The notes below the pieces were generated by a model. The model saw only the letters and a list, made by a program, of their open reading frames with translations, did no database searches and had not been told where the DNA came from. A stretch of 64,000 bases of DNA from a virus, in IMG/VR virus record IMGVR_UViG_3300042308_000216, positions 1-64,000 of that record; one strand, 5' to 3'. How positions within the stretch are numbered: the stretch's first letter is position 1; every line of letters begins with the position of its first letter. Both the position numbers and the translations under genes were made by a program. This document shows, piece by piece, positions 1-64,000 of this stretch.

Positions 1-31
1 ATAGCCTCACACCTCAACACATTGTATTAAT

Positions 32-244
32 TTACTGCTCTTTTTCCATATCTAGACCTGTAGATACAGTTAAGATTAGAATAATAATGGTATGTAACAC
101 CCATATAGGTGAACATTGAATGTTATAGAATGTTTCCATAAATACAACAGACAATGTAAAATTAACAATAGAACCACCTATCATTAATAGGAAGAACATC
201 CCTGTTATCATCAGGAATGTTCTTAAGCTTGGATTATTTTTCAT
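32..244 (-). CDS. Small two-helix membrane protein, unknown function
   Basis: A 70-residue protein with two hydrophobic stretches, about residues 8-35 and 46-60, separated by a short polar turn, so it is predicted to sit in the inner membrane with two helices. It follows a 34-residue membrane micro-protein whose stop codon lies two bases upstream of this start, so the two are probably co-translated. I recognise no family. It lies in the minus-strand block opposite the late genes, the usual position of early, host-takeover genes in crAss-like phages; early expression is inferred from position only. Confidence 0.6.
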   Translation of the reverse strand: MKNNPSLRTFLMITGMFFLLMIGGSIVNFTLSVVFMETFYNIQCSPIWVLHTIIILILTVSTGLDMEKEQ

Positions 245-246
245 AT

Positions 247-351
247 CTATTTAATTTTAGGATTAAAATCATTGTAAATTTGAAGAAAGCCCATACCTGT
301 AATCACACCTGCAACCCAGCAGAATATGAGTAAATAGTCATTGAAAGTCAT
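247..351 (-). CDS. 34-residue membrane micro-protein
   Basis: An ORF of 34 codons (begins MTFNDYLLIF, ends NDFNPKIK, stop TAG) with one hydrophobic segment at residues 7-25. Its stop is two bases from the start of the next minus-strand gene, which favours a real translationally coupled pair. A loose -7-like element (CAAAGTTG on the plus strand, positions 376-383) lies about 25 bases upstream. Function unknown; small single-helix proteins are common among phage early genes. Confidence 0.5.
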   Translation of the reverse strand: MTFNDYLLIFCWVAGVITGMGFLQIYNDFNPKIK

Positions 352-868
352 GAGATTTAGAATTAGAAGGTTAGACAAAGTTGAGGACTCGCAATCTTTG
401 GTAGATCACTTATAAGGTTCGTTTTTATCCCCCTTATCATTTTAGATAGATAAATTAACTGTATTCACACACTTTACCAAAGTATGTTAAAAGAAACTTG
501 CAGTTCCTACAGTTAATCAGCCGTTATACCTAAGTATATTGAACTTTAAATCAGTATTCCACTACTGAGCAAGTACCAACGGGATGGAATTTGTATCCGT
601 TGAGATAATAGTTTTAAACAAGCTTTTGGCTGTTAAACTACAACTAGTTCTCACACTAATTGTTAAAGTTCCTGATTTTTAAGTCTGCACTAATTCCATG
701 TTACACTTATCAGAGTGTTTGATATCATCCCATTGTCCTATCTATAGATAGTATGCACTGATATGCATTGGATGAAACATGGTAATAGCCCCACAGGATT
801 GTCAGAGTTTATCAACTCTAAAGAAAAAATAAGCAGTTTATGACTTGCTTAGGTCTTGGAAACTATAA

Positions 869-940
869 CTAATCAAAGTCATAGTCCTGAATGTCTCTGA
901 TGATAACACCATTAACAACAGTAACGCGTTCTCTATACAT
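869..940 (-). CDS. Possible 23-residue micro-protein
   Basis: A short ORF reading MYRERVTVV then NGVIIRDIQDYDFD and stop TAG. The acidic, ordered-looking composition resembles coding sequence more than the random peptides elsewhere in this region. A 33-residue plus-strand ORF overlaps it and looks less natural. Without homologues this is a weak call. If real, it belongs with the minus-strand small genes at the left edge. Confidence 0.25.
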   Translation of the reverse strand: MYRERVTVVNGVIIRDIQDYDFD

Positions 941-1002
941 GGGAATATGTATTAGAAGGTTTATGTGCTATATTTTAACAAATGATGAGTAACAGCACGT
1001 AA

Positions 1003-1045
1003 CTCAATAAAGTAAGAGAATGATAGCACAGATGCTATCACTCTC
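1003..1045 (-). terminator. Intrinsic terminator of the minus-strand gene ending at 1062
   Basis: A 13-base-pair stem at 1016-1045 (GAGAGTGATAGCA, tetraloop TCTG, TGCTATCATTCTC on the minus strand) begins 17 bases after the stop codon. One pair is G-U on the minus strand but would be an A-C mismatch on the plus strand, which supports minus-strand function. The downstream tract TTACTTTATT is only moderately T-rich. Confidence 0.6.
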
Positions 1046-1061
1046 TAACTCTCACTAAATG

Positions 1062-1442
1062 CTACTTAGCACCTAGCATTACCTGATAGAATGTTCCATT
1101 CTCATTAGTAGCTTCTACTAACTTATGAGAATCATCAGGAATGTTAAATGCAAAGCCAATCTCTAATGCAGTATTAGTACGTAACCATGCTTTAGTCCCG
1201 ATAACAAAATCAGGAGCACCATCAGGTAACACACTTACAGCATTAGAGAATACACCTGGATTAGTTGCAGATGGTTTGCTAGAAATAACGATGAACTTAG
1301 CCATGACTTTAGGGGATGGTACATTAGTTATGAACTGAAAGGAACTATTCCCTACAGCACTTTGACAGGGGTACCATACCTGCCCAACCTTAGTGGGGGT
1401 AGTTTGCATAAGGTGGTACCCATTCCCATACTCACAAAACAT
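1062..1442 (-). CDS. Hypothetical 126-residue protein
   Basis: A 126-residue soluble protein with no signal peptide or membrane segment and no motif I recognise. It is followed at once by a hairpin terminator, so it is a genuine transcribed unit. It starts beside the divergent control region, opposite the late operon, which suggests early expression. An internal methionine at residue 47 (MAKFIVISSKP) looks like a natural N-terminus and is an alternative start giving an 80-residue protein; I see no promoter motif that decides between them. Confidence 0.6.
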   Translation of the reverse strand: MFCEYGNGYHLMQTTPTKVGQVWYPCQSAVGNSSFQFITNVPSPKVMAKFIVISSKPSATNPGVFSNAVSVLPDGAPDFVIGTKAWLRTNTALEIGFAFNIPDDSHKLVEATNENGTFYQVMLGAK

Positions 1443-1469
1443 TTTTGTTTTTTATAAAAAATTTTTATC

Positions 1470-1477
1470 TACCTTTG
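1470..1477 (+). promoter_or_regulatory. Promoter -7 element TACCTTTG
   Basis: Exact match to the Bacteroidota -7 consensus TAnnTTTG, identical to the element in front of the gene at 11701. It faces the late genes, but a second promoter lies at 1781 just before the first sizeable gene, so this one must make an RNA covering roughly 1483-1800 first. Confidence 0.55.
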
Positions 1478-1558
1478 TACTGTAACCTAATTTTAATACA
1501 CCTCTTAAAGTTAGACCACCCATAAGTAAAAGTGGGTTAGAAGTTGGATCAAAGGTTT

Positions 1559-1687
1559 ATGAATAATAGACTAAGTTTCTCCGATAGTTACAAAAATGAT
1601 TTTGATATAATTGTAGGACTACCACCAACGTGTAAGGGAAAGAGTAGGCTAGGGGCTAAAAACCAACTACAGGAAATTCAAAATTAA
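1559..1687 (+). CDS. Possible 42-residue protein in the divergent control region
   Basis: An ORF of 42 codons (begins MNNRLSFSDSYKND, ends QLQEIQN) lies about 80 bases downstream of the TACCTTTG promoter and before the promoter at 1781. Composition is plausible for a small basic protein, with no hydrophobic segment. The remaining flanks, 1478-1558 and 1688-1780, hold nothing I can identify. It could equally be an untranslated leader or small RNA. Confidence 0.3.
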   Translation: MNNRLSFSDSYKNDFDIIVGLPPTCKGKSRLGAKNQLQEIQN

Positions 1688-1780
1688 CATTCAAACCTCA
1701 AGGGGAAAATTATATCTACTCAGCAACAGGTAGTTAACATATAATCTATCTTTTTATTTTGGATATCCAAACTATGGTTT

Positions 1781-1788
1781 TACATTTG
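1781..1788 (+). promoter_or_regulatory. Promoter -7 element TACATTTG
   Basis: Exact TAnnTTTG match ending 16 bases before the start codon at 1805. It probably drives the first late or middle transcript, beginning with the GroES-like gene. Confidence 0.65.
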
Positions 1789-1804
1789 TAAAAAACTATA
1801 AGAT

Positions 1805-2125
1805 ATGATAATGTATGAACCACACCCTAAGGGTATTTTAATTGAGTACAAGGAAGCAACTAAAACTTCAACTGGAGTTTACCTTCCTGATGGAATGCAG
1901 AATTTTGAATTAGATGACTATAATGGTGATACCATTATGGCTGTTGGTAAAGATGTTGAGCTTTATAAAGTAGGAGATACAGTTATGTTTTTCCCTCATT
2001 CTATTCCAACTAGCTTTCAAGGTAAAGATTCTGATGGTGTAAAACACAAATACCAAATGTTTAGAGAAGCTGACATCTGCTGCAAGTGTATTGTTAATAC
2101 TATTGAGCCTCCAACAATTTTATAA
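1805..2125 (+). CDS. GroES-like co-chaperonin
   Basis: A 106-residue protein with the GroES layout: N-terminal strand GILIEYKEA, then GVYLPDG where GroES has its GGIVL-type turn, the core TIMAVGKDVELYKVGDTVMF matching the VVAVG and VKVGDxVxF signature, and C-terminal strand READICCKCIV matching the xESDILAIV edge. Length fits GroES (about 95-100) and phage co-chaperonins such as T4 gp31. By analogy it would cap host GroEL and help fold the major capsid protein. The mobile-loop region (residues 15-30) is short, so GroEL binding is inferred. It is the first substantial gene after the control region and its stop overlaps the next start. Confidence 0.7.
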   Translation: MIMYEPHPKGILIEYKEATKTSTGVYLPDGMQNFELDDYNGDTIMAVGKDVELYKVGDTVMFFPHSIPTSFQGKDSDGVKHKYQMFREADICCKCIVNTIEPPTIL

Positions 2126-2349
2126 TGCTACAGTTAAATCCACCATTATGGTTATATATTCCAGAATTTGAAGCTTATGGTTTAGCTCACTTTGTTGAGA
2201 ACCATGGATTAGAGCATCATTTATACTGGACTGTATTTATGGATAATGGTGAGATTTGGACTTTACCTAATAATAGAGTAAGGGCTGGGTATAATAATAC
2301 TTTAGATAGACATGAAAAGAATAGAAATAAATGCAAGCCAACTCAATGA
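2125..2349 (+). CDS. Small conserved phage protein of the DNGExWTxxNxxVR type
   Basis: A 74-residue protein starting inside the stop codon of the GroES-like gene (TAATG overlap), so translation is coupled. The centre reads YWTVFMDNGEIWTLPNNRVR, a pattern I recall from small proteins near the packaging genes of other phages; its role is unknown. The C-terminus is basic and overlaps the next gene by 38 bases. No membrane segment. Confidence 0.6.
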   Translation: MLQLNPPLWLYIPEFEAYGLAHFVENHGLEHHLYWTVFMDNGEIWTLPNNRVRAGYNNTLDRHEKNRNKCKPTQ

Positions 2350-2521
2350 GTTGTATACTACAGTAAATCACTTGCATAAGAATAAGCAACTAACTGAACA
2401 TATGGATGCAGATATAGAACATGGTGGCAATGTCATTAGGTTTATATATGATAGGAATATGGGAAGAAGAGGGTCTTGGGTAGTCATCACACCTATTAGT
2501 GTGGTGTATGATGAGGATTAA
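2312..2521 (+). CDS. Hypothetical 69-residue protein
   Basis: Begins MKRIEINASQLNELY and overlaps the previous gene by 38 bases in another frame. It reads as an N-terminal helix followed by beta strands (GGNVIRFIYDR, GSWVVITPISVVYDED). No recognised domain. Its stop codon lies inside the promoter motif for the next gene. Confidence 0.55.
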   Translation: MKRIEINASQLNELYTTVNHLHKNKQLTEHMDADIEHGGNVIRFIYDRNMGRRGSWVVITPISVVYDED

Positions 2522-2534
2522 TTTTGTATTTTTG
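2519..2534 (+). promoter_or_regulatory. Tandem promoter -7 elements TAATTTTG and TATTTTTG
   Basis: Two adjacent exact TAnnTTTG matches; the second ends 18 bases before the start codon at 2552. The first contains the TAA stop of the preceding gene. Together they probably give an internal start for the transcript leading into the IHF-like, Dps-like and terminase genes. Confidence 0.5.
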
Positions 2535-2551
2535 TTTAAAGATTCTAAACA

Positions 2552-2842
2552 ATGATTATAGATCCTAAGTGTGGATCAAATACAGTAGTGTTTGTTCACA
2601 AAGAATTTGATGCAGTAATAGAAAAACTAGGTGTATACACAGAACTTGCTAAGAAATTTATTAAAAGGAATAAAAGGTATCAGTATATCAAACATGTGGA
2701 GAAACTTCCTGACGGAAAATGGGTCTTGGTTTTTAAAGTACTGCCATCTAATCATGAATCTATTAAGGAATATAATAGGATTGTAGAAGGTAGTAAGAGA
2801 GAACTCTGGATTAATTACTTAAACCACTTTATAATAGGATGA
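2552..2842 (+). CDS. Hypothetical 96-residue basic protein
   Basis: A 96-residue protein, lysine-rich in the middle (ELAKKFIKRNKRYQYIKHVEK), with alternating strand-like segments and an aromatic C-terminus. I recognise no family. It overlaps the next start by four bases, consistent with coupled translation in a packaging-gene operon. Confidence 0.55.
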   Translation: MIIDPKCGSNTVVFVHKEFDAVIEKLGVYTELAKKFIKRNKRYQYIKHVEKLPDGKWVLVFKVLPSNHESIKEYNRIVEGSKRELWINYLNHFIIG

Positions 2843-3162
2843 TAATCAAAGCTCTTGAACAAACTTTTACTATTAAAGATTCTAAAGACGAGAATGGAGA
2901 ACCCATCACTCTTGAGATTCCAGGAAAGTTTATAGTCAAGAGAGTTGAGATTCATGAAGTAATGGAGTTCTCAGAAATTATTAATGAGAGAACTAATAAA
3001 CCATACAAAACTAGATGCCTACTTAGGACTATAGATGGTTGGTTACCTGTTAAACATTCTTTTGAACAGTTAATGGAAATGAAGAATACACCACAAAGAG
3101 TAATAATACGAGGATTATATGCTGCAGCAAGAGGTAGTAAAAGTACTAACAGAAATAAGTAA
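2839..3162 (+). CDS. Hypothetical 107-residue protein
   Basis: A 107-residue, mainly beta-type protein (FTIKDSKDENGEPITLEIPGKFIVKRVEI) with a basic C-terminal tail (AAARGSKSTNRNK). The four-base overlap with the preceding gene and the 44-base overlap with the IHF-like gene show a compact operon. No recognised domain; function unknown. Confidence 0.55.
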   Translation: MIIKALEQTFTIKDSKDENGEPITLEIPGKFIVKRVEIHEVMEFSEIINERTNKPYKTRCLLRTIDGWLPVKHSFEQLMEMKNTPQRVIIRGLYAAARGSKSTNRNK

Positions 3163-3382
3163 AAGGCATAATATATCATACAAAGATGCTAAGAGTATTT
3201 ACTGTGATGTGTTTGTTTTTTTAGAAGAAGAGTTTAGTAAAATAAATGATAATAATCCAGAAACTTGGAATAGTAACTGTATTGTCAAAAATTTTGGTAA
3301 ATTTGTAGTAAATAAAAGTAAATTAAAAAGATATGGAACTATCAAAAAGATTAAGGGAGAACCCAATGAACTCCCCACTTAA
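3119..3382 (+). CDS. IHF/HU-like DNA-binding protein
   Basis: An 87-residue protein of HU/IHF size. The N-terminal half is helical (VVKVLTEISKRHNISYKDAKSIYCDV) and is followed by IVKNFGKFVVNKSKLKR, which matches the conserved start of the IHF beta-arm region (xLxGFGxFxVxxRxxR). IHF-like subunits next to the packaging genes are a recognised feature of crAss-like phages. It would bend DNA, perhaps at the packaging site or during condensation. A second, more divergent member is encoded at 32721. Its start lies within the previous gene. Confidence 0.65.
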   Translation: MLQQEVVKVLTEISKRHNISYKDAKSIYCDVFVFLEEEFSKINDNNPETWNSNCIVKNFGKFVVNKSKLKRYGTIKKIKGEPNELPT

Positions 3383-3716
3383 GTTTATAGGAAGATTATT
3401 TGAACTTAGGGATGCTGCTCATGTTGAGCATTTAAAAACTAGAAGCTTTGCAGCACACAGTGCACTCAACGGATTTTATGATGAACTACTTGAATTAGCT
3501 GATGGCTTTGTAGAAAGCTACCAAGGTAAACATGGTATTGTTAACATTGATATTAAATACACAAAGCCAGATAGTTTCTTAACTTATCTTGAAGAGTTTG
3601 CTAAATATGTAGAAAGTTCAAGAGATGTGTTTAAAGATGAGTTTTTAAAAAACCAAGTTGATGAGATTGCATCACTAGCATACTCTACAATTTATAAATT
3701 AACATACCTTAAGTAA
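3366..3716 (+). CDS. DUF5856-type, Dps/ferritin-like phage protein
   Basis: The segment LKFIGRLFELRDAAHVEHLKTRSFAAHSALNGFYDELLELADGFVESYQG, all helical with regularly placed His, Glu and Asp, matches my memory of the DUF5856 family of large phages, a four-helix bundle related to Dps (starvation DNA-binding) proteins. The role in phages is unknown; DNA or metal binding is possible. I start it at 3366 (MNSPLKFIG), where family similarity begins and overlap with the IHF-like gene falls to 17 bases; the alternative start at 3333 adds eleven basic residues. Confidence 0.6.
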   Translation: MNSPLKFIGRLFELRDAAHVEHLKTRSFAAHSALNGFYDELLELADGFVESYQGKHGIVNIDIKYTKPDSFLTYLEEFAKYVESSRDVFKDEFLKNQVDEIASLAYSTIYKLTYLK

Positions 3717-4237
3717 TGAAGATTTTTGATCTAAAGGATAATGAGATTACTATCTCACCAGAGATCTTAACTATTGAGTGTTTTGAGACTCTTTGGAAGA
3801 GTGATAAGAGTAAAAATAAGATTAATGCTTACAACGACTTTAAGTATATTTACCATTTATGTGATTTCAACTCTCCATATAATAACTACTCAGAAGAAAA
3901 AAGAATTGAAGCAATCAAAGAGGAAGTTATCGGTAACAAAGAATATCAAGCTTCAGAGCAAGTCCAGCAGGCTTGTAAGATATACAAAGGACTAAAGGAA
4001 ACACCTATTGAAAGGTTGTTTAATAGTGTTAAGGATAAGATAGAAGAGATGTCAGACTATTTAAAAGAGAATACTCTTGATAGTGAATCAGTTACACCAG
4101 TATTGAAGATAATGGATTCTATTAGTAAGGTAATCTCACAATACAAGACATTAGAATCAGCAGTTAAATCTGAGAAAGAAACTACTGCTATTAAGAATAG
4201 AGGAGATAAAATTGTAAACACATCTTTTAATGTATGA
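3716..4237 (+). CDS. Candidate small terminase subunit (unproven)
   Basis: A 173-residue, largely helical, charged protein directly before the large terminase and overlapping it by four bases. The C-terminal half (about residues 95-160) looks like a long coiled coil (VKDKIEEMSDYLKENT, ILKIMDSISKVISQYKTLESAVKSEKE), as small terminases use to oligomerise. I cannot identify a DNA-binding helix-turn-helix. The assignment rests on position and architecture; an unrelated packaging accessory is possible. Confidence 0.4.
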   Translation: MKIFDLKDNEITISPEILTIECFETLWKSDKSKNKINAYNDFKYIYHLCDFNSPYNNYSEEKRIEAIKEEVIGNKEYQASEQVQQACKIYKGLKETPIERLFNSVKDKIEEMSDYLKENTLDSESVTPVLKIMDSISKVISQYKTLESAVKSEKETTAIKNRGDKIVNTSFNV

Positions 4238-6276
4238 TATTAAGTAATACAAAAGCATTCCTAGAGGCTAGAACAGAGTTTGAAACTACGGGATTTTATA
4301 CTAAAGCTCTTATTGGTACATACCAGTATAATGAGTTTTGGAAAGAGGAAGTAAGAAAGTGTATGGAAGGTGTAACTATAGGTAATGTCACAATACCTGG
4401 AACATATTATTTCTACCTGAACTACACTAGGATGCTTTTAAAAGATGAAAAAACTGGAAGAAAGACTGAAGGATTTCCTAGATTTACAGATGTAGATTTA
4501 GAATTCTTTACGTTAATTGAGCAAGCAAGAAAAGAGAAAAAAGGTTTTATCATGGTTAAGCCAAGAAGAACTGGATTTTCTTACAAGAATGCTGCACTAG
4601 TTGTACATGAATACAATTTTTTTAGAAATGCCAAGTGTATTATCTCTGCTTATGAAAATAAGTACTCAGATAATACAATGGCTATGACATTAAATAATAT
4701 TAACTTTTTAGATCAAAATACTGTATGGTATAAACCTAGAAACCCTAATACTCAAGACTATGTGAAGTCTAGACATCAACAAAAGATGGAAGATGGTAGA
4801 GATGTATGGGTAGGTTATCAATCTGATATTAGAAAAATTACATTTAAAGATAACTCATTTGCATCTGCAGGTATGAGTAGCTCTATTTTCCTATTTGAGG
4901 AAGCAGGTATCTTTAGTAATATCATAGAATCATACAATATTTCTGAGCCTTGCTGGAAAGATGGAGATGATGTTATTGGTATTCCTATTATTTATGGTAC
5001 AGGTGGAGACATGGGTGGTGGAACTGCTGCATTTTCTGAAATGTATTATGACCCAGAAAGGTTTAATCTCTTAGCATTCCCTAATGAGTGGGAACCTGAG
5101 AAGGGTAACCAACAATGTGGGTGGTTTTTACCATCTACTAAACAAAGATTTGGTGTATTCACTGACAAAGAAACTAAAAAAACTGTACCATTAGTAGATA
5201 ATGATGGAAATTCTAATGAAGAGTATGCTTTAAAGTCAATTATGGCTTATAGAGAAACTAAAAAAGGTAATCCATCAGCTTATAGAGATGCAGTAACACA
5301 ATATCCACTCACACCATCAGAAGCATTCTTAGTAACATCAGGAAATATGTTTCCTACTATGCTACTTAATGAAAGATTGGCTGATATTAAGGTTAATTCT
5401 CAAAAATATGTTGAGAGTAATTGGGTTGGTTACATTACACCACAAGAAGATGGTGAATTAAGGTTCACATCTATGGATAATGTATTACCACTTAGAGATT
5501 ATCCTATTAAACGTAGACCAGATGATGATATTAAGGGGTGTATTGAGGTTTATGAGCAACCTCAAAAAGATAGTGATGGGAAAGTCTTTGTTAGAAGGTA
5601 TGTTGTAGGTATTGACCCCTATGATGATGACTATTCTACTACAGATTCTGTAGGTTGTGCCTTTGTATTTGATAGATTTACTAGAAGAATAGTAGCTGAG
5701 TACACAGGTAGACCACAATTAGCTAAAGAATTCTATGAAAACTGTAGAAAGTTAATAGTATATTACAATGCTGCAGGATTTCCTGAGATTAATAAGTTAG
5801 GTTTTGTTACTTACATGGAACACAGAAAGTGTTTGCATATGTTAGCAGAAACTCCAGTACAACTTAGAGATAAGATTGAATGGAAACCTAATTTAAATAC
5901 ATCTTATGGGTTTAAAGCTACAGAAAGAACAAATACATGGGGTAGAGAGTTAATTAGAGAATGGTTATTAGAACCAATTGAACCTAACTCAGAAATACTT
6001 AATGTTAATAGACTCCGTTCTACAGGATTAATACAAGAATTGATTAAGTGGAATAAGGATGGAAACTTTGATAGAGTGTCAGCATTAATTGCTGTATTAA
6101 TACTAGATGTAACTTTAAACAAACAAGCAATACAAGCTGAAACAAGAAGTACTAAAAACTTTTTAGAATCTGACTTCTTTAAAGAAAGAGGATTTTTAAA
6201 GCACAGTGATGACCCATTTGCTGATAACAGCTATAGTGAAGGCGGTGCTTTTTTTAACAACATGTTTACCAAGTAA
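4234..6276 (+). CDS. terL: Large terminase subunit (packaging ATPase/nuclease)
   Basis: A 680-residue terminase of crAss type. It pumps DNA into the procapsid and cuts the concatemer. The N-terminal ATPase has an atypical Walker A, KPRRTGFSYK (residues 109-118), and a Walker B with catalytic glutamates, SIFLFEEAG (E222/E223). The C-terminal RNase H-like nuclease begins near VVGIDPYDDDYS, with D461 as first metal-binding aspartate and further acidic residues after it. Length is usual for the group. The start overlaps the upstream gene by four bases; the portal follows after 40 bases containing a promoter. Confidence 0.93.
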   Translation: MILSNTKAFLEARTEFETTGFYTKALIGTYQYNEFWKEEVRKCMEGVTIGNVTIPGTYYFYLNYTRMLLKDEKTGRKTEGFPRFTDVDLEFFTLIEQARKEKKGFIMVKPRRTGFSYKNAALVVHEYNFFRNAKCIISAYENKYSDNTMAMTLNNINFLDQNTVWYKPRNPNTQDYVKSRHQQKMEDGRDVWVGYQSDIRKITFKDNSFASAGMSSSIFLFEEAGIFSNIIESYNISEPCWKDGDDVIGIPIIYGTGGDMGGGTAAFSEMYYDPERFNLLAFPNEWEPEKGNQQCGWFLPSTKQRFGVFTDKETKKTVPLVDNDGNSNEEYALKSIMAYRETKKGNPSAYRDAVTQYPLTPSEAFLVTSGNMFPTMLLNERLADIKVNSQKYVESNWVGYITPQEDGELRFTSMDNVLPLRDYPIKRRPDDDIKGCIEVYEQPQKDSDGKVFVRRYVVGIDPYDDDYSTTDSVGCAFVFDRFTRRIVAEYTGRPQLAKEFYENCRKLIVYYNAAGFPEINKLGFVTYMEHRKCLHMLAETPVQLRDKIEWKPNLNTSYGFKATERTNTWGRELIREWLLEPIEPNSEILNVNRLRSTGLIQELIKWNKDGNFDRVSALIAVLILDVTLNKQAIQAETRSTKNFLESDFFKERGFLKHSDDPFADNSYSEGGAFFNNMFTK

Positions 6277-6277
6277 T

Positions 6278-6312
6278 AATTTGTAAACTAAATAAACGTA
6301 AATTTGTAAACT
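6278..6312 (+). promoter_or_regulatory. Promoter with a 12-base direct repeat before the portal gene
   Basis: AATTTGTAAACT occurs at 6278-6289 and again at 6301-6312, 23 bases apart. The second copy carries an exact -7 element, TAAATTTG (6299-6306), ten bases before the portal start codon. The first copy is near-consensus (ATAATTTG). This looks like a duplicated promoter core. Confidence 0.5.
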
Positions 6313-6316
6313 TAAT

Positions 6317-8851
6317 ATGAATAATTTAGTAATACAAGTACCAGAACAAGCTTTACCAGATTCCAAGAAGGATTTAGAGTGGGGAATGAGATGTGTAGAT
6401 GCTGGGGAGAATGTATTGATGTTTGATTCCTCTGTAGTAAGACAGACTTTTTATAATAAAAAAGTTAATTACAGACTTAGGAACAACATGCTTACAGATA
6501 AAGATATACAACAGATTTGTGAGCCTTATGGAGTAGAGTTTTCTGCTGCTCCTAAAAGTATGCAACATATTGGATTAGGTAACTCTAAGATTAACACTTT
6601 AGTAGGTGAAGAAGCTAAGAGATTAACTAGGTATCCATTTAAAGCTTATATATCATCTGATGACCAAATGGGCATTTCTTCTAAAGAGGAGAATATCAGA
6701 GATATGTGGTATAATAAATTAGTAGATGTAGCTAAGCAAAAAATAGAGGCTTCTATGGAGGGTCAACAAGTAGACCAAAAAACCATGGAAGAAGAAATGC
6801 AGAAAGAACTTGGAAAATTTGATAAATACCTTAAATATAATTATCAAGATTTGAAAGAGATGACTGCTAATAAGATACTTAAGTATGAATATAAAAGACT
6901 TGATGTATCAGATACTTTCCTAAGATGTTGGGAAGATTTTCTAGTTTGTGGTGAAGAAGTAGTGTGTATTGAGGAATTAGGTAATGATATAGTATTTAGA
7001 AAGGTTAATCCTTTGTATTTGTTTACTATACAATCTCCTGAGACCTATAAACTTGAAGATGCAGATTGGATTGTAGAATATACAATGATGTCAGTAGGTC
7101 AAGTAGTAGATTATTATTACACAGAACTTACTAAAGATGAGATAGATACATTAGAGCAAAGCAAGGAATATAACAGTATGAAAACTGGTGGTATTCAAAT
7201 GGCTTATAATAGGGATATTACAGTAGAGGAAAGATTTGGGTATACAGCAGGGGAGTTGTTTGTACCTAATCAAATTGCTACACACTATTTTGGGGGAGCA
7301 TACGACCAAAGAGGAAACGTCAGAATTATGCGTGTATGCTGGAAGTCGAGAAGAAAGATTGGAAAGGTAAAGTACTATGATGAATACGGAAGTCAAGAAG
7401 AGAAGATTGTAGATGAGTATTACACATTAGATACAGATGCTGGTGAAACAGTAGATTGGATATGGATTAATGAGTGGTGGGAAGGGACGAAGATAGCAAA
7501 CGATATTTATGTAAAGATTAGACCAATCCCTTATCAATCAAGGAGTATGGCTAATTTATCAGAAAGTAAACCACCTTATGTAGGTATTTACTGTAATACA
7601 AATAATTCAAGGGTAATGTCTTTCATGGACAATATTAAACCTATGGATTATTTATATGATATTTATTTCCACAGATTAAACCTAGCCTTATCAAAATACA
7701 AAGGCCCAATGTTAGGAATCAATGTAAGTATGATTCCATCAGAGTGGGATCCTTTGAAGTGGTTGCAGTATGCAGAAGCAACTAACATTTTATTCTTAGA
7801 TCCAACTAATGAAGTAATTAAAGGACCAATGCAAGGTAAATCTGCAGGTACTTTTAATCAAATGTCAGCACAAGGTATTAACCTTGAAATGGGTAACTAT
7901 ATTACACAGCACGTTAACCTTATTGGATTTATTAAACAACAGATGGATTTAATATCTGGAGTTAATGAATACAGACAAGGTGATATTAAAGGTGATGCCA
8001 ATGTAGGTACATCTAATATGGGATGGTCAGCATCTAACTCAATGACTGAGAAATACTTTTCACTACACAACTCATTTAAAAGAGATTGTATGCAGAGATT
8101 ATTAGAAGTTGCTAAGTATGTTTGGAAACAAAATCCAAAGAAAGTACAGTATGTAGGTGATGATATGATGGTTGAAGTAGTTAATAGTTATGACGAATTC
8201 TGTGAATCTGAATATGATATCCACATAGATGATGGTCCAAATACTCAAGAACTTATGCAAGCACTTAATCAATTGGCTCATGCAGGTATGCAGACAGGTC
8301 AGATTAAGTTTAGAGACCTCATTGAAATCTACAAAAAAGATAGTATATCAAGCTTGGCTAGATATTTAGAAGAAGCTCAGGATAAGATGGCTCAAGAACA
8401 GCAAGAACAACAACAGGCTCAACAGCAGCATGAAAAAGAACTTGCAGAACAACAAGCACAATTACAACAACAAGCATTACAGCTTGAGTATGAAAAGCTT
8501 GATAGAGAAGATGTCAATAGACAATTGGATAGAGATAATAAAATCCAAGTTGAAACTCTTAAAGCATTAGGTTTTGCACAAGAAACAGATGTAAATGAAA
8601 ATATGATACCTGATGTACTAGAGCAAAGTAAAATTGCCTTACAACAACAAAAGCAAACTTTTGAGCAAGTACAAAAAGATAGAGAGCATCAATTAAGGTA
8701 TACTGCAGATAAACAAAAGAATGAAATTGAGAAAAAGAAATTAGTTGTTAAAGAGAAAGAAATCACTTCTAAAAAAGAGATTGAAGAACTCAAAGCAGAG
8801 ACAGCTCTAAAGGTTGCAAGAGAAAATAAGAATAAATATGACAAGAAATAA
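6317..8851 (+). CDS. Portal protein
   Basis: An 844-residue protein between TerL and the scaffold and capsid genes, the normal place for a portal, and of the length seen in crAss-like phages. Twelve copies would form the ring through which DNA enters and leaves the capsid. The core (to about residue 680) is mixed alpha/beta; it includes VNPLYLFTIQSPETYKLEDADWIVEY and a long helix-rich stem region. The last 150 residues are a glutamine-rich coiled coil (QEQQEQQQAQQQ and following) that probably forms the barrel or a lysine-rich tail. Assignment is by position, size and family recollection. Confidence 0.85.
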   Translation: MNNLVIQVPEQALPDSKKDLEWGMRCVDAGENVLMFDSSVVRQTFYNKKVNYRLRNNMLTDKDIQQICEPYGVEFSAAPKSMQHIGLGNSKINTLVGEEAKRLTRYPFKAYISSDDQMGISSKEENIRDMWYNKLVDVAKQKIEASMEGQQVDQKTMEEEMQKELGKFDKYLKYNYQDLKEMTANKILKYEYKRLDVSDTFLRCWEDFLVCGEEVVCIEELGNDIVFRKVNPLYLFTIQSPETYKLEDADWIVEYTMMSVGQVVDYYYTELTKDEIDTLEQSKEYNSMKTGGIQMAYNRDITVEERFGYTAGELFVPNQIATHYFGGAYDQRGNVRIMRVCWKSRRKIGKVKYYDEYGSQEEKIVDEYYTLDTDAGETVDWIWINEWWEGTKIANDIYVKIRPIPYQSRSMANLSESKPPYVGIYCNTNNSRVMSFMDNIKPMDYLYDIYFHRLNLALSKYKGPMLGINVSMIPSEWDPLKWLQYAEATNILFLDPTNEVIKGPMQGKSAGTFNQMSAQGINLEMGNYITQHVNLIGFIKQQMDLISGVNEYRQGDIKGDANVGTSNMGWSASNSMTEKYFSLHNSFKRDCMQRLLEVAKYVWKQNPKKVQYVGDDMMVEVVNSYDEFCESEYDIHIDDGPNTQELMQALNQLAHAGMQTGQIKFRDLIEIYKKDSISSLARYLEEAQDKMAQEQQEQQQAQQQHEKELAEQQAQLQQQALQLEYEKLDREDVNRQLDRDNKIQVETLKALGFAQETDVNENMIPDVLEQSKIALQQQKQTFEQVQKDREHQLRYTADKQKNEIEKKKLVVKEKEITSKKEIEELKAETALKVARENKNKYDKK

Positions 8852-8899
8852 GCTATATAGAATAAGCTTAAATAACAATAAGATAAGAATTAATAAACA

Positions 8900-8907
8900 T
8901 AATTTTG
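8900..8907 (+). promoter_or_regulatory. Promoter -7 element TAATTTTG
   Basis: Exact TAnnTTTG match ending 16 bases before the scaffold-type gene at 8924, in a 72-base gap. It probably drives the scaffold and capsid transcript, which ends at the terminator at 11645. Confidence 0.6.
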
Positions 8908-8923
8908 TAAACAAGTAAGAAAA

Positions 8924-10114
8924 ATGAAAGTAAATAAGTATTATTCTCCAGAATTTGGTGGACCAGATGGTGGAGTAGAAACAATTGACAACTCTTCAGA
9001 CAAGAACTTAATTAAGGATGTTGCTGAAAGTAGTGATTTTGATTTTGACACAGAGCTTTCTAATCTGATAAGTGATTCAGAAGAAGATAGTGATGATGAG
9101 AAAAGCATTGAACAGAAAGCAAAAGATTTTGCTCCTAGTGATGCTGATAGTTCTTTGAAAGATGATAAAGAAGATGAACCTTTATATAAGGTTTTAGCTG
9201 AACAGCTAAAGTCTGAAGGTTTATTTGATGATGAAGATTTTGCTGCTGATGATGATTTTGAATTTGATGGTTCTCCTGAGAGTTTTAAATACTTAATGGA
9301 AAGACGTGACTTTAAAAGAGGTTTAAAAATCTTTGAAGAAGTTGTATCTGAGATGCCAGCTAAAATGAGAACTCAATTCCAATTATTTATGGATGGGTTA
9401 GATGAAGATTCAGCATCTGATATTGGTAGTAAATTAGTAGATTATTCTAGTGTAACTAAAGAAGACCTTGAAAGTAATCCTGCAAAAGCAGAACAACTTT
9501 ACAGAGAACTTCTTAGAACAAAAGGATTTTCTAATGATAAGATTAATAAGTATGTAGAAAGAGCTAGAGATTTAGATGAATTAGCTGATGAAGGTTTTGA
9601 AGCAGCACAATCATTAAATCAAGATACTCAAAAACAAATACAACTTAAAAAACAAGAAGAACAATACATTGCTCAAAAAAGACAACAAGAAGCTGGACAA
9701 AGACTGCAAGCTCTTAAGTCAGCAATTATAAATACACCTGAGATTTTCAAAGGTGTAGCACTTACAGATAAAATGAAAGACCAACTGTATAAGTCAATGA
9801 CAGAAACAGTTGCTTATGACGAAAATAAACAACCATTAAACAAAGTAGCAGCCTTGTCAAGAAAAAATCCTGAAGCTTTTAGAATGCAGTTGCATTATCT
9901 GACTGAACTTGGTTTATTTAATACAGATGAAAGAGGTAATCTTAAACCTGACTTAACTAAACTAATGAGATTAGCAGAAACTAAAGTATCAAGATCTATT
10001 GATGACAGATTAAAAAAAGCTGCTTTTAGATCAGGCTCAAACTTGAGTAATAATATTTCAGAAAAAGAGTCTGATGTGTTATCCTCACTTGAACATTTCC
10101 TTAAAAATAAATAA
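8924..10114 (+). CDS. Scaffold-like capsid assembly protein
   Basis: A 396-residue, strongly acidic protein directly before the major capsid gene, where phages keep the scaffold. Residues 1-120 are Asp/Glu/Ser-rich (DFDFDTELSNLISDSEEDSDDE), the middle is helical, and residues 220-270 form a Gln/Lys-rich coiled coil. Acidic and coiled-coil character is typical of scaffolds that line the procapsid and are then removed. I see no protease domain. It shares a promoter with the MCP and is separated from it by eight bases. Confidence 0.65.
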   Translation: MKVNKYYSPEFGGPDGGVETIDNSSDKNLIKDVAESSDFDFDTELSNLISDSEEDSDDEKSIEQKAKDFAPSDADSSLKDDKEDEPLYKVLAEQLKSEGLFDDEDFAADDDFEFDGSPESFKYLMERRDFKRGLKIFEEVVSEMPAKMRTQFQLFMDGLDEDSASDIGSKLVDYSSVTKEDLESNPAKAEQLYRELLRTKGFSNDKINKYVERARDLDELADEGFEAAQSLNQDTQKQIQLKKQEEQYIAQKRQQEAGQRLQALKSAIINTPEIFKGVALTDKMKDQLYKSMTETVAYDENKQPLNKVAALSRKNPEAFRMQLHYLTELGLFNTDERGNLKPDLTKLMRLAETKVSRSIDDRLKKAAFRSGSNLSNNISEKESDVLSSLEHFLKNK

Positions 10115-10122
10115 ATAAAACC

Positions 10123-11634
10123 ATGCAATTATTTCAACTACAGAAATACGCAGCCAAAGACTACAATGGTCTAGTAACTGCAAATAACTTGGGAGCTTTA
10201 TACATGAAGCGACCTCAGCTTGTAACTAACACCATTCACCAGATTTTTAGAACTAATTTGAAGAATGCGATGTTTGACTTCCTTAATCAATTTCCAACTG
10301 TGGAAGTTGAAGAAAATAACTACTATGAGTGGATGCTCCAAGGTCAACATGAAAAAAATATTCCTTTATTAGAAGCATATGATGCTGCTGGAACTACTGC
10401 TGCTGAAGCAGGTGAACTAGGTGCAGGTGTTGCTGCTTTCTATATGGTATATGGTGAAGAATACTTTGAAGCAGATAACATTATCAAAGGTAACAAAGCA
10501 GAATACTTACTTCGTGTAATCTCTGTTAAACCTAAAGGTACTAACTTTGAGTATGAAGTAGAACTTTTGACATCAGATCCAACTCTTTCTGTTCCTGCAG
10601 AAGAACTTGAAGCTGGTCAGCGTTGGGCTAAGTTTTTTAACGTAGCACCATCTACACTTTCTAGCCGTGGTCAAAAGCCTAATTTCACTTCACCATTCAG
10701 AATGCGTAACAGAATTACAATGCAGCGTTTTGAGTATGAAGTTCCTGGTAACATGATTAACGAAGGTAAAAACTACCCATTAGAGTTTTCATTCCCAGGT
10801 CTTGATGGTAAGCAAGAAAAAGTTTGGATTAACTACCTTGATATGGTAGCTATGTACCAAGCTGAAGTTGCTAACGTAGTTATGCACTTTTATGGTCTAC
10901 ACAACTTTACAGAAAAAGATTTGTTCTTGAACAAAGATGCTTCTGGTAAATATCCATTAGAATCAGGTGCTGGTTTGTTTGAGCAAATTGCACCATCTAA
11001 TATTCACTATTATTCAACTCTTGACTTGGACTTCTTAACTGAAGTATTCTTGGATCTATCTATTGGTAGAATTGAAATGGGTAATCGTGTTGTTACTTTG
11101 TGTACAGGTGAATATGGTATCCGTGATTTCCACAGAGCTGTACTTGCTAAAGGTGGTACTGAATTATTGTTAAGCAATACAGGTTCTGGTCCAGGTCGTA
11201 GTAATGATACTTCTGTTTACAAAGAAAATGGTGGAAAACTTACAGGTATTCCTAAGCCGCTTTCTGCTGGTTTCCAATTCACTAAATACTATTCAATCAA
11301 TGGTATTACATTTGAATTAATGTACTGTCCAATGTTTGATGATAAAGTTCTTTTCCCAGAGACTCACCCAGAAGGTGGAACTACTGAATCTCGTAGAATG
11401 ATTGCTATGGATTTTGGTGGTGAATCAGGAATTAAGAGAGTATCTGTAAAAGGTCAACCATCTGTATTCCGTTATATCCCAGGTATGCGTGATCCATTCA
11501 CACCTGCAGGTAAAGGTTCTCCTTCAATGGCAGTATCTAGATCTGATGGTTATGAAATTCACAGAATGATGTGGGGTGGAATGATGATTACTGATCCAAC
11601 AAAAGTTGTAGATTTCCGTTATAACTTAGTATAA
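10123..11634 (+). CDS. Major capsid protein (HK97 fold)
   Basis: A 503-residue protein with the crAss-like MCP opening (LQKYAAKDYNGLVTANNLGALYMKRPQLV) and length. It forms the icosahedral shell. Arginine CGT and AAC codons are much commoner here than in neighbouring genes, as expected for the most highly expressed late gene. It lies in a unit with the scaffold-like gene and is closed by a strong terminator. The GroES-like protein at 1805 may help fold it, as gp31 does in T4 (analogy). Confidence 0.9.
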   Translation: MQLFQLQKYAAKDYNGLVTANNLGALYMKRPQLVTNTIHQIFRTNLKNAMFDFLNQFPTVEVEENNYYEWMLQGQHEKNIPLLEAYDAAGTTAAEAGELGAGVAAFYMVYGEEYFEADNIIKGNKAEYLLRVISVKPKGTNFEYEVELLTSDPTLSVPAEELEAGQRWAKFFNVAPSTLSSRGQKPNFTSPFRMRNRITMQRFEYEVPGNMINEGKNYPLEFSFPGLDGKQEKVWINYLDMVAMYQAEVANVVMHFYGLHNFTEKDLFLNKDASGKYPLESGAGLFEQIAPSNIHYYSTLDLDFLTEVFLDLSIGRIEMGNRVVTLCTGEYGIRDFHRAVLAKGGTELLLSNTGSGPGRSNDTSVYKENGGKLTGIPKPLSAGFQFTKYYSINGITFELMYCPMFDDKVLFPETHPEGGTTESRRMIAMDFGGESGIKRVSVKGQPSVFRYIPGMRDPFTPAGKGSPSMAVSRSDGYEIHRMMWGGMMITDPTKVVDFRYNLV

Positions 11635-11644
11635 TAAATAATAG

Positions 11645-11680
11645 TAAAGGAGGGTTGAAATACATCCTCCTTTATTTATA
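11645..11680 (+). terminator. Intrinsic terminator after the major capsid gene
   Basis: A perfect 9-base-pair stem, TAAAGGAGG (11645-11653) with CCTCCTTTA (11666-11674), twelve-base loop, then TTTAT. It begins ten bases after the MCP stop. The stem end abuts the next promoter. Confidence 0.85.
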
Positions 11681-11686
11681 CCTTTG
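11679..11686 (+). promoter_or_regulatory. Promoter -7 element TACCTTTG
   Basis: Exact consensus lying in the tail of the MCP terminator, 15 bases before the start codon at 11701. It restarts transcription for the structural genes 11701-13432. Confidence 0.65.
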
Positions 11687-11700
11687 TAAAAAATAAGAAA

Positions 11701-12666
11701 ATGGCTAAAAAGATTAATGACACAGACACAATGAATACACCACTAGAAAGCTTCTTTATAGATAAAGTGGTTAAAGTTGTACCAATTGTAAGACCCAATA
11801 GTTGGGGACACAAATATCAAATCAGTGAAGATGGTAAAGATAAGACCAATGGTTCTTATCAATTTAATACTGCACTCACTTATTTGTCAGTACCTGTAAG
11901 TAAAAAGACAGGTCTATATATTAGACCACTTGACAATATCAAGAAAGTTAGAACTCCTGAGTTTCCTGATGATGAAATTACTGAACAAGAATTCTTTGAA
12001 AGAATGTTAGGAATGAATAAAGGAGACCTTGACATCACTAAATATAAAACTGATGAAAAAGGTAATCGTTTTCCTGATACATATTGGCAAAGAAGTGGTA
12101 CAGTTAAATTGAGAAATGAAGCAAATACTTTGGATCTATCTGTTCCAATAGATATGCTAAAATATAAAGTACTAATGTTAAACAAGAATGTGGTGGCTCC
12201 ATCACCTTCAGAAAAAAACAAAAAGCGTACTTACAGATTTATGATAGTAGATCAGGAAGTTGCTGAAGTACAAGAGAAAGAAGAATTAAATGTAAAACTA
12301 GAAGCATATTCTTGGTTTGCAAGAGTTAAAGCAGATATTGAACAATTAAAAGAAATTATGTGGTTATATGATTCAAGAATTAGTAATACTACAAACTATG
12401 ATTATGTGTTTGCCTATGTTGGAAAACTCGTTAATGATTCACCTGCTCAATTCTTAAAAGTAGTAAATGACATTAATAAAGATGCAAAATTACTATTAAT
12501 GAAAGCTTTAAAGAATGGTGCTTTAATTTTAACTAAAGAAAAAACTTACCAATTCCTAGATGGTAAAGATATTGGTCCACAAGTGAATGCTATTAAGTTC
12601 ATTAATGACCCAGAAAACTTTGCTATTATAGAAAGACTTAAAGAACAATCTGGCTATGACAGCTAA
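11701..12666 (+). CDS. Conserved virion-region protein downstream of MCP
   Basis: A 321-residue soluble protein with no signal peptide. The N-terminal half is beta-rich (VVPIVRPNSWGHKYQI, SYQFNTALTYLSVPVS) and the C-terminal third helical (WFARVKADIEQLKEIMWLYDSRI). It sits between the major capsid gene and a probable head-tail protein, with its own promoter, so a role in head completion is likely. I do not recognise a specific function. It overlaps the next gene by 11 bases. Confidence 0.6.
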   Translation: MAKKINDTDTMNTPLESFFIDKVVKVVPIVRPNSWGHKYQISEDGKDKTNGSYQFNTALTYLSVPVSKKTGLYIRPLDNIKKVRTPEFPDDEITEQEFFERMLGMNKGDLDITKYKTDEKGNRFPDTYWQRSGTVKLRNEANTLDLSVPIDMLKYKVLMLNKNVVAPSPSEKNKKRTYRFMIVDQEVAEVQEKEELNVKLEAYSWFARVKADIEQLKEIMWLYDSRISNTTNYDYVFAYVGKLVNDSPAQFLKVVNDINKDAKLLLMKALKNGALILTKEKTYQFLDGKDIGPQVNAIKFINDPENFAIIERLKEQSGYDS

Positions 12667-13432
12667 TGAAATGTGGAATAATGTCCTTGTGACATATGAT
12701 GCACTTTACTCACAAAGTGCTCCTGGGTTTGTTGACCCTGAAGCAAGCATTATTCTAACAAAGGCTCAGTGGTATTATGTACTTCAGAGAATCAACCCTA
12801 AGAGTAATAGAAACATGGAGGGTTTTGAGGAAACTGAAATTAGAATCCAAGAGCTTTCTTCTTTAATAAAAGATAGTGGAGATGCAAATCCTCCTATTCA
12901 AAAATTACCTACTAATCAACAAATTGGAACATTGCCTGGAGAAACTCTCTGGGCAATTCCAGTTGATTGCATGCTACCTATTTATGAAGGTTGTACTACA
13001 AATACTAAACAGTGTGGTATTACTCCTCCTGTATATAATAGAATCATGACAATACCAATATCTCATGATGAGTACAATTTAAATTTTTCTAACCCTTATA
13101 AGAAACCTTGGACTGATGGTACTGAAGGTATTATATGGAGATTAGAACATGGTACTCAAAGTGTAACTTATAATGCTGTAACTCAAGAAAGAAAAATACA
13201 TGGTATTATATACAGTACTAATCCTAATGAAACTATTACTAATTATTATATGAGATATATTAAATATCCTCAAGATATTCAAATTAATTTATCCAATCCT
13301 TTATTACAAGTAAATTGTAAACTAGACCCAATATCACATCAAAGTATCTGTGACATCGCTGTAAAATTACTCTCTGCAGCAGTGAGAGAACAGATACCAG
13401 CTACCCAATTAAGTGCAGAGAATTTAGAATAA
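12656..13432 (+). CDS. Probable head-tail connector or ring structural protein
   Basis: A 258-residue protein whose C-terminal part (HQSICDIAVKLLSAAVREQI) resembles the conserved helix of Bacteroidota-phage structural proteins that sit at the portal-tail junction; the middle is beta-rich (GETLWAIPVDCMLPIYEG, EGIIWRLEHG). Position after the MCP fits a head-completion or ring protein. This is a family-level recollection, not a firm identification. It is followed by a fresh promoter. Confidence 0.5.
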   Translation: MTANEMWNNVLVTYDALYSQSAPGFVDPEASIILTKAQWYYVLQRINPKSNRNMEGFEETEIRIQELSSLIKDSGDANPPIQKLPTNQQIGTLPGETLWAIPVDCMLPIYEGCTTNTKQCGITPPVYNRIMTIPISHDEYNLNFSNPYKKPWTDGTEGIIWRLEHGTQSVTYNAVTQERKIHGIIYSTNPNETITNYYMRYIKYPQDIQINLSNPLLQVNCKLDPISHQSICDIAVKLLSAAVREQIPATQLSAENLE

Positions 13433-13440
13433 ATATTTTA

Positions 13441-13448
13441 TATATTTG
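13441..13448 (+). promoter_or_regulatory. Promoter -7 element TATATTTG
   Basis: Exact TAnnTTTG match nine bases after the preceding stop and 37 bases before the start codon at 13485. It makes that gene a separate unit, closed by the terminator at 14799. Confidence 0.6.
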
Positions 13449-13484
13449 TAAAACAAAACAAACAACAAATTAACATTTTAAAAA

Positions 13485-14777
13485 ATGGCTTTAGATTCAA
13501 AAAATAATATCAAGAGTGTATTTATCATTCCTGATCAGGCTTACACAACTGTAGCTAAAATGTTCCCAGGTCAAGACCTTGGAGCAGTAGCAGTTTGTGA
13601 TATGTCAAATAATGTATTTACTAGTGCTAATATCAATGGTTCTGGTTTTCTTGTAGATGGTGCTGGTGTACCAGTTACTAAAATCAAACTTATCAAAGAT
13701 CGTGGAGAGTATTTACCACTTCAGCAAGTAGTTCTTAGTTTACCAAGTGTTGCTACTTATACAGGTACTGCACACGTAGATGCTAGTGAACAAGTATCTT
13801 ACATTGGTAACAATGGTACTACTGGTACTATTACTGGTGCATTAGGTCCAGTGACTAGCAACTTCTTTATCATCAAACTTGAGCACACACCAAACTCATT
13901 TATCTATGGTAAACGTCCTGCAAGTTACAAGTATGGTACTTACCAATCAACAGGTTCTGATACTGATAATACAGTAGCTGAAAACCTTGTTAAATCATTA
14001 GTTCAAAATTTCCGTGCAAATAGAACTACTGATTGGAGAGTTAGATCAGAAGTAGTATGTAATGCTGCAGCAGGTAGTGCTGTTGGTTTTACTAGCGTTA
14101 CTCTTACTAAATATTCAAAAGCTGTTACTGTAGTAGGAACTCTTCCTGCTGTTGGTGATGTTTTACGTATTGCTGATGCAGGTGTTACTACTGTAGGTGC
14201 TACAACTGCTGTTTACAAAGTTGTTGCAGTTAATGCTACTAGTAATGTAATTACTTTAAATTATGCTTACCAAGGACCAAGTGGTTCAACTATAGCTGCT
14301 GATTGTGCTGATATTACTGCTCTTTATACAGCAGCAAGTGCTGGTATCAAAATTACAGGTATCAAGCAAAAATATGATGTTAACCGTTGGAGACAATATG
14401 ACAAAGTTAGATTCAATGTTCTTCTTGAAGGATTTGGAGTTGCTACTCCAGTAGATACTACTGCTGCATTAGATGGTACTGGTGTTTATGAGCAAGTTGC
14501 TAATGATGAGTATATCTCTTGGGGTGACGAAGGTCAAGTATTTGTTGACCAAGTTCCACCATTGTTCCGTGAGCAAGATGCTGTTTCTACTGCTTCTTAT
14601 ACTCCACTTAACATTGGTTGGTTAGATAGACTTCCATCAATGATTGGTGCAGGTGAAAACAGAGGTGCTATCATTAATTATTTTGTAGATGTAACAACTA
14701 ATCAAGGACAAGATGTAGTTGATCTTTTAGATGCATTTGTACTTCAAAGAGGATTTGCTAACGCAACATTTGTTTAA
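13485..14777 (+). CDS. Abundant virion protein, candidate auxiliary capsid protein
   Basis: A 430-residue protein with a private promoter and a very strong terminator, a one-gene transcription unit. It shares with the MCP a raised use of CGT and AAC codons, suggesting heavy expression. An Ala/Thr/Val/Gly-rich insertion at about residues 200-290 looks like an extra beta domain, flanked by a conserved-looking core (KLEHTPNSFIYGKRP; VDLLDAFVLQRGF). Decoration or auxiliary capsid protein is the best guess from position and expression signals; a tail-tube-like protein is not excluded. Confidence 0.55.
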   Translation: MALDSKNNIKSVFIIPDQAYTTVAKMFPGQDLGAVAVCDMSNNVFTSANINGSGFLVDGAGVPVTKIKLIKDRGEYLPLQQVVLSLPSVATYTGTAHVDASEQVSYIGNNGTTGTITGALGPVTSNFFIIKLEHTPNSFIYGKRPASYKYGTYQSTGSDTDNTVAENLVKSLVQNFRANRTTDWRVRSEVVCNAAAGSAVGFTSVTLTKYSKAVTVVGTLPAVGDVLRIADAGVTTVGATTAVYKVVAVNATSNVITLNYAYQGPSGSTIAADCADITALYTAASAGIKITGIKQKYDVNRWRQYDKVRFNVLLEGFGVATPVDTTAALDGTGVYEQVANDEYISWGDEGQVFVDQVPPLFREQDAVSTASYTPLNIGWLDRLPSMIGAGENRGAIINYFVDVTTNQGQDVVDLLDAFVLQRGFANATFV

Positions 14778-14798
14778 CAATTAATCTCTAGATAAGGA

Positions 14799-14842
14799 TA
14801 GTGAAAGACCTAGTTTTCGGATTAGGTTTTTCACTATTTTTG
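14799..14842 (+). terminator. Strong intrinsic terminator after the 13485-14777 gene
   Basis: A 14-base-pair stem, TAGTGAAAGACCTA (14799-14812) with TAGGTTTTTCACTA (14823-14836), ten-base loop, then TTTTTG. The single G-U pair exists only on the plus strand. It is the strongest terminator in the window. Confidence 0.92.
14835..14842 (+). promoter_or_regulatory. Promoter -7 element TATTTTTG inside the terminator tail
   Basis: An exact TAnnTTTG match formed by the last stem bases and the T-tract of the preceding terminator, 26 bases before the start codon at 14868. The same bases may end one transcript and start the next, the fibre operon. Confidence 0.5.
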
Positions 14843-14867
14843 TTTGAGATAAAACCTATAACATACT

Positions 14868-15482
14868 ATGGCATTAACACCAACAATATCAGCATGTTTA
14901 AATGGATGTACTGGTATAACTATTACAGATACTACTGGGTTTTATAATAGTACTACTAATCCTGGTGGATGGAATAATAGTTTAACTGTTTATAAAACAG
15001 TTCCTACTACACCTTATGTACAATCAGCAACATTAACTATTACATTAAATAACTCATCAACACCATTAGCAACTATTAATGTACTTACTGCTATACAAGA
15101 TTCTATATTTCCAGTATTTGATTTATACACTTATGCTCCTGTAGATGTTTTTGGTAATACTACATTAGCTGATGGTTCTTATACTTTTGAATATACTGTT
15201 GTAGATAATAACAATGTTACATATGTTACAGATACATTAATAGTAGTATATTGTAATGTAATTTGCTGTGTAGAAAAACTGGCTTTAGCAGCAATAGACC
15301 AAGATTGTAATACTTGTGAATCAGAAGCTTTCAATACTTTTGTATTAGCTGATGGTATATTACAAGCTTTAAAAGCAGTAGCAGAATGTTCAGGTGAAGC
15401 TGAGTTCTTAAAACTATTAAACAAACTTCAAAGACTCTGTGGAACATCAACAACTGGTGGTTGTGGTTGTGGCTGCAGTTAA
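14868..15482 (+). CDS. Cysteine-rich head/fibre-attachment protein
   Basis: A 204-residue protein: N-terminal beta domain (about 1-125) followed by a helical, cysteine-bearing domain with the pattern ICCVEKLALAA, DQDCNTCESEAF, VLADGILQAL, LLNKLQRLCG and the terminal run GCGCGCS. I recall the same C-terminal pattern in structural proteins of other Bacteroidota phages, where it precedes fibre genes. It opens the fibre operon. The Cys-Gly tail resembles the N-terminal clusters of the proteins at 16912 and 17756, suggesting a shared attachment mode (inference). Confidence 0.55.
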   Translation: MALTPTISACLNGCTGITITDTTGFYNSTTNPGGWNNSLTVYKTVPTTPYVQSATLTITLNNSSTPLATINVLTAIQDSIFPVFDLYTYAPVDVFGNTTLADGSYTFEYTVVDNNNVTYVTDTLIVVYCNVICCVEKLALAAIDQDCNTCESEAFNTFVLADGILQALKAVAECSGEAEFLKLLNKLQRLCGTSTTGGCGCGCS

Positions 15483-15498
15483 AAATATATAAAAAATT

Positions 15499-16899
15499 AT
15501 GGATAAATTTATAAAAAGTACAGGTAGGGATCCATTCTTAATAGACCCAAATGATTTCAACCCAGGATTCTTTGGGCATTTAAATGCTTTAGTTGAAGCT
15601 ATTACTGACCTCCAAAATAATGGAGGAGGTGGTGGTGGAGGAAATCCAATTGCTGTATATCAAGATGCTACTGAAATAACAGCTAATACTTCTCAATTAA
15701 CATTTGTTGGTGGTGGAGTCTCTTTAGTTGGAAGTGGTGCTAATGCACAGATTAATATACCTGCTACTAGAGGACCTCAAGGCCCACAGGGTCCAATAGG
15801 TCCACAAGGCCCTCAAGGATTAAGAGGATTAACAGGTGCTACAGGAGCAAATGGTGCTGCAGGAATTCAAGGGCCTCAAGGTCCAATTGGTTTAACTGGA
15901 CCTGCAGGTGCAACTGGCCCAACTGGAGCCACAGGTGCAAATGGTGTTAATGGTAATAAATATAAAACTAATTCTAGTACATCTTTTGGTCCTGGAACTG
16001 GGTCAAGAACTTTTGTTGTTGTTGATGCAGATTTAGCATATACAGCAGGACAATATGTTGTAATTTCTGATGGTACAAGAACAATGACAGGTACTGTTAC
16101 AAGTTACAGTATAAGTCCTAATAATTTAGTAATTCTTGTAGATACATTTACAGGTACAGGAACAGGTAATGCTTGGCAAATAAACCTTCAAGGTATTCAA
16201 GGTCCAACAGGGCCTACTGGTTCTACTGGACCACAAGGAGCTACTGGCCCTCAAGGTCCTACAGGAGCTACTGGAGCAACAGGGGCTCAAGGACCAACGG
16301 GTCCTGCAGGTGCAACAGGTGCAACAGGTCCTTCAGGAGCTACAGGCTCTACAGGTGCAGCTGGGGCAGCAGGAGCTAAATGGTGGAGTGCTTCTGCAGA
16401 CCCTAATGTAACAGATATTGGAGGTTCTGCTATTGGAGATTTTGCATTACTAAGTACAAATGGTTTAACTTATCAAAAAACAGGTGCTAGTACTTGGACA
16501 TCTGTTGTAAATATTACAGGTCCCACAGGTCCACAAGGTCCTGCTGGAACAGCAGGTTCTGCTGCAACTGTAGTAGCATTTACAGCAGATGGTTATGGTG
16601 GACCTCTTACAGGAAGTAATGTTACTCTTTTAAGAGTAGTTGTACCTTTTAATGTAAGTTATAGTTCACTTAGTGTTACAACTGATATTGCAGGTGGTGT
16701 AGCAAGTGCAGTAGTTTTAGAAGTTAGAAAAAATGGAACTGCTTTTTATACTGCAACTGTAAATGCATCAGCAGTAGTTATCACAGGTTCAACTACAGCA
16801 TTAGTCCCAACTGATGTTTTAACATTTGTAATAACATCAACTAATGCAAGTAATGCAGCAACAAAACTTTTTGTTTCAATGTCAGGAACAAGATCTTAA
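15499..16899 (+). CDS. Collagen-like fibre protein
   Basis: A 466-residue fibre protein. After an N-terminal part with a poly-glycine hinge (residues 42-48), two collagen Gly-X-Y blocks (about 91-152 and 227-292) with repeats such as [10 protein letters not shown] and [10 protein letters not shown] should form triple helices. Between them lies a globular beta domain and, after residue 350, a C-terminal beta domain likely to be a trimer head or binding tip. It belongs to the fibre operon and probably projects from the capsid or tail. Gly-X-Y blocks are known to vary in length through repeat slippage. Confidence 0.75.
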
Positions 16900-16911
16900 A
16901 ATATATAAATT

Positions 16912-17751
16912 ATGTGTTCATGTACAGGAAGTTGTGATTGTAATTCTATAACAGTACCTAGAGGTCCTCAAGGTGAAAAAGGTGATACTGGTTCTCAGGG
17001 TATACAAGGTATACAAGGCCCAATTGGATTAACTGGTTCAATAGGACCACAAGGACCTAGTGGAGTTGTAAATGTAGAGGCTCCTGTTACAAATACAGGA
17101 ACACCTACTTCTGCTATAATTGGTGTTGATATAAATGAACTAGTAACTTTAATAAATACTTCTAATGCTGGAGTTGGTTTTATACCAACAGGAGCAATAG
17201 TAGCTTTTAGTGCATTAACTCCACCTACAGGATGGGCAACTTGTGTTGGACAAGAAGTTCTTAAAACCGGTGTTTATGCAGAATTATATGCAGTAATAGG
17301 AGATACTTATGGTACACCTAGTGGTGTTGATACTTTTATTTTACCTAATTTAAAAACAAAAGTGCCAGTAGGGTATGATTTTACAACTCCATTGTTTAAT
17401 ACAATGGGTAATTTTGGTGGTAGTACAGCAACTCCACTTAGTCAAGCTAACCTACCATTACATACTCATGGTAATACTTTTGCAGTTACAGGTAGTGGTT
17501 CTCATGATCACTATTCTAGACAAACTGTAAGTATTGGTGAAGGTGGATCAGATTTTAAAGTTGCAAAAATTGATGCAGATGATAATGGTGATGGTGGAAG
17601 TTACATAATAAACAGTGTACTATCTGGTTCAAATGGAGCACATACTCATAATATTTCTGGAACTATATTAGATGGTTCTGGAACATTTTTAAATACACCA
17701 GTTACTAACATGCAACCATACTTAGTAATTAACTATATAATTAAACTATAA
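16912..17751 (+). CDS. Collagen-like fibre with tail-collar domain
   Basis: A 279-residue protein. It opens with a cysteine cluster (MCSCTGSCDCNS), then a collagen block GPQGEKGDTGSQGIQG (residues 18-53), then a phage tail-collar domain (GAIVAFSALTPPTGWATCVGQ, TFILPNLKTKVPVGYD), and a His/Gly-rich C-terminal region ending in MQPYLVINYIIKL. Collar domains with the GWATCxGQ and LPDLRxxxxxG signature form short fibre knobs. The Cys-rich N-terminus is probably the attachment point. Confidence 0.75.
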   Translation: MCSCTGSCDCNSITVPRGPQGEKGDTGSQGIQGIQGPIGLTGSIGPQGPSGVVNVEAPVTNTGTPTSAIIGVDINELVTLINTSNAGVGFIPTGAIVAFSALTPPTGWATCVGQEVLKTGVYAELYAVIGDTYGTPSGVDTFILPNLKTKVPVGYDFTTPLFNTMGNFGGSTATPLSQANLPLHTHGNTFAVTGSGSHDHYSRQTVSIGEGGSDFKVAKIDADDNGDGGSYIINSVLSGSNGAHTHNISGTILDGSGTFLNTPVTNMQPYLVINYIIKL

Positions 17752-17755
17752 AAAT

Positions 17756-18355
17756 ATGTGTGATTCTAACTGCGGCTGTGGCTGCAATTCAACAGTAATT
17801 CCAAGAGGTCCGCAAGGTATACCTGGCATACCTGCTACAATAGAACTAGGTACTGTAGCTACTGGAAATCCAGGTACTGATGTAATTATTACAAATTCAG
17901 GTACTACAGATAATGATGCTATATTTAACTTTACAATTCCTAGAGGAGATCAAGGAATACAAGGCCCTCCAGGCCCAAACGGAACTGGTACTCAAGGACC
18001 TCAAGGAGTACCTGGTATTGCTGCAACTATAGCAGTTAATTCTACAACAACAGGTTTACCTGGTACAAATGCTTTAGTAACAGCTGGTGGAACTCCTAGT
18101 GCAGTTCTTTTAAACTTTACTATTCCAAGAGGAGATACTGGAGCTACAGGAGAAACTGGACCTGAAGGTCCTCCTGGCACAAGTGGATTTATCTATGAAA
18201 CTTTTGATGGTAATACTATACCTGCAGAAGCTAATAGAGAAAATCAATATCTAAGAAGAAAAATTAGTAATGATGGTTATGAATTTGTAAATTTTTCACA
18301 AATGGTAGCTGACAATCAATTTCATATAAACAATTTAGGTTTTAATCAATTTTAA
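17756..18355 (+). CDS. Collagen-like fibre protein with Cys-rich N-terminus
   Basis: A 199-residue protein starting MCDSNCGCGCNS followed by PRGPQGIPGIPATI; two copies of a beta/collagen unit (ATIELGTVATGNPGTDVIITNSG; ATIAVNSTTTGLPGTNALVTAGG, each ending FTIPRGDxG) are recognisable, so the protein grew by internal duplication. Its N-terminus closely parallels that of the preceding gene, from which it is separated by four bases. Probably another short fibre or a partner sharing the same base. Confidence 0.7.
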   Translation: MCDSNCGCGCNSTVIPRGPQGIPGIPATIELGTVATGNPGTDVIITNSGTTDNDAIFNFTIPRGDQGIQGPPGPNGTGTQGPQGVPGIAATIAVNSTTTGLPGTNALVTAGGTPSAVLLNFTIPRGDTGATGETGPEGPPGTSGFIYETFDGNTIPAEANRENQYLRRKISNDGYEFVNFSQMVADNQFHINNLGFNQF

Positions 18356-18357
18356 TC

Positions 18358-18735
18358 ATGGCAAAAAATACAATAGCATATTATACAAAAAGCGGTAGAG
18401 TATCAAGTAATAATGTTCCAAACAGTACACCAGTTACTATATTTGCAGCTGGTCCAGAAGGTAGTAAAATATTAGCAATAAATGCAGTTGCTATTAATAA
18501 TGTTAGCACTCTTACTCTACGTGTTGATGATGGTGATGGTAATATTAGTGTATTAGCAGTTTTACCAGGTCTAATATTAGAATCTAATGGAGATGTATTT
18601 GATTATATTCCTCTTCCACTGACTGGAAGCGGAAGTAAATATATGAATCTAGAAGCAGGTAGTACAATTACAGCTGGTGTATCAGGTAGTTCACCAATAA
18701 CTGCAACTGTTAGTGTATACGGAGAAGACTATTAA
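18358..18735 (+). CDS. Small beta-rich virion protein
   Basis: A 125-residue protein predicted to be an all-beta sandwich (TPVTIFAAGPEGSKILAINAVAINN, STLTLRVDDGDG, SSPITATVSVYGEDY). It lies two bases after a fibre gene and just before the 1085-residue beta-repeat protein. The fold type is common among head-decoration and fibre-tip proteins. No specific family recognised. Confidence 0.55.
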   Translation: MAKNTIAYYTKSGRVSSNNVPNSTPVTIFAAGPEGSKILAINAVAINNVSTLTLRVDDGDGNISVLAVLPGLILESNGDVFDYIPLPLTGSGSKYMNLEAGSTITAGVSGSSPITATVSVYGEDY

Positions 18736-18749
18736 AATTTATTAATAAA

Positions 18750-21700
18750 ATGATATTAACTACATCTCTTATAAACACAACAGTACTTAGAGCTTTTTGT
18801 GCATTAGGTGCAAAAGCAATTAAGTATTATGGAGGACTTGCTATAGGTAAGAATAACACTTGCTTATTTAGAGAAATGACTTTGCTTAGAGTATACATAG
18901 ATATACTCAAAAACTTTAAAATAGTAGGTAGTGAGATATCTTGCTGTTGTGAAATAGAAGGTGATTATGATACATTATTAAATAATCTATCTAATGCTAC
19001 AGAATCTCCAATACAATTTAATTGTGATGGTACTGGGTATATGATATTTATTGGTGATCCATATACATTTACATATTCTTATGATGAAGTACATAAAGTA
19101 ATGGTAATTAAGTTTGATATACCTAGTATTAGTTATACAAGTTACTTTGATGTAGTAGATCCTGGAATTAATAAATATTACGAATTTAAATTAGATGGTG
19201 TTGTTGTATATTCAAATACATCTACAACTTTTGATGATTTTATAGATGATTTTAACCTTACAAATCAATTAGGGTATACTCTAGTTGACACAGGTACATC
19301 TATTGTTATTACTTCTGAGTTTGGATTTGTTAGAGAAGATATATCTATTACACAAGGAACATCTGAAATATTTATAGAAGAAACAATTATTATAGGTGAT
19401 GATATTACAGAAACATTTAACTATGTATCATTTAGTGAAGCTTGTAGTCTGAGATCTTCATTAAATTCTCCATTCCAACCAATATCACCATTAAAAGTAG
19501 CTACATTAGATATAACAGGTGTTGGTTTACAAAATGAAGATTATACTATTACAATACTTGACCAATTTGGTAATTTAATAACAACACAAACATTTTCTGG
19601 TGATTATTTAATAGACCCAGATGCAGTTGCATTGCAATGGAATATACAATATGGATATGCTAATAATTGGTTAATGACTTACAATGGTTCAGAGTATGTA
19701 TTTACTTCTCCTTTTACTGGTATTAATTATGAAGGATATCAAATAAGTTTTTCACAAACTGAAGATGTTGCAGTTCCTGGTATAAAAGCAAGTGCTACGG
19801 GTGTTGTTAATTTTGTTGAATTTAATAATCTTTTTAATAATTATGTTAATAGTACTTTATTAGGTGGTACAACAGCAGGAATTAGTTCAACTCCAAACTC
19901 AATAGCTCTTGGATTAGGTGGAGCAATAGTAGCATTAGGATTAGGCTATACATATTCAGTAACTGGTAATGTAATTACTTTGTATGCACCTACAGTAGGT
20001 ACATCATTTAATGGATTACCTTATCAAATAGAAAGAATAGTTTCACAAATTGTAAACACAGTTACATTTTGCATAATTACAAGTTCAGCAAATGGTGATA
20101 CAATTACAATAACTGTTAATACTGATTCAGGTCCTGTAGTTATTGGTACATATGTAGCTACTAATATAGATGCTCCATTTAAAGTAGCTCTTGAACTTAC
20201 TATTTCTATAAATACAGGAGGTACTGGATTTACAGCAGTTCAAGATAATAGTTGCATAACAATATCACCACCATCAGGTAGTGGTAATACTTATGTAGGT
20301 GATACAGTAAATGCTGATAAAACAGGAACTGTAAGAATAGAGCCAAATATTCAAACTTTTCCAGGTAATGTACCTGCATCAGAATCTGTTATAAGTTTTG
20401 ATTTATTTGAAGGTGGGCAAGATCCTAATCTAGGACCTTCTGTTATAACATATAATTCTGTATTTGAAGAAGTAGGTAGCACAACTCCTTTTGTTAATAG
20501 GAATCCTTGTATTACAAGATGTCATGAAACTAGTATAAACATTACAGGAACAGCTACAGAATACTACAATGATTTAATCATATTGTCTATTTTAAACCCA
20601 TTAGGTAATCCAGAATATTCAGCAGCATATCCAATAACTATGACATTGCAAGAAATTGTAGATGCTTGGAATGCTGACCCTAATACAGTATTATATCCTG
20701 CAACATTAGATGGTACTGTAATAAGTTTTAAATCTTGTTTACCTTTATTTGATGCTTATCCTTATAAAGCAGAACTTGTTCAATATGAAAATGGTACTAA
20801 TGCTGCTACTATTCTATTAATCAATAGTAGTGTGTTACCTTCTTCAGGACCTTTTGTTGTATCAAATTCTTTGAATGGTACTGTATATAATAGTACAACA
20901 TCTTTTAATACTATTGAAGAATTTATTGATGATTTTAATGATTTAAACACAGGAGATTTTAATGCTACTTATGTAGGACCAGAAACATCACCTAATCCAC
21001 CTCCAGTATATTCAAATGCATTATTAACTATAAATGAACCTTTTGGTTCTTTAGATGGATTACTTTTAAAATTAGAAGCTTCTATTTTTAATGGTTCTAC
21101 ATATGGGCCACCAGTTCTTATAGGTAGTTATACTGTACAAGCAGGTGATACTAATTCAATTATAGCAACTGGATTAAGAAACGGTGTAAATAATGCTAAT
21201 ATTTTTCAAGGTACTGCTATTACACCACCTCCATTTACTGGAGATTTAGTATTAACAGTTAATGATAATGCTACATTACCATCACAACAAGAAGACTATA
21301 ATGGTAATGTTTTAGCTTTATATAAAACAGTACCAAATGGTTTTGCTTCTACTACTCTTAAAATAGCAACTGCTTTTGTACCAGCAGTTTTACAAATAGG
21401 AGTACTTAGTACTCCATCTGTATCATTTCCAACGTATAATATACTTAATACAGATACATCTGAAGATATTGTAGATGCTTATGTTAATATTATTAATACT
21501 TCAGGTACAGGATTTACAGCTTATAATATAGGATCAGGTATTCCTCCTTATGCATATTTATTAATAGAAGCTCCTAACCCTGGCTCATATTTTAATAATA
21601 CTGGTTTAAGTATTTCAGCTACTGCTATTAGTATTACTTCACTATCTACACCAACATTTACTTTTCAAGGAGGTACTGACACTGAAATAGGTATAGATTT

Positions 21701-22007
21701 TACACTTTTTAGTGGTGGTGAAAATCCAGGACCACTAGAGCCTACTGGTAATTCATTTGTAGAATTCTCTGTAACAGGAGAAGAGTATAATACTATTGAT
21801 TTAACTTATGATTATAATTCAGGTGCTTATATAGATACTAATACTTTATCAGGAGCTGTTAATGCAACTCGTGAAGAGTATATTAATAATTTTACATTAT
21901 GTGAAGAACAACCAGGTTCTTGTATGTCTACAACAGTAACACAAACTTGCTTATCTAATGATGATGTTAAGAAAGTTATAACTAACATAAACAAAATAAT
22001 AAAATAA
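18750..22007 (+). CDS. Large beta-repeat structural protein
   Basis: A 1085-residue protein. The first 80 residues are a compact helical unit with a cysteine triplet (EISCCCEIEGDYDTLLNNLSNA), likely an anchor. The rest consists of degenerate beta repeats, for instance units containing INTGGTGFTA and INTSGTGFTA, FEGGQDP and FSGGENP, and FIDDFNLT and FIDDFNDL. The C-terminus is again Cys-bearing and helical. This suggests a long fibre or decoration built from duplicated Ig-like modules, made in the fibre operon. No enzymatic motif seen. Confidence 0.6.
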   Translation: MILTTSLINTTVLRAFCALGAKAIKYYGGLAIGKNNTCLFREMTLLRVYIDILKNFKIVGSEISCCCEIEGDYDTLLNNLSNATESPIQFNCDGTGYMIFIGDPYTFTYSYDEVHKVMVIKFDIPSISYTSYFDVVDPGINKYYEFKLDGVVVYSNTSTTFDDFIDDFNLTNQLGYTLVDTGTSIVITSEFGFVREDISITQGTSEIFIEETIIIGDDITETFNYVSFSEACSLRSSLNSPFQPISPLKVATLDITGVGLQNEDYTITILDQFGNLITTQTFSGDYLIDPDAVALQWNIQYGYANNWLMTYNGSEYVFTSPFTGINYEGYQISFSQTEDVAVPGIKASATGVVNFVEFNNLFNNYVNSTLLGGTTAGISSTPNSIALGLGGAIVALGLGYTYSVTGNVITLYAPTVGTSFNGLPYQIERIVSQIVNTVTFCIITSSANGDTITITVNTDSGPVVIGTYVATNIDAPFKVALELTISINTGGTGFTAVQDNSCITISPPSGSGNTYVGDTVNADKTGTVRIEPNIQTFPGNVPASESVISFDLFEGGQDPNLGPSVITYNSVFEEVGSTTPFVNRNPCITRCHETSINITGTATEYYNDLIILSILNPLGNPEYSAAYPITMTLQEIVDAWNADPNTVLYPATLDGTVISFKSCLPLFDAYPYKAELVQYENGTNAATILLINSSVLPSSGPFVVSNSLNGTVYNSTTSFNTIEEFIDDFNDLNTGDFNATYVGPETSPNPPPVYSNALLTINEPFGSLDGLLLKLEASIFNGSTYGPPVLIGSYTVQAGDTNSIIATGLRNGVNNANIFQGTAITPPPFTGDLVLTVNDNATLPSQQEDYNGNVLALYKTVPNGFASTTLKIATAFVPAVLQIGVLSTPSVSFPTYNILNTDTSEDIVDAYVNIINTSGTGFTAYNIGSGIPPYAYLLIEAPNPGSYFNNTGLSISATAISITSLSTPTFTFQGGTDTEIGIDFTLFSGGENPGPLEPTGNSFVEFSVTGEEYNTIDLTYDYNSGAYIDTNTLSGAVNATREEYINNFTLCEEQPGSCMSTTVTQTCLSNDDVKKVITNINKIIK

Positions 22008-22011
22008 AAAT

Positions 22012-22374
22012 ATGAGTAATTATTTCCCAGATGGTAGACCCATCCAAAGAATGATGCATGCCCTTAGTAGTGATGCTGAAATAGTAGCAATATCACCTAC
22101 TGATTTAACAGGTAATGTAATACAAGCATTTAAAGCAGATTTTGTAACAAATCCTAATAATTATCCAGGATACACTGCTAATTCATTTAATGAAGTGTTA
22201 AATAAAGCAAATATAATATATATTATGGCTGATGGTGGGTATTTTAATTTATCTAATAACCTTAATAAAGTATACCCACCAATAGGTGGTATGTACATAC
22301 ATGGAGCTGAAACTATTAGAAAAATTAATGTAAGTGCTTGCCAAGTTATTTTATTCATTAAACCAACACCTTAA
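22012..22374 (+). CDS. Hypothetical 120-residue protein in the fibre operon
   Basis: A 120-residue mixed alpha/beta protein (begins MSNYFPDGRPIQRMMHALSSDAEIVAIS) ending in a strand-rich stretch (QVILFIKPTP). It starts four bases after the beta-repeat protein and its stop overlaps the next start (TAATG). It may be an adaptor or small structural part of the adjacent fibre; I recognise no family. Confidence 0.5.
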   Translation: MSNYFPDGRPIQRMMHALSSDAEIVAISPTDLTGNVIQAFKADFVTNPNNYPGYTANSFNEVLNKANIIYIMADGGYFNLSNNLNKVYPPIGGMYIHGAETIRKINVSACQVILFIKPTP

Positions 22375-24332
22375 TGTTTAAATTCAATAACCCAAGAAAA
22401 GATTATAGCATTAGACCTCCTAAACAGGCTATTGCTAATAATGCTTTCTATGTTATTGATAGTGCTAACATAGATTTTGCATATAATACTATTAACAAAG
22501 AGTTAACTGCTAATCTAACAAAGACAGGAGTTATTGCAGGTACTTATGGTAGTTCTACTATAGTCCCTGTAATAACTCTTGACATTTATGGTAGAATAAC
22601 AGGAGTTACTACTGCTACAATACCAGAATTATTATTACAAACTAATAGTGTAGATAATCCTACACAAACTATATTAAATTTAATAGCAGGTACCAATATG
22701 ACTATCACTGATGATGGTCTAGGTAATATTACATTTGATTCTACAGGAGGAAGTGGTGGAACCTATACAGCAGATAATGGTATTACTGAAACTACAAATA
22801 ACTTTCAATTAGGTGGACCGCTTGTTCTTAATACTGTTATAAGTGGTGCTACCAGAGCATATGGAATTGATTTTAGTGAGCTTAGTTATATTACTGGAAC
22901 TACTGACCAATTAAATGTAGTAGCTGATAATGGTATAGATAATACACAGCTAGACATATCTGGTGGAGGTGGTCAAATTATTCATACTAATACTGTTGCA
23001 GGATCTCAATCTGCTGTATTACTTCAGTCAAGTACAGCAGCATTACAGCAAATTTCTGCTGCAAGTGGTGGATCTATTCAATTTACTTCAGCATTTGGCT
23101 TATTTGGATATTATCATACCCCAGTATTGACCCAAGTTCAATACCAAGTAGAAATTAATTCTGTTGGAATACACGTAGTTACACCAAATGTTCAAGCTTT
23201 AACAGCTAGTGTTGGTCAGGTACTTACATTACAAAATGCTACAACAGGACAGGTAGAGTTTCAAACTTCAACTGCTGGGGGTGGTGGAGGTGGTAGAAGT
23301 TACTATTTAAATGGAAGCGTTGTTCAAGGAACATTTGGAGGTATAACTGACATGAGACAAATGAGTCCAGTTCCTGTTATTGGAACTGGGGCTGACTTTC
23401 AAATAAGTTCAAATGGATATATTAAGAGCTTTATAACAGATGCTGGAGACCCCAACAAGGCTGTAATTCCTGCTGGTAATTGGAATTTTGAGTTATGGTT
23501 TAGTGCTAACAATGGTGGAGGAAGTCCTAGTTTTTACGTAGAACTTTCTAAATATGATACAGTAGGTGGTACATTTACACCTATTTCAACAAGCTCTACA
23601 AATCCAGAAGGTATTACAAATGGAACGGCAATAGATCTTTATTTTACAGCACTTAGTGTACCACAAACTACTCTTGCTTTAACAGATAGACTTGCTGTAA
23701 GAGTCTTTGTAAACAATAGTGGTAGAACAATTACACTACATACACAAGGTCCTCACCTTAGTCAAATAATTACAGATTTTCCATCAGGTATTGTTTCTCT
23801 TAATGGGCTAACTGCATTTACACAAAACTTTGCAACACCAGGTACAACAGGATTAACACCTAATTGGGTTTCTAGTTCAGATACTCATACATTAAATATT
23901 CCATTAGCTAGTACAGCAAGTGTAACAGCAGGGTTAATTAGTAATACTGATTATACAGCATTTAAAGCTGGTTCTTGTGGTGTTATATTTACTGCTGTAA
24001 GTGGTGTAATAACTAATGGTACTACAGGATATGCTCAAGTACCATATGATGGAACAATTACAGGATGGACTCTTGTATCAACAAGTGCATCAGGTAGCTG
24101 TACAGTTACAGTATTTAAAGATGCTTTTGCTAACTATCCTCCTACTTCACCTACTGATAATATATTTACAGTACAACCTGCACTTGTTTCTCAGATAAAA
24201 AATCAAAATTTATCTCCTACATTTGTAGGCTCACAAGCAACTGTAGCTGCAGGAGATTGGATTGGATTTACAATCTCAGGTGTAGCTTTAGTATCTTGGG
24301 TAAATTTAACATTATCAATAACTAAGACATAA
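22374..24332 (+). CDS. Tail/head fibre protein
   Basis: A 652-residue protein with typical phage-fibre texture: Thr, Ser, Gly and Asn-rich beta repeats (GLGNITFDSTGGSGGTYTADNGI; VLTLQNATTGQVEFQTSTAGGGGGG), a glycine hinge at about residues 303-308, and a probable globular C-terminal domain after residue 480. The N-terminal segment (NNPRKDYSIRPPKQAIANNAFYVIDSANI) looks like an attachment region. Likely involved in host recognition (inference). One-base overlaps on both sides indicate coupled translation. Confidence 0.6.
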   Translation: MFKFNNPRKDYSIRPPKQAIANNAFYVIDSANIDFAYNTINKELTANLTKTGVIAGTYGSSTIVPVITLDIYGRITGVTTATIPELLLQTNSVDNPTQTILNLIAGTNMTITDDGLGNITFDSTGGSGGTYTADNGITETTNNFQLGGPLVLNTVISGATRAYGIDFSELSYITGTTDQLNVVADNGIDNTQLDISGGGGQIIHTNTVAGSQSAVLLQSSTAALQQISAASGGSIQFTSAFGLFGYYHTPVLTQVQYQVEINSVGIHVVTPNVQALTASVGQVLTLQNATTGQVEFQTSTAGGGGGGRSYYLNGSVVQGTFGGITDMRQMSPVPVIGTGADFQISSNGYIKSFITDAGDPNKAVIPAGNWNFELWFSANNGGGSPSFYVELSKYDTVGGTFTPISTSSTNPEGITNGTAIDLYFTALSVPQTTLALTDRLAVRVFVNNSGRTITLHTQGPHLSQIITDFPSGIVSLNGLTAFTQNFATPGTTGLTPNWVSSSDTHTLNIPLASTASVTAGLISNTDYTAFKAGSCGVIFTAVSGVITNGTTGYAQVPYDGTITGWTLVSTSASGSCTVTVFKDAFANYPPTSPTDNIFTVQPALVSQIKNQNLSPTFVGSQATVAAGDWIGFTISGVALVSWVNLTLSITKT

Positions 24333-24724
24333 TGCCACTTACAATACTAGGAACATTATCATTATCAGGAAGTGCTACATTTGCAGGAACAGATGGGTGG
24401 ACTTGTGGTACATTATCTTTAACTGCAGCAGGTACATTTACTATAACATTACAAAATAGTATTACATATACTACAACTACAGCAGCTATATTAACAGGGG
24501 GAACTAATGCTGCTAGATATACAATGACATCTAATAGTGGTACAGTAAGGGCTATATGGACATTAGAAAATGGAGCATCGCAATCTTTAATATATGTACA
24601 AGGTACACGTATAGATTCATCAAGTGGTCAAACAATATATCCATTTGGTGTAACACCAATAGATTCTCTAAATTGGGTTCAGCTTACAACTCCAGGAAGT
24701 GTAGCATACACATTTGTGAGTTAA
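24332..24724 (+). CDS. Short beta-repeat fibre protein
   Basis: A 130-residue all-beta protein opening MPLTILGTLSLSGSATFAG. The gene at 26633 opens almost the same way (MALNIGGTLNIGGNTTFSS), and both continue with GTFTITL/GSIVTLKSG then ITYT/VTYTVSG motifs, so they are probably paralogues. Likely a secreted-fold fibre tip or decoration subunit. It ends the transcript started at 14835; a new promoter follows. Confidence 0.55.
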   Translation: MPLTILGTLSLSGSATFAGTDGWTCGTLSLTAAGTFTITLQNSITYTTTTAAILTGGTNAARYTMTSNSGTVRAIWTLENGASQSLIYVQGTRIDSSSGQTIYPFGVTPIDSLNWVQLTTPGSVAYTFVS

Positions 24725-24731
24725 TTTTAAT

Positions 24732-24739
24732 TATATTTG
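24732..24739 (+). promoter_or_regulatory. Promoter -7 element TATATTTG
   Basis: Exact TAnnTTTG match in the 30-base gap, 15 bases before the start codon at 24755. Confidence 0.6.
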
Positions 24740-24754
24740 TAAAAATATTAAGGT

Positions 24755-24997
24755 ATGACATATAAAATACTTTCTACAAGACAAATAGATGAAACGCTAT
24801 TTACAACTGTTGAATATAACTTTGATGGCAATATTGTTACTATTGAAGTAGCACATTTTATGCCTAAAACAGAAGAAGAAATTGAACAAAATATCATTAA
24901 TAGAGCTTCAACAGAAGTAGCTAAAATAGAAGCATCTGCAACTATTTCTACATTAGTTGAATCTATTGTTATTGGTGAAATAAAACCTATTGAGTAA
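24755..24997 (+). CDS. Small conserved phage protein near fibre genes
   Basis: An 80-residue protein: N-terminal beta hairpin (FTTVEYNFDGNIVTIEVAHFMP) followed by a long helix (KTEEEIEQNIINRASTEVAKIEAS). Proteins of this build, ending in a helix after a short beta unit, often lie beside phage fibre genes; a chaperone or fibre-base role is possible but unproven. Own promoter; stop overlaps the next start. Confidence 0.5.
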   Translation: MTYKILSTRQIDETLFTTVEYNFDGNIVTIEVAHFMPKTEEEIEQNIINRASTEVAKIEASATISTLVESIVIGEIKPIE

Positions 24998-26628
24998 TGG
25001 CTTTAAGATATTGGAGACCAGGGGGTACAGGTAATTGGAATAGCACTACAAATTGGAGTGATACTCCAACTGGAGTAACAGGATCTACTGTCCCATCTGC
25101 TATAGATGATGTATTTTTTACTTCTAATTCTGGTTCAGGTACAGCTACTGTAACTTCTGGAGCTCTTTGTAAAAGTATTAATTTAACAAGTTTTGGAGGC
25201 TCTTTAGCCATGTCTAATTCTATATCAGTTTCAGGAGATGTAACTATTGGAGCAGGCATGGTTTCTGCACAAATAACTGGAGTTGGTAGTTTTACTATAA
25301 ATGCTAATTCAACATTTGATATTTTAAATGGAGTTGTAATTCCAAATATTGCAATAGCTACTGCAACATCTGGTGTAAACGTAACAATAACTTTAGTTAG
25401 AGATGTAACAATAACTAATTTTACATCAACACAAAATGGTCCAAATACTGTAAATAGTTTTTTAATAAATAGAACTTCAGTTGGTAATGGAGATAATTTA
25501 TTTATTACTGGTAATTTTACACATAACGCCAATCTTATACTTTTAACAGGGACTTCTAAAATCAATTTTATTACGTCTACTACATCTGTACTTAGCAATA
25601 CTTCTTCAACAGTAATTAGTGTAATTATTAATGCAACTGGAACATTGACTGGAACTTTATATAAAAATGGAGGAACATTAGTTAGAACCGCAGGTACTGT
25701 TAGTGGTGTAAATTTAACTATATATGGATGCACAATTACTTCAAATGGTGCTATATGGGGTAATATAACAAGTCCAGCTATTAATAGTAGTACTATTACA
25801 ACTAACGATGATTTGATTTGTACAGGTACCTTTGCACAAGCTAATTCATATTTTGTTGCTTGGGTGCATAACAGTAGTAGTGTAGTTAGAATGAGAGGTA
25901 CATCAGCACTTATAAATTCTAGAGGATTATCTGTAGTATTTGATGGATCTCAAAATTGTTCGATTATTAGTGGTAATCAGATAAATACGTTGGATATGAC
26001 ATTCAATCCTTTTAGTGGATGTCAATTAACTATTGGAGCATTTACATTATCAGGTGGTGGAAATACTATAACTTATTTAGATTCTAATGGAGGTCCAGTA
26101 CCTTTATCAACTGGATTACTTACTTTTAATAGTACTACTATTATGAATACAACACCTTCTATATCTAAATATATTATTTGGAATTCATTTACTATTGTTA
26201 CTTCTGGAGCAACACTTACATTAACTACAGATTTACACGTTTCATTTACTACAGCAATGGCTGGTAATTTTGTATTAAACACATCAACTGGAAGCAAACT
26301 TTATATGGGCGGGACTAACGCTATTCCCACAAGTTACGCAATATCAGGAACAGCAATAATTGTTTTATATTATACAGGAACACTACAAACTAATGGAGGC
26401 ACTATTTCTTCTAATATATTGATATCACCAAATACTGGTCAAACTTATACAATATCATCTTTAATAAAATCAGGTAATGGGTCTAGTATAACATACACTT
26501 CAGGTGGAGGTGTAATTAATGCAACTAGTGGTACATTAACAATTATTGCAAATATAACAATTGCTACTGGTAGTATGTCTTGGGGAAATGTAACAACAGC
26601 TAATAATACAACTATTACAATAAACTAA
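24997..26628 (+). CDS. Adhesin-like beta-helix fibre protein
   Basis: A 543-residue protein opening MALRYWRPGGTGNWNSTTNWS, the WxxGGTGNWxxxxNWS type repeat seen at the N-terminus of many bacterial and phage beta-helix adhesins, then about 500 residues of short Ser/Thr/Asn/Ile-rich strands consistent with a parallel beta-helix. Probably binds a cell-surface polymer (inference). The long opposite-strand ORF lying inside it is a shadow of its biased composition. Confidence 0.6.
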   Translation: MALRYWRPGGTGNWNSTTNWSDTPTGVTGSTVPSAIDDVFFTSNSGSGTATVTSGALCKSINLTSFGGSLAMSNSISVSGDVTIGAGMVSAQITGVGSFTINANSTFDILNGVVIPNIAIATATSGVNVTITLVRDVTITNFTSTQNGPNTVNSFLINRTSVGNGDNLFITGNFTHNANLILLTGTSKINFITSTTSVLSNTSSTVISVIINATGTLTGTLYKNGGTLVRTAGTVSGVNLTIYGCTITSNGAIWGNITSPAINSSTITTNDDLICTGTFAQANSYFVAWVHNSSSVVRMRGTSALINSRGLSVVFDGSQNCSIISGNQINTLDMTFNPFSGCQLTIGAFTLSGGGNTITYLDSNGGPVPLSTGLLTFNSTTIMNTTPSISKYIIWNSFTIVTSGATLTLTTDLHVSFTTAMAGNFVLNTSTGSKLYMGGTNAIPTSYAISGTAIIVLYYTGTLQTNGGTISSNILISPNTGQTYTISSLIKSGNGSSITYTSGGGVINATSGTLTIIANITIATGSMSWGNVTTANNTTITIN

Positions 26629-26632
26629 TACT

Positions 26633-27355
26633 ATGGCTTTAAATATAGGAGGTACTTTAAATATAGGAGGAAATACTACTTTTAGTAGTAGCTCTTCTCA
26701 AGGATTTATAACTGTAAATTATACTCAAACAGCACCAGGTTCTATAGTTACATTAAAATCAGGAGTTACATATACAGTTAGTGGGCAGTTAACTATTACA
26801 GGTACTGCAGCATCAAGATGTACTTTACAAGCAACTAGTCTTATAAATATTGCTACTGGCTTTGTAACACCAGGAGCTCCTAGTGGAACTTTAAATATTT
26901 CAAGTGCAGGTGTTACTATTACTTCACCACCATCAGGATATTATAATATAATGAGTCAATTCCCAGGAAATGCACCATTATTAAAAAGAGGTGTTGCTGG
27001 AATGAATGGTTCAAATGTAACTTCAATCACATCTTTTCCAACAGTACCACCAGGTACTTCTCCTGGTAACTTTACTTTAGGAAATAATAGAAGTTTTACA
27101 ATGAGCTCTAGAAATATACAAATAGGATTAACTACTAAATTTATTCATACTTCTGTTCTAGGTGATGCTGCTAGAAGTTTAAATTATGTAACTACTTTTG
27201 ATATAGATAGTACAGGCAGTAGTGGTGGTACAATTAAAGCTGATAATTCTTATCAAAATAGAGTTGGTATTCCTAATCCTAACTTGTGGAGAACAATTAA
27301 TTGGGATTCTTTAGTACCTTTAACACCATTAATTACTGTAGGTTATATAGAATAA
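26633..27355 (+). CDS. Beta-repeat fibre protein, paralogue of the 24332 gene
   Basis: A 240-residue protein with an N-terminal beta unit (MALNIGGTLNIGGNTTF, TVNYTQTAPGSIVTLKSGVTYTVSG) like the 24332 gene product, then a domain with GVAGMNGSNVTSITSFPT and a C-terminal segment ending TVGYIE. It follows the beta-helix protein by four bases. Probably an accessory fibre or tip protein. It directly precedes the lysis module. Confidence 0.5.
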   Translation: MALNIGGTLNIGGNTTFSSSSSQGFITVNYTQTAPGSIVTLKSGVTYTVSGQLTITGTAASRCTLQATSLINIATGFVTPGAPSGTLNISSAGVTITSPPSGYYNIMSQFPGNAPLLKRGVAGMNGSNVTSITSFPTVPPGTSPGNFTLGNNRSFTMSSRNIQIGLTTKFIHTSVLGDAARSLNYVTTFDIDSTGSSGGTIKADNSYQNRVGIPNPNLWRTINWDSLVPLTPLITVGYIE

Positions 27356-27357
27356 TT

Positions 27358-27816
27358 ATGAGTTCACCGACTAAAACAAGTTCTAAAGGAATTGAACTAA
27401 TTAAATCTTTTGAAGGTTTTTATGCAAAACCTTATATGTGTCCAGCTAATGTAGCTACAATTGGCTATGGTACAACTAGATATCCTAATGGTAAAAAAGT
27501 AACATTGAATGATAGTCCTATAACAGAAGCAGTAGCAATAGAGTATCTAAAAGATTCTTTAATAAAATTTGAACGTGATGTTGATGCTTTTTGCAGAGAT
27601 GACATTAATCAAAATCAATTTGATGCTATAGTATCATTCTGTTATAATGTTGGGTCTAGTGCTTTAAAATCATCAACATTATTAAAAAAATTAAACGTAA
27701 ATCCTAATGATCCTAATTTAGTACAAGAGTTTGCTAAATGGAATAAAGGTGGTGGAAGAGTACTAAAAGGTCTAGTTAGACGTAGAAAAGCAGAGGCTGA
27801 TTTATACTTTGCTTAA
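27358..27816 (+). CDS. GH24 lysozyme (endolysin)
   Basis: A 152-residue T4-type lysozyme (muramidase) that cleaves the MurNAc-GlcNAc bond of peptidoglycan. The catalytic glutamate is E19 in SFEGF, followed by the hallmark TIGYGTTRYPNG; the C-terminal part has QNQFDAIVSFCYNVG and a basic tail LVRRRKAEADLYFA. Where T4 has its catalytic Asp, the sequence reads PYMCPANVATIGYG, a Cys variant common in GH24 endolysins. I start at 27358, two bases after the previous stop; an upstream in-frame ATG at 27301 lies within the previous gene. No signal peptide, so it needs a holin. Confidence 0.88.
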   Translation: MSSPTKTSSKGIELIKSFEGFYAKPYMCPANVATIGYGTTRYPNGKKVTLNDSPITEAVAIEYLKDSLIKFERDVDAFCRDDINQNQFDAIVSFCYNVGSSALKSSTLLKKLNVNPNDPNLVQEFAKWNKGGGRVLKGLVRRRKAEADLYFA

Positions 27817-27821
27817 TTAAG

Positions 27822-27829
27822 TATCTTTG
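27822..27829 (+). promoter_or_regulatory. Promoter -7 element TATCTTTG
   Basis: Exact TAnnTTTG match ending only four bases before the start codon at 27834, so the mRNA would be leaderless or nearly so. Confidence 0.6.
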
Positions 27830-27833
27830 TAGT

Positions 27834-28304
27834 ATGAAGAAATTCTTACTCTGTCTGCCATTATTGTTGGTATTTACTTTCATAGGAGGTAATCAACCTG
27901 GTCCTTATATACAAGGAGATATAAGTATACAACCTATTGTAGAAAATGCAGATTTAGATATTAAGTATCAATATATAAGAAGCATCAAAGTATACTACAA
28001 AGATCCATTAGAAAAACCAATTATATTACAAAACAATGGTGCTATATATAACTATTGCTCAGATTCATCTGTAGTTATCTTTAAATCTGTTGCAGATTCT
28101 ATAAAGATACCTAGTGTTAAAAGAATGTCTTGTGAAATAATGGCTATCATTAACTTAACTAAAAGAGATTCTGAATGGTTAAAGTCACATATTGTTAATG
28201 AGGTTGCAGTAGTAAACACTATAACTGATAACAGGTTTTCTGTTTATATGGATGATACTGAATACTTTAGAAGACTAATGCTTAAATACAATGCAAAGTA
28301 TTAA
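27834..28304 (+). CDS. Exported protein of unknown function in the lysis region
   Basis: A 156-residue protein with a signal peptide (MKKFLLCLPLLLVFTFIGG) and a soluble alpha/beta remainder (SIKVYYKDPLEKPIILQN, IYNYCSDSSVVIFKSVADSIKIPSVKRMSC). No lipobox cysteine directly after the hydrophobic stretch. It lies between the lysozyme and a cassette of secreted proteins, and overlaps the next gene by 14 bases. A periplasmic role in lysis or surface modification is inferred from context only. Confidence 0.55.
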   Translation: MKKFLLCLPLLLVFTFIGGNQPGPYIQGDISIQPIVENADLDIKYQYIRSIKVYYKDPLEKPIILQNNGAIYNYCSDSSVVIFKSVADSIKIPSVKRMSCEIMAIINLTKRDSEWLKSHIVNEVAVVNTITDNRFSVYMDDTEYFRRLMLKYNAKY

Positions 28305-29175
28305 ATGGATACTTCTATTAATAACAAGTATAGGGTTTGCTCAATGTCCAAATATAGGATTTGAAAATAGTAACTTTAGTGGATGGGTAGGTAGCAGAGG
28401 TTCTTGTTGTCCTATAGTTATAACAAATGCAGGTATAGTTTCTAATAGGCATACTATAACATCAGGTACAGCAACAGATACTAATACTTGTAATGTAGTT
28501 CCAATAGTTGCTCCAGGTAGTACTCGTTCTGCTAGATTAGGTAATAATGATGTTAATGCAGAAGCTGAAAGCTTAAGTTATAACTTTACAGTAACACCAA
28601 CATCTAATTTAATTACTTATCAGTATGCTGTAGTGTTTGAAGACCCAGGACATACAGCATCACAGCAACCTAGATTTGAAGCATCAATAGTAAGAGCTAA
28701 TGGAACTGTTGTAGCATGTACACAATTTTTAGCAACTGCAGCTAGTGGATTAGCAGGATTTCAATCTTGTAATAAAGTTGATGTTTTAGGATATCCAATA
28801 GTTGTTAGATATAAAAATTGGAGTACAATAGCTGCAGATGTTTCTGCATATATGGGTCAAACTTTAACTTTAAGATTTAGAACAGGAGATTGTTCACAAG
28901 GTGGGCATTTTGGTTATGCTTATGTAGATGCTAGTTGTGGACCACTGCAATTAGCTATAGATTATTGTGTTAATGATATGTATGCTGTAGTTACTGCACC
29001 ATCAGGATTCTTTTCTTATCTATGGTCTACAGGAGAAACAACACAAACTATTTATGTAAATCCACTGCAAGCTATTACTGTTTCTTGCACTATAACAACT
29101 GCTTTAGGATGCACATCTGTAGTATCTGTACCTATAACACCAGTTGCTAATTTCCCTGCAATATATACCAATTAA
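28291..29175 (+). CDS. Secreted adhesin-like protein (gliding-adhesin N-terminal type)
   Basis: A 294-residue protein with an 18-residue signal peptide ending FAQ. Residues 19-215 match my memory of the jelly-roll domain at the front of flavobacterial secreted adhesins: FENSNFSGW, EDPGHTASQQPRFEASIV, VRYKNWSTIAADVSAYMGQTLTLRF, HFGYAYVDASCG. An Ig/PKD-like unit follows (SGFFSYLWSTGETTQTIYVNP). The tail ends FPAIYTN, like the next protein (TGIIYTD). Such domains are rare in phages and suggest capture from a Flavobacteriia host. It probably acts at the cell surface; the partner at 29774 supplies the T9SS signal. Confidence 0.65.
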   Translation: MQSIKWILLLITSIGFAQCPNIGFENSNFSGWVGSRGSCCPIVITNAGIVSNRHTITSGTATDTNTCNVVPIVAPGSTRSARLGNNDVNAEAESLSYNFTVTPTSNLITYQYAVVFEDPGHTASQQPRFEASIVRANGTVVACTQFLATAASGLAGFQSCNKVDVLGYPIVVRYKNWSTIAADVSAYMGQTLTLRFRTGDCSQGGHFGYAYVDASCGPLQLAIDYCVNDMYAVVTAPSGFFSYLWSTGETTQTIYVNPLQAITVSCTITTALGCTSVVSVPITPVANFPAIYTN

Positions 29176-29193
29176 TCGTATTTATTTTATAGT

Positions 29194-29201
29194 TATCTTT
29201 G
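29194..29201 (+). promoter_or_regulatory. Promoter -7 element TATCTTTG
   Basis: Exact TAnnTTTG match, identical to the one at 27822, 13 bases before the start codon at 29214. Confidence 0.6.
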
Positions 29202-29213
29202 TAAAAATACTAT

Positions 29214-29774
29214 ATGAAAAATTTGGTAATGTCAATTATTTTTATATTACTTTGTGTATCAAGTTATGCACAAGTACCTACACCCCTTGTTGCCAATGGG
29301 CAAACTGTCTGTGTAGGTGCTAACCACCATTATGGTGATCAAGTAATTACACCATCATCTAACTATGCATTTAGTATAACTCCTGTACAAGCATTTAGTG
29401 TTGTAGGAAAACAAATAAATATTACTTGGACTGTTCAAGGAGTATATACTATGACTATGACAGAGACAACATCTGCAGGGTGTCTATATACAACTACTTG
29501 TATTATCACTGTATTACCACCTATAACAGTAGCATTAGATCCTATTGTTGTATGTCAAGATGGTTTACCACAAACTATAACAGGAACTAACATTGGCTCT
29601 AACCCATCTTTTAGTGGAGTAGGAGTATCTAACAATACATTTAATCCTTCAGGTATATTACCTGGGATATATACTATAAACTTAACTTCAACAACAGCTA
29701 ATGGTTGTGCTACAGTAGGCACCACAACAGCAACAATAAATCCACTACCAACAGGCATTATATATACAGATTAA
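29214..29774 (+). CDS. Secreted Ig/PKD-repeat protein (SprB-like repeats)
   Basis: A 186-residue protein with a 20-residue signal peptide ending YAQ. Two Ig/PKD-like repeats follow: YAFSITPVQAFSVVGKQINITW ending TTTCIITVLPP, and ITVALDPIVVCQDGLPQTI ending TTTATINPLPTGIIYTD. The latter is typical of repeats in flavobacterial gliding adhesins of the SprB type. It has its own promoter and its stop codon overlaps the start of the T9SS-domain gene. Export across the inner membrane by Sec is likely; surface location would depend on its partner. Confidence 0.65.
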   Translation: MKNLVMSIIFILLCVSSYAQVPTPLVANGQTVCVGANHHYGDQVITPSSNYAFSITPVQAFSVVGKQINITWTVQGVYTMTMTETTSAGCLYTTTCIITVLPPITVALDPIVVCQDGLPQTITGTNIGSNPSFSGVGVSNNTFNPSGILPGIYTINLTSTTANGCATVGTTTATINPLPTGIIYTD

Positions 29775-30331
29775 TGAAACTATATGCATTATTTTGTTTA
29801 ATTAGTTTAAATATAAATGCACAAACAATTAGAGAATATGAACTATGCAATGATTATTTAACTAAAGAAATCAGGGCTGTAACTACAAATGCTACTGTAA
29901 GTTGGGAGGTTTCACCTTATGTACCATACCAAGTAAGTAATAATGTTATGACTATTACTTTTAACAGTACAGGTTACTATGTTATAAGTGCTGATTTTAG
30001 AAATGGTGATTGTTATAAAGAAGATAAAATAATAATAATAATAAAAGAATGTACAGAGACTTTTATTTATTTTCCCAATAGTTTTACACCTAATGGAGAT
30101 AATGACAATGAAAGCTTTGGACCAAAAGGAATAAATGTTTATGATTTTAAAATGTATGTATATAACAGATGGGGAGAGTTAATCTTCACTGCAAAAGATA
30201 TAAGTGATAGATGGGATGGCTATTATAAAACTAGAGTATGTCAAAGTGATATCTACGTTTATAAAGCCTTCTATAAAGATAAAAGAGGTAAGGAGTATAA
30301 CAAAATTGGTAAAATAGCACTAATTAAATAA
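29774..30331 (+). CDS. Secreted protein with T9SS type B sorting domain
   Basis: A 185-residue protein: signal peptide (1-17, ending NAQ), one Ig-like domain (about 41-92) and a C-terminal domain at 99-185 reading YFPNSFTPNGDNDNESF, YVYNRWGELIF, DRWDGYY, YVYKAFYKDKRG, KIGKIALIK. This is the gliding-motility-associated, type B sorting domain recognised by the type IX secretion system of Bacteroidota. It should be carried over the outer membrane and be anchored or released. I use the start at 29774, which overlaps the previous stop by one base and gives a perfect signal peptide; the longer frame from 29705 does not. Confidence 0.85.
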   Translation: MKLYALFCLISLNINAQTIREYELCNDYLTKEIRAVTTNATVSWEVSPYVPYQVSNNVMTITFNSTGYYVISADFRNGDCYKEDKIIIIIKECTETFIYFPNSFTPNGDNDNESFGPKGINVYDFKMYVYNRWGELIFTAKDISDRWDGYYKTRVCQSDIYVYKAFYKDKRGKEYNKIGKIALIK

Positions 30332-30339
30332 CCTAACTT

Positions 30340-30654
30340 ATGAACCAGACTCTATTATTAGCCATCATTGCAGCAATATCATCAGTATTAACAATACTAA
30401 TTCCTAAGCTTCTACCATCAACTAGAAGAAAGGATGCTGTAGATATGTATGCAGAACTACAAGAAAAACTATATAGTGAGATAGAAAGACTAGAAAAGAA
30501 AATCTTACAATTAGAAAATAAAGAGAAGGAAGCTTTTGATGTAGAAGAAAAACTCACCAAAAGAATCATGGAATTAGAACAAGAAAATAAAAGACAAGCC
30601 TATGAAATTGAACAACTTAAAGCAGAACTTGCTAAACATGTCAAAAGTAACTAA
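30340..30654 (+). CDS. Membrane-anchored coiled-coil protein, spanin-like candidate
   Basis: A 104-residue protein with one N-terminal membrane helix (residues 5-25, LLLAIIAAISSVLTILIPKLL) and an unbroken charged coiled coil to the end (YAELQEKLYSEIERLEKKILQLEN and onward). This is the build of inner-membrane spanins (Rz type) and of some antiholin-like proteins. It lies beside a candidate holin and two endolysins. Function inferred from architecture and position. Confidence 0.5.
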   Translation: MNQTLLLAIIAAISSVLTILIPKLLPSTRRKDAVDMYAELQEKLYSEIERLEKKILQLENKEKEAFDVEEKLTKRIMELEQENKRQAYEIEQLKAELAKHVKSN

Positions 30655-30895
30655 AGACTCATTCTTTGAATCTCTCAAAGGCAGTAATGGTAAAATAGAC
30701 CATAAACGATTAACAGTATTAGCTTTTGTATTAGTGTTTATTGGTATAACTATAATAGGCTTGTATAAAAAAACACCTATTGTAAACCAAACACTAATGG
30801 AAACTATACTGTATATAATTGGATCTGTTATATTAGGAGGGATGGGATTAACAAAAATAAAAACAAAAACAGAAACAACCAATGAAACTCAGTAA
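30638..30895 (+). CDS. Candidate holin
   Basis: An 85-residue protein with two membrane helices (about 26-44, VLAFVLVFIGITIIGLY, and 53-74, METILYIIGSVILGGMGLTKI), a short loop and a lysine/threonine-rich C-terminus, the usual class II holin build. It lies directly before the M15 peptidase and 2.8 kb after the lysozyme. I chose the start MSKVTKDSFF at 30638, which overlaps the preceding gene by 17 bases; the alternative at 30602 would add twelve residues. Confidence 0.6.
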   Translation: MSKVTKDSFFESLKGSNGKIDHKRLTVLAFVLVFIGITIIGLYKKTPIVNQTLMETILYIIGSVILGGMGLTKIKTKTETTNETQ

Positions 30896-31394
30896 AAACT
30901 TCGCATTAGATGAATTAACCAAATCACCATCTGCAACTAGATGGGGCTTTGAAGAACAGTTTACACCTACACAAGATGTAATAGATAACCTTACTTTATT
31001 ATGTGTTAAAGTGTTACAGCCTATTAGAGATATCCTAAAGGATTCAATAACAGTTACATCTGGATATAGATGTCCTAGATTAAATGCTAAAATTGGTGGT
31101 GCCTACACTATTATCAATGGTAAACCTGTACAGAGTTCACAGCATTGCTTTGGACAAGCTGCAGATATTAACTATGTTAAGTCAGATGGAGACCACAATA
31201 ACTTAATCTTAGCAGCAGTCAAAGAACTAATGTCTGACCCTAGCTTTACTTTTGACCAATGTATAGCAGAATTTGGTACAGAGAGTAATCCTGCTTGGGT
31301 ACACATCTCTTATTCTAATAAGAAAAACAGAATGCAAGTTCTTAGAGCATACAAGTCAGGTAAAAAAACTTTATATAAAGAGTGGAAACTATGA
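30882..31394 (+). CDS. M15-family peptidase (peptidoglycan-cleaving)
   Basis: A 170-residue zinc peptidase of the D-Ala-D-Ala carboxypeptidase/endolysin group. It has the opening SKNFALDELTKS, the motif VTSGYRCPRLNAKIGG, and zinc ligands H88 and D95 in SSQHCFGQAADI and H141 in AWVHIS. These are the family's HxxGxAxD and WVH signatures. As a second peptidoglycan hydrolase beside the GH24 lysozyme it would cut stem peptides. It overlaps the candidate holin by 14 bases and the next gene by four. Confidence 0.85.
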   Translation: MKLSKNFALDELTKSPSATRWGFEEQFTPTQDVIDNLTLLCVKVLQPIRDILKDSITVTSGYRCPRLNAKIGGAYTIINGKPVQSSQHCFGQAADINYVKSDGDHNNLILAAVKELMSDPSFTFDQCIAEFGTESNPAWVHISYSNKKNRMQVLRAYKSGKKTLYKEWKL

Positions 31395-31966
31395 AGAAAC
31401 ATAACACTTGGATAGGTATTGAAGCAGTTATAATTGGATTACTCCTCTTAGTACTATTATTCTTAAAGCAATGTGAGAGTAATGTTGAGGTTGTTAATCC
31501 TGTTAGCAGAGTAGTGTATACAAAAACAGATACAGTTACTATAATTAAAAGAGATACAATTACAAGATATGTTACATTAAAAGTTCCAGTACCAATTCCC
31601 CATGTAACACCTGATGGTGATACACTACAAACTTATGTTCAAGAATATAGTGATAGTATTTTAGATGCTACTTTAACAGCTAAATTAAAAGGTAAGCTTG
31701 ATTCTTGGGATTTTAAATACAAAGCTAAGATTCCTATTACTATAACTAACACAGTAACAGTTACTAATACTATTAAAGAGACTAAAGAAGTCAATGTTCC
31801 TAAGAACATGTTATTTGTTAATGGTGTATTTGTAGGTAACATGAACAACATTGATGGTGGGTTAGGTATATCTTTTTATCATAAAAAGGGTTATATTTAC
31901 CAACTGAATTACCTACCTTTAAGCAGAGGCATTATAGCAGGTATATCATTCCAATTGAATAGATAA
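31391..31966 (+). CDS. Membrane-anchored periplasmic protein in the lysis module
   Basis: A 191-residue protein with an N-terminal membrane anchor (about 9-26, GIEAVIIGLLLLVLLFLKQC) and a beta-rich periplasmic part with repeated Thr/Val segments (VVYTKTDTVTIIKRDTITRYV; KIPITITNTVTVTNTIKETKEV). Similar single-anchor proteins follow the endolysin in Bacteroidota phages and may act as spanins. The start at 31391 gives a four-base overlap with the M15 stop and MKKHNTW as N-terminus; an alternative lies three codons upstream. Confidence 0.55.
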   Translation: MKKHNTWIGIEAVIIGLLLLVLLFLKQCESNVEVVNPVSRVVYTKTDTVTIIKRDTITRYVTLKVPVPIPHVTPDGDTLQTYVQEYSDSILDATLTAKLKGKLDSWDFKYKAKIPITITNTVTVTNTIKETKEVNVPKNMLFVNGVFVGNMNNIDGGLGISFYHKKGYIYQLNYLPLSRGIIAGISFQLNR

Positions 31967-31968
31967 CT

Positions 31969-32721
31969 ATGATAACATTAAACCAAATGATTTATCAAAT
32001 CTATGAAGGACTTCAGATTACATCTGATGATACTTCATTAGATAAAAGGTTGATTAAAGATTTGATTAATCAATCAAGAGCTAATTGGATTAGAAAAGAA
32101 CACAATAAGAACAGAAGTATTGATGATAATGTCATCCAAGATTTAGGTTGTATAGACATTGAGCTTACAGATAGGATATCAGCTAATTGCTGTGACATAT
32201 CTACAGATTGTAGGATTCTTAGGTCTAAAAATAAAATACCTAATGCTATTGAGTTAAACCATGAAAAGATAATCACTAGAGTATCAGCAGTAGACTTTAT
32301 GTCTATTCCTGTTATAGTTATGGATTATGATGCTGCTATTTATTTTGGCAATGGTAGATACAATAAAAAAGCTTTAGCTGCTTTTATTAAGAGTAATTAT
32401 TTATACATTATATATAACAAAGGTGCTTACAATATGCTAATTGAAAAATTAAATGTTCAAGGTGTATTTGAAGATCCTACAGAAGCTGCACAATTTGATA
32501 ATGGTTGTGGTGAACCTTGTTTTACTTGGGATTCACGTTATCCTATTAATGCTTGGATGTGGCAGACTTTAGTTAAACCAGAAGTACTTAATGAATTGAG
32601 AGTTAAGAGAACCTTATATAGAGATGATAACAACAATGCTAAGGATGATGCTATTCCATCAGTAGCAGCTAATTTCACACAAGCTGGTACAGATCCTGGT
32701 CAAAGCAGGCAACAAGAATAA
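31969..32721 (+). CDS. Probable tail ring/adaptor protein
   Basis: A 250-residue protein with a helical N-terminus (LNQMIYQIYEGLQI, DKRLIKDLINQSRANWIRKEH) and a beta-rich middle containing a cysteine pair (ANCCDISTDC). Two genes upstream of the muzzle-preceding ring gene is where crAss-like phages encode a tail ring protein; this fits but is positional reasoning. No enzymatic motif. Its stop overlaps the IHF-like gene start. Confidence 0.5.
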   Translation: MITLNQMIYQIYEGLQITSDDTSLDKRLIKDLINQSRANWIRKEHNKNRSIDDNVIQDLGCIDIELTDRISANCCDISTDCRILRSKNKIPNAIELNHEKIITRVSAVDFMSIPVIVMDYDAAIYFGNGRYNKKALAAFIKSNYLYIIYNKGAYNMLIEKLNVQGVFEDPTEAAQFDNGCGEPCFTWDSRYPINAWMWQTLVKPEVLNELRVKRTLYRDDNNNAKDDAIPSVAANFTQAGTDPGQSRQQE

Positions 32722-33245
32722 TGACAAGAAAAGATTCTAAAAACAAGTTTGATGTACATAATACTTATGAAGATATTTATAAGCATTATAAAGTAAATAC
32801 AGATAAGCCAATAGATAAAGCTAACCATGCTGCAGTATTGGCTGATACTTTTGAAACTCTAATGAACATGGTAATCAAAGATGGTTACTCATTAAAGTTT
32901 CCACACAAGTTTGGAGAATTGGAAATACAAAAGAAAAAACAGAAGATAGTTTATAATGAGAATGGTTCTATAAATAGAATCTGTTATAAAATTGATTGGG
33001 GTGAGACTAAGAAACACTGGCAAACAGTTTATGGTGATATCTCATCTGAAGATTTAAAACAGATTAAGAATAAACCTAAAATCTATTGTAAGAATAAATA
33101 TAGAATGAAGTTTAAATATATTAAAGATAAAGCTGTATATAAAGGTAAGTCAGCAGTAATGTTTATACCAAGTAGAAAATGGTGTAGAGAATTAGCTACT
33201 CATCTTAAAACAAATCCTTATAGAACAGATTATAAAGAACAATGA
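32721..33245 (+). CDS. Divergent IHF-like/regulatory protein
   Basis: A 174-residue basic protein with the pattern KFDVHNTYEDIYKHYKVN, then IKDGYSLKFPHKFGELEIQKKKQK. The HU/IHF-like core (helices, then LP-x-KFG-x-L-x-I-x-K strand) is followed by a 90-residue basic extension. I recall this family as a conserved crAss gene annotated as transcriptional regulator or IHF subunit, located between ring protein genes. It probably binds DNA. A shorter relative lies at 3119. Confidence 0.55.
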   Translation: MTRKDSKNKFDVHNTYEDIYKHYKVNTDKPIDKANHAAVLADTFETLMNMVIKDGYSLKFPHKFGELEIQKKKQKIVYNENGSINRICYKIDWGETKKHWQTVYGDISSEDLKQIKNKPKIYCKNKYRMKFKYIKDKAVYKGKSAVMFIPSRKWCRELATHLKTNPYRTDYKEQ

Positions 33246-33532
33246 TTATAAAATTAAATGCTATGGCAGACAATAAAAAAAGGTGGGAGAAATCAGAAAC
33301 TGCTGATGGAATCACTAAGAGAGTATCAGTTGAACAAGTTGAAAATGGTTACATTGTAACTATGGAAAAATATGGTAGACCATCTATAGATGATGAAGAT
33401 GATAGCAAATATACTAATGATTGCAAGAAATATATTTCTAAGAAAAATCCTCTTGAAGGTATGGCACCTAAGACAGAGAAAGAATCTGTAGAAGATAAAA
33501 TTCTTGATGGACTAGAAAACTTATCCTTTTAA
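33242..33532 (+). CDS. Hypothetical 96-residue charged protein
   Basis: A 96-residue, charged, partly disordered protein (KKRWEKSETADGITKRVSVEQVENGYIVTMEKYG; SIDDEDDSKYTNDCKK). It overlaps the IHF-like stop by four bases (ATGA) and lies six bases before the ring protein gene. An internal start at 33263 (MADNKKRW) is possible. No family recognised. Confidence 0.5.
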   Translation: MIIKLNAMADNKKRWEKSETADGITKRVSVEQVENGYIVTMEKYGRPSIDDEDDSKYTNDCKKYISKKNPLEGMAPKTEKESVEDKILDGLENLSF

Positions 33533-33537
33533 TAACT

Positions 33538-34506
33538 ATGGCTACTTCAGGTAAACTTATCAGTTTAAAAACTATTGTAGAGAGAGTCTACATGGATTTT
33601 GGATTCAATTATTCATTATCATTCACAGAAGCTGCTGAATGGGCTGGTAGTTTACTTGCTTTACTTAAAGCTCCTGTAGTATTACAACACCATGTTGAAG
33701 AGATTGTAATTGATGAAGGTAGAGGTAAACTCCCTTGTGATTTAGAATCTATTATACAAACTGCTAGAAAAGTAGAAGGTGTTAGTGATGGTTGTTCTAC
33801 AGGTGTAATTGCTACATTAGATAGAGGTACACAGTATGTAGAAATCTCTGCTATTGATATTGTAAATAGAAAGTTTAAGTTATGTGGTTGTAATGCATTC
33901 ACTACTTGTGATGAGTGTACTACTGTTGAAGGTCCAGATATTCCAGGAAATATTCCTTGTGAACCTCGTAAACCTATTATCAGAAGATATGGTGGTGGTA
34001 CTGAAAGACCTAACTTTAGATTAGAGCCTATGAGATGGGCTACTGATTCTTTTAATAATAGTATGCATTGTACTAATTATGATTATGCTTGTGGTCGTGG
34101 AACTAGTACATATACAGTAAATGGTAATTACATATTTACATCTTTTGACCATGGTTCTGTAATGATGGCTTACTTAGCTATACCTACAGATGAAGAAGGT
34201 TATCCTTTAATTCCTGCAGATGAATGGTGGAGACAAGCAGTACAATATGAAATTGCTTATAAGATTGCAATGAAATTATTTATCCAAGGTAATATTGCAG
34301 ATAAAACATTTCAATACATTGAAAAAGAAAGAGATTGGAAAGTAGGACAAGCTGTTAATAAATCTAAAATGCCTTCTATTGATGAGATGGAATCATTTAA
34401 GAATCAGTGGCTTAGACTTATTCCAAATTATAACAACCATACTACATTCTTTAAGAATATGCAGATGCCAGAGAGAATGTTTAATCATCCATATAGATAC
34501 TTTTAA
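33538..34506 (+). CDS. Tail ring protein next to the muzzle gene
   Basis: A 322-residue protein. The N-terminal helical part (KTIVERVYMDFGFNYSLSFTEAAEWAGSLLALLKAP) is followed by a cysteine-bearing beta domain (residues 80-150), then YIFTSFDHGSVMMAYLAIPTDEEGYPLIP and a C-terminal helical domain ending in FKNMQMPERMFNHPYRYF. I recall this pattern in crAss structural proteins directly before the muzzle (stabilization) protein, where a main tail ring protein is encoded. Function inferred from position and recollection. Confidence 0.6.
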   Translation: MATSGKLISLKTIVERVYMDFGFNYSLSFTEAAEWAGSLLALLKAPVVLQHHVEEIVIDEGRGKLPCDLESIIQTARKVEGVSDGCSTGVIATLDRGTQYVEISAIDIVNRKFKLCGCNAFTTCDECTTVEGPDIPGNIPCEPRKPIIRRYGGGTERPNFRLEPMRWATDSFNNSMHCTNYDYACGRGTSTYTVNGNYIFTSFDHGSVMMAYLAIPTDEEGYPLIPADEWWRQAVQYEIAYKIAMKLFIQGNIADKTFQYIEKERDWKVGQAVNKSKMPSIDEMESFKNQWLRLIPNYNNHTTFFKNMQMPERMFNHPYRYF

Positions 34507-34509
34507 TAT

Positions 34510-37500
34510 ATGCCAGCTAGTAAAAATACATGGAATAAGGGACTTAATTCTGATTTATCTAAACTAAAAAGTCAACAAGATAGTTATTTAGATGCTAAGA
34601 ATATTAGAGTACTTACAGATGAAGGTACTTCAAGTTTAGCCATAGAAAATATTAAAGGCACTAAACTTAGTTTTAAATTACCGCAAGTTCAAAAAACTTT
34701 TAAAGTTGATTTTACAGGTGTTGAGGGAAATGTAACTGTTTTTATAGATAGAATAGATACTATTGATGGTTTTGTAATTCAAAATGCAGCAGGAAAATCT
34801 AATCAAATTATTGCTGATGAACTAAATACTTTAATACAAGCATCTACTCTTTTATATGATAATCAATATATTAAAGCATACTACAATAATAACTATATAG
34901 TTATATATGATTTTTTACCGCAGTCAGAAGTTGATGCTGGTATATCTGGTATTAATGTTCAAACAACTCCTTCTGCATCTGTTATTAGAACTAGAGCTGT
35001 ATATAACCATACAATACTTGGTTGGGGATATTATAATGACAACTTAGTTATTATTAGTTGTGATGCAAATAGTAATTCTGAAACTCCTGTTGGAACAGAA
35101 GGTTTTATATGGGATGTTAGATATATTAATCAAGATAATACTATTTCAAATCCTGATGGTGATTATTTAAATCCACTTTACCATCTTAAGTATGCTGGTA
35201 AATTAGATTTATCTAGACAGTATGCTATCTATAAACATTTAAAATGTAGATATGAAAGTTCTGAAATAATAAGATTAGTGTGGACTGATTGGAACAATAA
35301 CCTTAGAACTTGTAATATAGCAGAACCGCAAATATGGGCAACACCTGAAACTGTATTTTCATTTTTACCAGTACATGCACCACAAAAACCTGTAGTATCA
35401 AGAGTTATACTTGGGGGTAATTTACCTGTAGGTAAGTATCAATATTTTTATCAATTATACACTGAGCAAGGAGCTGTATCTACTTACTCTCCTTTAAGTA
35501 ATTTAATTGGATTAAATGCTGGTGATTTAAGCTATGCTCAAAATGGAGGATTACAAGGACAGCCAGCTGGTAAATCTACTGAGATAACTATTATTAATTT
35601 AGATACTAACTATTCTTTTATAAGATTAGGTTATGTTATATATCAAACTGCGGATAATCCAGAGGCTTTTTGGTTTTTTGAAGATATTGTACCTCAAAGT
35701 GGTACATATACTACAACACATAATGGTAATGAAAACGATATACCTATTGAACCATTCTCTGTAATAACTAATTTAAATAAACCACCCAGCATCTTTAAAA
35801 CTATTGATGTAGTTAGAAATAGATTATTTGCAGCCAATGCAAAGACTATAAAATTTGATATGGATGGTGTATTTGATACTAGAGCATATAGATATACTAG
35901 GGTTAGTAAACTTGCTAAATTATATAATGAACAATCAGATGTATTTGGTTTTCCAAGTGTACTTATAAATGGTGCTACAAATACTGTTAGTATTGAAAAT
36001 GTTACACAAACAGGTACTTTTTATGAACAGTTATTAGCAATACCTGATTCTTTTGATTTAATTAATCCATTTAATAATGAAGATCCAACTAATGATTTTA
36101 ATAATAATAATTGGATTACAAACTCACAATTTAAATATCAAAAAGATGGCTTAACTATAGGAGGATCAGGTCCTAACATATCTTATGATTTTTGTATAGC
36201 TAATAACATTGCTGAAACAGGAAACTTTCAACCAACAGGTAGTCCTTATCTAGGACCTAGATTAGATTATAATGGTATTTATGCATCAGAATTTAATGAT
36301 ACATATACTTATGCAGCTGGAGCAAGTCAGTGGTTAGATACACCTAAAAGTCCATTAATTGAAACATTGTTTACAGGATACTCAAGAGGTGAAGTTTATA
36401 GATGGGGTATTGTATTTTTTGATAAATATGGTTTTCCATCTTATGCTAATTGGATAGGAGATATCAAATTTCCATTTTCAACTGATGATAATGGAAATTA
36501 TGGATTAACTAAAGAAACTACAGGAGTTAATGGTAGTCCGTTTTTCCTTATTAATGATCCTACCAAAGTAAAAAGAACATACGGTACTGGACCTGACCCA
36601 TTTAATATATTTAATATAACAAGTAATACTGATATAATTTTAAATGGTAATTTTCTTTGGAATTACAATGCTGTAAATTCTAATAATACATCTTCACAGT
36701 TTTGTGATGAGTTAAATGCTGCTGGTATTGGTTTAACTGCAACAGCTGTTTTTCCATCAGTTTCAAATAGTCCAATTATGATTTCAGGAGCTCCTTCAGG
36801 ATCTACATTATCATTATACAGGCATATTAATCAGGTAGGTAATAGTGGGTCTGATCTTTATTTACTATCTCCTACTAATCCAGTAGAGACACAGCAACTA
36901 GGAATTACATTTTACTTAGATACTACAACTCCTCAATTCCAAGCAATTAAAGATAGTATATCAGGTTGGTCTTATGTTAGAGTAAAGAGAGATGTAGTTA
37001 ATAGTACTAAATTGGGTACAGGATATTTACAACCTACATTCCAACTATTTAACAATTCAAATGCAGAAGATGGCCTTGCTTTAATACCATATGAAAAAGG
37101 ATATATGTCTTCCTATGTACGTACAGGAACAAGTCAACTTAATTCAAGGTGGAATTATCTTGCAAGTAGAGTTAGAGCACAAAACCAAGTTTTTGTAGCC
37201 CCTAATTTTTTAACTAGATCTGTTGGTGGATTTTCACAAAGAGACTACATAAGATTTATAGGAAGAACAAAAGTGTTACCTAATGCAGTAAAATACTGGC
37301 AAGAAATACTTAGTCCTGATTTTAATAACTATGATCCAGGTAATGGAGGTGGTGTTGGTTCTTTTATGTATTATGTAAAATCCAATGACTTTGATTACAA
37401 TTATTTAGATTCAGGAACTACATATCCACCTTCATCAATAGCTACAACAAGTAATTATTTAAATGTTAATAGTACTTGGGAAGTAAAGGCTAGATTATGG

Positions 37501-39309
37501 GTAAATAAAAGTACTACAGGTAATTACCTTGAACCTACTTTAGGTCCACTATTTACTAAGTTTTATAATATGTCTGATGGTGGGCTAGATTTTAATATGT
37601 ATACTCCTATTGATAATTTAAAATTTACACAATGGGGTACTCAATGTGAAATAGTGCAATTTGATTCTGCAAGGTCTTATCCAGATACAGCTAATGTTTA
37701 TGGAGATTTAGTACAATTTCCATTTTATTTAGCATCTTATGAAAGATTCTTAGCTAAACAATATGGTGGAGCTTCAAGGTCAGCTAGATATGGTAATCAG
37801 TATATACTTACAAATCACTTTATGCCTTATCCATCAATACCTGATGCTGTAATAAGAAATGATGTTTATGGTGGAGATACTTATGTTAATTATTTTGATT
37901 GGCAAAGATCTAATCCTAATGGTAGTGATGTAAGTGGATGGCCTGTTGAAACTGGCCCAAATGGTGTAGATGCAAACTACAGACCTACAGGAGTAGCAGT
38001 ATTCTTTCCAGCAGAATGTATTTTTAATGCAGATTTAAATACTTCTACTGCAGGACATGCATCAGTTAGACCTGATACAGCCCCAATGGATATAGCTAAC
38101 TATACCTATAATCCAGCAATGTCTCAACAAAATACAACTAATGTATTTGTATCAAAAGGATTTAATCAAACTAGTGTAGGTGAAGAACCACATACTATAT
38201 ATGGTTCAGATCCTAAAATAGATAATGAAAGGTCAGATGCTTGGAGAACATTGTTTATTAACAACTCTTTATCTGTTAATGGTAACTATGGTGAGATTAA
38301 TAGAATAGCACAATTTAAAGATAAGTTGTTTTACTATCAAAATGATGCTGTTGGTATAGCAGCAGTTGATGAAAGAATTCTTGAAAATGATGGTGATGTT
38401 AATCAAACTCAATTAGGTATTGGTAGACTATTACAGAGATATGATTATATAACTACAGAAACAGGATGCAAGCATTCTTTTGCTGTAGAGACTACAGGTG
38501 ATGGTATTTACCATTATGATTCTTTTATTAATAAACTATTTAAATATACATTAGGTAGATCAAAAGCAGACTCTGATGGTATGAATCCATTAACAGATAT
38601 TAAAGGATTAGTAGGTTTCTTTAGAACTGCATTTGTTGGTAGTACTCTTAAATCAGAAGATAAAATATTAAGAAAAGATAGTAGAGTAGGTATTGTATCT
38701 GGATATAATTCAGAATACAATACTGTATATTTTACTTTCTTTGATGAAGAAGAAGGTATTCAACATACTATATCTTATAATGAGTTAATGGATGCTTTTG
38801 AATCATTCTATGATTTCTACCCATCTATGTATCTAAATATGAGAAAAAGGTTTTTATCATTAGATCCAAATATTACTGGTAATGGTTATATGCATAATCT
38901 TGGGTTAAGAAATAATTTCTATGACCAATGGTTTCCATCAACTGTTAAGTTTAGAGTTAATGAAAATTCAGATCTTGTTAAAACATTTGATAACTTTCAG
39001 ATTAATACTGAAGTTATTATAAACAATTTACAAACTGCAAGAACAGTTACCTCTTATTCTATTTCTAATGACTATCAAATTATTCCAGAAATAGATGCTA
39101 ACTTTGTACAAAAGATAAGAAGTTGGAGAATGATTATTCCAAGAGACGAGACTAACCCTGCATTGACTATTAAACCTAGAATATCAGATAAGTATATGGA
39201 TGTTACATTTAATTATTATGATAGTAATGGTGGTTTAGGAGATGATATATTTAGACTACATGATGTAATAACAGAATATTCAATGAGAAGTAAAATTTTA
39301 CCTAAATAA
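34510..39309 (+). CDS. Tail muzzle / stabilization protein
   Basis: A 1599-residue virion protein whose opening (SKNTWNKGLNSDLSKLKSQQDSYLDAKNIRVLTDEG) matches the conserved N-terminus of the crAss stabilization protein, identified in the crAss001 virion structure as the tail muzzle. It closes the distal tail and contacts the rings. The body is beta-rich, with a propeller-like region around residues 1250-1500 (RIAQFKDKLFYYQNDAVGIAAVDER; KGLVGFFRTAFVG). Length is in the usual range. Start follows the ring gene by three bases. Confidence 0.8.
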   Translation: MPASKNTWNKGLNSDLSKLKSQQDSYLDAKNIRVLTDEGTSSLAIENIKGTKLSFKLPQVQKTFKVDFTGVEGNVTVFIDRIDTIDGFVIQNAAGKSNQIIADELNTLIQASTLLYDNQYIKAYYNNNYIVIYDFLPQSEVDAGISGINVQTTPSASVIRTRAVYNHTILGWGYYNDNLVIISCDANSNSETPVGTEGFIWDVRYINQDNTISNPDGDYLNPLYHLKYAGKLDLSRQYAIYKHLKCRYESSEIIRLVWTDWNNNLRTCNIAEPQIWATPETVFSFLPVHAPQKPVVSRVILGGNLPVGKYQYFYQLYTEQGAVSTYSPLSNLIGLNAGDLSYAQNGGLQGQPAGKSTEITIINLDTNYSFIRLGYVIYQTADNPEAFWFFEDIVPQSGTYTTTHNGNENDIPIEPFSVITNLNKPPSIFKTIDVVRNRLFAANAKTIKFDMDGVFDTRAYRYTRVSKLAKLYNEQSDVFGFPSVLINGATNTVSIENVTQTGTFYEQLLAIPDSFDLINPFNNEDPTNDFNNNNWITNSQFKYQKDGLTIGGSGPNISYDFCIANNIAETGNFQPTGSPYLGPRLDYNGIYASEFNDTYTYAAGASQWLDTPKSPLIETLFTGYSRGEVYRWGIVFFDKYGFPSYANWIGDIKFPFSTDDNGNYGLTKETTGVNGSPFFLINDPTKVKRTYGTGPDPFNIFNITSNTDIILNGNFLWNYNAVNSNNTSSQFCDELNAAGIGLTATAVFPSVSNSPIMISGAPSGSTLSLYRHINQVGNSGSDLYLLSPTNPVETQQLGITFYLDTTTPQFQAIKDSISGWSYVRVKRDVVNSTKLGTGYLQPTFQLFNNSNAEDGLALIPYEKGYMSSYVRTGTSQLNSRWNYLASRVRAQNQVFVAPNFLTRSVGGFSQRDYIRFIGRTKVLPNAVKYWQEILSPDFNNYDPGNGGGVGSFMYYVKSNDFDYNYLDSGTTYPPSSIATTSNYLNVNSTWEVKARLWVNKSTTGNYLEPTLGPLFTKFYNMSDGGLDFNMYTPIDNLKFTQWGTQCEIVQFDSARSYPDTANVYGDLVQFPFYLASYERFLAKQYGGASRSARYGNQYILTNHFMPYPSIPDAVIRNDVYGGDTYVNYFDWQRSNPNGSDVSGWPVETGPNGVDANYRPTGVAVFFPAECIFNADLNTSTAGHASVRPDTAPMDIANYTYNPAMSQQNTTNVFVSKGFNQTSVGEEPHTIYGSDPKIDNERSDAWRTLFINNSLSVNGNYGEINRIAQFKDKLFYYQNDAVGIAAVDERILENDGDVNQTQLGIGRLLQRYDYITTETGCKHSFAVETTGDGIYHYDSFINKLFKYTLGRSKADSDGMNPLTDIKGLVGFFRTAFVGSTLKSEDKILRKDSRVGIVSGYNSEYNTVYFTFFDEEEGIQHTISYNELMDAFESFYDFYPSMYLNMRKRFLSLDPNITGNGYMHNLGLRNNFYDQWFPSTVKFRVNENSDLVKTFDNFQINTEVIINNLQTARTVTSYSISNDYQIIPEIDANFVQKIRSWRMIIPRDETNPALTIKPRISDKYMDVTFNYYDSNGGLGDDIFRLHDVITEYSMRSKILPK

Positions 39310-39311
39310 GC

Positions 39312-42300
39312 ATGGCAGAGAAAAATTCACTTTGGAAGAACATTAGAAATAAGGCTAAGCAAAACAGAGCCTCTGGTGCTACACCTAAAAAGCCTACTAC
39401 AGAAATGCTTAGGCAAGAAAGAAAGATTAGAGCTCAAAAAGCTGGTGGTGGACCAGTAAAAGAAAACCCATTGTATAAATCTAATGAAGATTATGCATAT
39501 AATCAATGGGTGCAATCTATGCCTGAAAACCTTAGACAAGAATCTCCAGGTTATAACATGAGAGGTGCTTGGGAAGGTGGGTTAGAACCTGAAATGTTTT
39601 ACAGAGATGAGCAAGGAACCTTTAGAACTGCTCATGAACCACATCCATTTAATCCTACATATGAACCACATTTAGGAAGTAGAAATCCTAATACTGGAGA
39701 AATATTAAAATCACCAGAACACCATACTTATGATATGGCTATTGAAGGTGATATTAGAGCAGGGTATACTCCAAGAGTAGATGCTAGAACAGGTACAATG
39801 TATTCAACTAATTCTAGTGATCCTACAACAGCAGGACCATTTAAAGAATATGCTACAGGAAGCTTTGTAGGTGAAGATGATGAACTTGAAAAGAAACTTG
39901 CTGACTTAAGAAAACAAGCAGCAAAACCTGCTAACAAAGTACCTACTGCACAAGAGAATTTTATTAATGCTACTAAAAATATTCCTAATTATAGTATGGA
40001 TCCTAATTACCAAGCTCCAGCTGTAGGAACTAATTACACTACTAAAGAAGAAATGTCTGCTAGACCTTACCCAGCATCTGGTAAAATAGATATTGATCCA
40101 GGAGCAGAGTTGTTGCCTTTTGCTGTTTTTGAAGCTATGAGTATTCCAGGACTAGTTAAAAACTATAAATATAACATGAATCTTTATAAAAATGCTCCTA
40201 CTATAGGTAATTTTAATATGGCACATCCAAGAAATTTAAAAAGAGCAAAAGATGCTTTAAATAAAGCTGCAATAATAACAGCATCTGAAACTGTGCCTGA
40301 ACTTATTAATGCAGCTGGAGGATATACTATAAATAATAATAAATCTATGAAAAATAATAATCAATCTTGGAAAGAGTATCTTAAGTATGCACAAGGTGGA
40401 CATACTAATCCATATAACCAATATCAGGATGACCAATATCTTCAATATGAAGTAGGTGGTAAAGTATGGAAAAACATTGCTGCAGGTTTATATGGAGCAG
40501 GTGAAGGTATATTAGATACTGTAACTATGGGAGCTACTGATGAATTAACTGATAAAGGATTTGAAGCTCTTAGTAAAGCAGGAAATAAAAACATAGATTT
40601 AAATAATCCTGATGATGTTAAGTTTTTAAAATCACAGCAAAAAGTTAAAGGTTATAGTAATGCAGCAGGTGCTATTGGTACTGCAGCAGTTACAGGTAAT
40701 GTTCAAGGTGCTATCAAGCAAGGTACTAAAGGATTGAATACTGCATTCCAAGCTACTGATGGTATGAGTGATGATTTTAAAAAATGGTCACAAGGAGTTA
40801 CTGGTGTTGCAGGAGTTGCTTCTGGATTTGCAGGAGGTATGAATTCAGATAGTTTTAATGCTGCTGCAAAAGCAGGAACAGGTGTTGCAGGCTTTGGGCA
40901 AAAAGTAGGTAAGTATTCACCATTAATAGGACAAGCTTCAGGATTTATTGGAGGTAATGACCAGCCACTTTGGCAACAAGGTCAAGCACAACAAGATACT
41001 TTAAATTCTCCAGATTATATTGCAGCACAAAGAGAAAAAAATGCATCTTATACAAACCAAGGATTAATGTATGGTCAAGGTGGAAACATGTCAAATAATT
41101 CATTAAATTTGCGTGACACTATGGGGTACAATAGATTTGCTCAAGGCGGTGCATTTAATCAATATGGAATAAATATGATTCCAGAATCTGCAGGATTGCA
41201 TCATCAAAGTGCTTATGGTGGTGTACCTATTGGACCTAATGCTTTAGCTGAAGGTGGAGAGATTAAAATGGATAATGGTGATGGTAGCCAATATATAGTA
41301 TCAGACCAAGTTGATGGTGCTGAAACTCAAAAAGATTTTACCTTTTCTAAAGGCGGTAAGTATAAAGAACTTAATAGAACTTTAGCTGATGGTATGAAAC
41401 AAGACCTTAACAAATATACTTATGGTTCATTAGCTACCAGTGATAGAGTTAAAGGTGATTTAAGAAGACCTAATGATTCTTACTCTCAAAGTACTGTAGA
41501 GCAAATTAAAAATAAGTGGCAACAGAAAACAGAATATGCTAGACAACGTAGTCAGCAAGAACAAGCTATTGCACAAGCAGAAGAACAAAAGAGAATGGCA
41601 GAAGAGCAGTACATAGCTGCTTATGGTGGTAGAATTAATCCTAAGAAATATCCAGGATTAAATATGACTAAAAAAGCTAAAGGTGGTTATGTTCATAATC
41701 AAATGATTCAACCTATGTTAGCTGAAGGTGGTCCATTATATGGAGACCCTGCATCACCATATACTTATGCAATGGGTGGAGTTGGAAATAGTATAAATAC
41801 AAATCAACCTAGTAATCAACCAAGATATACTTCTTGGGAAGATATGAGAACAAAAATGAATGCAGCTCAAGCAGCTAAACCTCAACTAACTTTAGATCAG
41901 CAAAGAGCACAAGATAGTCAAACTATGGGAAGAATAGGTCAGATATTTGATTCTTATAATCATCCTAATACACCTAATCTTGTTAGCAGTCCTAGACCTA
42001 TTAATTTCCAAGTACCAACTGGCTATGCTCAAGGTGGTATGTATGGTGACCCATATGCTAGAGGTGGTCAAATAGATTACACTAATGATATGTATAGTAT
42101 GTATGCAGGTGGTGGTCCAATGCCTAGTGATTTACCACAAGCATTTAATGGTCCTGCTGCACAGAATAGTAATGGTATGTATTTATACCCTGAAGGGGGT
42201 CCAGGTGTAATACCAACAGGCAATCCAATATACACACCAGATTCTGGAATAGAACAGTTTGCTCCTGATGCTTCTTGGCTTGATGGTGGTAATCAAGTAG

Positions 42301-44222
42301 CTGCTCCAGGAAATGTTGTTTCTTGGCCTTCATATCCTGAGACTTATGGAGATATGGAAGACCCTGAAGGAGTTTCTTTAAACATGCCTACTAATGACCC
42401 AAGAAATAGAAATAGACGTGGTTTTGATTTTGACTTTGATTTTAATTTAAGAGATTTAGGTAGAAAATGGAAACATAGAGGTAGAGGACATTCTAGTGGA
42501 AAACCTCAGAGTAGGAAATGGGGAGATACTATTTGTACTGTACATCCTGATGGTGGTTCAATATATTATGATTTAGGTGGTATTCTTCCACCAACTGGTA
42601 CACCTCCACCAACTACTGAATTTAATTTTGAACAAAATCCAAATTATTTAGTAACTCAAAAAGGACCAATACTTGCATCATCAGATACAACAGCTACACC
42701 TCAACCCCCAAAAGCTGCATACATTCAAAGACCATATATGAAAGGTCATAGTAGTAAATACTATAATTTATATAGTACTGATCCTGAAGAAAGAAAGAAA
42801 GCTTTATTAGCAAATAAAGCAAATAATGCAATGATTGATATTGAAAAAGGTAAAAGTACTGGTCCACAAAATCTGTTATCTACATTTACTAAAGCAGATG
42901 GTGGTATGATGCCTTCAGAACAACAAATGCAACAAGAACAACAAGGTGGTCAAGACCAAATGATGCAAATGGTTCAACAAGTTGCACAAGCAATTGGTGG
43001 TGGTGCAAACCCAGAGCAAGTTATGCAACAAGTTATGCAACAATTAGTACAAGCTGGAGCACCAGAAGAACAGGCAATGCAACAAGCACAGCAAATTGTA
43101 CAAGCTGCTATGCAAGAAGTACAAGGTCAGCAGCAACAACAACCTATGCAAGAAGGACAGCAAATGCCTCCTCAACAAGGTATGGCTAGAGGTGGTTACT
43201 TTAATGGTAAAAGACAATACTATACAGGTGGTACAGGTGGTACAGATGGACCAGTAAGACCTTTAACAATGCAAGAAGCTGTTGATGCAGGAGAATATAG
43301 TCTTTACCCAAAAGTTACTTCACGTACTGGTGAATTTGAAGACCAATTTTATAATACTAGTACTGGTCCAACTGGTTCAACTTTTGCATTTGCAAATAAC
43401 CAACCAGCTATTCAAGAAGAACAAGCTCCTATGAGTTTAAAACCTAATGTAGTTAATAATCAAAGTAACAGAGAAGAACTTTTAAATGTATTACCTACAA
43501 AAAAACGAGCAGAAGATAAATTAAAAGAAGATAAAAAGAAAGAAGATAAAAAAGATAATAAAACTAATACAACTACAACACAACAACAAACTCCAAAAGG
43601 TTCTAAAATGTCTGCTACTGATTTAGCTTTTATGGCTGCTCAATTAGCTGGACCTGCTTATCAATTCTTTCAAAAGAAACCAGAAGCTTTTCAATATAAA
43701 AAAGGAGAAGCTAAAACACTAGATTCTTCAACAGCTATTATGCTTGCTGACCAAGCTTTAAAAGAATCTGAAGCTGGAGCTGGTTATGCTATTAGACAAG
43801 CTGCTCCAACAGCAGGAAGTTATTTAGCTAACATTAGAGCTAATGCTTTAGACTTTGGTAAAAAACGTGGTGCAAGTTCAGCTGGTATTAGAGGTCAATA
43901 TGACTTACAAAATACAGGAATTCTAAATCAATTTGAGCAATATAATACTGAACTTGAAAACAAAGCTATTGATGCTATGCAGCAAGATCAAGCTAACTAT
44001 CAAGAACAAAGAACTAATGCTCTTTACAATGCAGGTGCTAATTTAGCAGGTATGCGTAAAGATTATAATGCTGGTGAGATTGATAAATTAATTGCTAATA
44101 ACATTGGTACTAGTAATTACAAATATGACCAAGCTAAGCAAACCATAACTTATAAAAAACCTGATGGTAAAGAAGTTACAATACCTGTATCAACAGTATT
44201 AGGTGGTAATACAACAACATAA
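39312..44222 (+). CDS. Cargo protein C1-like virion protein with GG motifs
   Basis: A 1636-residue protein in the place of the crAss cargo protein C1, after the muzzle. It has a basic N-terminus (KNIRNKAKQNRASGATPKKPT), a hydrophobic glycine/alanine-rich part (about 385-560), and from residue 35 to about 1315 some twenty short motifs ending in GG after a small residue (FAQGG, LAEGG, YAQGG, LAEGGP, YPEGG). Residues 1200-1290 are Gln/Met-rich. The C-terminal 200 residues are a helical unit (LADQALKESEAGAGYAIRQ). Such proteins are packed in the virion and ejected. The GG motifs may be processing sites (see findings). Confidence 0.65.
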   Translation: MAEKNSLWKNIRNKAKQNRASGATPKKPTTEMLRQERKIRAQKAGGGPVKENPLYKSNEDYAYNQWVQSMPENLRQESPGYNMRGAWEGGLEPEMFYRDEQGTFRTAHEPHPFNPTYEPHLGSRNPNTGEILKSPEHHTYDMAIEGDIRAGYTPRVDARTGTMYSTNSSDPTTAGPFKEYATGSFVGEDDELEKKLADLRKQAAKPANKVPTAQENFINATKNIPNYSMDPNYQAPAVGTNYTTKEEMSARPYPASGKIDIDPGAELLPFAVFEAMSIPGLVKNYKYNMNLYKNAPTIGNFNMAHPRNLKRAKDALNKAAIITASETVPELINAAGGYTINNNKSMKNNNQSWKEYLKYAQGGHTNPYNQYQDDQYLQYEVGGKVWKNIAAGLYGAGEGILDTVTMGATDELTDKGFEALSKAGNKNIDLNNPDDVKFLKSQQKVKGYSNAAGAIGTAAVTGNVQGAIKQGTKGLNTAFQATDGMSDDFKKWSQGVTGVAGVASGFAGGMNSDSFNAAAKAGTGVAGFGQKVGKYSPLIGQASGFIGGNDQPLWQQGQAQQDTLNSPDYIAAQREKNASYTNQGLMYGQGGNMSNNSLNLRDTMGYNRFAQGGAFNQYGINMIPESAGLHHQSAYGGVPIGPNALAEGGEIKMDNGDGSQYIVSDQVDGAETQKDFTFSKGGKYKELNRTLADGMKQDLNKYTYGSLATSDRVKGDLRRPNDSYSQSTVEQIKNKWQQKTEYARQRSQQEQAIAQAEEQKRMAEEQYIAAYGGRINPKKYPGLNMTKKAKGGYVHNQMIQPMLAEGGPLYGDPASPYTYAMGGVGNSINTNQPSNQPRYTSWEDMRTKMNAAQAAKPQLTLDQQRAQDSQTMGRIGQIFDSYNHPNTPNLVSSPRPINFQVPTGYAQGGMYGDPYARGGQIDYTNDMYSMYAGGGPMPSDLPQAFNGPAAQNSNGMYLYPEGGPGVIPTGNPIYTPDSGIEQFAPDASWLDGGNQVAAPGNVVSWPSYPETYGDMEDPEGVSLNMPTNDPRNRNRRGFDFDFDFNLRDLGRKWKHRGRGHSSGKPQSRKWGDTICTVHPDGGSIYYDLGGILPPTGTPPPTTEFNFEQNPNYLVTQKGPILASSDTTATPQPPKAAYIQRPYMKGHSSKYYNLYSTDPEERKKALLANKANNAMIDIEKGKSTGPQNLLSTFTKADGGMMPSEQQMQQEQQGGQDQMMQMVQQVAQAIGGGANPEQVMQQVMQQLVQAGAPEEQAMQQAQQIVQAAMQEVQGQQQQQPMQEGQQMPPQQGMARGGYFNGKRQYYTGGTGGTDGPVRPLTMQEAVDAGEYSLYPKVTSRTGEFEDQFYNTSTGPTGSTFAFANNQPAIQEEQAPMSLKPNVVNNQSNREELLNVLPTKKRAEDKLKEDKKKEDKKDNKTNTTTTQQQTPKGSKMSATDLAFMAAQLAGPAYQFFQKKPEAFQYKKGEAKTLDSSTAIMLADQALKESEAGAGYAIRQAAPTAGSYLANIRANALDFGKKRGASSAGIRGQYDLQNTGILNQFEQYNTELENKAIDAMQQDQANYQEQRTNALYNAGANLAGMRKDYNAGEIDKLIANNIGTSNYKYDQAKQTITYKKPDGKEVTIPVSTVLGGNTTT

Positions 44223-44233
44223 TAAAATAAGAT

Positions 44234-46069
44234 ATGAATAGATTTTACAAACCAACACCAAGAGAATATGTATCTACACATGTAGATATGCCTTGGGAGT
44301 TTTTACAAGGAGCTGCTGAAACAAAACAAAAAGGTTTTGATACTGCAGTAGCAACTGGAGATGCATCTGAAAAGTTATTAAACTTTAAAGTTGCTCCTGG
44401 AGATATTGAAAACTACAAAAAGAAAGTAGGTCAATATAATTCAGAAATTCAAGGAGCTACAGATTATTTATTTGAAACTGGTGACTATACTAATGCTAGT
44501 AGAAAATTAGTTGGCACTGTAAGAAATATAACTGCAGATACAGATATTAATGAGATGAAAGCTTTTCAAGCTAATTGGGAGAAAGCATTAGAAGAAAGAC
44601 AAAAAGACCCTGATTATAAAACTAGGTCTTGGTGGCAACAAGGTGAAGATTTAAATACAGCTACTTCTTGGAATCCTGAATTAGGTAGACACGTTAATAG
44701 ATCTATTGATACAGGATACAAATCACCAGATTTAAATAAAGACTTAAGAGAAACTTTTGGTACATTACATATGTCTAAATCAGAAACAGGTTATGATATA
44801 GTAAATGATGCAACAGGAGAAATAGAACATATAACTACAGGCGGTGGATCTATTACTCCAAAGTATATTGAATTTAGAGCAAAAACAATATTACCTAATT
44901 ATTTACAAACCGCTTCTGGAAAAGACCATATTATACAAGCACAAAAAGAAGGTTACACAGGAGATGCTTTAATGAAAAGAGCTTCTGAAATTGCATATAC
45001 TAATTTGTATAATCATGGATTACAACAAATACAAAGTGAATCAAAAAATATACGTAGAAAAGATTATCAACCTGAATGGAAAAGAAATGAAATATTAGGA
45101 AAAGTAGAAGCTGAGAAAAAATATATTCCTGATAGTTCTTTTGTAGTTACTAAAGAGCAAAAACCTATTACAACTAGTGATTTATTACCACTTGGTGCTA
45201 ACGCTAAAACTAATATGTTTGGTAGTGGAGATATTATGAAAATAAAATTTGCACCAAAAACTTTTAGTGATTTAGCTCCTAAATACAGAGCAACAGCTGA
45301 AGCTGCTTATAAAACTTTATATGGTGAAGTTAAATATAATGAAGTTAAATCTGGTAAAAAAGAGTTAACAACTGCTGATCTAAATAATTTTGTGTCTTAC
45401 TACAACAACCTTAATCTAGGTTTAAGAAGTAATACAAACACAGCATCAATTCCAGATGTAAAATTACTACATAATGATTTATTTGGGTTTAAAGAAGATG
45501 CAGTTCCAGGCGGTGTAATTGCATCAGGTGCAGGTAGAAATTATCCACCTAATACTAAAGTATATGATGTTATAAATAGTGAATGGACTACTTTAGGGCA
45601 AATTGAAACAGCAAATGGAGATAAAGCTATTAAATACACAGTAAATAAAGAATACGGATCTCACAATCCAATATATCAAATATCTGGTAAAGACCCTTAT
45701 TTTGCACAAGGTTATTCAATAGTTGGTACTCAAGGCAACAAAACTTTCCAATACATTTTACCAACTAATACTAAAAATGATGAAGCTACTATGGAAGCAG
45801 AAGTAAATAATGCTATATACAGTAGTGGATTACCTACGCATGTAAATTTATATAATCAAGATTATACTATTTTACACCAAAAAGGACCTAATGGAAAAGA
45901 TGCTTTTTCTTTAGTTGATGTTAATCCTACTAATGGATTAGTAAAACCACATTTGATTAATAATCAACCAGCTATATTTGAAACTCCAGAAGCTTTAATA
46001 GGTACTGTAGGAGCTGTTATACAAATGGCACAAGAAGCACAAGAGAAACAAGCAAAAAAAACTAAATAA
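44234..46069 (+). CDS. Conserved virion (cargo-type) protein
   Basis: A 611-residue protein. The N-terminus (RFYKPTPREYVSTHVDMPWEFLQGAAETKQKGFD) is a pattern I recall from crAss-like proteins lying between the C1 cargo protein and the large RNAP-region proteins. The first half is helical; the second half is beta-rich (PSIVGTQGNKTFQYILP-type strands). No signal peptide or enzymatic motif. Probably a structural or ejected protein (inference from position). Confidence 0.55.
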   Translation: MNRFYKPTPREYVSTHVDMPWEFLQGAAETKQKGFDTAVATGDASEKLLNFKVAPGDIENYKKKVGQYNSEIQGATDYLFETGDYTNASRKLVGTVRNITADTDINEMKAFQANWEKALEERQKDPDYKTRSWWQQGEDLNTATSWNPELGRHVNRSIDTGYKSPDLNKDLRETFGTLHMSKSETGYDIVNDATGEIEHITTGGGSITPKYIEFRAKTILPNYLQTASGKDHIIQAQKEGYTGDALMKRASEIAYTNLYNHGLQQIQSESKNIRRKDYQPEWKRNEILGKVEAEKKYIPDSSFVVTKEQKPITTSDLLPLGANAKTNMFGSGDIMKIKFAPKTFSDLAPKYRATAEAAYKTLYGEVKYNEVKSGKKELTTADLNNFVSYYNNLNLGLRSNTNTASIPDVKLLHNDLFGFKEDAVPGGVIASGAGRNYPPNTKVYDVINSEWTTLGQIETANGDKAIKYTVNKEYGSHNPIYQISGKDPYFAQGYSIVGTQGNKTFQYILPTNTKNDEATMEAEVNNAIYSSGLPTHVNLYNQDYTILHQKGPNGKDAFSLVDVNPTNGLVKPHLINNQPAIFETPEALIGTVGAVIQMAQEAQEKQAKKTK

Positions 46070-46072
46070 GCT

Positions 46073-49000
46073 ATGCCTGGAGAAAACCTTGGTACCACCA
46101 CTATTGCAATTCCTTTACAGAAAATAAAACCGTATAAACCTACAAGTACTACACAAGCAGTACCTGAAACTTATGCTGGTCCTCAATCTAGATATGATGA
46201 TAATTATTTCATAGATCAAAGTAAAATGAACTCTGAATTTTTTCAGAGTATGAGAGCTGAAAATCAAGGGTTTGGTATGGAACTAGCTACCGCTGGTGCT
46301 AACCTTATTCCTAATATTGCATTAAGTATTGGTGAAACTGCTGGTTATTTATTTGATGTTGAGGATTGGTCAAACATGATTCAAGGAAATAAAACTGATT
46401 ATGGTAATGCTATAACTAAATGGGCTAGTGATAACAAGAATCCCTTTGGTCAAGTATACACAAAAAGCACTGATGGTGGTTTTGATATGTCAGACTCTGC
46501 TTGGTGGGTATCTAATGGTGGAGGGTTAGTAGAGTCTTTAGTTGCTTTTGGAATAACAGGATTTGGTGTTGGTAGTGTATTAGGCAAAAGTGCTTCTATG
46601 CTATCAAAAACATTAGGTGCTTATGGTAAAACTAAATTTGCTATTGAGGGTGCTGCTAAATTAGGTACTTCATTATCATTAGCATATAGTGAAGGTGCTA
46701 TGACTGGTGCTCAAGTATTTAAAGATGTGTATGATGATACCTATAATTTTGAGTATTTAAAAAATGTAAATGCAGGTATGGGGGATAAGGAAGCTAAAGC
46801 AAGAGCTCATTATACTGCTACTGATGTTGCAGGTGAAGGTGCAACTAAAGCTGTTAGAACTAATACACTAATTAATACATTTTTAAATATACCTGAAACA
46901 AATGTTCTATTTAGAAGTATGGGTGCATCTAGATATATAGATGATGCTTTAAAACTTCAAAAAGGAGAATTTGCTAGAGATGCTGTTGAAAGAATAAAGA
47001 AATTTGATGTTAATAAACATTTAACTAGACAAGGTATAGAACATTGGGGCAAAGAAACTGGCAGTGAAATGTTAGAAGAGATGGTCAATGTTTATGCTGA
47101 AGAGTCAGGTAAAAATGTTGGTAGGCTAGCTACAGGACAAGACATTGTTTCTCTTGGAGATATGCTAGCTAATGATGATATATGGGCAGCAGGATTCTGG
47201 GGTGCTATTGGTGGTAGTATGAATGGTTTTGTTATGGGTAAAATGCCTAAGTGGGTTGTCCAAGAAGATGGAACTAAAAAAAGAACTACTGTTGGTGCAT
47301 ATAATAAAGAACAAGTAAAAGATAAATATAAAGAACAATTAACTGACCTTCAAGATAGATTAACAGAATTTGTTGATGCTAGAGATGCTTTAGATATAGC
47401 AGCTAAGTCAGGTGATGAAAGAGCTTATAAAGAAGCTGCTGACAAAGTATTTAGTTATAATAGTTTCAACTCTATTGTAAAAGGTACTGAAGAACAGTTA
47501 CTAAATGATTTTCAAGAGATAGCTGCATTTACTCCTGAGCAAGCTGCACAACAAGGTTTTGCATCAGACTACAAAGAAAGAGCTACTGAAAAAATACAAT
47601 CTGTTAGACAAAATACAGCAGAGTGGAATAAGATTCAAGATAGACATTCTTCACAGGATTTAGATCAAGCAGGATTTCCTGAAACTATTTTTCAGCAACA
47701 CATGAATGTTCAGAATAATAAAAAGATTATTCAAGATAACACAATTGAACTTGCTAAATTAGAATCAGAGATAGCACAAGCACATGTATTAAGAGGTACA
47801 GATTTAACAACTACATCTTTTAATGATGTTAAATCTAGTATTGATGCTGTTGAGCATGCTTTTGAAATGGCTGCTAAAGATTTAAGTGATATTGACTCAT
47901 TAAGCACACTTGATAGTAAAACTAGACAGAAAAAAATAGCAGAGCTTAGTAATAAATATGGTAATATTGAAAATGCTAAAATACAAATACAAAAGCATTT
48001 AGAAGAACTAGAAGAAAAAAGAGAAGACCTATTTAATAATTTAGAAATTCAAAAAGAAAATTTCTATTCTTTCATTGACCCTGAAAACACAATGTCAGAT
48101 GATGAAAAACTAGATAGATATAAAAATATAATTGCACAGAATAGTTCAGATATATATTCATTAACAGAAGGTAAGAAAGTATTAGAAACAAATAGAAAGA
48201 TACTAGCTTCACAGATAGAAGAACTTAGAGTATTAAAAAGTGATAAAGGTCTTGAAAGATTTAAAGCTCTTAAGAAAGAAAAGATGGCTGAGAGAGATGC
48301 TCTTGATGCTCAAGCTGCTGCTAAAGCTAGAGCAGAAGCAGAGGCTAAAGCTAAAGCTGCTAAAGTTGAAGAGATTAAAGTTAAAAAGAAAGAAGCTCCA
48401 GAAACAGTAACACCACAAGAAGAAGAGATTATACAAGCCAACACTCCTGTAGAAAGTTTTGAAGAAGGTGTTTACTCAGGTGAAGGTTCAAATAAAGAAG
48501 GGTTAGAAGAGCAGTATAAAGAAATTACAAAGATAGCTGATAACTCAGATGAAGAAGGTAAAGTTAAAGACAGCTCTGGGCAAACTATTTCTGTTGGAGA
48601 TAAACTTATGTATGGTTCTAACAAACTAGCTTATGCTAGTACTGTTGAATATATTGTAGAAGATGATAAAATTAAACATACATCATTAAAACTTAATCCT
48701 GAGACTAATCCTGATTTATTAACTGATAAATATGTACCAGGAACTAAATTAAAGATAAAGAAGTTAACACCAGAAGAATTTAAATCACATGAGTTTTTTG
48801 CTCCTGATAATATTAAATTTATAGATGAAGTAGGTAGAGAAATATTAGTTGCTAATAAAGGACAGAAAGTAACATTTGAAATGTTAAGCCATCCTTATAT
48901 GCAACCCATTGGTATATACAATGAAGCAGGAGAGTATCAAGCTATGCTGCATGCTGTTACTTATATTAATGATAATAGAGTTGTATCTGAGAATGTAGAA

Positions 49001-52000
49001 ACTGATTTACAAACTTTAATTAATATTAGAGCTGCTGTTACAAATGAATTTCAAGATATTAAACTTAGTTCTAAAAGTAATGGTAAACTAAACCAGTTAC
49101 CAATGTTCTATAGATTATCAGAACTTATTGATGAGAATGTAGAGTTTGCTATTGCAACATCATCTATTCAATTAAACACTAGTAAAGTAACACCTGTTGA
49201 AAATTTAGCTAATACTAAAGGCTACAAAGTAGGTCAGGTATATGCATTAACTGTTATGCCTGATGGTAGAAAGTTAGCTGTACCTGTAAAGACAACTAAG
49301 ATTAAAGAAAACCCACAAGTACTTACAGAGTTAATGTCTGCTTTAGATATTTTCTTAAAAGGAGGTAATAGAGAAGACTTACAAGCTGTTTTTGGTAAAT
49401 ACTTACATTCAGTATTTAGTAAAGATAAACTAACACCAGATGGTAATTCTTTTCAAGAAGACCCTAATGGTAATGATAGATTCTATATTGACTTTACTTC
49501 AACAAATGTTAAAGGTATTATATTTGGAAAAGCAGGATTTTCTAAAAACTTTATTAGTGGTGATACACCTATAGATGCTTTAGAAGGATTAAAAAAAGAG
49601 TTAGCTTCTATTATTCAAGAGAGTTATATCAATCTTAATTTTCAAAGCTTAAAAGACCCTGATTTTGTAAAAACATATGTAACAAGTAATGTTAGATTTT
49701 ATCCATTACCTAATGGTAAGGTAACTGTGTTTGATAATCCAGTACTTGGATTTGACCCATCTACATTAATAAATGCTACAGCACCTGCTGCTAAAGTAAC
49801 ACCACAACCTATTGTTACACCTACAACACAAAGTTCTGAATCTGTCTTTAATATAACTATTGAACAGATAAAAAACAATATAGCAGAATTAAGAGCTAAA
49901 GAACAAGCAGAGTATGCTGCTATTGATCCTAATGATACAGCAGCAAGAAAAAAGATTTATGAAGACTATAATAAATTAATTACTACTTTAATAAATGAAG
50001 CAGAAGCTGATATAGAAAAAAGAAAAGAAGCAGAGTTAGAATTAGAATCTGAAAGAATTGTAGAAAGTACTGAAATTTGGAAAGATGAAGAAGGTCGTTT
50101 ATTTAGAATTGATAAACTAAAAAACGGTAAACAAAGATTAGCCGCTACAGATGAAGAAGGTAAACTGCTTAGTGTAATAGATATCTATGAAGGTTCTGTA
50201 TCTCCTACTAAGTTTATAGCAGATGGAGAAAAAGTAAAAGACCAAGAAGTAAAAGAAAATAAGATAGTAGATAAAATTAATGCTAAATATAAAGAAGAAC
50301 TAGATGCTGTAAAACAAGTTAAACCTACTACTACACCTATTTCTGATATAGAAACTAAAAAAGCAGATATAGAAACTGCTTTTGATTATATAACTACTCG
50401 TAAATATAAAGGTGAAAATAATAGATTAAATGAAATAAATAAAATTGGAGAAGATCTTGCTAAACGCTTTGTAGCTACTCTTAAAGAAAAAGGTTTAGTT
50501 AAAGAAGACTACAGAATGGCTCCTAGAACTGATGGGTCTGTAGAAAAAATGAAAGTAAATACAGATGATAAAGGTAATAATTTAGGAAATGATTGGAGTA
50601 CTGCTGGTAAATTTAAAGATGAGTTTAGAAAATTTGTTAATGTAGAATTAGCTTCTTTAAAAAGTAAAGCTACTACTACACCTACAGCACAATCAACTAC
50701 AGATACTAAAGCTGAAATAGAAAAAAGATTAAAAGAAGAAATTATATCTTTAGAAAAAGATTTAAAGGCTATTAAATTTAAAGATGGAAATACACTAGGA
50801 AAAATGTTTCCTGATTGGTCAGTAGAAGCTGCTACTTTTATAAGAGAACATTTTAAAAAAGCTGTTACTGAAGAAGATTATAATAAAGCAGTAAGATATG
50901 AAAACCTAGTAAACCATTTTGATGCTGTAGTTAAAAATGAATTAAATAAATTAACACTTCAACCTACAGCTCAACCTACTGCTGCAGATATTAAAGCTGA
51001 TATAGAAAATAGAATTGTTATTACTGGAACTGACCAAGGATTTGAAGTATATAATACATCAAATATTAAAAATGAGAAAGCAGGAACTGTAGCTGATGTT
51101 AGAAGAAAGTATTCTGATGATAAATATGAAATAGAATTTGGTAAAGGAGATGATAAAAAAAGTATTTTTTCTGATATAAATTATGGTCAAAAAGAAGATT
51201 CCTATCATTATTTTATAACAGATAAAAAAACAAAGAAGAGATACTACGTAGTAGGAATTAGCAGTAGAGTTACTGGTACTGATCCCCAAAGAGATGGAAG
51301 TCTATTTGCAACTATAGAGGACGATGGTAATATTACAGATTTTACAAGAACAGTATTAGAACTTGCTCTTATAAAAGAATTTGAAAATCAAACGAAAAAA
51401 AGAAAGAATATATTTAGACCTTTACCACAAAAATTTATTGACAAAGTAAAAGCTGCAGAACAAGCTGCTTTAGGGCAAGCTCAACCTACACCTGCTACAG
51501 AAACACCAACAACTCCACAAGAAAAAGGAGAGTTTTCTATTCAAGGTACATTTCGTGGATTAACTCATGTATTAGGTGATCCTGCTAATATGATTCCTGA
51601 TCTTAGAGATACAGGATTTATTGATAAGCCAACTTTTTCTGAATCTGTTCAAAAAGGTAAAAAGTTTTTTACACTTTCTATTCCACAAGCAGATGATGTT
51701 TATAGACAAGGCTATTTATCAGTGTCTTTAGTATTTCCTGAAACAACAACTAAAACAATGGCTGATGTCAAAGCTGCTTTAGAAGCAAAAGTAGCTGAAG
51801 CTAAATCTGTTATTGCAACTGCAAGAGATAAAGGATCTAATGCAGAAGCTTTTTTAAAAAACAAGGTTAGTGCAGAATACACAGAACAACCTTCTGTAAC
51901 AGAACCAGTACCTGTAGTTGAACAACAACCTGTACCACAACCTACAGTTGAATTAAAATCTGCTGGTGGAGCAAAGTTTAACTTGAAACTACCTAAAGAA

Positions 52001-53338
52001 GATTCAGATTTAAGTATAACTACTACAGAAGAACTAGGTGTTGAACAAGTAGCACAAGAAGTATTACCTGCTTTAGAAGATAGATTAAGAGGATTTTTAT
52101 CATCTATTAATGTAGATACATTAGTTGTAGATAATTTACAAGAAAGATTAAAAGAAAAAGGATTGAATACTGATGCTGTTGCAATATCAGATATATTACA
52201 CAAAGCAATATTCCTAGATTCAGAAAGGTATAATACTATGGATTATGCTGAAGAGGTTGCTACTTTTGCAATTGAGTTTATGGGAGCTAGTAAACATGCT
52301 GAGGCATCTCCTTTAATTAGAAAAGCACTAGACAATATATCAAGTTGGGAAAAATACCAACAATACTATGATTTATATAAGGATAATCCTATTTATAAAA
52401 ACAACGAAAGAAAATTAAAAGTTGAAATACTTAGTAAGCTATTAGCTGAAAAAATAATAGAGAATAAAGATAAAACTAAAAAAACAAAACAAGATAAAAA
52501 GCTAACAACTTTAGAAACTATTATTAATGACATACTAGCTTTGTTTGATAAAATATGGAAATCAGATTACTATAGAGCTGTTGATAGATTTTTAAAACAA
52601 AAAGGTATTCAAACTAAAGGAGTTAATAAAATTAACATTAGACCTTTTGATGCTGTAATAAATGAGATTGTAGATGATATACTATTTAATAATACATCTA
52701 AAATAATTAATAATGCTAATAGAGCTAGAAAAGGAGAAACTGCTGTTTCTTTAAAAGAAGTTTTAGAAAACAATCCTACTATAAATGAGATATATAATAA
52801 ACTAAACTCTTTAGGTTTTATGTTTACAGGTTCTCCTGCTCTTTCAAATGAAGGAACTATATACAGAGAATCTAATGATACTTTACATGATTTAGATTGG
52901 CAAGTACCAAAAGAGTTAGAAGATAATTGGTTAGACATAATAAAAGAAACTTTTCCAGAAATAGGGTATAAGATTAATGAAAAAACAAATCAAGCTCAGA
53001 TTTTTAGTAAGGGTGAAAAAACTACTCACACTTTAATGATTAAAGGAATGCCTGTTGACTTTTTTATAAGTGTTAATCCTCCATCCAATAAAAATACATT
53101 TGGAGATATGAGATGGCAGGATACCTTTGAAGCTAAGATGGATATAGGTAGAGACAAAGACATCAGAGACTTAATTGACTTTAAAACTTTATTTAATGAT
53201 TACTTTTCAAATCCTGGTTACTTATATTATTCTTTAGGTCAAGTTAAACCAGGAAAACAAATTGAAAAATATGTATCTTTGCAAGATAAGGTTAACACCC
53301 TTATAGAAGAAGGTAAAGCAACTAAATTTTGTAAGTAA
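46073..53338 (+). CDS. Giant mosaic virion protein with C-terminal nucleotidyltransferase-like domain
   Basis: A 2421-residue protein directly before the vRNAP. Residues 70-400 include Gly/Ala-rich amphipathic segments (IPNIALSIGETAGYLF; SLVAFGITGFGVGSVLGKS) of a type that could help DNA ejection through the membrane. Then come coiled coils (about 440-800), beta domains, and a series of short domains separated by Thr/Pro/Gln linkers (TTTPTAQSTT, QPTAQPTAAD, QPTPATETPTTPQ). Near the end GSPALSNEG (G2253-S2254) and LHDLDW (D2273, D2275) resemble the hG-GS and DxD signature of a MNT-type nucleotidyltransferase. The last codon overlaps the RNAP start (TAATG). Confidence 0.65.
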   Translation: MPGENLGTTTIAIPLQKIKPYKPTSTTQAVPETYAGPQSRYDDNYFIDQSKMNSEFFQSMRAENQGFGMELATAGANLIPNIALSIGETAGYLFDVEDWSNMIQGNKTDYGNAITKWASDNKNPFGQVYTKSTDGGFDMSDSAWWVSNGGGLVESLVAFGITGFGVGSVLGKSASMLSKTLGAYGKTKFAIEGAAKLGTSLSLAYSEGAMTGAQVFKDVYDDTYNFEYLKNVNAGMGDKEAKARAHYTATDVAGEGATKAVRTNTLINTFLNIPETNVLFRSMGASRYIDDALKLQKGEFARDAVERIKKFDVNKHLTRQGIEHWGKETGSEMLEEMVNVYAEESGKNVGRLATGQDIVSLGDMLANDDIWAAGFWGAIGGSMNGFVMGKMPKWVVQEDGTKKRTTVGAYNKEQVKDKYKEQLTDLQDRLTEFVDARDALDIAAKSGDERAYKEAADKVFSYNSFNSIVKGTEEQLLNDFQEIAAFTPEQAAQQGFASDYKERATEKIQSVRQNTAEWNKIQDRHSSQDLDQAGFPETIFQQHMNVQNNKKIIQDNTIELAKLESEIAQAHVLRGTDLTTTSFNDVKSSIDAVEHAFEMAAKDLSDIDSLSTLDSKTRQKKIAELSNKYGNIENAKIQIQKHLEELEEKREDLFNNLEIQKENFYSFIDPENTMSDDEKLDRYKNIIAQNSSDIYSLTEGKKVLETNRKILASQIEELRVLKSDKGLERFKALKKEKMAERDALDAQAAAKARAEAEAKAKAAKVEEIKVKKKEAPETVTPQEEEIIQANTPVESFEEGVYSGEGSNKEGLEEQYKEITKIADNSDEEGKVKDSSGQTISVGDKLMYGSNKLAYASTVEYIVEDDKIKHTSLKLNPETNPDLLTDKYVPGTKLKIKKLTPEEFKSHEFFAPDNIKFIDEVGREILVANKGQKVTFEMLSHPYMQPIGIYNEAGEYQAMLHAVTYINDNRVVSENVETDLQTLINIRAAVTNEFQDIKLSSKSNGKLNQLPMFYRLSELIDENVEFAIATSSIQLNTSKVTPVENLANTKGYKVGQVYALTVMPDGRKLAVPVKTTKIKENPQVLTELMSALDIFLKGGNREDLQAVFGKYLHSVFSKDKLTPDGNSFQEDPNGNDRFYIDFTSTNVKGIIFGKAGFSKNFISGDTPIDALEGLKKELASIIQESYINLNFQSLKDPDFVKTYVTSNVRFYPLPNGKVTVFDNPVLGFDPSTLINATAPAAKVTPQPIVTPTTQSSESVFNITIEQIKNNIAELRAKEQAEYAAIDPNDTAARKKIYEDYNKLITTLINEAEADIEKRKEAELELESERIVESTEIWKDEEGRLFRIDKLKNGKQRLAATDEEGKLLSVIDIYEGSVSPTKFIADGEKVKDQEVKENKIVDKINAKYKEELDAVKQVKPTTTPISDIETKKADIETAFDYITTRKYKGENNRLNEINKIGEDLAKRFVATLKEKGLVKEDYRMAPRTDGSVEKMKVNTDDKGNNLGNDWSTAGKFKDEFRKFVNVELASLKSKATTTPTAQSTTDTKAEIEKRLKEEIISLEKDLKAIKFKDGNTLGKMFPDWSVEAATFIREHFKKAVTEEDYNKAVRYENLVNHFDAVVKNELNKLTLQPTAQPTAADIKADIENRIVITGTDQGFEVYNTSNIKNEKAGTVADVRRKYSDDKYEIEFGKGDDKKSIFSDINYGQKEDSYHYFITDKKTKKRYYVVGISSRVTGTDPQRDGSLFATIEDDGNITDFTRTVLELALIKEFENQTKKRKNIFRPLPQKFIDKVKAAEQAALGQAQPTPATETPTTPQEKGEFSIQGTFRGLTHVLGDPANMIPDLRDTGFIDKPTFSESVQKGKKFFTLSIPQADDVYRQGYLSVSLVFPETTTKTMADVKAALEAKVAEAKSVIATARDKGSNAEAFLKNKVSAEYTEQPSVTEPVPVVEQQPVPQPTVELKSAGGAKFNLKLPKEDSDLSITTTEELGVEQVAQEVLPALEDRLRGFLSSINVDTLVVDNLQERLKEKGLNTDAVAISDILHKAIFLDSERYNTMDYAEEVATFAIEFMGASKHAEASPLIRKALDNISSWEKYQQYYDLYKDNPIYKNNERKLKVEILSKLLAEKIIENKDKTKKTKQDKKLTTLETIINDILALFDKIWKSDYYRAVDRFLKQKGIQTKGVNKINIRPFDAVINEIVDDILFNNTSKIINNANRARKGETAVSLKEVLENNPTINEIYNKLNSLGFMFTGSPALSNEGTIYRESNDTLHDLDWQVPKELEDNWLDIIKETFPEIGYKINEKTNQAQIFSKGEKTTHTLMIKGMPVDFFISVNPPSNKNTFGDMRWQDTFEAKMDIGRDKDIRDLIDFKTLFNDYFSNPGYLYYSLGQVKPGKQIEKYVSLQDKVNTLIEEGKATKFCK

Positions 53339-56300
53339 TGAGTAATTGTCAAACGACTTTCCAGGATAGAACTATCCCTTCTGGGGATTTTGAATTTCAA
53401 ATAGCATCTAACCAAATTGATTTATCACCAACAGACAAGTCTGATTTAGATACAATGTCTTTACTGACATTAGACTTATCAACAATACCTTTACTATCTC
53501 CTGATAAGATTAACTCTGCTCAACAAGAGGAGATGATTAATTGGTTAACAGGTGAAGTAATTAACTTCTCATTAAATAATGCTGTTAAAGGTGTTGATGA
53601 AAAAGAGTTAATAAATAATGCTTTTAACGATGCATCAGAGCTTCTTAAAAGCGGTGCTTTACAAGCTGTAGAATTAGGTATACCAATATTAGAAGAAAGA
53701 ATAAACAGTATTCTTGAGGTATATGATAAGCTAAAAGAGATTGTACAAATTAGAGTTAATAATTTTGGTATTGATTTTGAAGCTGATGCTGTTACACCAG
53801 AAGATGCTACTGAAAATTATGAAGAAGATAAAGCTTTAAAAGTAAATCCTTATACAAAAATTGGTCAGGAAATTAAAAGACAGCTTTTTACTATTTATGA
53901 TTTAGATAGTTTACAAGAGGATGGTTCTTACACAGAAGATGATGTAAAAAGAACTTGGTTTGGATTCCCTGCTTACAAATCTATTAACCAAGTATTACCC
54001 ACAATACTATCACACTCTAAAGATTTACCTGCAGAGTTTGATGTGATTAAAGCAAAGATGCTAGATAGCAAAGATGCTAATAAATGGTTTGTACCCTTAC
54101 TTGATAAATTAAGTGAGGCTGATGGACAAGTTAGAAATCAGTTTTCTAGATGGGCTAGTAAAGCACAAATCAATTTAAAGTATTTATTGTTTGATACCAA
54201 GACTAATGAGTTTCAATTTAACAATAGTAACTCAGGTAGGCAAGTAGATATCATAACTAACAAATGGAAGAATAACCTTATACAAACAGAGCTATTTAAA
54301 ATTAATCCAGACACTAATGAGTATGAGTTAGATAGAGAAAAAGCAGATGCTATAACTAAAAACTTTGAAGCATTCAGTGAAAAGTATAAAATGCTTAAAG
54401 AGAATTATCCAGAAGAGTTATTTACAGAACTGGCTGATATCTTAAAAAGTATTGGTGTTGATATTAAACCAAGAGAAATTAAAAGAATGCAAAGGTTTCT
54501 TGATACACAAGGAACCAAATGGGGGAATAGTCCAAGAGCTAAATTTAGTCAGTTCTTTGTAGCTGATAAAGGTGCAGTGGATTTTATGATTCAAAGATTA
54601 TCTAAAGCAGATAAAGAAGCTGAAGGTTCTTTTAATAAATACAATCCACTATCTAATAATACTGGTGTTAGAGCATTAACATTGTTATACTCTTATTACC
54701 AAGAAATTTCTACTAATGATTCTTACAAGAATAGTAACAATGATACTATTTATGCATATAGTCCTAAGAAATATGCAACAGACCAATTTCAAAGAATAGC
54801 TGATACAGCTTATTTAGGTAGATTAATGGAAACTCAATTTGCTAGTAACTCTACTTGGGGTAAAGCATTGATGTCTGAGGATCCTGATACAAGAGCTAGA
54901 TTTCTAGAAGTATTCACATTAGATTATTTTGATGGTGCTACAGGTAAAGGCTCTAAATTAAATACTCCATTTGACCAACTATCTGCATCTGAAAGAGAAA
55001 AGTTTTTACTGACTTGTTTTCAAAACCAAAATAGAAAAGTACAAAGTAAATACAGATATGGTTCTACTTCTTATCTAACTATGTCTGATAAGAAAACCTT
55101 AATTAGTGTTCAACATATATTAGAAGATGTTGATATTAATCCAGAAACAAATAAGCTAGGTAGTAAAAGTATTGACTTATTATATCAAGTATTTAAAGCA
55201 GAGCAGCAAAGGATTAGAGAATTTGAAGCATTAAGTGCAGAGAATAAAAAAGGTTTATCAAAAGAATATGTAAAAGGTGCAAAAGAGTATATCTTAAATC
55301 CTTGGGTTACAAAATATAAAGCTGAAGGAAAAGAACTTGACTCATCAGAAGATGTTAAAATAGCTATTGAAGAATACTATAATGATATTATAAATACTAA
55401 AATAGCTACTTGGAAAGAGGTTGGTATTATATCTACAGATAATGAAGATAATATAACTACAACTTTTGATAAAGAGTATTTTGAGAATGTTAAAAATAGT
55501 AAAGTAGGTAGTAAAGCAAATATTAATGCTGCTATTGCTTATGCTGCTATTGACTATGAAGTAAATACAATAATTGGTAACTTAAATCTATTTCAATTAT
55601 TTGCTGGTGACCCAGCTAGTTATTGGAAAAACAATGTTGATGATACATTAGTAAATGTTGGTAAACGTCTAGCAGCACAGATTGCTCCTGGAGATTCATT
55701 AGCTAATACTAGATATACAGACATTGCTGGTATTAATGGGCATAGCTATACACAAGTTATTGCTAAAGACCATAAAATGATATCATCATCTATCAAGTAT
55801 CTAACTAAGCTGCTTGATGGTAAAGAAGTTACTGATAAAGAGATTGAAGATTATAGAGCAGGTAATACTAAAGCAATAGAAGAAAAATATCCTAATGCTG
55901 CAGCTTACTTTGATATAGAAGCTACTGATGCTCAGGAATATACTACAGCATTAGAGCATGCTTACAATCTATACCATGAAGGTAAGTTATCTGATAAAGT
56001 ATATAAAGACTTAGCAAATAAATTAATTAATGATAGAGAGTTAAGTGATAGTGATGTTAAAGTGCTAATGCAACCTATGAAACCAGTTTACTTTAATGGT
56101 GATGTTAAGTCAGCAGGTACTGGTTCATTAAATTATTATGATATGTCTTACATTAAGACTTCATCATTTCCATTGTTAAAAGAATTTACAGTAGGTACTG
56201 AGCTTGACAAGTTAAGAAAACAACTAGAGAAATTACAAGACCCAACTGGTTCTAAAGACCCTAGCCAAATTAAACTTGTTAGAATGGTAATGAGTTCAGG

Positions 56301-59300
56301 TATTAAGATTGGTGCTGTGCAGAATCCTGTAACAGTATTCAATCCTGATGGAACAGTTAATCCTGATATTGACTTTACAAGCTCTACAAAGTCTTTAACT
56401 AGAGATGGATATAGAATTCAGTTAGAGGTTCCTTTAAAAGATAAGAAAGAAGTTAATAGAGGTACACAAGAGATTAAACTTTTGTTTACAGATTTACTTG
56501 ACCATAAATTTGCTAATGGTAAAACAGGACAACAGTTAAAAACTGAATACCTTGATTTAAACAGACAACTATTTAAAACTCAATTAGAGATATTTAAAAA
56601 CCAAATAGATGCAGATGAAAAAGGTGAATTTAATATTCAACTATTAAGAGATAAACTAGTAGAAGAAGCACAATCAAGAAACTTTTCACTGAATGAGATT
56701 GAGTCTTTGAGACTAGTTGATTTAGACTCTGAAGGTAAGTTTGTAATTCCATTAGTTTTTAACTCAGCATCAGATAAGTTTGAAAGCTTAATGATTTCTT
56801 TAATAGATAACTCTGTTAGAAAACAAAAGCAAACTGGTTACAGCTCTCCATTAGGTTCATCTTCTGGATTTAAATTTCAGAATGACCTTAAAAGTATAGA
56901 TAAGAGTAAAATTATTTGGGTTGAAGGTTTTGATCCATCAGGAGATTTAAAGCAACAAAGAATTGTAGATGGTAAAGTAAGAGGTTCACAAGTATTTGTA
57001 CCTTGGAAATTCAGAGATAACAATGGTAAGCTTTTAAATGCAAAAGATTTTACTAAAGAGTTGCCTGATGGTAGAATAGTAATTGATCATGATAAATTAC
57101 CAAAAGATATATTAAAGTCATTTGGATTTAGGATTCCTACACAGGGATTAAACTCAATGGCTTATATTGAGATTGCAGGATTTTTACCAGAAGAATCTGG
57201 TGACTTGTTAATTGCACCTGCTGAATTTACAAAGCAGATGGGTTCTGACTTTGACATTGATAAATTATATAGTTACTTATATACTACAGAATTTAATTAT
57301 AAAACTGGTAAACTAGAAAAGTTTGTATTTAATAATAAAGATGTATTTGAAATACTATCTAGTACTAACTCTAGTTTAGTTACTAAAGACAATAAAGATT
57401 ACAGATTAAAAACATTAATCAAAGAGTTTGGATATATTAAAGTAGCCAAATCTCTTTTCCAATTTTATAACAGTAAAATAGATACTCTTAAAAAAGAGTT
57501 AGATGATAAGTGGTCATTACATGAAGCTTTTGTAAGTAATGTACTAGACACTATTGATGTTAAAGAAGCATCATTGGATACAAATAAAACATTAATCAAT
57601 AAAGCTTTTAGAGAGAATGAAATCTATGTTGCTTTCTTGAGAGATGAGTTATCAGAGTTAAGGTCTGTAATATCTGCATTAGAGAAAAATGAATTAGATG
57701 AAGGTGTTAATGAATACCTTGTAGATAAATTTGATATCTATGTAGATGAAGTAAGAACAGAAAGTATAAATGAATTACTTAGAAAAGAGTTTGAATTAAA
57801 TAATAGATTAGAAAAATCTGTTGTAATAAAAGAAAGTCTTAAGAAGTTTAATGCTTCTATTAGTGATACTGTAAAAGTTGCTTTAGATATTAAGAATGAT
57901 ATTTTTGAGACTAAAAGAGATTTAAGAAATATATTAAAGTACACTAGTACATTACAGAATGAAATTCTAGATATGCACATCACAGTGCTATCTGACCCAT
58001 CAGATTTAGTACAGTCTAAAGTAACATCAGCATTAGGATTTGGTAAGCTAGGTGAACTTAAAAAGGTATATGATAAAGAATCTAAATCAAAAGCAGAAAG
58101 TACTAGCCCTTTATCATCAGGATACCAATCTCAGAAATATTTATCTGCAAGAGGTGGTAAAGCAGGTACAGGATACTTTAGTGCATTAAATGTATTTGTA
58201 TCTGTTATGCAGGGACTAGGATTAAAGTATAATGTATCTACTCCTGTAGATAATGGTAAATTTGCAATGATAGAGAAAAACCTAGTTATCCATAAAAAAG
58301 GTAATGGGTTGAGTAAGAATGTTGATAACATGAATAACCTTAAATCTGAGAATGCTGTAGCATACCAATCAGCAGCTGTGGATGATGAGAAAGAACAGAT
58401 TATGGCTTCTCTTAATATCACATCAGAAACATTCTATGCTATTGGTGCATGGATATTAGATGGTCATTCACAAGAAGCTATTACAGGTATTTTAACTCAG
58501 CCTATTGTTGCTGAGTATATCAATGCAATCAATAATAAAACAGATATTTTTTCAGATTTTACTAAGAATGCAGATCTTATTGTGTTTAATGAGTTGTATG
58601 AAAAGTACTCTAAGATGACAGGTCTTAGTCAAGAAATATTAAATGAAACTGATTTTAATAATACTGTATTATCAGAAGATGTTTTATGGAATTCTTACAA
58701 AGCTACTACTAAAGATGCTAATTGGGCTATGACTCAATTAACTGCTCTACATAAATTTAGAGAAGCTGATGTTATGGGTAAAAGCATACAAAAAACCATC
58801 AGTGCATTTAGTGTGGATTCTAAAGGATTAGGTAAATCTTTTATAGAAGTTGGTTTAAAGTTAGATGATATTAAAACTGAAAGAGAAAGTGGTAAAATTA
58901 CTAACATAGAAAAACTACTTAATCAATCTGTAGGTGGATTAGCTGTGCAATATTCTTTAGAAACAGTTCACCAACTATTTAGTAAGTTCTACCCATACTT
59001 AATTCCTGAAAGTTATAACAAAGTTACTTTTGATGAGTATTTACAAGTTACATTTAAAGATAATCTTTCAGCAGAGCAAAGAGAAAAAGAGTTTAGAGAT
59101 TTCTATAACCACATGAAAGCTGGTGTGTATGCAAATATGCTTCAGCAACCTGGTGTAGATTTATATACTAGAAGAAAAGAGTTAATGTATGGTGAAAATT
59201 CATTAGGTAAAAGAGTACAAGAACTGCAAAAAACTACTAAGAACCCATTTTTAATTAAACTTACTCCTAATGTAGCTACTATTGTAGGAGATCCTGATAC

Positions 59301-62300
59301 AGTAAGTATGAGGTCTATTGGTGGTGAGTTATTTAATGAAGATGATTTATATGTTGGCTTTTTAGATTTATTTAATAAACCTGAAAACAGACAGTTAGCT
59401 AAAGACTTAGTTGATTACTTCTATATTAATGGTGGTAGTCAGAAAGCTAGAGAGTTTTCTAAATATATTCCAACTGGGTTTATGGTTGCTAGTGGTTATG
59501 CAGATAGTTTAAGAAGTGCTAACTTATTTAACCTATCAAATATTCTAGGTTCACCTCAAATGTTTTTACAGAACTACATCAGAAACAATCCTAGTAAAGC
59601 ACCTCAACTTAATAGAGGAGATTATACTATGAGTCCTGATGGTAAAGTCACTGTTACTAGTGACCAATTTACATATGTACCTAAAAATGGTGTTGATGTT
59701 GGTGTTAGTACAGCAATACCTTATGTTTCAATACCAGAAGTAAAAGTAAATCCAGATGATAGTATTAAAGTAACTATAAGACTTTACATGTATGATGACC
59801 AAGGTAGTTATGTAGAAATTCCTAGATTGGGATTTACAACATCAAACTATTCAGGTACAGAGTATGGTAGTAGATATTCTGCTATAGATTCTAATGCTGT
59901 AAAACAAAGAGTTCAAAATCCTAATACAGTGCAAGAACCTGTTAGGCAAGAAGCTAGTTCAGATCCTGTTATTCCAAATAGTATTAAAGTAGCTGCTAAT
60001 GACTTTGAAGCACTAAACATTAATAAGGTTAATAACAAAGAAGATGTTAAAGTAACACTATCTATTATTAATAACAGTACATCAAAAGCATTATTAGACT
60101 TACTTGATAAAATAGGTAGCTTAACTTTAGAAGCTACTCCAGGTAATTCTTCATATAAAGCAGGTAGAATTACAATAGATAGTAGAATTAAAGATCCATC
60201 TGTACTACAAACTAAAGTATTGCATGAAGTTACACATGCTGTAACATCTGAAATAATTAATAAAATACTATTAAACCCTAATAACCCTAACTTTGAAGGA
60301 TTATCTGAATCTCAAAAGTTAGCTTACATGAGGTTAAATAAAACATTTACTACATTAAGACAATCTGTAATTGATGGTAGAGTACCTGGATTAAACAAAG
60401 AAGGATTAGAATTATTTGAAGCTAAAATAGATGCCCTTAAAAAAGGTCAAAAAGGAATTGACTTTACACCAGATGATGTTGAGTATAATCCATATTTAAA
60501 TCTTAAAGAATTTTTAGCAGAAGCATTTTCTAATACTACTTTTCAAAAGCAATTAGATGCTATGAAATTTACTGAAGACAGATCAATGCTTCAGAAGTTG
60601 TTAGAAGATATTGCAAACTTCTTAAATAAATTTGTAGCTGACTACAATAAAGATAATGTACTTGCTTCTGTACTATATGATGGGTTTACACTAGCTGGTG
60701 GTAATGAAGTAAATATTTATTTTAAATCTGGTGAAAATAGAATACTATCTAATTTAAATTTAAATTCTTTTACAGGTAAAGATGGTAAAAGATATGCTTC
60801 TGTAGAACATGCATACCAATCTTGGAAATCAGGATCATTTGATGAATCAACATATACATCTCCTAATTGGGTATTTAATGGTGGAGATAATTATAAAGTA
60901 TCTGGTAATAAAGGTACTAAAACAGAAAACAATTGGAATCTAGATTTAATGAAAGGTCTTATTAGACAATCATTAGATCAAAACCCAAATGCTAAACAAG
61001 CATTACTTAATACAGGAGATAAAATACTTACTCATAACCAAGATAATACTATTTGGAAAAATGCTTTTCCTCAGATATTAATGGAATTAAGAAAAGAGTA
61101 TTATGATGCAGGATTATCTGGTGTTAACAATCCAAGTGATTATGTTAATCACTCTGGTGGTGCTGTAGGTTCTGATGAATCTTGGGATATTATAGGTAGA
61201 CAATTTGGTGTAACACAGCATAAGCATTACAGAGAACCAGGTGCATTAAAGCTAGACTCAGCTGAACTTGATAGTAGAGGTATTAAACCTGTAAATGTAT
61301 CTGAAGCTTTATACAATGAAGGTATTCAAAAATCTACTAGAGCAGCTCAACAAATGTATGGGTTAAAAGGTCAGATAAAAATGAATTACATTATTCGTAA
61401 TTGGGCACAAGTTAAAAATGCTGACTCTATATATGCAATAGGTGTAATTCTTAAACCTGGTAATAGACTTAATACAAAAGATGATAGAATAGCTTTAGTA
61501 CCACAAGTAAAAGGAGGTACAGGATATGCAGTACAGATGGCTATTAATGAAGGTAAGCCTGTATATGTATATGATGGCACAAAGAATGGGTGGTTTAAAT
61601 ATGATTACAATATAAAAGATTTTGTACCTACAAGTATACCAACACTTACTAAAAACTTTGCTGGTATAGGCTCAAGAAAATCTCAAGATTGGAATAAAGA
61701 TTTACAAGCTATTAGAGATGTTTATGCTAATACTTTTAAAGTACAGCAAGATACTTCTACAAATACTGGAGGTAATCCAAAAGGAGAGAAAATTGCTGAT
61801 GGTATGTATGTAAACCAACAAGGACTATCTCCACAAGAAGAACTTGAATTATTTGAACTTGTTAGACCAATTTTAGAGCAACAAGCTGTAAAAAGTAATA
61901 AAGGTAAATCAGCTCCTAAAATGGCTGGATTAAATTTAAATTGGGATTATGTAAGTAATAGAAGAGGGCAACAGACAAGAATAAATGTTGGAGAAACATT
62001 AAAACCTAATGATACTTATGGTTGGTTTACACAATCTGCTAATGGTCAAGAGTTATATCCAATTACTGGTAGAATGATAGAGTTAATGAGTAAAGCTACT
62101 GGTATAGATGTTAGTAATTATGATGGTTCTATTATAAATATATATGATTCTAATAGTTTTATTGGTAACCATCCTGATATTGATGAAAGTAAGACAGCAG
62201 AAAAATATCCTGTTGTTGTTGTTAATATAGGAGGTCCAGGAAATATTGTATTAGGTAATAAAAAAGTTGATTTAAATTCAGGAGCAGGTTATGTATTTGG

Positions 62301-64000
62301 ATTTGAAGGTAAAAATAGAACTATACCTCATTCTACTTATGCAGCACCTATTAAAGGTACATTACCATCTATAACAACAAGTATGGATGGTGAGACATTA
62401 GCAGCTGGTTCTTATAGAGTTTCAATTACTATGAGAAGAGTTATGCCTTTAGAGCAAGGTATGCCTAGTAAACCAAATACAGTTAATACCATATCTAAAA
62501 CTCAACCTGTTGAAACTAGTACTGAAGAAATTCAACAAAACTTAGCTGAACCTACACCTCAACCTCAGAAGAGTACATTTACATATAAAAATAAAACTAT
62601 AGAAACTGAGTTTAAACTAACAAATGGTCAAGTAAATGCAATAGAAAGACTTACTGATTTTGCATTAGGTAACACTAAAACAATTACATTGCAAGGAGCT
62701 GCTGGTACAGGTAAAACATCTGTTATAGGTTACTTACAAAAGTTCCTAGGTGACAACTATAACTTTATTTATATGGCACCTACACATGCAGCAACTGCTG
62801 AGTTAGCAACTGCTACAGTTAAGTCAGGTAATAGAGATTTACCTATGACTGTACAATCTGCATTTAATAAAAGACAGAATCAAGATACTGGTGAGTGGGA
62901 ATATGGTACTACTAAAAAGTTAAATAATAAATTAGAGTATACAGATAATATTATTGTAATAGATGAAGTATCTATGTTAGCTGATAAAGACTACAACATA
63001 ATACTAGATGCTATTAAAAAGAAACAGATTCAAGTTATCTTTATGGGTGACATACTTCAGATACCTGAAGTTGATACTAATAATCCAGAAAGAAAAAGTG
63101 TATCAAAAGCATTTTCTGCTAATGAGCAAGTATTACTTACTGAAGTAAAAAGAACTGATGATAATGATATACTTACAATCTTAACAGAACTTAGAAACAA
63201 CCCAACAAGTTTAATACCAGTAATACCAAATAGTAATAGATTACAGTATTTAGACCAAGGAGAGTTTGATAATCAAATAGTAGAAACTATTAGAATAGAA
63301 CCTGAAGAAACTGTACTACTTAGCTATACAAATAATGGTGTTAAAGACAGTAATAGAAAATTAAGAAGAGCATTAGGTAGAGTTGGTAATCTACAAGAAA
63401 ATGATATTATAGTTGGTTTTTCAGGTTACAAGTCTAAGCAAATTGAAAAAGGAAACATTGCTAATAGTGTTAGATACACTGTAGAAAATGTTGAAAAAGA
63501 TGGTAGTAATTATATTATAACAGCAAAATCTCAAAAGCTAAAGGCTTTAGAAGATTTAGGTGTAAAGAATGTAAATGAATATGCAGTAGGTACATACAAA
63601 CAATTATCAGCAAATGATTCTTTAGTATTTGAAGACCTTACTAATGAAGACCTTGAAAAAAACAATAGAGATGTTTCAGAAATATTAAAACTAGTTTATG
63701 ATACTAAGCAAGCTGCTGTAGCTAGAAGAATTAGATGGAATGTATATGATGCTGCTTTAGCTAAAGCATCTATGTATTTTGAAAATGTTAATTTAGGTAG
63801 TGACTATGTTTATAATCCAAATACAAATAGAATGGAGTTATACAACTATATAGTTCATGGTGACATACTTAAAAACTTTGCAGAGTTAAAAGTAGAAAAA
63901 GGTATTGACTATGGTCATGCTATTACTATACATAAATCTCAAGGTAGTACAATCAAGAATGTATTTTTTGATGCTAGTACTTTACCTCAAGGAACATCTT
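53338..64000 (+). CDS. Virion RNA polymerase fused to zincin, NADAR, SLOG, AlkB and SF1 helicase domains (3' end cut by window)
   Basis: Open from MSNCQTTFQDRT to the window edge, more than 3554 codons without a stop. Residues about 750-1900 match the crAss virion RNA polymerase: TDAQEYTT (863-870), GFRIPTQGLNSM, catalytic DFDID (1304-1308) that binds magnesium, GKAGTGYFS, and QSAAVDDEKEQI (from 1677). It would transcribe early genes just after injection. Further domains follow: HEVTH zinc peptidase motif (2296-2300) with EFLAEAFSN; NADAR-like SVEHAYQSWKSG (2488-2499); SLOG-like SGGAVGSD (2606-2613) and FAGIGSR; AlkB-like H2945, D2947, H2998 and R3027/R3033; SF1 helicase with GAAGTGKTS (K3126), VIDEVSML (D3209, E3210) and HKSQGST. 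Activities of the extra domains are inferred from motifs. Confidence 0.85.
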   Translation, partial: MSNCQTTFQDRTIPSGDFEFQIASNQIDLSPTDKSDLDTMSLLTLDLSTIPLLSPDKINSAQQEEMINWLTGEVINFSLNNAVKGVDEKELINNAFNDASELLKSGALQAVELGIPILEERINSILEVYDKLKEIVQIRVNNFGIDFEADAVTPEDATENYEEDKALKVNPYTKIGQEIKRQLFTIYDLDSLQEDGSYTEDDVKRTWFGFPAYKSINQVLPTILSHSKDLPAEFDVIKAKMLDSKDANKWFVPLLDKLSEADGQVRNQFSRWASKAQINLKYLLFDTKTNEFQFNNSNSGRQVDIITNKWKNNLIQTELFKINPDTNEYELDREKADAITKNFEAFSEKYKMLKENYPEELFTELADILKSIGVDIKPREIKRMQRFLDTQGTKWGNSPRAKFSQFFVADKGAVDFMIQRLSKADKEAEGSFNKYNPLSNNTGVRALTLLYSYYQEISTNDSYKNSNNDTIYAYSPKKYATDQFQRIADTAYLGRLMETQFASNSTWGKALMSEDPDTRARFLEVFTLDYFDGATGKGSKLNTPFDQLSASEREKFLLTCFQNQNRKVQSKYRYGSTSYLTMSDKKTLISVQHILEDVDINPETNKLGSKSIDLLYQVFKAEQQRIREFEALSAENKKGLSKEYVKGAKEYILNPWVTKYKAEGKELDSSEDVKIAIEEYYNDIINTKIATWKEVGIISTDNEDNITTTFDKEYFENVKNSKVGSKANINAAIAYAAIDYEVNTIIGNLNLFQLFAGDPASYWKNNVDDTLVNVGKRLAAQIAPGDSLANTRYTDIAGINGHSYTQVIAKDHKMISSSIKYLTKLLDGKEVTDKEIEDYRAGNTKAIEEKYPNAAAYFDIEATDAQEYTTALEHAYNLYHEGKLSDKVYKDLANKLINDRELSDSDVKVLMQPMKPVYFNGDVKSAGTGSLNYYDMSYIKTSSFPLLKEFTVGTELDKLRKQLEKLQDPTGSKDPSQIKLVRMVMSSGIKIGAVQNPVTVFNPDGTVNPDIDFTSSTKSLTRDGYRIQLEVPLKDKKEVNRGTQEIKLLFTDLLDHKFANGKTGQQLKTEYLDLNRQLFKTQLEIFKNQIDADEKGEFNIQLLRDKLVEEAQSRNFSLNEIESLRLVDLDSEGKFVIPLVFNSASDKFESLMISLIDNSVRKQKQTGYSSPLGSSSGFKFQNDLKSIDKSKIIWVEGFDPSGDLKQQRIVDGKVRGSQVFVPWKFRDNNGKLLNAKDFTKELPDGRIVIDHDKLPKDILKSFGFRIPTQGLNSMAYIEIAGFLPEESGDLLIAPAEFTKQMGSDFDIDKLYSYLYTTEFNYKTGKLEKFVFNNKDVFEILSSTNSSLVTKDNKDYRLKTLIKEFGYIKVAKSLFQFYNSKIDTLKKELDDKWSLHEAFVSNVLDTIDVKEASLDTNKTLINKAFRENEIYVAFLRDELSELRSVISALEKNELDEGVNEYLVDKFDIYVDEVRTESINELLRKEFELNNRLEKSVVIKESLKKFNASISDTVKVALDIKNDIFETKRDLRNILKYTSTLQNEILDMHITVLSDPSDLVQSKVTSALGFGKLGELKKVYDKESKSKAESTSPLSSGYQSQKYLSARGGKAGTGYFSALNVFVSVMQGLGLKYNVSTPVDNGKFAMIEKNLVIHKKGNGLSKNVDNMNNLKSENAVAYQSAAVDDEKEQIMASLNITSETFYAIGAWILDGHSQEAITGILTQPIVAEYINAINNKTDIFSDFTKNADLIVFNELYEKYSKMTGLSQEILNETDFNNTVLSEDVLWNSYKATTKDANWAMTQLTALHKFREADVMGKSIQKTISAFSVDSKGLGKSFIEVGLKLDDIKTERESGKITNIEKLLNQSVGGLAVQYSLETVHQLFSKFYPYLIPESYNKVTFDEYLQVTFKDNLSAEQREKEFRDFYNHMKAGVYANMLQQPGVDLYTRRKELMYGENSLGKRVQELQKTTKNPFLIKLTPNVATIVGDPDTVSMRSIGGELFNEDDLYVGFLDLFNKPENRQLAKDLVDYFYINGGSQKAREFSKYIPTGFMVASGYADSLRSANLFNLSNILGSPQMFLQNYIRNNPSKAPQLNRGDYTMSPDGKVTVTSDQFTYVPKNGVDVGVSTAIPYVSIPEVKVNPDDSIKVTIRLYMYDDQGSYVEIPRLGFTTSNYSGTEYGSRYSAIDSNAVKQRVQNPNTVQEPVRQEASSDPVIPNSIKVAANDFEALNINKVNNKEDVKVTLSIINNSTSKALLDLLDKIGSLTLEATPGNSSYKAGRITIDSRIKDPSVLQTKVLHEVTHAVTSEIINKILLNPNNPNFEGLSESQKLAYMRLNKTFTTLRQSVIDGRVPGLNKEGLELFEAKIDALKKGQKGIDFTPDDVEYNPYLNLKEFLAEAFSNTTFQKQLDAMKFTEDRSMLQKLLEDIANFLNKFVADYNKDNVLASVLYDGFTLAGGNEVNIYFKSGENRILSNLNLNSFTGKDGKRYASVEHAYQSWKSGSFDESTYTSPNWVFNGGDNYKVSGNKGTKTENNWNLDLMKGLIRQSLDQNPNAKQALLNTGDKILTHNQDNTIWKNAFPQILMELRKEYYDAGLSGVNNPSDYVNHSGGAVGSDESWDIIGRQFGVTQHKHYREPGALKLDSAELDSRGIKPVNVSEALYNEGIQKSTRAAQQMYGLKGQIKMNYIIRNWAQVKNADSIYAIGVILKPGNRLNTKDDRIALVPQVKGGTGYAVQMAINEGKPVYVYDGTKNGWFKYDYNIKDFVPTSIPTLTKNFAGIGSRKSQDWNKDLQAIRDVYANTFKVQQDTSTNTGGNPKGEKIADGMYVNQQGLSPQEELELFELVRPILEQQAVKSNKGKSAPKMAGLNLNWDYVSNRRGQQTRINVGETLKPNDTYGWFTQSANGQELYPITGRMIELMSKATGIDVSNYDGSIINIYDSNSFIGNHPDIDESKTAEKYPVVVVNIGGPGNIVLGNKKVDLNSGAGYVFGFEGKNRTIPHSTYAAPIKGTLPSITTSMDGETLAAGSYRVSITMRRVMPLEQGMPSKPNTVNTISKTQPVETSTEEIQQNLAEPTPQPQKSTFTYKNKTIETEFKLTNGQVNAIERLTDFALGNTKTITLQGAAGTGKTSVIGYLQKFLGDNYNFIYMAPTHAATAELATATVKSGNRDLPMTVQSAFNKRQNQDTGEWEYGTTKKLNNKLEYTDNIIVIDEVSMLADKDYNIILDAIKKKQIQVIFMGDILQIPEVDTNNPERKSVSKAFSANEQVLLTEVKRTDDNDILTILTELRNNPTSLIPVIPNSNRLQYLDQGEFDNQIVETIRIEPEETVLLSYTNNGVKDSNRKLRRALGRVGNLQENDIIVGFSGYKSKQIEKGNIANSVRYTVENVEKDGSNYIITAKSQKLKALEDLGVKNVNEYAVGTYKQLSANDSLVFEDLTNEDLEKNNRDVSEILKLVYDTKQAAVARRIRWNVYDAALAKASMYFENVNLGSDYVYNPNTNRMELYNYIVHGDILKNFAELKVEKGIDYGHAITIHKSQGSTIKNVFFDASTLPQGTS

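Follow-up and report, generated by a model that had tools for sequence, protein, structure and literature searches.

Cargo proteins of the type IX secretion system (T9SS) that carry a type B sorting domain need a PorP/SprF-like shuttle (PMC12618676), and shuttles of this kind anchor the cargo at the cell surface (PMC9143113). In Flavobacterium johnsoniae, overproduced type B fusions require their shuttle, and some type B substrates are orphans, served by a common shuttle whose gene lies elsewhere (PMC12618676). The host substrates SprB, Fjoh_3952 and PG1035 combine a signal peptide with a type B domain (PMC12618676, PMC9143113), as does the phage protein described here. They are single chains, usually adjoining a shuttle gene, whereas the phage unit comprises three chains and lacks a shuttle gene. 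Host type B proteins hold N-terminal domains and Ig modules like those of the phage proteins A and B, again within single chains. The F. johnsoniae orphan substrates are similar in having no adjacent shuttle gene, but they are not phage-encoded and a split cassette is not described for them (PMC12618676). The grappling hook protein GhpA of Aureispira (PDB 9flp, with solved structures) has a C-terminal domain related to that of phage protein C, but is a bacterial single chain of 5898 residues.

A phage-encoded T9SS cargo is not reported here for the first time. Cryophage carries three T9SS type A cargo genes (PMC7468147), and crAss-like contigs have been noted to hold ORFs with T9SS domains next to BACON proteins (PMC6949934). 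Cryophage resembles the present case in that phage proteins are tagged for the host T9SS and vary among phage relatives; however, its type A domains are placed on enzymes or a PA14 protein (PMC7468147), and Cryophage is not known to have a split multi-gene cassette or a C-terminal docking peptide. The ORFs beside BACON proteins share with our locus the crAss-like background and the proximity to structural genes, but they receive a passing mention (PMC6949934), and no domain type or cassette is known to have been reported for them. A search for the type A domain (PF18962, Por_Secre_tail) gave no match in the 5 records examined. The literature search, which had subscription papers and preprints outside its scope, found no description of a type B split cassette.

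The virus record and the gene neighbourhood of the cassette

The window, i.e. the whole analysed stretch of 64,000 nucleotides, belongs to a crAss-like virus record of 95.9 kb (95,877 bases). Its membership in Crassvirales is indicated by TerL, portal and major capsid proteins matching PHROGs phrog_6681, 6547 and 11589, and the portal protein aligns with crAss-like phage records at ∼30–34% (tblastn). Genes for three secreted proteins, A, B and C, lie in the order lysozyme, D, A, B, C, two small membrane/coiled-coil genes, M15 endolysin (Table 1). The lysozyme of the window retrieves lysozymes beside other cassettes, and a homologue in contig L012 (6579-7034) matches PF00959 with an E value of 1.7e-41. 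No match was obtained in a family search with protein D, and none above the cut-off with the two small proteins. A homologue of D also adjoins the A-B-C cassette in contig L116 (4952-5449). Further downstream, positions 46073-64000 are occupied by giant ORFs, one of 2421 aa followed by another running beyond the window end, which look like the large virion RNA polymerase region of crAss-like phages.

Table 1. Features of the cassette region (positions in the window unless a record is named) and two further type B ORFs
Feature	Position	Strand	Basis or remark
GH24-type phage lysozyme, lysis-module context	27358..27816	+	homology to lysozyme copies
Protein D, 156-aa signal-peptide protein, unknown fold	27834..28304	+	kept neighbour in related phages
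Protein A, signal peptide and host-adhesin-like N-terminal domain, without sorting domain	28291..29175	+	ends FPAIYTN-COOH
Protein B, signal peptide and two Ig/PKD-like domains, without sorting domain	29214..29774	+	ends PLPTGIIYTD-COOH
Protein C, signal peptide, one Ig-like domain and type B T9SS C-terminal domain, 185 aa	29774..30331	+	TIGR04131, CHU_C
Type B sorting domain of protein C, last ∼87 residues	30068..30331	+	profile matches
Two small membrane/coiled-coil proteins, 104 and 97 aa	30340..30895	+	holin/spanin-like by position only
Peptidase M15 endolysin	30882..31394	+	PF08291 47.2 bits, cut-off 23.2
Type B ORF, 1670 aa	L177 (LR756502.1) 1258-6270		
Type B ORF, ∼126 aa	L178 (LR745206.1) 5881-6261		

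The A-B-C set was found at the same position, between the lysozyme and M15 endolysin genes, in 9/9 related contigs, although in one of these (L021) the stretch starts near the end of B and only C and the downstream genes are readable. This position in the window clade points to a possible role in lysis, in which periplasmic A, B and D, together with C acting at the outer membrane, would weaken the envelope or the surface layer as the cell lyses. A lysozyme gene is also located near the cassette in three other contigs (L057, L120, L125), and in L140 two small membrane proteins are encoded between B and C, both of which agree with such a role. However, domain searches with A, B and C revealed no enzyme or pore domain, and near many other carriers no lysis gene homologous to that of the window was seen. 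We regard a function in lysis as unlikely.

Protein C and its type B sorting domain

The earlier note had proposed, from the sequence of this ORF, a signal peptide and a complete type B pattern in the C-terminal 87 residues, and both were confirmed. The N-terminus, MKLYALFCLISLNINA-Q, is typical of Bacteroidota signal peptides (signal peptides were called by eye and by a hydropathy heuristic, not by a dedicated predictor). All of the quoted motifs (YNRWGELIF, WDGYY and KIGKIALIK) are present, and the last of them, at the C-terminus, fits the end of a type B domain. The search with the T9SS type B model TIGR04131, suggested at that stage as a check, yielded 51.2 bits (curated cut-off 35; E 1.1e-13) over residues 99-174, while PF13585 (CHU_C) gave 48.5 bits (curated cut-off 27). 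This is the only type B domain in the 95,877-base record. A profile built from phage C proteins alone also retrieved the C-terminus of Aureispira GhpA (E 2e-7). AlphaFold2 models of C and A were of low confidence (pLDDT 49). The sorting domain formed a four-strand sheet in such a model, and Foldseek with the model of C returned only generic beta-sandwich matches.

The start codon of C overlaps the stop codon of B (TAATG). Protein C is under purifying selection, with a dN/dS of about 0.11–0.31. Taken together, sequence, selection and conservation give good support to the view that protein C is a T9SS type B cargo with a Sec signal, and its place between the lysozyme and endolysin genes fits late expression. 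The host would then have to be a T9SS-bearing member of the Bacteroidota, as had already been concluded. The earlier picture of a single exported protein was only partly upheld: the phage-encoded T9SS cargo stands, but C is the anchor part of an A-B-C cassette and not a lone protein. C as a lone moron gene is ruled out by conservation of the cassette.

No gene for a PorP/SprF shuttle (PF11751) was found in 9 phage records, some of which are fragments. C would therefore be an orphan substrate dependent on a shuttle of the host, and we infer that it is exported through the host T9SS in this way. Since hosts also have orphan substrates with no shuttle gene next to them, the missing shuttle does not exclude C from the type B cargo. 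On the other hand, because F. johnsoniae fusions need their shuttle and no cognate gene was found in the phages, export may be weak or fail. In a different explanation, C is a jammer or decoy that fills the translocon or the PorP/SprF shuttles and so blocks the export of host adhesins used as phage receptors, with A and B blocking or capping. Besides the missing shuttle gene, this would be in line with the finding that secretion of type B cargo fails when its shuttle is missing (PMC12618676) and with the retention of the conserved sorting-domain motifs in short C proteins. A decoy needs no partners, yet partners of C with matched C-terminal peptides are conserved, and the host-adhesin domains of A point towards display. 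Jamming of the T9SS has, in our opinion, a low probability.

Partner proteins, their C-terminal peptide and distribution of the cassette

The core domain of A is similar to the N-terminal portion of Bacteroidota host proteins, with E values down to 6e-57, and several of these proteins end in type B domains within the same chain. The single-chain layout of host adhesins was not found in the phage, where A, B and C are encoded by separate ORFs and each has a signal peptide of its own. The N-terminal domain of A is a different one in contigs L003 and L010, and an additional one is present in L008, L012 and L013, with B and C kept in all five. A is thus modular and is exchanged among phages that retain B and C. 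Searches of PHROGs with A, B and C gave no match, and neither did searches of phage GenBank entries with A (L012 copy) and B.

Both A and B terminate in a peptide (tail) of the form I-x-[HT]-[NDYF]. Directly before the stop codon, the tail in the window clade is IYTD in B and IYTN or IHSD in A. The codons of the tail vary while its residues hold, which places the conservation at the level of protein and not DNA; a DNA element (promoter or translation signal) was rejected on the same grounds. An isopeptide (tag/catcher) linkage through the terminal Asn or Asp was also rejected as a general mechanism, since the last residue is Tyr or Phe in some tails. B homologues picked by homology alone, regardless of the tail, mostly end in I-x-[HT]-[NDYF]. 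Each of three A families is found with different tail classes, and the class is that of the adjoining B wherever a comparison was possible, although the classes partly track phylogeny. In 257 Gb of bacterial genomes the tail pattern gave two matches, neither of them at the end of a likely gene.

The earlier note had suggested looking for the same cassette in other phages, and this search was productive: in addition to the related contigs, B-C pairs were found in unrelated viral contigs of up to 298 kb. A scan of IMG/VR for type B motifs covered at least 119 stretches, a sample chosen by the motif of the C-terminal domain (CTD), and an HMM identified a C-terminal type B ORF at at least 98 further loci. 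Among the scan loci listed, 31/80 complete type B ORFs were 170–205 aa long, like C. Using the pattern [ILV]-x-[HT]-[NDYF], a neighbour with a tail was present at 24/32 short CTD ORFs, and the tail occurred in 41/153 neighbouring ORFs compared to 8/572 distant ORFs (again among the loci listed). In many viral contigs the B homologue is located directly upstream of C, mostly at a distance of -1 to +2 nt. This split arrangement, a B with a tail immediately before a short C, is also that of the window. The distances among B and among C proteins are correlated (Mantel r 0.725, 0/9999 permutations).

Several loci depart from this pattern. In contig L163 (3102-4639), a type B CTD protein of 185 aa is not accompanied by tail partners, and the gene directly downstream has a start that by eye resembles PorP/SprF, a host-like layout; the contig could represent host DNA or a provirus. 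The type B ORFs of two huge-phage records (∼640 kb) differ greatly in size (Table 1) and are not arranged as A-B-C. In L087 (8129-9022), an unrelated protein (MAQPSSRQTLIDYCKRQLGAP...) lacking a signal peptide has the C-terminal half of a B-type protein joined to its N-terminus, which could result from recombination or misassembly.

Bacterial proteins differ from the phage set. In 395 Bacteroidota genomes, all matches to the B profile were in frames of 604 aa or more, inside long single chains, and a standalone B was absent (both among the matches listed), while narrow B patterns gave no match in genome contigs. These data bear on the explanation that the genes were captured from a host and have no role, or are host DNA misfiled as viral. 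All of the domains do have host homologues, and the host-like contig L163 would suit such an origin. It is nevertheless disfavoured, and we consider it very improbable, given the purifying selection on C, the fixed position in all nine relatives, the co-inheritance of B and C, the absence of a standalone B among the matches listed for the bacterial genomes, and the phage genes of the carriers: structural genes in the window and terminases in 5/22 carrier records, including contigs of 294 and 298 kb (the other records are mostly short fragments).

Two tail-fibre-like proteins without a signal peptide, in the related phage contigs L019 (4916-5569) and L020 (12390-13460), end in SPTGTIYTN, the same C-terminal peptide. 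This may be a coincidence or a shared docking peptide. It could be taken to suggest that A, B and C are added to virions after these have left the cell and, as virion parts, serve in adhesion or receptor binding. However, no type B domain was found in these two contigs, none of the structural proteins of the window carries the tail, and T9SS type B cargo is known to be anchored to the cell (PMC9143113). A virion role appears improbable.

Proposed assembly on the host surface

The reading we favour, with a probability of roughly 0.55, is that the cassette encodes a host-type T9SS type B surface adhesin which is split into three chains and swappable, the chains docking by their tails and C being delivered to a host shuttle. 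Each of the three proteins would use its own signal peptide to pass through the inner membrane via Sec. The host T9SS would recognise C via the type B domain and hand it to a host PorP/SprF-like shuttle, which would retain it on the outer surface. Docking of A and B to C would be non-covalent, via the C-terminal peptide I-x-[HT]-[ND], although both proteins could instead remain in the periplasm.

The tail would most likely serve as first strand in the Ig domain that follows, that of A entering B and that of B entering C. In this way the order A-B-C would recreate the host single-chain protein. In bacterial B-like proteins, the position of the phage tail corresponds to the linker into the next Ig domain, and the mature phage C mostly begins 6–8 residues ahead of its first Cys. 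Both observations fit a host-type chain that has been cut, probably inside the linker or the first strand, so that the tail may supply a strand to the following subunit. As the models were poor, strand donation is drawn from the alignment.

A broader proposal, to which we give slightly less than even odds, is that this is a widespread phage system of surface display, with three chains reassembled by a matched tail 'code' through Ig strand donation, A being swapped and one minimal T9SS anchor kept. At a late stage of infection, the cell would present the variable domain of A on its surface. The most likely advantage to the phage would be surface remodelling, either by masking receptors against re-adsorption or by altering cell adhesion.

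If this is true, lytic phages would rebuild the outer surface of Bacteroidota through the host T9SS by a modular plug-in design, with viral type B cargo using the shuttles of the host. The assembly of Ig domains by a short C-terminal peptide would be a new kind of non-covalent linkage, and protein C would offer a minimal anchor of ∼90 residues for surface display.
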